Shown: one piece after another, positions 1 through 25,222 of the stretch | How positions within the stretch are numbered: position 1 is the stretch's first letter | Layout: each line of letters begins with the position of its first letter | IMG/VR virus record: IMGVR_UViG_3300027752_000102 | Location: 1 to 25,222 of that record | Direction: 5' to 3' (one strand) | Source of the DNA: a virus | Length of the DNA: 25,222 nucleotides | Position numbers and translations under genes: made by a program | The notes under the pieces: model-generated | Told to the model about the DNA's origin: nothing | Databases searched by the model: none | Seen by the model: only the letters and a program-made list of their open reading frames with translations

Positions 1-1209
1 TTTACGTTGGTCATCTGTGAAGGTGAAGTCGATGCACTCAGTGTCGCCCAAGCATACAAAGAAAAGTACGGAAGAACCTATTCTGTGGTTGCTGTACCTT
101 CTTCATCTTCTACCTCTTGTGCTCTTGCTCAAAGGGATTGGATAAACTCCTTTAAGACTGTCGTAATTATGATGGATCAGGATGAAGCTGGTAAGAAGAT
201 GTCTGACTTCCTGGGTAAGATGATTAAACCAGGTAAGGCTAAAGTCGCAAAGCTACCAGAGAATGACGCTAATGCTACATTACTTAAGCATGGTTGGAAG
301 ACTTTGCTAGAGTGTGTGTGGAATGCACAGAGTTGGAACCCCTCAGGTATCGTTACAGGTAAACCTATCTGGGATCAATTCATTCAACGACAGAACGTAG
401 AGTGTGTACCCTACCCTGATTGCTTGAGTGGTTTAAATGATAAGCTAAAAGGAATTAGACATGGTGAGATTACTCTATTCACTTCTGGAACTGGTAGTGG
501 TAAGTCTACTATTATCAAAGAAATCATCTTGGATCTTCTCTCGAAAACAAAAGATCGGGTGGGGCTTATCAGTTTGGAAGAGAGCGTTGGAGATACGGCA
601 GAGAAGTTCATTGGCATGGTACTCAAGAAGTCTCTTAATGAGGATACACCTCCGGTTGAAGACGAGCTTAGACAAGGTTTTGACAAGGTGTTTGGAGATG
701 AAAGACTAGTACTGTTAGATCACCAAGGATCAGTTGGAGATGACAGTCTCATAGACAAGATAGAATACATGGCCCTCATGGGTTGTAAGTATCTAGTACT
801 AGACCACATCACAATCGCTGTATCAGAGGGAAGTGATGGTTTATCTGGTAACGAGGCCATAGATAAATTCATGTCAGACCTACTCAAAATAGTCAAGCGA
901 CACAACATCTGGCTAGGCTTGATCTCTCACCTTCGTAAAGCACAAGGTGGTAAGGCATTCGAGGATGGTAACATTGCATCTATCGATGACATCAAGGGTT
1001 CTGGTTCTATCAAACAGATCTCCTTTGACATCATTGCATTCTCTAGGAACCTAACAGCAGCCGACGAATACGAACGTAACACTGTTCAATTCAGAGTGCT
1101 TAAGTCTAGGTTCACAGGTAAGACAGGTGATGCTGGTGCTGCAACATACGATGCACAGACTACCCGACTTCAGAATAAAGAAGTTGGTTTTGATTACATA
1201 ACTACATAG
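1..1209 (+). CDS. Primase/helicase (T7 gp4-like), 5' truncated by window edge
   Basis: This is a replicative primase-helicase that would unwind DNA at the fork and make primers. The reading frame is already open at base 1, so the zinc-binding and early primase parts lie outside the window. The visible part begins in the Toprim fold: EGEVDALS near bases 19-42 supplies the conserved Glu, and DQDEAGKK around 172-198 supplies the DxD metal site. A DnaB/RecA-type helicase domain follows, with Walker A GTGSGKST (about 487-510), Walker B LVLDH (about 793-807), an LISH element (about 913-924), and a GSGSIKQISFD block (about 996-1030) that resembles the motif H4 region. Domain order matches T7 gp4. 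The stop codon is followed directly by the ribosome binding site of the RNA polymerase gene, so the two are probably co-transcribed. The first in-frame TTG (base 7) is inside the Toprim domain and is not a real start. Confidence 0.93.
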   Translation, partial: FTLVICEGEVDALSVAQAYKEKYGRTYSVVAVPSSSSTSCALAQRDWINSFKTVVIMMDQDEAGKKMSDFLGKMIKPGKAKVAKLPENDANATLLKHGWKTLLECVWNAQSWNPSGIVTGKPIWDQFIQRQNVECVPYPDCLSGLNDKLKGIRHGEITLFTSGTGSGKSTIIKEIILDLLSKTKDRVGLISLEESVGDTAEKFIGMVLKKSLNEDTPPVEDELRQGFDKVFGDERLVLLDHQGSVGDDSLIDKIEYMALMGCKYLVLDHITIAVSEGSDGLSGNEAIDKFMSDLLKIVKRHNIWLGLISHLRKAQGGKAFEDGNIASIDDIKGSGSIKQISFDIIAFSRNLTAADEYERNTVQFRVLKSRFTGKTGDAGAATYDAQTTRLQNKEVGFDYITT

Positions 1210-1217
1210 GAGAATAC

Positions 1218-3512
1218 ATGTCAGCACTCCAAGAGATAGTTGATTACCTTGTCAAGAGGGTAGATGGTGTAAGTCCTGCACGTCGAAGACCCCACCTTGC
1301 TGGGCTCTTGATGAGATTGTCTGGAAACTATAGTGATCGTATGGAAGGGTACGTTGTTAAGAGTATCTCTATACTTCAAATGCAATTCACTAAAGACACC
1401 AGCGCAAGTCCAGCTGGTACAACTACACTGACCAACGCATCTACTAAGATAGGTCAGAATGTTGGTAAAGAACTAGACCGAGAGCCCCTCCCTTGGGGCT
1501 CTGTGGTGTCCATAGGAGACCTGTTTGTAGAAGCCTTGTACAACCTTGGGTTCATCGACTTGTCCTACGCTAAGACCCGTAACAGCTGCCATGTGGTGTC
1601 TGCATCACACAGGTGGTATGAGTTAGGTGTGATACCTGAGAGGGGTGGGAGCTTTCCTTTGGCCTCTACCAGTATCATAAGACCTAGGGATATCTCTGGT
1701 ATGATACAACATATCAATGGTGTTCACAGGCCAGTTATAAAAGGTAGAGTAGAGGGAGATCCAATAGACCCCTATGCACCTTGGGTACAAGCCCTTAACA
1801 AACTACAGCAGACTGCTTGGAAGATAAACAAACCAGTCTACAATGCAATGATTGAGAACAAAGAGTTGTTCTTATCCACTGATCCTATCAAAGACAATGA
1901 TGCTAAGGAGCTTAAACGTAGGAGTAAGATGGTTGAGTGGGCATTCATATCAGAGAAGGCACGTAAACTATCAGAGCTAGAAGAGTTCTATCAGTACCTG
2001 GATGTAGACTATCGTGGTAGATTCTATTACTGTGAAAGCTTTATGAACTTCCAAGGATCTGATTTAGCTAGGGGCTTGTTCAAGTTCCAACACTCAAAGC
2101 CTATGACTGAGAGTGGCTTGCAATGGTTAGCCATACACACAGCGTCTGTCTTCAACATGTCTTACAACATCGATGAGATACCTGAGTGGTGTACATCAGA
2201 CTACAAAGAACACCTTGAGGGTGAAGGGTTAGATAACATATCTGTTGACAAGATGACCCTAGAAGATCGTATCAGTTGGACTAATGAGTACATGGATGAA
2301 ATAATAGAGGCCGGTAAACAATCACAGTTCTCTGAAGAAGCTGAGAAGAAAGTGTCCTTCCTTGCTGCTTGTGTTGAGTGGTATGAATTTGACTGTGCTT
2401 ACAGGGACAATCGTATCCACATGACTAGCTTACCTATACCTGTTGATGGTAGTAACAATGGTTGGCAACACCTAGGGGCAATCTCTAAGGACGAACAGAC
2501 TGGTGAGTTAGTTGGACTGATCCCCTCAGAGATACAGAAAGACTTCTATGTACAGACAGCTAAAGAGATGATTGATCTGTGTAAGGATGATCGGCTCAAT
2601 GGTATCTTGTCCAGTATGCCTATGAAAAGAATACGCAAGGGTATATCCAAGCGTGGCTCTATGACTAGGGCATACTCTGCAGGGTCTAAGAAGATCGCTG
2701 AGAACATGTTCTTTGATTGTAAGTCAGAGGACTACCACACAGAGTATGGTATCACACAAGATGACTGTACTAAGTTATCTAAACTGCTGATCAAAGCAAT
2801 TGATAAAGTATGTCCAGGCCCACTGTCTACTATGAGTTACCTACAGAACCTAGCGATGTATCAATTAGGTACACATGTAAAGGTAGACTCAGAAGGATAC
2901 GAAGCTAACACTGAGTATCGTAGCCTGTCTAAGATACGTGACACTCTGATGAAGAAGAACTTCAAGACTGATGAAGATCTTTATGAGCTTAACGATGTTG
3001 TGATTAAACTTAAAGAGTTCACGACAAGTCTTAAACATGGTAAGGGTGAGGATAGGATTGAGTGGAGTACACCTTCAGGGTTCCATGTGATCTATGAGAA
3101 ATGGATCATGCAAGATAGGAAAGCTAGAGGCCGCATCAAAGGGTATGGAAATAAGACAGGTCAGGTTACACACGTAGCCCTTGTCCCTACACGTATGCCC
3201 GATAGAAGAGGTTTCATCTGTGGTATGTCACCTAACTACATACACTCTATGGATGCTAGTCATATGGCTTTAGTTATCTCTGAGTGGGATGGCTGCTTTG
3301 CAGCTGTGCATGATAGCTTCAGTACTCATGCTAGTGATGTGAATAGACTACTCGACCTAACCAAACAAGTATTCATACGCATGTATGACTACGATAATTA
3401 CTTTGAGGTTATACGTAACTTCATCACAGATGCTGAGGATGATGTGGAACAACCTACATTAGGCAGCTTAGATATAAAGGAGATTGAAAACAGTGACTAC
3501 TTCTTCGCGTAA
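1218..3512 (+). CDS. T7-like single-subunit DNA-directed RNA polymerase (764 aa)
   Basis: This is a phage-encoded single-subunit RNA polymerase expected to transcribe phage middle/late genes. Visible motifs are DYRGR (D264 to R268, the DxxGR motif), motif A VDGSNNGWQH with catalytic Asp410, motif B K478-x7-Y486 inside SKRGSMTRAYS (same spacing as T7 K631/Y639), the SPNYIHSMDASH element near the C-terminus, and motif C VHDSF with His698-Asp699. The protein ends in YFFA, recalling the FAFA terminus of T7 RNAP. It has 764 residues against 883 in T7. The DxxGR arginine is at 268 rather than 425, so the N-terminal promoter-contacting domain is about 157 residues shorter. A short N-terminus is also known for the N4 RNAPII type. 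The start is ATG at 1218, preceded by AGGAGA that overlaps the primase/helicase stop. The 3' end overlaps the next small gene. Confidence 0.96.
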   Translation: MSALQEIVDYLVKRVDGVSPARRRPHLAGLLMRLSGNYSDRMEGYVVKSISILQMQFTKDTSASPAGTTTLTNASTKIGQNVGKELDREPLPWGSVVSIGDLFVEALYNLGFIDLSYAKTRNSCHVVSASHRWYELGVIPERGGSFPLASTSIIRPRDISGMIQHINGVHRPVIKGRVEGDPIDPYAPWVQALNKLQQTAWKINKPVYNAMIENKELFLSTDPIKDNDAKELKRRSKMVEWAFISEKARKLSELEEFYQYLDVDYRGRFYYCESFMNFQGSDLARGLFKFQHSKPMTESGLQWLAIHTASVFNMSYNIDEIPEWCTSDYKEHLEGEGLDNISVDKMTLEDRISWTNEYMDEIIEAGKQSQFSEEAEKKVSFLAACVEWYEFDCAYRDNRIHMTSLPIPVDGSNNGWQHLGAISKDEQTGELVGLIPSEIQKDFYVQTAKEMIDLCKDDRLNGILSSMPMKRIRKGISKRGSMTRAYSAGSKKIAENMFFDCKSEDYHTEYGITQDDCTKLSKLLIKAIDKVCPGPLSTMSYLQNLAMYQLGTHVKVDSEGYEANTEYRSLSKIRDTLMKKNFKTDEDLYELNDVVIKLKEFTTSLKHGKGEDRIEWSTPSGFHVIYEKWIMQDRKARGRIKGYGNKTGQVTHVALVPTRMPDRRGFICGMSPNYIHSMDASHMALVISEWDGCFAAVHDSFSTHASDVNRLLDLTKQVFIRMYDYDNYFEVIRNFITDAEDDVEQPTLGSLDIKEIENSDYFFA
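3476..3482 (+). promoter_or_regulatory. Ribosome binding site choosing a GTG start
   Basis: AAAGGAG lies inside the 3' end of the RNA polymerase gene. It ends 10 nt before a GTG at 3493 and only 1 nt before a TTG at 3484. The spacing favours GTG 3493 as the start of the downstream gene. Confidence 0.6.
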
Positions 3513-3774
3513 ATCATATAATCATTTAGCACTACGAGGTGTTCAAGTAGATGATGATGAGTTCATCTCTGATTGGAACATCAACCCACTGACAAAGACA
3601 TCTCTAGATTCAGAGCTGGCTTACACAAGGGATCTTATGCCACGAGTCATGGACATTGGTATTGCAGAAGACCTAGAAGGTGGTGTGATAAATGATAAAG
3701 AAGCACGACAGCGTAAGCAAGATCAAATGAAGGAGTACCGAGAGCTCCTTGCAAAGAAAGGTATGCTTAAATAA
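3493..3774 (+). CDS. Small hypothetical protein downstream of RNA polymerase (93 aa)
   Basis: I do not recognise this protein. It overlaps the last bases of the RNA polymerase gene and is the last gene before the convergent terminator, so it is co-expressed with the polymerase. The sequence is soluble and charged: an acidic patch VDDDEF near residues 20-25, a central DWNINPLTKTSLDSE segment, and a Lys/Glu/Gln-rich predicted C-terminal helix (residues about 65-93) ending in GMLK. No signal peptide, membrane segment or cysteines are visible. The start at 3493 is chosen from the AAAGGAG position; a TTG at 3484 would add three residues. Its position would suit a factor acting with the RNA polymerase or the replisome, but nothing in the sequence shows that. 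Confidence 0.7.
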   Translation: MTTSSRKSYNHLALRGVQVDDDEFISDWNINPLTKTSLDSELAYTRDLMPRVMDIGIAEDLEGGVINDKEARQRKQDQMKEYRELLAKKGMLK

Positions 3775-3778
3775 AATT

Positions 3779-3825
3779 AAAAAACCCCCAGGAAAACCGT
3801 AATGGTTCTCTTGGGGGTTTTATTT
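3779..3825. terminator. Bidirectional rho-independent terminator between convergent operons
   Basis: The arms at 3785-3798 and 3804-3817 form a hairpin. CCCCC pairs with GGGGG, followed by A-T, a G-T wobble, G-C, A-T, one A/C mismatch, then AACC with GGTT around a GTAAT loop. The 5' side carries an A-run (3779-3784) and the 3' side a T-rich tract (3818-3829), so either strand reads as a stem followed by U residues. It sits exactly between the stop codons of the rightward gene (3774) and the leftward gene (3830), as expected for a shared terminator that prevents read-through and antisense transcription. Confidence 0.88.
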
Positions 3826-3829
3826 TTAT

Positions 3830-6800
3830 TTAGTGTGCATAGTATTGCAATGGAATACGTCTACCGCTTTCGGTTTTGTAACCATTCATAAGCAACTCTT
3901 TTCTAAGGGCTGTCTTGTTGCTGTTAGTTCTTTTAATAACATCTGGCAACCTAGAATGTAGGTTTAACTCATTCCGAAGAAGACCCTTAAAGGTCTTGAG
4001 TTGATTGACAGTGGGCTCAGATGGTGGGTTGTATGGATCATACCCCACCTTCTTCATCTCCGCAGCCATTACCCTAGACATGCGAACACGATCTTCTTGA
4101 AGTTGCTCCTCTGTCCTGACCTTCCCAGCAGTACCCGTCAGTTTACTCATGCGTCCCCAGAGGTTAGCCATGTACATATTACCACTGGCAGCAGGGGATA
4201 CCTTAAGCATCCAATCCATATAGACCTTCTCATTATCTGTAAGCTTGTCATCAGGCTTTCTACCTTTCATCTTCTCTTCAAAACGCTTAGTCGCCTCAGT
4301 CAGGGAGTTACGTGCTTGTTCTAGGTAGCTCCAGTCAAGGGTTGCATCCATCCAGTTGAGGTTAATCTCTTCTAGGAATACATCATAACCATTAGCATCT
4401 ACTTTAAAAGCATCGTAGATAGTTAAAAGGAATGGATTTCCATTGGATGCTTTACCTGCCCTGTCCCAAGACTTACCAGAGGCAGTCATTGCTACAGTGG
4501 CAGCATCAACAGCTTGGATAGGGGCAACAACAGATCCACCATAAGCAAACTCACCAGGAGTGCCTTCAATGGTACCATCTGGGTTTGTTCTATTACGAGT
4601 GGCAGCAGCCGTAGTCTCAGTCTCATAGTGTGCAACAGTTGTCTTAACCCTTTCAACCTTAGCGTTTATAAACACAGGTGAGAATGGGCCTTGAACACCA
4701 GTTATAGGAGCGATACTTTTATAGGTACTTTTAGATGCTGCATCATAACCTGTAGAGGATTCACCACCAATGTGAATGTCCATACCTGTTGGACTTTTGA
4801 TGATGAAGGGCTCATTCATAGAAGCGTGAAGTGCAGCAGCAGCCCTCATAATAGACCTAGCCTCTATTGATTCAGCAGTCATCACACCTTCAAGAGATCC
4901 TTTATATTTCTCTAAGAGAACCTTAGCTAAATCCCTACGTGACATAGTGGAGTCTATAATAGAAAGACTGGGGCCATAAGAACTTTCAGAGTCCTGTATT
5001 AGTTTTTCATTTAAAACTTCCAACACTTCTTCAATGTCAGTTACAAAACTCTCTACCTCTTTACCATAACCGTAGGTCATAATAGTCAGCTTAGCTAGAT
5101 CCCTATTGCTGAACACAGCACGAGCAACATCATTCAGTTGTGGAAATAGATCCTCACTGATGTTCTCCCACCCACTTTCTAAACTTTGATCAGCTAATCT
5201 CATAAGCTTATCGCGGATGTCACCATCATCTAAGAGTGTTGACCTGTTACCTCTTGCTCTAAGAACACCAGTTAAGAAAGCTGTTGGTATCTCACCCATC
5301 TGCATACCCTGACTTGCAGGACCATTGGTCTTACCGTCCATGTAAGCATTCACATAGCTGATGAACTGCTTGTCATTAGGGTAGTTCCTTTTGAAGTCAA
5401 CGTACTTAGAGAAGTCTATTAACGTATCCATTAGCAGTGGACCATCTTCCCCTTTGTCTTTAATCATCTTAATGATCATACTATCATAATCACTATTTGG
5501 ATCAAGGCTGAGTTGATTAAACTTTGGGAACTGTGGAGAGTCTAAGGGAACACCATTAGCAATAGCTTCAGACACAGCTTCATACTGTGCATCAGTCATC
5601 TCCAGTGCTTGTGCAAGCCGCTTACCATAACCATATAGCTCAGACTCCCTAGCCTTGAGCATCACTTCCCTTTGGGCAGGTAAGAAGGTATCACCAGCAT
5701 CTATTATTGTATTACCTTGAGCGTCTTTAACTTTAGACAACAGTATCATGGCATACATCTGACGCAGGTTCTTCTCTTGCCTGTTTCCAGGCCTAATAAT
5801 AGATGGGTTAGGTGATCTTGTAGCAAACCGAACAGCCTTAGATGTCACTGGGTTAAAGTAGGATTGCTGAGGTGTTAACCTCCCTTGGAAACCCTGAACA
5901 TTATAGGTAAGGTAGTTGATACCATTTCGTTCCTGTGCTAGTGACTGCACTTCCTGTGCTAGTTTATTAAACAAGTTGTTTATATTTTCACCTGGACTGT
6001 AGATTTCTTCACGCATCTCTGGATTGTTTGCAAGCCTACGCTCCTGCATCTTAGCAGCAGCATTAAAATTATCCATTCTAGACTGACCAACATTGTTGAT
6101 CTCAGCTTGCCAAGTCTCATAATCACCAGTTACTAGTGTAGCTAAAACTGTAGAGTACAGGATCTTCATGCGTTGTTTATCAACCACATGTCCAACCTGA
6201 CCTAGGTTATCAATGGCTTGGTTGATTATCCGACCCATCTTCTGACCAGACTTACCACCAGATACTGCTCGAACTACGTTCTTACCAACATCAGTACCAG
6301 CCATTTGATTAGGTACTTTCTGAGGGCGTACTATCTGACGAGGGAATATCTGTTTACGATCAAGCTCACCTTCTTTAATAGCAGCTTCACCTTCTGCAGT
6401 TAGACCATAAACTATCTGACGGGTCTTTGGATCAACAGCTCGTGTAACAAGTGTTGGGTTAGAGTCTGCCCACAACTGCTTGAACGCAGCCCCCAGTGTC
6501 TCCGCTTCCTTACGCGGTAGTTTATCTGGAGATGCCAATGCTTGAACTTGAGGGTCAGCCTCAGGAGCACCCTGATTTATCATGGCCTGCCTATTCCTAC
6601 GCTGGTACTCAAGATGTATCCTGTTACCTATCTGTGCGTTACCCTCAGCGTGTGTGAGTGTTTTGTTTGGGCTTTCCACAGGGACAGATGGATCTCCCAT
6701 TGCCTCCGCAAGAGGGTCAAGGGTGTTGTCCAAGTTACCACCAAAGGTATCTTCAATAATAGCAGAGGCAATCTGTGTATACATTGGGTTAGGTATCTTT

Positions 6801-7372
6801 ACACCACCCTCAGATTCTATAATTGCATCAGCCCTACTAATAGCAGCTACAATGTTACCTTCAGAAGATTCAGCGATAGCATCCGAAAGTGCTGGACCTG
6901 AAACAGGTGAGTCACCTTTGGTTAATGCATAGGCTGAGGTGCCAAGACCTGTAAGGTTTAACCCAAGATTACCAGAGTTTACATTCTGAACAAGAGTCTT
7001 TGCACGAGATCTAAGATTACCACCAGCCTCAGCTTGTGCTGCAACAGTTACCTTCGGGAGTTGAACAGGTGTGACCCTATTGTACCTTTGGTTGTCAGTC
7101 TGAGCACGAGTAGCCATATCAGGTACCAAGAACCTGTTATCACTCTCTTGTTGTTCTGGGAGGATTAAATCAGGTGTTAACTCAGATGCATCCACCTGTG
7201 TGATTGCTTCAACCTGCTCCTGAGTGGTGTTAGCAATGTCCTGTAGGATACCTGTTGATTGTGGTGCAGGTGCTTCCTGTTGTGGAGGTACCTGCTCAGT
7301 TGTAGCAAATCGATCTTCTAAAGTCTGAGAGGGGAGCTCAGCACTCCCCCCTTTAATCACTGGTATAGCCAT
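3830..7372 (-). CDS. Putative virion-associated single-subunit RNA polymerase (1180 aa)
   Basis: This is the last gene of the late (virion) operon, yet it carries the motif series of single-subunit RNA polymerases. The series is: GFQGR with Arg498 followed by FNP (DxxGR motif); motif A MDGKTNG with Asp679; motif B R757-x3-K761-LTIMTYGY769-G770-KE, which aligns with T7 R627/K631/M635/T636/Y639/G640; SPTG at 860-863, matching the T7 TPDG strand; AP..AVDAATV around Asp956, matching T7 APNFVHSQDGSH without the histidines; and motif C TIYDAF with Asp987, where Tyr986 replaces the usual His. The first 110 residues are Gln/Pro-rich and look disordered, and about 190 residues extend past motif C. Only catalytic-core similarity is claimed; packaging in the virion is inferred from the late-operon position, as for N4 vRNAP. 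The start has AGGAG spacing and a TAATG overlap with the gene upstream. Confidence 0.8.
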   Translation of the reverse strand: MAIPVIKGGSAELPSQTLEDRFATTEQVPPQQEAPAPQSTGILQDIANTTQEQVEAITQVDASELTPDLILPEQQESDNRFLVPDMATRAQTDNQRYNRVTPVQLPKVTVAAQAEAGGNLRSRAKTLVQNVNSGNLGLNLTGLGTSAYALTKGDSPVSGPALSDAIAESSEGNIVAAISRADAIIESEGGVKIPNPMYTQIASAIIEDTFGGNLDNTLDPLAEAMGDPSVPVESPNKTLTHAEGNAQIGNRIHLEYQRRNRQAMINQGAPEADPQVQALASPDKLPRKEAETLGAAFKQLWADSNPTLVTRAVDPKTRQIVYGLTAEGEAAIKEGELDRKQIFPRQIVRPQKVPNQMAGTDVGKNVVRAVSGGKSGQKMGRIINQAIDNLGQVGHVVDKQRMKILYSTVLATLVTGDYETWQAEINNVGQSRMDNFNAAAKMQERRLANNPEMREEIYSPGENINNLFNKLAQEVQSLAQERNGINYLTYNVQGFQGRLTPQQSYFNPVTSKAVRFATRSPNPSIIRPGNRQEKNLRQMYAMILLSKVKDAQGNTIIDAGDTFLPAQREVMLKARESELYGYGKRLAQALEMTDAQYEAVSEAIANGVPLDSPQFPKFNQLSLDPNSDYDSMIIKMIKDKGEDGPLLMDTLIDFSKYVDFKRNYPNDKQFISYVNAYMDGKTNGPASQGMQMGEIPTAFLTGVLRARGNRSTLLDDGDIRDKLMRLADQSLESGWENISEDLFPQLNDVARAVFSNRDLAKLTIMTYGYGKEVESFVTDIEEVLEVLNEKLIQDSESSYGPSLSIIDSTMSRRDLAKVLLEKYKGSLEGVMTAESIEARSIMRAAAALHASMNEPFIIKSPTGMDIHIGGESSTGYDAASKSTYKSIAPITGVQGPFSPVFINAKVERVKTTVAHYETETTAAATRNRTNPDGTIEGTPGEFAYGGSVVAPIQAVDAATVAMTASGKSWDRAGKASNGNPFLLTIYDAFKVDANGYDVFLEEINLNWMDATLDWSYLEQARNSLTEATKRFEEKMKGRKPDDKLTDNEKVYMDWMLKVSPAASGNMYMANLWGRMSKLTGTAGKVRTEEQLQEDRVRMSRVMAAEMKKVGYDPYNPPSEPTVNQLKTFKGLLRNELNLHSRLPDVIKRTNSNKTALRKELLMNGYKTESGRRIPLQYYAH

Positions 7373-10300
7373 TACTGATTCTCCTTATTGTCTTTATAGT
7401 TCCAACCACCACCAGTTAGAAGACTAGCTAGGCTTTTGTTTGTGTCTGTAAAGGGACCAATCCCAGGGGCTGATTTCAAACCTTGATACGCAGCACGTTC
7501 AAAGTCACCCTTAGCTACATTCAAAGCTGCATCTCCAAGCCTACCAACGTAACCAACTGTGGGGCTTTCACCTGTGGCTTGATTGTATAACCAACCACCG
7601 AGACCCTCAGTACGTTGACCATAGATAGGTGCAAACATGTCTACAACTCGCTCACCTGTACCAAACAAACCAGAAGCCATGACACCACGACGAACATACT
7701 CAGGTGTGTCCAGATATGGGTTACCCAGTGTACCCTCATCATCATCATCATCAAACTTAATCTCGTCTTTCATTGCCTGTGAGAAAAACCCTAGGGCAAT
7801 CATAGTAGACATAAGCACAAAGGTGTTATACTTCATTGCTGGAGTACCACGTTTAATGTAATCATTCCACATACGAGGTATATGGTTTGCTGTAAAGGTA
7901 GAGATAAAACCTTGGAACTGTGTGAACAAAGCGAACCTAGGATCCTGATAGAGCAAAGGACGATTGGCTGCACTTGGAAGGGCTACTGCTTGGTTGATAA
8001 AGTTGTAAGTAGCTTCCTTCATTGTTTGATTCCAGAGATCCATAGACCTAGGATCTCTAAGACCCTCAGGACCAGCCCTTTCAATTGTATTATTGAGAGG
8101 TACAAACTGTTCTACAGGTATCCCTAAGCTCCTCAGCTTTTGCTCTGCCTCTTGAGCCTCACGAGTATCACGTGTTAACCCTGAGTCTCTTTGGAATACT
8201 ATCTTAGCGTTAATAGATATGAAGTCATAGGCCATACTTGCACGAACAGCACGAGTATAGTCAGTCCATTGGGTCAAACCAATAGCCCTAAAGAAAGCTT
8301 CCATAACATTCTTACGACTGTCTGAAACCTCACTGACACCTGTGGTTGTTGCAGCACCTACTTCCCAAGCGTAGAAACCAGTTTCCCTAAGCAACTTCTG
8401 ACCTTCACTCCCAGTATTCTGTCGGAGTATGCCATCTTCAGTGCTTGCCTCAACCTTTCTGAGCTGAGGTAGTAAACCTGCCACTGCTTCTTGTGCAATG
8501 TTTTTAATACTCCCATTCTTACCAAAGATTTGATCACTAGTAAGAGCACCCTGTGTCATAGCCATCTCAGGTAATGAGGAGAAGGTTGCAAGTGGCAGTG
8601 CAGATAGAGTCATCCAGAACATTACATTCTTTTGAAACCTCATGAGCTTTTTACCAGCTTGAGTAGTCGGCCTGTTGTAGTTACCTGACACAGCCTCTAA
8701 GATATTCTTAACCTCAGAAGCTACACGATTAACCTCTTCATTAGACACACCCTCAGCTTGCATGTTGTTCAAGAGTTTAGATACAATCTCCCCATCCTTA
8801 CCAACATACTTCATTTGAGTTACATAACGAGCTGCAGTCTTACTTGCATTGGCAACGTTAGCGAAGATATCTTTCTCATAGAACTGATCAAACTTTTCAT
8901 TCTGAGATAGACCAAACTTCCTACTCTTGTGTGATGGTGGGTTGAGAGATCCTACATTACTTATGATAGCATCTGCAGAGTCTAGATCGTAGACGTTTGG
9001 GTTGTCTCTGATCTCATCTGTAATCCTCAAAGCTTCTGCAGGACTTATATTATACTCAGACACTAAGAGGTTTGTAAACATCTCTGGGTTCTTAGACACA
9101 GCAGTCTTATCAATTGACTTGTACTTGAGGAGGTAAGCTTTAATATCTCCTAAATCAGCACCAGCATCTAGTTGGTTTTGACGAAGCTCCTGACCAAGAC
9201 CCATAAGCTGATTACCTAAATCAACAATCATCTGCCTATTGGGGGTGTTCTTTGGTACAAGATTCTTATTGAAGTTACCACGTTTATCAACAGCAGCCCT
9301 AAGGGCTTTGTAAGTCAAGTCACTTATCCTTGCCCTATCAGAAGCCTTAAACACACCAGCTAAAGATCTTAGCCCCATGTTCTTATAGAAAACTTTTGGG
9401 TCATGCACTTGGTTCTTATAGTAAGTAACAAGGTGATGTTGTGCAGCTTCAATACCAGAACCACCATGCAAAGGGGTCAGTGTACCACCTAAGATAGATG
9501 CCAATGCACGAGCAGACTTGGACTTATCTAGTGTATCTTTTGGAATTGCATTTGTAACAGCGGCTTGCCAAAGGTTAGACACATTCATTACAGATGTAGA
9601 TGCACGTTCCATAAATGTTTTCTGACCAGTTGTTTGCTTGTGCTCAGCCTCTCTTTCATTGATGTTGAAATCAAGATCATCAGAGGCATCTACTTCTTTT
9701 TGAACATCTGTTAAAAGTTGAGGTACAGTCCTTACAATACCCCCATGAGAAGCCTTCTCTTCCTCTACATATCTTTCAATGTCTGCTTGAGGTATAGGTT
9801 CTCCGAAACGAGCAGCTGCATCCATCCAAGTTATCTGATTTTTAACTGTACCAGGAATAGAAAAGGCACCACCCAAGGAAGTTCCAGCAATAGCAGCATT
9901 AGCTAAACGTTCTTGAAACTCTTCGTAGTCAAACACTTTATCCGAACCTTGAACAGCAGCAAGATAACCAATAGCTTCCTGACCAACCTCAGTCAGTCCC
10001 TCCCCTAATGCACCAACACCTACACTTCCTAAGGTTCTCATAGAAGTCTGCTTGGCTGTTAGTTGAGCCTTAGCAATCTTCTGTGCTTCATTTGCAAACT
10101 GCCCAATAGCAAAGTCTGCTTCTTGTTTAACAACCAGTTTAGCTTCTGACAGGCTTATGTTACGAGCCTTAGCAAGTGCTTTTGGAATATCATCTCTAAT
10201 GGTTTGTATTGGATTCTTAGAGATACCACCAAGACCTTTGAGACCTAAGCGATCAAGTACAGCTTGAGCAATACCAGAACCAATAGCAAGGGTAGCAGAC

Positions 10301-11385
10301 TTACTATCATTGTCACCCTCCATGTCGTTCCAAGTTTGACCTGCATACATGAATGAGGGGATAGCTACAGCACCTGCAATAGCAGCGGTAGCTCCTATGA
10401 CAGGGGCAGCTATAGTCCCAGCGATAGCAGAACCAGCAGTGATTGCCATGTAAGGTAGGGACAGAGCCATTGTACTTCCGAGGTACTCAAGGGCAGACCC
10501 AATACTATCAACATCTTTATAGTTGTTAATCGTGTATCCATACTCAGCCAGCTTACCTTGCTGCCTACGTACACCATCCTCACCCCATCTCTCAAGACCC
10601 TCAGAACCAGTAGAGGAACCTACGAGGTTAGCAACACCGTAGGCGCTTTCACCCACACTGATCCACCCTTGTTCCCAAGAGTCGCTGATAGGGTTAAGAG
10701 ATTTGTTGTTAAGTGATACACCTGATCTCCGGATGCCCACATCACGATTGAAGTACTTGTTCATCTCGTTTGTAGCCTGATCTCTAGACATGCCTTGGTT
10801 CATAAACTGACTAATGTAAGAGGCTCTTTCCCTCTCATCCACAAGTGTTTGTTTAAAGCCCATAGACTTAGCACCTTCAGCTCTCTCAGCCAACTCAATG
10901 TCCATTGCAGCCTTGTCAAATGCAGAGGGTTTGTAGGTACCCTCGAACATAGCCCTTTCCCTAGCAGATGTCTCAGCTGTCTTTTGGATCCTATCAGAGT
11001 CTGTTGAATACTCTGTTAAATCCATAGCACCTGAACTCATTAACCTACCTGAGAAGGTTTCCCCATTCTCATTGACAAGATCAACCATCTGACGACTACC
11101 GCCAGTGTCCATCATAGGGGTACCATCTGCGTTGAACACAGGTCTAATGTTAGTAAACCCCTGTTCATTAGCTAGTCGGGAGATAATGCCAGTGGTGTCA
11201 CCACCACCAGCAGTACCTTCCTTAACTTGACCACCTATAATCTTAGACACCTCAGCAGCATCATAACCACGAAGACGATAGTTGGGGCCATCTGGGTTAT
11301 CTAATGTATCACCATCGATAAAGTGAGTATTAGTACCTGCTAAAGTGTTAGGCTGAAAGTTACTAATATCATCTAGTATTCCCAT
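7372..11385 (-). CDS. Giant internal virion/ejection protein with N-terminal staphylococcal-nuclease-like domain (1337 aa)
   Basis: The N-terminal ~125 residues match the SNase fold signature: IDGDT (Asp24, Asp26), then YRLRGYDAAE with R37, D42 and E45 in exactly the R-x4-D-x2-E spacing of staphylococcal nuclease R35/D40/E43. A later Arg98 is in the place of R87, and GRLMSSG corresponds to the ALVRQG strand. The rest is not recognised in detail. It has a strongly hydrophobic Gly/Ala-rich stretch at about 293-352, others at about 450-520, about 915-942 and about 1186-1209, and an Asp run near bases 7736-7754 from GAT repeats. Such membrane-active segments are usual in podovirus ejection proteins and phage polyvalent proteins. 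It lies between the lytic ejection protein and the virion RNAP candidate, coupled to the latter by TAATG. The start has AGGAG seven bases upstream. Confidence 0.78.
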   Translation of the reverse strand: MGILDDISNFQPNTLAGTNTHFIDGDTLDNPDGPNYRLRGYDAAEVSKIIGGQVKEGTAGGGDTTGIISRLANEQGFTNIRPVFNADGTPMMDTGGSRQMVDLVNENGETFSGRLMSSGAMDLTEYSTDSDRIQKTAETSARERAMFEGTYKPSAFDKAAMDIELAERAEGAKSMGFKQTLVDERERASYISQFMNQGMSRDQATNEMNKYFNRDVGIRRSGVSLNNKSLNPISDSWEQGWISVGESAYGVANLVGSSTGSEGLERWGEDGVRRQQGKLAEYGYTINNYKDVDSIGSALEYLGSTMALSLPYMAITAGSAIAGTIAAPVIGATAAIAGAVAIPSFMYAGQTWNDMEGDNDSKSATLAIGSGIAQAVLDRLGLKGLGGISKNPIQTIRDDIPKALAKARNISLSEAKLVVKQEADFAIGQFANEAQKIAKAQLTAKQTSMRTLGSVGVGALGEGLTEVGQEAIGYLAAVQGSDKVFDYEEFQERLANAAIAGTSLGGAFSIPGTVKNQITWMDAAARFGEPIPQADIERYVEEEKASHGGIVRTVPQLLTDVQKEVDASDDLDFNINEREAEHKQTTGQKTFMERASTSVMNVSNLWQAAVTNAIPKDTLDKSKSARALASILGGTLTPLHGGSGIEAAQHHLVTYYKNQVHDPKVFYKNMGLRSLAGVFKASDRARISDLTYKALRAAVDKRGNFNKNLVPKNTPNRQMIVDLGNQLMGLGQELRQNQLDAGADLGDIKAYLLKYKSIDKTAVSKNPEMFTNLLVSEYNISPAEALRITDEIRDNPNVYDLDSADAIISNVGSLNPPSHKSRKFGLSQNEKFDQFYEKDIFANVANASKTAARYVTQMKYVGKDGEIVSKLLNNMQAEGVSNEEVNRVASEVKNILEAVSGNYNRPTTQAGKKLMRFQKNVMFWMTLSALPLATFSSLPEMAMTQGALTSDQIFGKNGSIKNIAQEAVAGLLPQLRKVEASTEDGILRQNTGSEGQKLLRETGFYAWEVGAATTTGVSEVSDSRKNVMEAFFRAIGLTQWTDYTRAVRASMAYDFISINAKIVFQRDSGLTRDTREAQEAEQKLRSLGIPVEQFVPLNNTIERAGPEGLRDPRSMDLWNQTMKEATYNFINQAVALPSAANRPLLYQDPRFALFTQFQGFISTFTANHIPRMWNDYIKRGTPAMKYNTFVLMSTMIALGFFSQAMKDEIKFDDDDDEGTLGNPYLDTPEYVRRGVMASGLFGTGERVVDMFAPIYGQRTEGLGGWLYNQATGESPTVGYVGRLGDAALNVAKGDFERAAYQGLKSAPGIGPFTDTNKSLASLLTGGGWNYKDNKENQ

Positions 11386-11414
11386 TACATATCTCCTTGT
11401 GTTAAATTATACTG

Positions 11415-14400
11415 CTAAGATACCATACCGGATATAATGTATTCCATCATACCGCTTCGACCACTAGCTGCACCATTTTTAATATACTCTTTCTTCAGAT
11501 CGGGGTCCATTGCTTGCCAATCCTTGTAAGAGTCTGTGCTCATTAGCCAAGATGAGACTTGAGTGTCGCTCATATTAGCCAACCCTTCCTTACCACTAGC
11601 AGCTGCAGCATTCTTAATAGTCTGTAAGAAAGTTGTAACATTGGCTATAGGAACTGGGATCGGGTTACCATCCTTAGTTTCACCAGGTAAGAAGAAGTTT
11701 TGTGCATCGGTAGTGTTAGATTCTACCCAAGCCCTTGAGAAATAATCACTCAACCTAGTTGGTTTCTTACCAGACCGAGCATCGACCAGTGCTTCTTTAT
11801 AAGCTTTTTCTACAAGCTCTTCCATCTGCTCTAGTTCCATCCCATTCTCAATAGCAAACGTAACAGCTTCCCTTCCAATTGTTTCCTTTGCAATACGTAG
11901 TTCTGAAATACCAGCCTTCTCTTCAGTGTTTTTACTTGGATTCAAATTATCTAGGGATGTTACAAGAGACTCTACATTATCCCTTATTGTTTTCCTGTAG
12001 GCAATATTAGCTGCTGTTTTAGGAGCAAATCTACCATCTTTGGTAAGTGTTCTTACATCAACCTGCTTATCACCATCATACCAATAGTTACCATCACCCA
12101 CCTTCTTTTGAGTTAAAGTGATTTCCCTACCTGTTTTTCTATCATACATGGTCATTGGCTGAGCACTAGTAGGTACTGCAGGAAGACCCTTAGTTACAAG
12201 ATCACCGAAGTCCATAGATTTCTTAAAGATTGCAAGACTCTCTTTAGTGTGTTTACCTTCAAGCGCAACCTTTTTATAGGTACCCTCTTTAGCATCAACT
12301 CTAGCAATGTAGTTCTTACCCGCAAAGGCAAGAGCTTGGTTACCATTTAAACCAGTAGCACGACCACCAAGGTACATGATAGCAGCCCTAGCAAGTTCCT
12401 TACTGTCAAAGAGATCCCCGAAGACACCCTTGAGCATAGCCATTGCACCAGATACCTCGGGGGTTTTCTTACCACCCTCAGCCGCTATCCTAGCAGCTTC
12501 TGCTTTAGCTTTCGCTTCTGCATCGGCGGTGATTGCTTCCTGTGGTGTCAGATTAACAATAGCATTACCATTAGCATCTAAGACATTTCCATTTGACCCT
12601 ATACTAAGCTTAGGACCACTGGTCATTCCAGGAGGTTTTTTAGTTTTTTCTTCTGTAGATAACCCCAAGGCTTTCAAAGCTGCAACACGAGCAACTTCTG
12701 CCATCTCCTGCTCATTCCTTATAATACTTGCCCTGTCATTATCTGCAGCAGTATTAACTGCATCTATTTGGCTTTGAGATTCATTAGCAGTTGCTAAGTT
12801 AGCTGAAGCTGTTGCAAGACTTTCCTTAGCATTCTTACCCATCTCTACGTACTCTGCAACTTGTTCTGCTGTAGCAGCACTTCTAATACCAGCTTCAACT
12901 TCAGCAAGTTTTTTCTTTGCCTGCGCAATAGCTTCTTCTGCAGACGATATTTGATTAGCTACTTTAAGGTTAGCTGTGGGGTTAACCTTGGCTTGAGGTA
13001 ACCCAGCTATGACAGCAGCACCATTAGCCAGTTCTGAAGGTAAACTACCTGCAATATCTGATGATTCTATAGGTGGATAATCTTGAAAAGGAACACCAGA
13101 TAGTTCAGCAGCAATCCTCAGCTCTTGATTCTTTAAAGAACCTTCACCACCAAATGTTTTACCCCCTTCATCTGCAACTGATTGCATTAATCTGTTACGT
13201 TGAAGCTCACTAGCAAGTCTGACTTGAGTTTCTTCCCAGTCAAAATCAGCACTGGTTGGTTCAAGAGTACCGGCCTCAATAGCAGCCACACGATCTGGGT
13301 GACCAACATCAAGATCAGCAGCAGGGTTTGGTATCCTACTATTTATCATATCTTCAACCAAACTAGGAACACCATCACCCATAGGCACATTACCAGCCAT
13401 CATCCTATTAGAGTTCATAATTGAAGCCGGTACATTGTAATCAACCAACTCATCTAAGCTCGTCATCGATGGTGTGAATGCCCCTGTGATAAGGTTAGAT
13501 ACCTTAATGTGTTCAGGTGATCCTGCAACTAGGTTTTCACGAAGATCAATCAACCTTTGCTGGGCTGCAGCTCTACGAGAAGTATCATCACCAGTCTGTC
13601 CATATCCTTCAGAGCCCCCAAGTTCCCTTGGATCACTGATCTCTCGAACACCTTGACCATTAGTGAATATATTACCTTGACCAAATGTCTCAGCACCTAA
13701 ACCTGATCCTGGTTTTGGAACACCAAATCGTAGTTGTTTGGTTTCAAATTCTGGATTATCTGCAGGGTTTGGTATCCTACTCCTTATTATGTTATCAACC
13801 ATATTAGGAACACCATCACCCATAGGTACATTATTAGACATCATCCTGTTAGTATCTTGCATAGAGGCTGGGATATCATAGTTAATCAACTCCTCTAAAC
13901 TTGTCATCGATGGGGTAAATGCACCTGTGATAAGGTTAGACACCTTGATGTGTTCAGGTGATCCTTCCATTAAGTTCTCACGGAGAGTGATTAACCTCTG
14001 TTGAGCCGCAGCCCTACGAGAAGTATCATCACCAGTCTGACCATACCCCTCAGAGCCCCCAAGTTCCCTTGGATCACTGATCTCTCGAACACCTTGACCA
14101 TTAGTAAATATATTACCTTGACCAAATGTCTCAGCACCTAGACCTGATCCTGGTTTTGGAACACCAAATCGTAGTTGTTTGGTTTCAAATTCCCTATTAA
14201 TATTACCAGATGAGCCTTGTAGTAATGACTCATCAGTGTTAACCGCTGGCATTGGTATTAGATCAGGTGAAATCCTATTACCCACACTAGGATCTGCAGT
14301 TTGCGGAGGTAAATCAGAGTTATTAGTGATAGGGGGCGGCATCTGACTCATCTCTATCTGTGGGGGTACAAACATTTGAGGCACCTGATCTATCTTGAGG

Positions 14401-15731
14401 GCTGCTTGATCAAACTTAGTTAAAGCATCACGCTCATTTCGTTTAAACCAAGCATTGTCAACATCATCTTGAAGCTTACGTCGAGCCATTTGATCTATAG
14501 ATAGCCCACCTGTATTTAAATAGATAGAACCACCCATGTTAGCACCTACCACAGCTTTCTCTTCAGCATAATTAGTAGAATAATCATCACCACGAAAGGT
14601 AAAGGTACCTCCCGCTCCCATGTCAGAACGAGCGTTACTAAAAGCATCTGCAAAACTTTGAGGTTCTGGTGGAGCTTCTTGCATCTGTGGGACTAGGTTT
14701 TCTGGACGAGCTTGTGGCATAGTAGATATTGCAGGTGCTGAAGTATTTGAAGTACTCGGAGCATTGCCCATACTAGGAACATTGGGTTTTGCAAAGTCTT
14801 CTTGATTAGTAATACCTAAAGCATTTCCAATTCCACCAAAGAAATCACCAACAGCCCCAAGGTTTCCTACACCATCAGACCCACCACCACTAAAAAATCC
14901 TGGTACAGGTTGTGCAGATGCTGTTTGGGCTACAACTTGGGGAGTTTCTTCAGGGTTTACATTAAAGCCAGATATCCCAGATCTCGCTGAGCGTATAGCA
15001 TCTCTAGCTTCTTGTATGCTATGTTGAGAGGCATTACCTTCACCGTATCTGCTTGTTCCAGCTTTACGTAAAGTCCCATTTACCATGACATCATATGGAA
15101 GTGGTGCCGAAGCCCACTCTTTTGCAAGTTCCATCAATGCTAATTCTTCATCTACGTCACCGCCCATCAAGTACTCCCCAAGTATGGGCCTTTTTTGAGT
15201 GGCTAAATATACACCAGCTTTATCTTGAAAGTCAGGCGTAAAAAGGGTGTCTCCAGAAACCCCTAAACCATTGACAACTTCTGTTAGCGTTGTCGGTATG
15301 ATTTGAAATTTACCCACAGCAAAAAGCTTATCAGCGCCTGTTTTACTTTGAGCTTCTATAATCTCATTAATGGTCATTTCAGATAGCTTCTTACCTTTGT
15401 AAGTGGTTTCCATCTGAGACCCTATGATTTCACCATTAGCTGTTCCACGATTACTTGAGTTGTAACCTCCTTCACCACTGCCTATGAAATCTAAAAGGGG
15501 TTTAAACCTGTCTTGGATAATAGGGGCTTTAACTCCACCAGTACTACCGTCATTATATTTTTGAATACCACCACCCATGTTTTTCATTGCACGATGCTGT
15601 AAACCTGCGCTATTCATTTGCTCTATTACAGGGGCAAACATAGTTGATGCTTCCTTGTTGAGGACAAATTCCCCAGGTGTTAGCATCGCAGGTACAGTAT
15701 CCCTATTAGTTGGATCTGTTTTATCGATCAT
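11415..15731 (-). CDS. T7 gp16-like ejection protein with N-terminal peptidoglycan-lytic domain (1438 aa)
   Basis: This is probably the virion protein that opens the cell wall during DNA ejection. Residues 14-24 carry VPAMLTPGEFVLN, a signature common near the start of phage tape-measure/internal proteins. Residues about 60-215 look like a lysozyme/lytic transglycosylase domain: FIGSGEGGYN with likely catalytic Glu87, a TINEIIEAQ helix, then GKFQIIPTTL near residue 140 and a Q-D-K-A-G-x-YLATQ element. A Pro/Gln/Ser-rich linker follows, then two tandem copies of a 147-residue unit (about 514-657 and 661-804), an Ala/Glu/Lys-rich coiled-coil region (about 935-1045) and an unassigned C-terminus. 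The start is ATG 15731 because AGGAGA sits 5 nt upstream and the upstream gene stops 2 nt before it; a TTG at 15803 has no good site. T7 gp16 (1318 aa) also has an N-terminal transglycosylase. Confidence 0.82.
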   Translation of the reverse strand: MIDKTDPTNRDTVPAMLTPGEFVLNKEASTMFAPVIEQMNSAGLQHRAMKNMGGGIQKYNDGSTGGVKAPIIQDRFKPLLDFIGSGEGGYNSSNRGTANGEIIGSQMETTYKGKKLSEMTINEIIEAQSKTGADKLFAVGKFQIIPTTLTEVVNGLGVSGDTLFTPDFQDKAGVYLATQKRPILGEYLMGGDVDEELALMELAKEWASAPLPYDVMVNGTLRKAGTSRYGEGNASQHSIQEARDAIRSARSGISGFNVNPEETPQVVAQTASAQPVPGFFSGGGSDGVGNLGAVGDFFGGIGNALGITNQEDFAKPNVPSMGNAPSTSNTSAPAISTMPQARPENLVPQMQEAPPEPQSFADAFSNARSDMGAGGTFTFRGDDYSTNYAEEKAVVGANMGGSIYLNTGGLSIDQMARRKLQDDVDNAWFKRNERDALTKFDQAALKIDQVPQMFVPPQIEMSQMPPPITNNSDLPPQTADPSVGNRISPDLIPMPAVNTDESLLQGSSGNINREFETKQLRFGVPKPGSGLGAETFGQGNIFTNGQGVREISDPRELGGSEGYGQTGDDTSRRAAAQQRLITLRENLMEGSPEHIKVSNLITGAFTPSMTSLEELINYDIPASMQDTNRMMSNNVPMGDGVPNMVDNIIRSRIPNPADNPEFETKQLRFGVPKPGSGLGAETFGQGNIFTNGQGVREISDPRELGGSEGYGQTGDDTSRRAAAQQRLIDLRENLVAGSPEHIKVSNLITGAFTPSMTSLDELVDYNVPASIMNSNRMMAGNVPMGDGVPSLVEDMINSRIPNPAADLDVGHPDRVAAIEAGTLEPTSADFDWEETQVRLASELQRNRLMQSVADEGGKTFGGEGSLKNQELRIAAELSGVPFQDYPPIESSDIAGSLPSELANGAAVIAGLPQAKVNPTANLKVANQISSAEEAIAQAKKKLAEVEAGIRSAATAEQVAEYVEMGKNAKESLATASANLATANESQSQIDAVNTAADNDRASIIRNEQEMAEVARVAALKALGLSTEEKTKKPPGMTSGPKLSIGSNGNVLDANGNAIVNLTPQEAITADAEAKAKAEAARIAAEGGKKTPEVSGAMAMLKGVFGDLFDSKELARAAIMYLGGRATGLNGNQALAFAGKNYIARVDAKEGTYKKVALEGKHTKESLAIFKKSMDFGDLVTKGLPAVPTSAQPMTMYDRKTGREITLTQKKVGDGNYWYDGDKQVDVRTLTKDGRFAPKTAANIAYRKTIRDNVESLVTSLDNLNPSKNTEEKAGISELRIAKETIGREAVTFAIENGMELEQMEELVEKAYKEALVDARSGKKPTRLSDYFSRAWVESNTTDAQNFFLPGETKDGNPIPVPIANVTTFLQTIKNAAAASGKEGLANMSDTQVSSWLMSTDSYKDWQAMDPDLKKEYIKNGAASGRSGMMEYIISGMVS
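13321..13751 (-). repeat. Tandem repeat unit B (441-bp period) inside the gp16-like gene
   Basis: This is the second copy, in coding order, of an in-frame tandem duplication with period 441 bp (147 codons). Two landmarks give the same offset: gcagggtttggtatcctac at 13321 and 13762, and ggtttcaaattc at 13740 and 14181. The stretch 13607-13751 is almost identical to 14048-14192, with only a few substitutions visible; the other half is more diverged. No insertion or deletion is seen. Confidence 0.93.
13762..14192 (-). repeat. Tandem repeat unit A (441-bp period) inside the gp16-like gene
   Basis: This is the first copy, in coding order. Both copies encode a unit that begins EFETKQLRFGVPKPGSG and ends SRIPNPA, including GGSEGYGQTGDDTSRRAAAQ and VPMGDGVP. 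Divergence is concentrated toward the C-terminal side of each unit, which suggests either older duplication with local homogenisation or selection on the N-terminal half. Confidence 0.93.
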
Positions 15732-15732
15732 A

Positions 15733-17106
15733 TCATTCTCCTGATAGTGGTGACTTCTTTTGTTTGGGATAGGGGACTTTCCCCCCATAATTAAATACTC
15801 CAAAGAGTTTACCTAGGCCAAGACCAATCCCAACAGGTCCGAGTGCTGCCATCATACCTGCACCAAGACCTCCGGTAGCAGCTGTGGCAGCGGTACCACC
15901 TAAAGCAGATCCAAGAGAACCCATCATTCCTCCCTGAGCTGCTAGAGAAGAAGCTGCCGATCCAATACCTTTATCAACAGCACCCATAGCGAGTTTAGAA
16001 CCAATCTGATCTAAAGCGTTAGGTTGTTTAGGTTGAATCTTAGCCTGCATCGCTTGACGCTGACGTATTTCATCTTCACGTAGACCAGTGTTAGCTACAG
16101 ATATACCACCTGTGTTCAGGTAAGATAGTGGACCTGCTGGTGGGTTATTACCAATATTATTATGACTAACCTTACCACCTGTATTTCCAACAGCTGAATC
16201 CCAGCCAACAGATCTATTTGATTTTAAGTTACTACTATCAAGAAGTTCTTTCAGAGCCCTGTTTTGATCCCTGTCACCACCAGAGCTTTGGGGCGCAACA
16301 TATGGAGCAACATATGGGGTAGATGTTGGTGTGGGTTCGTAAGTGCTTATCTCTGGGGCCAATGCGGCTAGGAAAGAAGATCCAGGTAATAGTCTTACAA
16401 GAGCATTCTCATTAATAGCGTTATTTAAACCACTGGTAATGCCACCATAAGCATCTTTGATAGCACCAGTAAACCCTGTTGTAGGATCGTTTTGATTGTA
16501 ACCACCCTGAATATTTTTAATACCAGAAGAAAGCATGGATCTTGCAGCTATCTCTTCTGGAGACATATTTGCTGTAGAAACATTAGGATTATCAGCATTC
16601 CGTTCAGCCCATGCAGCAGCCAAATCTGCGTTATAACCTGGATTATCCTCTGGACGAGCCCCTGATATATTACCATCAGCATCTACTACACCATATCGTA
16701 AATCATTTTGATAGTCGTTAAATGCGTTATCTATATTTACGTGTGCTACATCTTTGTGACCACCATAAGTAGTTTTGTTACCACCGCCTGATCTACCAGC
16801 AGTAGTCTGTGTAATATTCGTGTTAATAACATCTGCTTCATTCATAATAGAGTTTTGAATTGATTCGGTTAAACCAGAAGATGCTAGGGATCTCCTCAGT
16901 GCTGAACGAGATTCTGCAAGTGATTTATAATCAGGGATATCCCCACCACCACTGCCTGTATAAGACAATGGACCGGAGACACCCCCAGAACTACCACCTA
17001 AGTAGCTCTGAATAGCTGCAGCTGCATTACCACCCTGAGGTAGACCAGTGTTGACTGCAGGTTGAACCACACCACCCTCTTGATACTTTTGAATTATACG
17101 CCTCAT
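15733..17106 (-). CDS. Internal virion (ejection) protein, Gly/Ala-rich C-terminus (457 aa)
   Basis: This is a likely structural protein of the internal core or ejection apparatus, judged by position between the other internal proteins and by composition rather than by a recognised family. It starts RRIIQKYQEGG and is rich in Gly, Ser, Asn and Ala. It has a Pro/Thr segment around residues 255-275. A YLNTGG motif at bases 16105-16122 is shared with the downstream giant protein. The C-terminal ~50 residues (about 382-432) are Gly/Ala-rich and hydrophobic, consistent with a membrane-inserting hairpin, followed by a basic tail VPYPKQKK. The start codon overlaps the stop of the upstream gene as TAATG, and its own stop is one base from the next ATG. 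T7 gp15 occupies a similar place but no sequence similarity is claimed. Confidence 0.7.
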   Translation of the reverse strand: MRRIIQKYQEGGVVQPAVNTGLPQGGNAAAAIQSYLGGSSGGVSGPLSYTGSGGGDIPDYKSLAESRSALRRSLASSGLTESIQNSIMNEADVINTNITQTTAGRSGGGNKTTYGGHKDVAHVNIDNAFNDYQNDLRYGVVDADGNISGARPEDNPGYNADLAAAWAERNADNPNVSTANMSPEEIAARSMLSSGIKNIQGGYNQNDPTTGFTGAIKDAYGGITSGLNNAINENALVRLLPGSSFLAALAPEISTYEPTPTSTPYVAPYVAPQSSGGDRDQNRALKELLDSSNLKSNRSVGWDSAVGNTGGKVSHNNIGNNPPAGPLSYLNTGGISVANTGLREDEIRQRQAMQAKIQPKQPNALDQIGSKLAMGAVDKGIGSAASSLAAQGGMMGSLGSALGGTAATAATGGLGAGMMAALGPVGIGLGLGKLFGVFNYGGKVPYPKQKKSPLSGE

Positions 17107-17792
17107 TACTTACCTCCACCTGATTGGGTGCTTGTGCTTCCCAAAGCAGGAGAGCCATATAGACCAAACAATCGTTGAATACCTTGATAGGCTGCATCAC
17201 CTTCGTTTTGATTCTGTTGTTGAATTGCTGAACCAACACTACCTAGCATACCAGCACCTGCACCAAACTGACTTTGAAGTCCACTACCAGCACCTAGCAC
17301 ACCACCAGCTCCAGACAATGCTGCTGAACGACGACTAGCAAGCTCAGCTGCAGCCATATCACCACCTACTTTCATAGCAGATGAGTCCATAGACTGTTGT
17401 GCTCTAGCACCACCAAGGTTACCTGATTGGCTAAACTGACCCCTCTGTTGTCCAAGGATATCACTAACTGCAGTTCCGATACTGTCTTTCATAGCAGAAG
17501 TCTGTTTGCCTAAGGCGTCAGCCCCAAACATACCAGTACCACTAGCTGCATCACGATATGCTTGAGTAGCTCCATAGCTATCCTCTGCAATCTTGTCGTA
17601 CACACCTCCCGTACCGCCTAGTTCTTTTTGTTTCTCCATAGCAGTAATTTGCTCAGGAGTAAGTTTTGCAACATTCTCATAGGCACCTGTACCATACAGG
17701 TCTACTGCACTCTCTAAGCTATCTTGAACATAGGGCCGAGCCCAATCTGGTAAACCTGTTGTACTTGTTTGATCGCTACCACCACCTGACAT
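17106..17792 (-). CDS. Internal virion protein, T7 gp14-like in position and composition (228 aa)
   Basis: This is a small Gly/Ala/Ser/Gln-rich protein that begins MSGGGSDQTSTTGLPDW. The LPDWARPYVQ element near residues 14-23 is a pattern seen at the start of many podovirus internal proteins. A predicted helical middle (about 50-170) is followed by an Ala/Gly-rich, weakly hydrophobic stretch (about 155-195) and a Gly/Ser tail. In T7, gp14 is the small membrane-active ejection protein that forms the outer-membrane channel; the same role is inferred here from size, composition and gene order. AAGGAGG lies five nucleotides before the ATG. The stop overlaps the next start in TAATG. Confidence 0.7.
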   Translation of the reverse strand: MSGGGSDQTSTTGLPDWARPYVQDSLESAVDLYGTGAYENVAKLTPEQITAMEKQKELGGTGGVYDKIAEDSYGATQAYRDAASGTGMFGADALGKQTSAMKDSIGTAVSDILGQQRGQFSQSGNLGGARAQQSMDSSAMKVGGDMAAAELASRRSAALSGAGGVLGAGSGLQSQFGAGAGMLGSVGSAIQQQNQNEGDAAYQGIQRLFGLYGSPALGSTSTQSGGGK

Positions 17793-17793
17793 A

Positions 17794-18189
17794 TTAAACC
17801 TCCTTCGTGAGCGTTATAAACGGCTCATTGTATCCATATTGTTTGAGAGCACGAGCCCAACCTTTGCGCCCATAGACTACAGTTCTTTTGCAGTCATTGA
17901 AACGTGCGAAATCCTCAAGTATTTTTAGTATCTCAGGGCCATGAGTGAACCAACCAAAAGATGTACAGGCAACTACAGCTAACTGTTTCTTACCTTCTAT
18001 TTCTTCAAAGCGAGTTATACAAACTTCACCCTCTTCTCTTATCCAACACTGACCCACAGCACCTAAGCATTGCAGGAAGAGTCCGTGAGATGTCACAACT
18101 CCACCTCCATGCACTAATGCTTTTTCAACCAAAGGCTTTAACTTGTGCCATTGATCTGCAAGCTCAGGACCACTTAGTAGTCTAATCAT
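17794..18189 (-). CDS. Small virion-region protein, possibly GNAT-fold, T7 gp13 position (131 aa)
   Basis: The gene lies directly before the internal virion proteins, where T7 encodes gp13, a small assembly factor resembling acetyltransferases. The sequence fits a GNAT-like outline: a start with ELADQWHKLKPLVEKAL, central beta-strand-like segments (CWIREEGEVCITRFEEI, KQLAVVACTS), and a C-terminal helix-strand pattern ILEDFARFN..RTVVYGRKGWARALKQYGY. The latter resembles the GRkGW...l...Gy ending seen in phage GNAT-related proteins. No clear acetyl-CoA loop (RxxGxG/A) is visible, so enzymatic activity is doubtful. Its ATG overlaps the stop of the upstream fibre gene (ATGA), with GGAG nine bases upstream. 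Confidence 0.6.
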   Translation of the reverse strand: MIRLLSGPELADQWHKLKPLVEKALVHGGGVVTSHGLFLQCLGAVGQCWIREEGEVCITRFEEIEGKKQLAVVACTSFGWFTHGPEILKILEDFARFNDCKRTVVYGRKGWARALKQYGYNEPFITLTKEV

Positions 18190-19406
18190 TTCTTTAACTC
18201 CGTAGTTTCAAGGTATCTGTTTTGTATAGTTGGACTTGAAGGGGAACCCCCATTGAGTCGTGCATAAACTGAAACAACCCTAGTTCCTGCGGTAGGTGTT
18301 AATGTCATAGCTAAGGTTACCATTTGTTCGTGGTATGTGTGCGTAGTTCCATCTGTATAGAATCCAGAGGATGCATTGAAGACACGTTGAGACACTGTAT
18401 CAAGTCTAATGTCAAATTGAACCGAGTTAGATCCATTTAAACCACAGTTAAACATGATTGATGTAAGGTTACCATTAGAAGTAATAGATACATCTTTTAT
18501 TAACTGATATGTTGAAGTTGGTGTTATACTAGCTGCAGTAAAAGCAGCAAACTTATTACTCACAGCACCATTAGTAATCTGCCCTGTGTTAACTACAAGA
18601 TTGCTGATTTGAGCAGAAGATGTAATTATATTTGTTGAAGCTAACTTAGTCCCAGTGATAGTGCTATCTGTAATGTTACTAGCATCAATACCAGTAACAG
18701 TGTTCCCATCAAGTTCAAAGTCACCATTTTCAAATGTTACAATACCTGAGAAAGAAACACTTACCTTTGGGGCATTACCAGTAGATGCACTAGTTGTAGC
18801 TGCCCCAGTATCATCTGTAAATATAAAATCAGAGAAGTAAACTAAAGTTGTTGAAGTTGCACTAGCTGTTGGGGCAGTCTCTGACCACCCTGAAGTTAAC
18901 CCAGAGAGTGCAAGGGTTGCCCATGTAACTGTAGCAGTTGGAGAACTAGGTGCTCCAGATGAAGATGGGAAGTACACCCTCCTAGAAAGAGATCTAGGTG
19001 CTGGGGAACCATCATTACCATCTTCAGACAATAGAGCTACAGTGTTCCAAGTGTTTGAATCAGTTATTGTATCTTCTAAACTTGATACATATCTAAATGT
19101 AATCCAAAGGTACTTACCACCTGATGCTGGGATTGCCCCCACCCATCCATTATTAGCTGCAATAGTTACACTTCCAATGTTTGTATAGTTATATGAAACA
19201 CTGGTAGGTCTAGTTGGAGCTGTGTTTGTTGTAGTCCTTTGGTACAGATAGATCGCAGTGTTACCTGTTGGTCCAGATGAGCTTGATGCAGAAGATGATC
19301 CTTGAGATCCTGGTAAAGCACTACCCATATTAATAGCTTGGGTTATTTGATTTGTCCAAGAGTCTAAGGTTGCATCTCCGGTAAATGGTGGTCTGATAAT
19401 TGCCAT
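18186..19406 (-). CDS. Tail fibre-like / tail tip structural protein (406 aa)
   Basis: This is a Ser/Thr/Asn-rich beta-structured protein typical of phage fibres. The N-terminus MAIIRPPFTGDATLDSW is followed by a Ser-rich linker (about 33-46) and a module with IYLYQR, NNGWV..IPASGGKYLWIT and a late LSEDG, a pattern often repeated in tail tip and fibre proteins. The middle reads DSTITGTKLAS..IITSSAQISNLVVNTGQITNGAV, a low-complexity beta-repeat common in fibre stalks. The C-terminal ~100 residues look like an independent beta domain. It starts at ATG 19406 with AGGGAGG upstream and forms a TAATG overlap with the nozzle-like gene. Receptor specificity cannot be told from sequence. Confidence 0.72.
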   Translation of the reverse strand: MAIIRPPFTGDATLDSWTNQITQAINMGSALPGSQGSSSASSSSGPTGNTAIYLYQRTTTNTAPTRPTSVSYNYTNIGSVTIAANNGWVGAIPASGGKYLWITFRYVSSLEDTITDSNTWNTVALLSEDGNDGSPAPRSLSRRVYFPSSSGAPSSPTATVTWATLALSGLTSGWSETAPTASATSTTLVYFSDFIFTDDTGAATTSASTGNAPKVSVSFSGIVTFENGDFELDGNTVTGIDASNITDSTITGTKLASTNIITSSAQISNLVVNTGQITNGAVSNKFAAFTAASITPTSTYQLIKDVSITSNGNLTSIMFNCGLNGSNSVQFDIRLDTVSQRVFNASSGFYTDGTTHTYHEQMVTLAMTLTPTAGTRVVSVYARLNGGSPSSPTIQNRYLETTELKK

Positions 19407-21160
19407 TATCGACTGCCTCCCTTACTGACTTGAATCTGATAGCCTGTAAGGTTCCAATCAAGCGTCACTTCATTAGATTGACTTTCAATCCTATAGTTTA
19501 AAAACCGACCATTAAACCTAACATCTGCTTTGTATTCAAGAGAGGTGTCAAAGGGTATTGCAGCGTTAGATGAGAAGTTAATTGACTCACCAACCTTATC
19601 ACTGCCATCATACTTTATGTTAACTTTAGAAGGACCATCAAATAATAGAGCCATGCCAGACACACTCTCAGTATCAAACTCAGGGGTTACTGCCATACGT
19701 TTACGTTCTAGGAAAGCACCTGATAAGAATGAGCTACCATCTACACCAACTAGTTTTGTAGGTGCTGAAAGAAGTAGGTCTCCTCTAATTGCAGACATTG
19801 CATTTGTAGCTGTTGGTAAATCTCTCTTAGTCCACACATTATTCCGGTAGTTCCACACGTATATGATTGAGACAGACCAGAACCAAATCTCATCATACTT
19901 ATTAAACCTAACACTCTTAATTGTTTCGTTATTACGAAAGAAGTTCCTCACACGCCCATCAGAAATAGATGAGATAGATCCAGGATGCCCTGCAAACACA
20001 TAGCAATCATTGCTTCCATACACAATATGCTTACCATCTACTTCGATAACACCATCTGTGTTGTTAACCCCGTAGTTGTCAGTTACTGTAGCAATTTGAA
20101 AGGGTACAACAGGTGAGTTGGTTTGCTGCATAGAGTGTATAGATGAGTCTGTATATACATAAAGCACACCTTGCAGCTCTGCCATATCTTGAATAGTACC
20201 TGTAGAAGCTAAGACAAACTCGTCTGCAGTGTTAGCTCCCCTCTTAAATGGATTCCAATTCTGAGGTATAAATCCTGGACCTGCAACATCAGAGGTTCTA
20301 ACAGTACCTGTAAGGGTACGACCACCTGTTTCCTTTAGGTTACCTGCAACTATGAGGTTTCCATAAGATCTTACAACACCTGCTGTAACAGTGGACACAG
20401 GGGTGGTTGTTACAAATACATTGTAAACAGTACCACCAGAAGATGTGTCTGGTGTAAAGTTAAAAAGATTGTTTCCGTAATTAACCCCAGAGATTGTACC
20501 AATATTCACCAATGTTGCATCCGGAGATACAACACCTGCAGAGTTTATGGTAACTGTTTCGGTGTGTATTGGTGTAGATATGTTACGAGGCAGTGCTGTA
20601 ATCTTAATTGATATTGAGTTACCTGCACCTGGATCTGTAAACACTGTATTCTTAACTTCAATAGAACCCGAAGAACCATCGTGCTCAAAAGAAGTCATCT
20701 CTTCTTCAATGGCATAGGAATCCCATCCAGGCAATGGAGTAACTCCCACAGCATCATCCCGTAGGAAGACAGGTGTGGAGTTACCATTGTTAAAGATGAT
20801 GTGGTAACCACCATTAAACAAAGTATGTTGCCAATCACCACCAGTTACTCCAGTGTTAACACCACCCTGTGCAGAGACAACAGAAAAACTATCATCGTAT
20901 ACTGTGAAGGTTGTGTTAGTGCTGTTATCTGTGATGACTACGTATCGATCCCCAAGTGTTGAGGGCCAAAATGCAACGTACTTAACGTTTGTAAGTGATA
21001 ATAGTTTGTCCACATCGGATGGGAACCTTTTAATACCCTTTCCACTAAAACGAACATTCTTAACATCTGAGAAGACATTAGGTGGTAGCGACACTGCTGG
21101 AGTATCTTGCACAAGACCCGCTGATGCTAGATCTGTAATCGGTATAATCTGTTGTGGCAT
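19406..21160 (-). CDS. Tail nozzle-like protein (T7 gp12 / P22 gp10-type), 584 aa
   Basis: This is a likely component of the distal short tail. The N-terminus (PITDLASAGLVQDTPAVSLPPN followed by NVRFSGKGIKRFP) is the pattern with which podovirus nozzle or stabilisation proteins begin. The middle is beta-rich with propeller-like strands, including MQQTNSPVVPFQIATV, DGVIEVDGKHIVYGSNDCYVF and a tryptophan-rich WFWSVSIIYVWNYRNNVW segment. The C-terminus (NGRFLNYRIE....WNLTGYQIQVSKGGSR) matches the end of the same class. In T7 and P22 such proteins form a hexameric nozzle below the adaptor. GGAGG precedes the ATG at a good distance. It follows the ribonucleotide reductase gene after 27 nt. Confidence 0.75.
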   Translation of the reverse strand: MPQQIIPITDLASAGLVQDTPAVSLPPNVFSDVKNVRFSGKGIKRFPSDVDKLLSLTNVKYVAFWPSTLGDRYVVITDNSTNTTFTVYDDSFSVVSAQGGVNTGVTGGDWQHTLFNGGYHIIFNNGNSTPVFLRDDAVGVTPLPGWDSYAIEEEMTSFEHDGSSGSIEVKNTVFTDPGAGNSISIKITALPRNISTPIHTETVTINSAGVVSPDATLVNIGTISGVNYGNNLFNFTPDTSSGGTVYNVFVTTTPVSTVTAGVVRSYGNLIVAGNLKETGGRTLTGTVRTSDVAGPGFIPQNWNPFKRGANTADEFVLASTGTIQDMAELQGVLYVYTDSSIHSMQQTNSPVVPFQIATVTDNYGVNNTDGVIEVDGKHIVYGSNDCYVFAGHPGSISSISDGRVRNFFRNNETIKSVRFNKYDEIWFWSVSIIYVWNYRNNVWTKRDLPTATNAMSAIRGDLLLSAPTKLVGVDGSSFLSGAFLERKRMAVTPEFDTESVSGMALLFDGPSKVNIKYDGSDKVGESINFSSNAAIPFDTSLEYKADVRFNGRFLNYRIESQSNEVTLDWNLTGYQIQVSKGGSR

Positions 21161-21187
21161 CGCTACCTCCTATTTTAATCTAATAAC

Positions 21188-22942
21188 TCACGAGCATTCT
21201 CGCTGCCCAGTAGTCGGATCAAAAAAACACGCCTCTGCTTTCTCTCCATCCGCCTCTGAAGGGATTTCAATCTGGCCCTCTGTCTCCGCTTCCGCTTCCA
21301 CGGTCTCATTGAAGATTCCGTAGCGTTTGCCTGTGATCCTAAATGTGGTACAGCCCTTGGCCCCCTCTTTCCATGCCGTTTCGTAAACACGTTTGAAATC
21401 GTCATAGCTAACATCACCTCCCACATTACAAGTTTTAGAACAAGCACTGTCAATGTAGTGCTGGGCTAGAGTCAAAACAGCTAAGTGTTCATAAACTGAA
21501 ATGTCATCTGCCTTTCGTCCTGCAACTCCTCTTGCAAAAGCATAGTCCTTAACGTTGTCGTAACGTGGTCCGTCAAAAGTCTGGATGGTACGCTCGTATG
21601 AATGTGAAAAGACTGGCTCGATTCCTCCACTAACATTATCTGCCACGAGGGAGATTGTCCCAGTAGGCGCAATAGATGTGAGGTGGCTGTTCCTAATACC
21701 ATGCTTTCGAATCTCCTTCTGGACAAATGCTGGAAGTGTACGAATAAAATTACCCTTTAAGTATTCTTCACGGTAGAGTGGGAATGCTCCTTTCTCTTCT
21801 GCAAGCTTTGCTGATGCGTAGTAGGTGTTGTCTCTGAGACAGGCGAAGACTTTTTCCATCCATCGCAGGAACGGCTTAGAGCCATACTCGAATCCAAGCA
21901 TCTCGCCTGCATTAGCAAGACCTGTAACGCCGAGTCCCATTCTCCGCTTATTCTTTGCCTCATCTTCTTGCTCCCTTAGCGGATAGATAGTACGATCAAC
22001 AACATTATCCATGGCACGAACAATGTGAGGTATGTCATCTTTAAATTGATCAAAGTTAAATGTGTATTCATTGCTTTCATCTTTAATTACATACTTAGTG
22101 CAGTTAAAAGAACCTAATAGACAAGCACCATAAGGGGGAAGAGGCTGTTCACCACATGGGTTAGTAGCACTGATGTCCTCACAGTAGTATAAGTTATTCA
22201 TTTCTTGAATACGATCAATAAATAAGACACCAGGTTCAGCCCAATCCCATGTAGACTCCATTGCTAGATCCCAGATCCCCTTTGCAGAGACAGTCTCATG
22301 TACAATACCATCAAAGACCAGATCAAAGCTATCGTCTTCCTTAGAGAGAGCTTCCATGAACTTATCAGTAATGCCTAATGATATGTTAAAACCAGTGAGC
22401 TTATCAGAATTACGTTTAGCAGTAATGAAGTCAACAATATCCGGATGGTCAATACGGAGTACACCCATTTGAGCCCCACGCCTATGACCGGAACTACTAA
22501 TTGTTTGGCATACTGCATCAAAGATAGACATAAAAGAGATAGGCCCACTTGCTTGGCTCTCCAATGACTTGATTTGAGTACCTCTAGGGCGTACTTTAGA
22601 GAAATCATAACCTATACCACCCCCTCTTCGCATTGTTTCTGCTGCTTCTTTAGCACGATCCATAATAGAATCCATACTATCTTTAATCTCACCTGATACA
22701 AAACAGTTGTAAGCAGTAACAAGCTTACCTGCACCCATCGCAGACTGTACTCTACCGGCTGGGAGGAATCGTTGTAGACCAATGATATCTTCTAGTATCC
22801 ATTGGTGTTCCACACTATCACACAAAGATCGTGCAATACGCTTAATCTTACCATCAAAGGTCTCTCCCTTTTGTCTGTACTTCATTTCATCTAATTCTTG
22901 AGACAAGGGAGTAGATGGACCCTCATAAGTAATATTGCGCAT
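21188..22942 (-). CDS. nrdJ: Class II (adenosylcobalamin-dependent) ribonucleoside-diphosphate/triphosphate reductase
   Basis: This enzyme reduces ribonucleotides to deoxyribonucleotides for phage DNA synthesis. The catalytic loop NPCGEQPL gives Asn261, Cys263 (thiyl radical) and Glu265. Cys80 (AYNCFVSG) and Cys274 (ten-stranded barrel, ACLLGS) fit the redox pair, with the 11-residue Cys263-Cys274 spacing known from class II enzymes. GGGIGYDF (107-114), RRGAQMGVLRIDHPDI and APTGTISL (about 423-430) are also class II hallmarks. The C-terminal Cys572 and Cys583 fit the shuttle cysteines that take electrons from thioredoxin-type donors. At 584 residues it is compact compared with many bacterial NrdJ. 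There is no small-subunit gene nearby, as expected for a B12-dependent enzyme. It sits within tail genes on the late strand, after a 97-nt gap that may hold its own promoter. The start is ATG 22942 with GAGG upstream. Confidence 0.94.
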   Translation of the reverse strand: MRNITYEGPSTPLSQELDEMKYRQKGETFDGKIKRIARSLCDSVEHQWILEDIIGLQRFLPAGRVQSAMGAGKLVTAYNCFVSGEIKDSMDSIMDRAKEAAETMRRGGGIGYDFSKVRPRGTQIKSLESQASGPISFMSIFDAVCQTISSSGHRRGAQMGVLRIDHPDIVDFITAKRNSDKLTGFNISLGITDKFMEALSKEDDSFDLVFDGIVHETVSAKGIWDLAMESTWDWAEPGVLFIDRIQEMNNLYYCEDISATNPCGEQPLPPYGACLLGSFNCTKYVIKDESNEYTFNFDQFKDDIPHIVRAMDNVVDRTIYPLREQEDEAKNKRRMGLGVTGLANAGEMLGFEYGSKPFLRWMEKVFACLRDNTYYASAKLAEEKGAFPLYREEYLKGNFIRTLPAFVQKEIRKHGIRNSHLTSIAPTGTISLVADNVSGGIEPVFSHSYERTIQTFDGPRYDNVKDYAFARGVAGRKADDISVYEHLAVLTLAQHYIDSACSKTCNVGGDVSYDDFKRVYETAWKEGAKGCTTFRITGKRYGIFNETVEAEAETEGQIEIPSEADGEKAEACFFDPTTGQRECS

Positions 22943-23039
22943 GTATATCCTCGTGATATTGTTATATGTTAATTAATCCGAAGGGGGATCCTTAGACCCC
23001 CCTATAAGGAACTTAGAGAATTACAACTCATGTAGTACT
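22943..23039 (-). promoter_or_regulatory. Largest leftward intergenic gap: hairpin and possible promoter upstream of the reductase gene
   Basis: This 97-nt gap is the longest non-coding stretch in the late block. On the minus strand it contains CTTATAGGGGGGTC (from 23008), whose TATAGGG core recalls T7-type promoters. It overlaps a G5/C5 hairpin (22983-22987 with 22997-23002, 9-nt loop), followed by an AT-rich segment with the palindrome TTAATTAA and then the reductase GAGG ribosome site. A separate inverted repeat, CTTAGAG 23012-23018 with CTCTAAG 23038-23044, spans the end of the preceding gene. The hairpin lacks a good U-tract, so it is a weak terminator at best. Function is uncertain. Confidence 0.35.
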
Positions 23040-23447
23040 CTAAGGCTTCGTAGGCCAAGTTACATCTGGGAACCCAGCTTGCTGTGGGACATCCAAGAGG
23101 GCAGTACGATAAGTAGCCCACTCAGCCTGCTTGTCAGATGATAGAGCAGCCCAGCGAAGTGGGTTGCCCACAAAGGCATCAACCTCAAGTAACAGTTGGT
23201 CACGTTGGCTGCGTACCTGTGCCGCCGCTGTTGCTGCTAGTTCTTCAGCAGTAGGAGCAACGTATGCTGCGAAGTCTGTACCAATGAGAGCCATGACTGC
23301 ATCGTTGTCGATGGTTGTGTCAGTGTCATAATCGGTCAGAAGGTAGGGTATCCAGCCGTAGTCTGGGTGGTTAATCTCAACGTCAATACTAGTGTTAGTA
23401 GCGTTCATTGATTGTGCGTTACGGATTTGTGTGATTGTTATGCTCAT
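23040..23447 (-). CDS. Tail fibre assembly / tail assembly chaperone-like protein (135 aa)
   Basis: The C-terminal half (RSQRDQLLLEVDAF..NPLRWAALSSDKQAEW followed by ATYRTALLDVPQQAGFPDVTWP) matches the recurrent pattern of phage tail fibre assembly chaperones: an RD-x-LL-x-x-D helix, then a YR-x-x-L-x-DVP-x-Q-x-G-x-P-x-V-x-WP ending. The N-terminal half (SITITQIRNAQ, DYGWIPYLLTDYDTDTT) is a small beta region. It follows the Mtd-like fibre gene and presumably helps that fibre to fold or attach. The ATG at 23447 is chosen because GAGG lies upstream and the codon overlaps the preceding stop as TAATG; a TTG further upstream at 23522 would run into the fibre gene. Confidence 0.75.
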   Translation of the reverse strand: MSITITQIRNAQSMNATNTSIDVEINHPDYGWIPYLLTDYDTDTTIDNDAVMALIGTDFAAYVAPTAEELAATAAAQVRSQRDQLLLEVDAFVGNPLRWAALSSDKQAEWATYRTALLDVPQQAGFPDVTWPTKP

Positions 23448-24049
23448 TATGATATCCTCACCCATAAGCCTATGCCACCTGTGTTGCTTGAAATATATGA
23501 ACAATGAGACATAGCCCTCCAAGTACCCGACACTGAAGTTGGCGTTACATTAGTATCCCAAGCGACATTGTCATATAAAGTTCCATAACTCGCTTGGTTA
23601 TTTCTAAATATACTTGTAACTTTAAGGCTAGAAGCTGTGGCACCCGGTGCATAATTAGTGTAGTTAGCTGGTCTACCTATAATGTAAGTCCCCACAGCGC
23701 CGTGGTCTGTGCTAGAAGTCGGAGCCGCTGCCCAAGTTAATCCGCCAGTATTGCCTGACTGTGCTGTGAGCATGTAGCCATTAGTTGGGGCATTAGATAC
23801 TTGCATCTTAGCTTCATTTACGGCTTCAGCAGCTAATTGAGACTGAGAGATTGTACCTGTAATACTAGCCGCAGGAACCCCTGATACGCCCAGAGTGTAA
23901 TATCCTAAGCTAGTCCACGCAGTCGAGCCTGTGCCTGCCTTTATCTTACTCGTGTCTGTCTCTAAACCCAATTCACCTTGAGCAAGTGTAGGATTGGCAG
24001 ATGTCCAGTTAGCAGCCGTATCACGGCGTATTTGAATTTTATCAGCCAC
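23447..24049 (-). CDS. Tail fibre protein with Mtd-like N-terminal domain (200 aa)
   Basis: The N-terminus DKIQIRRDTAANWTSANPTL followed by AQGELGLETDTSKIKAGTG..WTSLGY is the signature of the N-terminal domain of the major tropism determinant and many other phage fibres. A short helical or coiled segment (SQLAAEAVNEAKMQVSN) follows. The C-terminal domain (about 110-200) ends with GTWRAMSHCSY..TGGIGLWVRIS, a terminal pattern common in receptor-binding fibres. The start is GTG 24049: GGAGG at 24058-24062 is 8 nt upstream, and the gene then overlaps the preceding stop. The alternative ATG at 24064 would put the ribosome site inside the coding region. Confidence 0.78.
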   Translation of the reverse strand: MADKIQIRRDTAANWTSANPTLAQGELGLETDTSKIKAGTGSTAWTSLGYYTLGVSGVPAASITGTISQSQLAAEAVNEAKMQVSNAPTNGYMLTAQSGNTGGLTWAAAPTSSTDHGAVGTYIIGRPANYTNYAPGATASSLKVTSIFRNNQASYGTLYDNVAWDTNVTPTSVSGTWRAMSHCSYISSNTGGIGLWVRIS

Positions 24050-24380
24050 TTGCCGATCCTCCATTTATAGTTTGAGCAGTTGTATAAACACTGTTGGCAA
24101 AACCACCATCTGTAATGTTATATGCTACTGCTGATTCAAAGGTAGTGTAAGCTACTGCTTCCAATACATCGTTAAGTGCAGCACCAGTAGCTAGGATAAC
24201 ATCCGAACCATTGGTTGCTGTATAATCAGCCGCTGCGAGTTTTACCCCATTGAGGAACACATCAAGAAATCCAGGAGTGAATCCGCCCGTTGGAAAGCTA
24301 GTTTGATTTGCAGTGCAAGTAAATGCATCTCTTGTCTGTGTTGCCTGTGGGACGGGCTGTACGCCTATGTATCCTGACAT
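24042..24380 (-). CDS. Small tail-fibre-associated structural protein (112 aa)
   Basis: The sequence MSGYIGVQPVPQATQTRDAF followed by TPGFLDVFLNGVKLAAADYTATNGSDV is a recurring pattern in phage tail regions, in which a short beta domain (residues about 18-90) carries a YLNG or FLNG turn. Related segments occur as N-terminal or stand-alone modules with fibres in marine phages, so a role as fibre base or adaptor is inferred. The C-terminus is low-complexity (AYNITDGGFANSVYTTAQ) and resembles the start of a fibre stalk. AGGAGA precedes the ATG. It is 10 nt downstream of the glycine-rich fibre gene. Confidence 0.68.
   Translation of the reverse strand: MSGYIGVQPVPQATQTRDAFTCTANQTSFPTGGFTPGFLDVFLNGVKLAAADYTATNGSDVILATGAALNDVLEAVAYTTFESAVAYNITDGGFANSVYTTAQTINGGSASG
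24058..24062 (-). promoter_or_regulatory. Ribosome binding site choosing a GTG start
   Basis: On the minus strand, GGAGG stands 8 nt before GTG 24049 of the Mtd-like fibre gene, and 24064 ATG lies upstream of the site itself. This supports the GTG start. Confidence 0.6.
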
Positions 24381-24390
24381 TATGTGTCTC

Positions 24391-25222
24391 CTATACTGTT
24401 AAGTAACGGATGATAACGATACCTGAGCCGCCGTTACCACCGCTGCCGCCTGCGCCTCCGCCACCGCTGCCCGTATTCACCGTGGCATTACTACCATTGT
24501 TCCCACCTGTTGCGCCATTTCCGCCGCCTGCTTGACCAGTACCTGCATTGTTTGCCCCTGCGCCACCGCCGCCGCCTGCTCCGGTAAAGAGAGAGTTCCA
24601 AGAACTACCATTGCCTCCAGAACCACCTGTGTTTCCGCCACTTAATGCAGGGCCACCAATAGAACTTGAGCCACCGCCACCGCCACCGCCCTCAGACAGT
24701 CCAGCTGCATAGCCGCCGTTGCCACCATTATTTCCTTGACCTGCTGTACCTAAACCAAAGTTATCATTGGTGTTATCTCGTTGACCGCCGCCGCCACCCG
24801 ATCCTCCATCTAAACCTTGATGGCTTGAACGTGATCCACCACCGCCGCCACCTAAAGATATAATTGAGTTAAAGGAGCTATTAGCACCAGTAGTCCCTTT
24901 TGCATCATGCGAAGTGCTACCTGCGCCACCGGAACCTACCACAACAGGGAAAGTACCAGTGCCTATAGTTGTAGTAGATACACCCCTAAATCCACCAGCG
25001 CCGCCGCCAGCACCTTCCCCAGCATTGTAAGATGGGCCAAGGCCAGCGCCACCTCCACCGCCACCAGCAACAACTAGATATTCAAAAGAATTACCACCAG
25101 TAGTTACTACAAGGTTTGAAGACGAGGTAAAAGTGTGTACCGTATATATTCCAGATGTTGTGACAGTACCACCTGTAGCAGCTACTGCTGGTTTAACAGG
25201 ATCAGTACCATCTCCCACGTTA
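24391..25222 (-). CDS. Glycine-rich tail fibre/adhesin, 5' truncated by window edge
   Basis: The frame is open to the window edge (Asn precedes the GTG at 25218), so the N-terminal part is missing. The visible ~276 residues start with a small beta motif (GGTVTTSGIYTVHTFTSSSN, then EYLVVAGGGGGG) that introduces glycine-rich domains in many phage and bacterial surface proteins. About 190 residues of glycine runs separated by Ser, Asn, Ala and Thr follow, closing with GGSGIVIIRY. Such polyglycine domains can form collagen-like or polyglycine-II packed adhesin tips, as in T-even-type gp38. A receptor-binding role is inferred. The high Gly content explains the local GCC/ACC-rich, GC-richer DNA on the plus strand. 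Confidence 0.78.
   Translation of the reverse strand, partial: NVGDGTDPVKPAVAATGGTVTTSGIYTVHTFTSSSNLVVTTGGNSFEYLVVAGGGGGGAGLGPSYNAGEGAGGGAGGFRGVSTTTIGTGTFPVVVGSGGAGSTSHDAKGTTGANSSFNSIISLGGGGGGSRSSHQGLDGGSGGGGGQRDNTNDNFGLGTAGQGNNGGNGGYAAGLSEGGGGGGGSSSIGGPALSGGNTGGSGGNGSSWNSLFTGAGGGGGAGANNAGTGQAGGGNGATGGNNGSNATVNTGSGGGGAGGSGGNGGSGIVIIRYLTV

Follow-up and report, generated by a model that had tools for sequence, protein, structure and literature searches.

The window, by which we mean the whole 25,222-nt stretch of viral DNA analysed here, carries on its minus strand a gene, nrdJ (21188..22942), that is assigned by TIGR02504, PF02867, fold and catalytic residues to the dimeric class II (adenosylcobalamin-dependent) ribonucleotide reductases (RNRs). 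Its frame fits these limits exactly, with an ATG start, 584 amino acids and no internal stop. The order of products along this strand is glycine-rich, small, Mtd_N, chaperone, NrdJ and nozzle-like, followed by large virion-type proteins. The fibre cassette (23447..25221, minus) is made up of a glycine-rich fibre protein cut by the window end (24391-25221), a small protein (24042-24380) and an Mtd_N fibre protein (23447-24064). A tail-fibre assembly chaperone (23040..23522, minus; PF16778 E 1.2e-14, phrog_4628) lies directly upstream of a conserved promoter-like motif; a TTG start is listed for it, and an internal ATG may be the true start. The next gene downstream of nrdJ encodes a nozzle-like virion structural protein (19406..21160, minus; phrog_3287, E 6.5e-43), a distant homologue of gp43 of roseophage CRP-7 (28% identity), and is separated from nrdJ by a 27-nt spacer containing AGGAGG (21161..21187, minus). 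From the sequence, a Shine-Dalgarno-like GAGGA (22948..22952, minus) can be read 5 nt before the nrdJ ATG, and it is invariant across a 16-row leader alignment.

The plus strand from 1 to 3512 holds the end of a primase-helicase gene and a gene for a single-subunit RNA polymerase (1218..3512; PF00940 185 bits, phrog_414), the presumed reader of the motif, whose best match among phage records is the CRP-7 RNA polymerase (36%). An initial sequence-only reading had described a nucleotide-metabolism gene standing on the late strand between the fibre cassette and the nozzle gene, apart from the replication genes; the chaperone gene upstream, the phrog_3287 gene downstream and the plus-strand genes at 1-3512 bear this out. 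In a near-complete relative, G001, the plus (early) arm encodes MazG, DUF3310, ThyX and glutaredoxin beside DNA polymerase and exonuclease. Elsewhere in the window, a tandem duplication (13321-14192; 441 bp x 2, 86% matches) lies within a 1462-aa minus-strand ORF (11415-15803), and no Rfam family was found in the window at the gathering threshold.

The encoded enzyme

The window protein scored 502 bits against the NCBIfam model TIGR02504 NrdJ_Z (cut-off 400) and 362 bits against Pfam PF02867, while the class I NrdE_NrdA model TIGR02506 (221 bits) and the monomeric RTPR model TIGR02505 (46 bits) each stayed under their cut-offs. Residues C80, N261, C263, E265 and C274, three of them within the catalytic-barrel motif N261-P-C263-G-E265, are invariant among 12 phage homologues and in a 23-row alignment, and we take them to have equivalents in the Thermotoga maritima enzyme. 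Where class I enzymes have a tyrosine pair, the window protein has TT (GCTTFR at 530-535, no YY). The tyrosine pair, which serves class I radical transfer, is a criterion for telling RNR class (PMC6370689), and the same source gives cyanophage P-SSP7 as a case in which a class I RNR was mistaken for class II. A similar mistake is ruled out here, as there is no YY and no small subunit was found: the class I small subunit (PF00268) occurs in 0 of 10 related genomes or records, some of which are fragments, the window's own genome being known as this fragment. By family score, catalytic residues and the absent tyrosine pair, the window protein thus classifies as a dimeric class II enzyme, in agreement with the B12-dependent RNR that had been read from the sequence at the outset.

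An AlphaFold2 model of NrdJ (mean pLDDT 85, pTM 0.85) is an ordinary RNR across residues 4-539; the remainder is a low-confidence linker and the C-terminal cysteines. The first 21 rows of a Foldseek comparison were T. maritima NrdJ, and VIA-align superposed the model on 3o0o, a T. maritima NrdJ structure that holds adenosylcobalamin, with Z 41.2 and an rmsd of 2.0 A over 513 aligned residues. The two proteins (T. maritima PDB 1XJE, 3O0O) have in common the fold over 4-539, the catalytic Cys and the NPCGE motif, at about 30% identity. Use of adenosylcobalamin and dimer formation are predicted from likeness of fold to 3O0O only. Class I alpha chains follow near behind in the fold comparison (Z about 36-40), so fold alone is insufficient to set the class, which is set by the residues.

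The protein ends in C-x10-C plus one residue. This pair, C572/C583, follows or overlaps the low-confidence stretch 541-574 of the model. Residues 572-583 (21194-21229, minus) form a C-x10-C segment with a conserved D and TG in between in 12 of 12 aligned phage NrdJ. A Rhodobacteraceae contig, apparently chromosomal by its ORFs (histidine genes nearby), encodes its own dimeric NrdJ (L146), whose 866 aa include a C-terminal extension with a Cys-rich end that is missing from the 584-aa window protein. The presence of this enzyme makes B12-dependent reduction plausible in such hosts.

The nrdJ gene is under strong purifying selection, as judged from sequence comparison: dN/dS was 0.07-0.10 in six comparisons, in two of which dS was saturated. 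Among 27 contigs with a complete nrdJ and leader there are 20 distinct nrdJ nucleotide sequences.

Conservation of the slot among relatives

Related loci were gathered by nrdJ and, separately, by the nozzle gene, the latter set comprising 56 loci. Close kin by nozzle gene (75-89%) account for 35 of these; six start too near the gene, and NrdJ occupies the slot in 29/29 of the others. Similarly, NrdJ is in the slot in all seven further kin (42-50%). The CRP-7-type loci number 14, of which five are too short, and here a monomeric RTPR occupies the slot in 9/9 of the others. Loci drawn by nrdJ at a minimum of 77% identity (L002-L033) have the nozzle gene downstream in 32/32 cases; the window-clade contigs L013, L021 and L031, plus L029, were obtained through nrdJ only. 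A slot devoid of RNR was seen in 0 of the 36 NrdJ-lineage contigs that were drawn by nozzle gene and reach the slot. In G011 and the G017 group, nrdJ is separated from the nozzle gene by small genes.

Misassembly had been raised as a possible origin of this placement, should relatives carry the gene in the replication cluster. Such an origin is ruled out, since the junction recurs in 29/29 close contigs drawn by nozzle gene, with NrdJ in the slot each time. It is distant kin and other phages that have the RNR in the replication arm, unlike the window's clade.

Comparison with relatives that lack an RNR directly beside the nozzle gene was also possible. The nozzle protein of L127-type loci is 23-27% identical to that of CRP-7, and in 0/13 of these loci does an RNR stand directly beside the nozzle gene, where L139 starts inside the gene and L130 has 325 bp. 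In six of them (L127, L128, L129, L131, L133 and L134) a small gene immediately precedes the nozzle gene, and in G019, the genome of L131, the gene in this place is 62% identical to the window chaperone gene. The G019 RTPR, 56% identical to that of CRP-7, is the second-last called gene of the replication arm, and in L135 an RTPR follows replication-type genes of its own strand and stands about 1.5 kb upstream of the nozzle gene.

A phylogeny against phage and bacterial NrdJ placed the window protein in a clade of 16 phage rows (100/100) in a 35-row tree, with bacterial rows outside. An origin of nrdJ from a host is therefore unsupported. A single viral contig, L034, clusters with bacterial rows, and the branching among the phage subclades is tentative. 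Stop and X letters had been stripped from bacterial rows for this tree, and the L149 row is apparently frame-shifted near its end.

The position of nrdJ could also mean that NrdJ enters the virion, by packaging or during assembly, and is hence made with the tail genes. Position is the one point in favour of this idea; against it stand the predicted fold, an ordinary RNR over 4-539 followed by a low-confidence linker and C-terminal cysteines, and the RTPR of another family that occupies the CRP-7 slot. We consider it extremely improbable.

Motif and leader before nrdJ

A conserved 20-mer, TCTCTAAGTTCCTTATAGGG (23000..23019, minus), lies between the chaperone gene and nrdJ and is a candidate phage RNA polymerase promoter with a predicted start at GGG (23002). 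It ends in TATAGGG, presumably like the end of the T7 promoter, and it was called a promoter from this likeness to the T7 consensus and from its position. All 27 contigs with sufficient sequence carry exactly this 20-mer, at 77 bp (24) or 75 bp (3) before nrdJ, despite synonymous sites in nrdJ that differ from those of the window by 24-53% in the four close kin measured. In close kin the leader is almost fixed from TTCTCTAAGTTCCTTATAGGG to the ATG and the fibre side is freely variable.

The window holds one copy of the motif. Five near-complete relatives of 57-60 kb each contain five copies of a 15-mer core (one mismatch allowed), and 30 Markov resamples per genome contained none. When exact 14-mers were counted without prior choice, part of the motif core was the commonest in G001, as was G017's own motif in G017. 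Three G001 copies precede the terminase gene, the portal stretch and nrdJ; of the other two, one comes before a lone minus-strand gene of the early arm and one points towards the plus-strand genes that lie at the contig end. Copies are mostly upstream of genes on the same strand, and some are inside small, mechanically called ORFs. The lone early-arm gene of G001 (L067; 7038-7430, minus), behind its own motif copy at 7519, is the mirror image of nrdJ in its placement; its product has weak similarity to a terminase small subunit (phrog_74 E 0.001, with a Pfam score under the cut-off).

The motif varies between lineages. G011 has ATCCGTCCCTTATAG in four copies, G017 has GTATAAGTCCCTTTAG in five exact copies and CRP-7 has AGTCCCTTATTAAAAGG in five copies, and in each genome one copy is upstream of the RNR. 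The CRP-7 motif also precedes the RTPR in 4/4 further contigs that hold the RTPR start. The motif differs where the polymerase differs (RNA polymerase identity 56% for G017, 36% for CRP-7), and joint change of promoter and polymerase would give such lineage-specific motifs. In G019 there is a 3-copy 14-mer of unclear direction. Together, these sequence comparisons indicate that the conserved motif is apparently a promoter of a T7-like single-subunit phage RNA polymerase. By comparison, sigma-70 promoters in 19300-25222 showed no excess (11 vs 11.2 in shuffles), and neither did intrinsic terminators over the same interval (3 vs 4.4).

Downstream of the motif, the leader would begin with a hairpin of 8 pairs and a 4-nt loop at the predicted start site (22983..23002, minus), as judged from folding. 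The hairpin is GC-rich, and we presume a resemblance to the 5' hairpin on T7 late RNAs. It has -15.1 kcal/mol, a stability reached by 0.1% of 800 random 32-mers drawn from the window, and its counterpart in G008 has -14.1 kcal/mol. In each of five genomes the nrdJ leader is the most stable of five motif leaders; similarly, the RTPR leader (-12.7) is the most stable among those of CRP-7. The hairpin is weak in G011 (-5.5) and absent in G017, and in four further CRP-7-type contigs it has -4.8 in three and -10.5 in the fourth. Covariation yielded one compensatory pair, in 2 of 13 distinct rows, and one such pair also arose in 140 of 500 shuffles.

The sequence-only reading expected nrdJ to be expressed with the structural genes unless it has a promoter of its own. 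An own candidate promoter was found, and the part of that expectation that fell away is that nrdJ is a mere passenger of the fibre genes, which it need not be because a phage-type motif lies between the fibre module and nrdJ. On the downstream side, a simple scan of the minus strand detected no terminator-like site between nrdJ and the nozzle-like gene, which are 26-27 nt apart among contigs. Two of the marks of a moron are thus found at nrdJ, its own promoter (the motif) and absence at the junction in kin (13 L127-type loci, two of which reach 325 bp or less upstream); a terminator of its own is lacking, so we do not class nrdJ as a moron.

The close linkage to the nozzle-like gene raises the alternative that the promoter serves the nozzle and internal virion genes, with nrdJ as a passenger whose late expression has no function of its own. 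A spacer of 26-27 nt with no terminator-like site would make one RNA common to both genes, and in G017 about 570 bp with two small genes separate the motif from nrdJ, so that nrdJ is not always first in its unit. Motif, hairpin and Shine-Dalgarno sequence nevertheless keep an almost fixed distance from nrdJ, CRP-7 keeps a different RNR behind a different motif, nrdJ is under strong purifying selection, and each of the 36 NrdJ-lineage contigs drawn by nozzle gene and long enough to show the slot has the RNR. We therefore regard a passenger role as unlikely.

The reading that we prefer, with a probability of roughly 70%, is that nrdJ heads a late-arm unit of its own, in which the phage RNA polymerase starts at the motif, and that the enzyme type in the slot has been exchanged in place. 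According to this proposal, the polymerase would start at the motif to give an RNA that begins with the hairpin, and transcription would continue past nrdJ to cover the nozzle gene and the genes for internal virion proteins. NrdJ, with adenosylcobalamin from the host, would make a thiyl radical on C263 and reduce ribonucleoside diphosphates; it would be re-reduced through the C572/C583 tail, probably with the glutaredoxin whose gene relatives carry in their early arm, and would feed DNA synthesis in the phage-polymerase phase. Because another motif copy points into the plus arm, the motif does not establish that nrdJ is expressed later than the replication genes. In evolutionary terms, an RNR unit would have come to the junction of the fibre module and the nozzle gene, and the slot enzyme would later have been exchanged, giving monomeric RTPR in the CRP-7 branch and dimeric NrdJ in that of the window. 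We infer that the exchange ran from RTPR to NrdJ.

Proposed exchange at the slot and comparison with known systems

The region 5' of the leader is itself subject to exchange. CRP-7 and L008 share fibre-cassette DNA over 225 nt at 85% and 103 nt at 91%, and L125 and L020 over 127 nt at 89% and 255 nt at 78%. The RNR unit is thus adjacent to a region in which the CRP-7 type and some window-clade contigs have exchanged DNA. The window's own cassette had no match to the CRP-7-type stretches. In L009-L012 and L017, a 21-27-nt exact match to the CRP-7-type motif was observed just 5' of the native nrdJ motif, about 129-157 bp before nrdJ, and was probably left behind when a fibre cassette was exchanged. 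The host of CRP-7 is an RCA roseobacter, which together with the fibre DNA that some window-clade contigs share with CRP-7 provides an indirect, sequence-based link to alphaproteobacterial hosts.

These observations bring in a further alternative, in which the leader is mainly a recombination linker for fibre-cassette swaps and the RNR lies beside a hot spot by accident. It would account for a fixed leader with variable sequence on its 5' side, for fibre DNA that is 78-91% identical over 103-255 nt between the CRP-7 type and the window clade when RNA polymerase stands at 36% and nozzle at 28%, and for the 21-27-nt matches 5' of the native motif in L009-L012 and L017. However, other copies of the motif are placed away from the fibres, ahead of the terminase gene, ahead of the portal stretch and within the early arm, and the cassette of the window itself is without a match to the CRP-7-type stretches. 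We judge this alternative quite improbable as the main role of the leader, and linker and promoter roles are in any case compatible.

We tentatively suggest that the fibre/nozzle junction may be a dedicated platform for late dNTP supply in this marine podovirus group, into which NrdJ or RTPR is plugged by non-orthologous exchange, although we do not hold this to be the likelier case. The parts of such a platform would be a phage polymerase promoter, a hairpin-capped leader and a replaceable B12-dependent RNR ahead of the tail operon. The dimeric enzyme uses NDP substrates and the monomeric enzyme NTP (PMC12918982, preprint). By swapping the enzyme a phage would thus change the host nucleotide pool that it draws on, NDP or NTP, with the timing of expression held constant.

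Independently of that suggestion, one slot filled by an NDP-using B12 enzyme in one branch and an NTP-using one in another offers a clean natural comparison. Gene position and promoter are as conserved as the enzyme, and the class can change while the slot persists. Phage RNRs serve as markers in virioplankton ecology largely by class, and the slot warns that RNR class does not track phage lineage. Additionally, the motifs can be tested as a set of promoters for a single-subunit RNA polymerase from ocean phages that is so far uncharacterised.

NrdJ belongs to a well-known enzyme family, and there are earlier examples of RNRs among late genes; the novelty lies in the conserved slot, the promoter and the exchange. 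Among the matches listed, the open-licence PMC literature does not describe slot, promoter or exchange. B12-dependent RNRs were reported in all seven RCA phages by PMC6918029, whose consulted portion describes CRP-7 without discussing RNR position and whose main text lacks the word intron. Class II RNRs were likewise reported in 9/10 Autographiviridae roseophages (PMC11092137), and the CRP-822 type is another phage group (PMC12629253).

CRP-7 is the closest cultured genome by RNA polymerase and has the genome plan of the window clade, including the slot between fibre and nozzle-like genes, in which an RNR again follows a repeated motif. The enzyme differs, being a monomeric RTPR with a group I intron in CRP-7 and a dimeric NrdJ in the window clade. 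CRP-7-type RTPR scores far higher on TIGR02505 than on any other model; the uninterrupted protein of L113 has 292 bits for RTPR vs 58 for NrdJ, the TIGR02505 cut-off of 340 not being reached. In CRP-7 (L066) a group I intron (RF00028, 79 bits, 36986-37196) with the ORF gp45 interrupts the RTPR gene (35552-38170, minus), and the record annotates two separate RNR genes. The RTPR genes of L113, L118, L125 and L126 are without this intron, and the CRP-118 RTPR is likewise annotated in two pieces. TerL is 60-62% identical between CRP-7 and each of G001, G011 and G017, and identities to G019 are 38-41%. Trees were built for TerL and RNA polymerase; because the TerL tree is poorly resolved, the order of CRP-7, the window and G019 rests on identities, and the order of the enzyme exchange is one that we infer.

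Other marine phages carry B12-dependent RNRs elsewhere in their genomes. The closest phage records to the window NrdJ (61-62%) are those of CRP-9, CRP-738 and KZY1, whose genes belong to the early strand and are found where the replication arm ends or close to that point, unlike the nrdJ of the window. The RTPRs of ICBM2, CRP-4, CRP-5 and HMO-2011 are 57-59% identical to the CRP-7 type; cobavirus and HMO-2011 RTPR is of the monomeric type, unlike the window NrdJ, and the cobavirus RNR lies in the replication arm (PMC6775973). The closest isolate to the CRP-7 type, CRP-118 (60%), has its RTPR between maturase A and B, among packaging genes, so the slot RTPR need not derive from the replication arm. 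The RTPR of CRP-13 is in the replication arm. CRP-9 and CRP-13 have been put in one group (PMC8528129), and the NrdJ of the former and the RTPR of the latter stand at corresponding places of the replication arm (both gp31). Interchange of the two class II types is thus not confined to the nozzle slot.

Two distant NrdJ matches (L036 10001-12598 and L039 10001-12643) are broken by about 1 kb near C263 (NPCGE); the L036 frame is open across 891 aa, and both are intein candidates. RNR genes among packaging genes were also observed at L225 3971-5710, L230 3974-5713 and L232 4983-7056 (PaMx74, Donnerlittchen; CRP-118). In PaMx74 and Donnerlittchen, which belong to other phage groups than the window, nrdJ stands amid packaging genes (terL/portal), a position different from that of the window gene between the fibre cassette and the nozzle-like gene.
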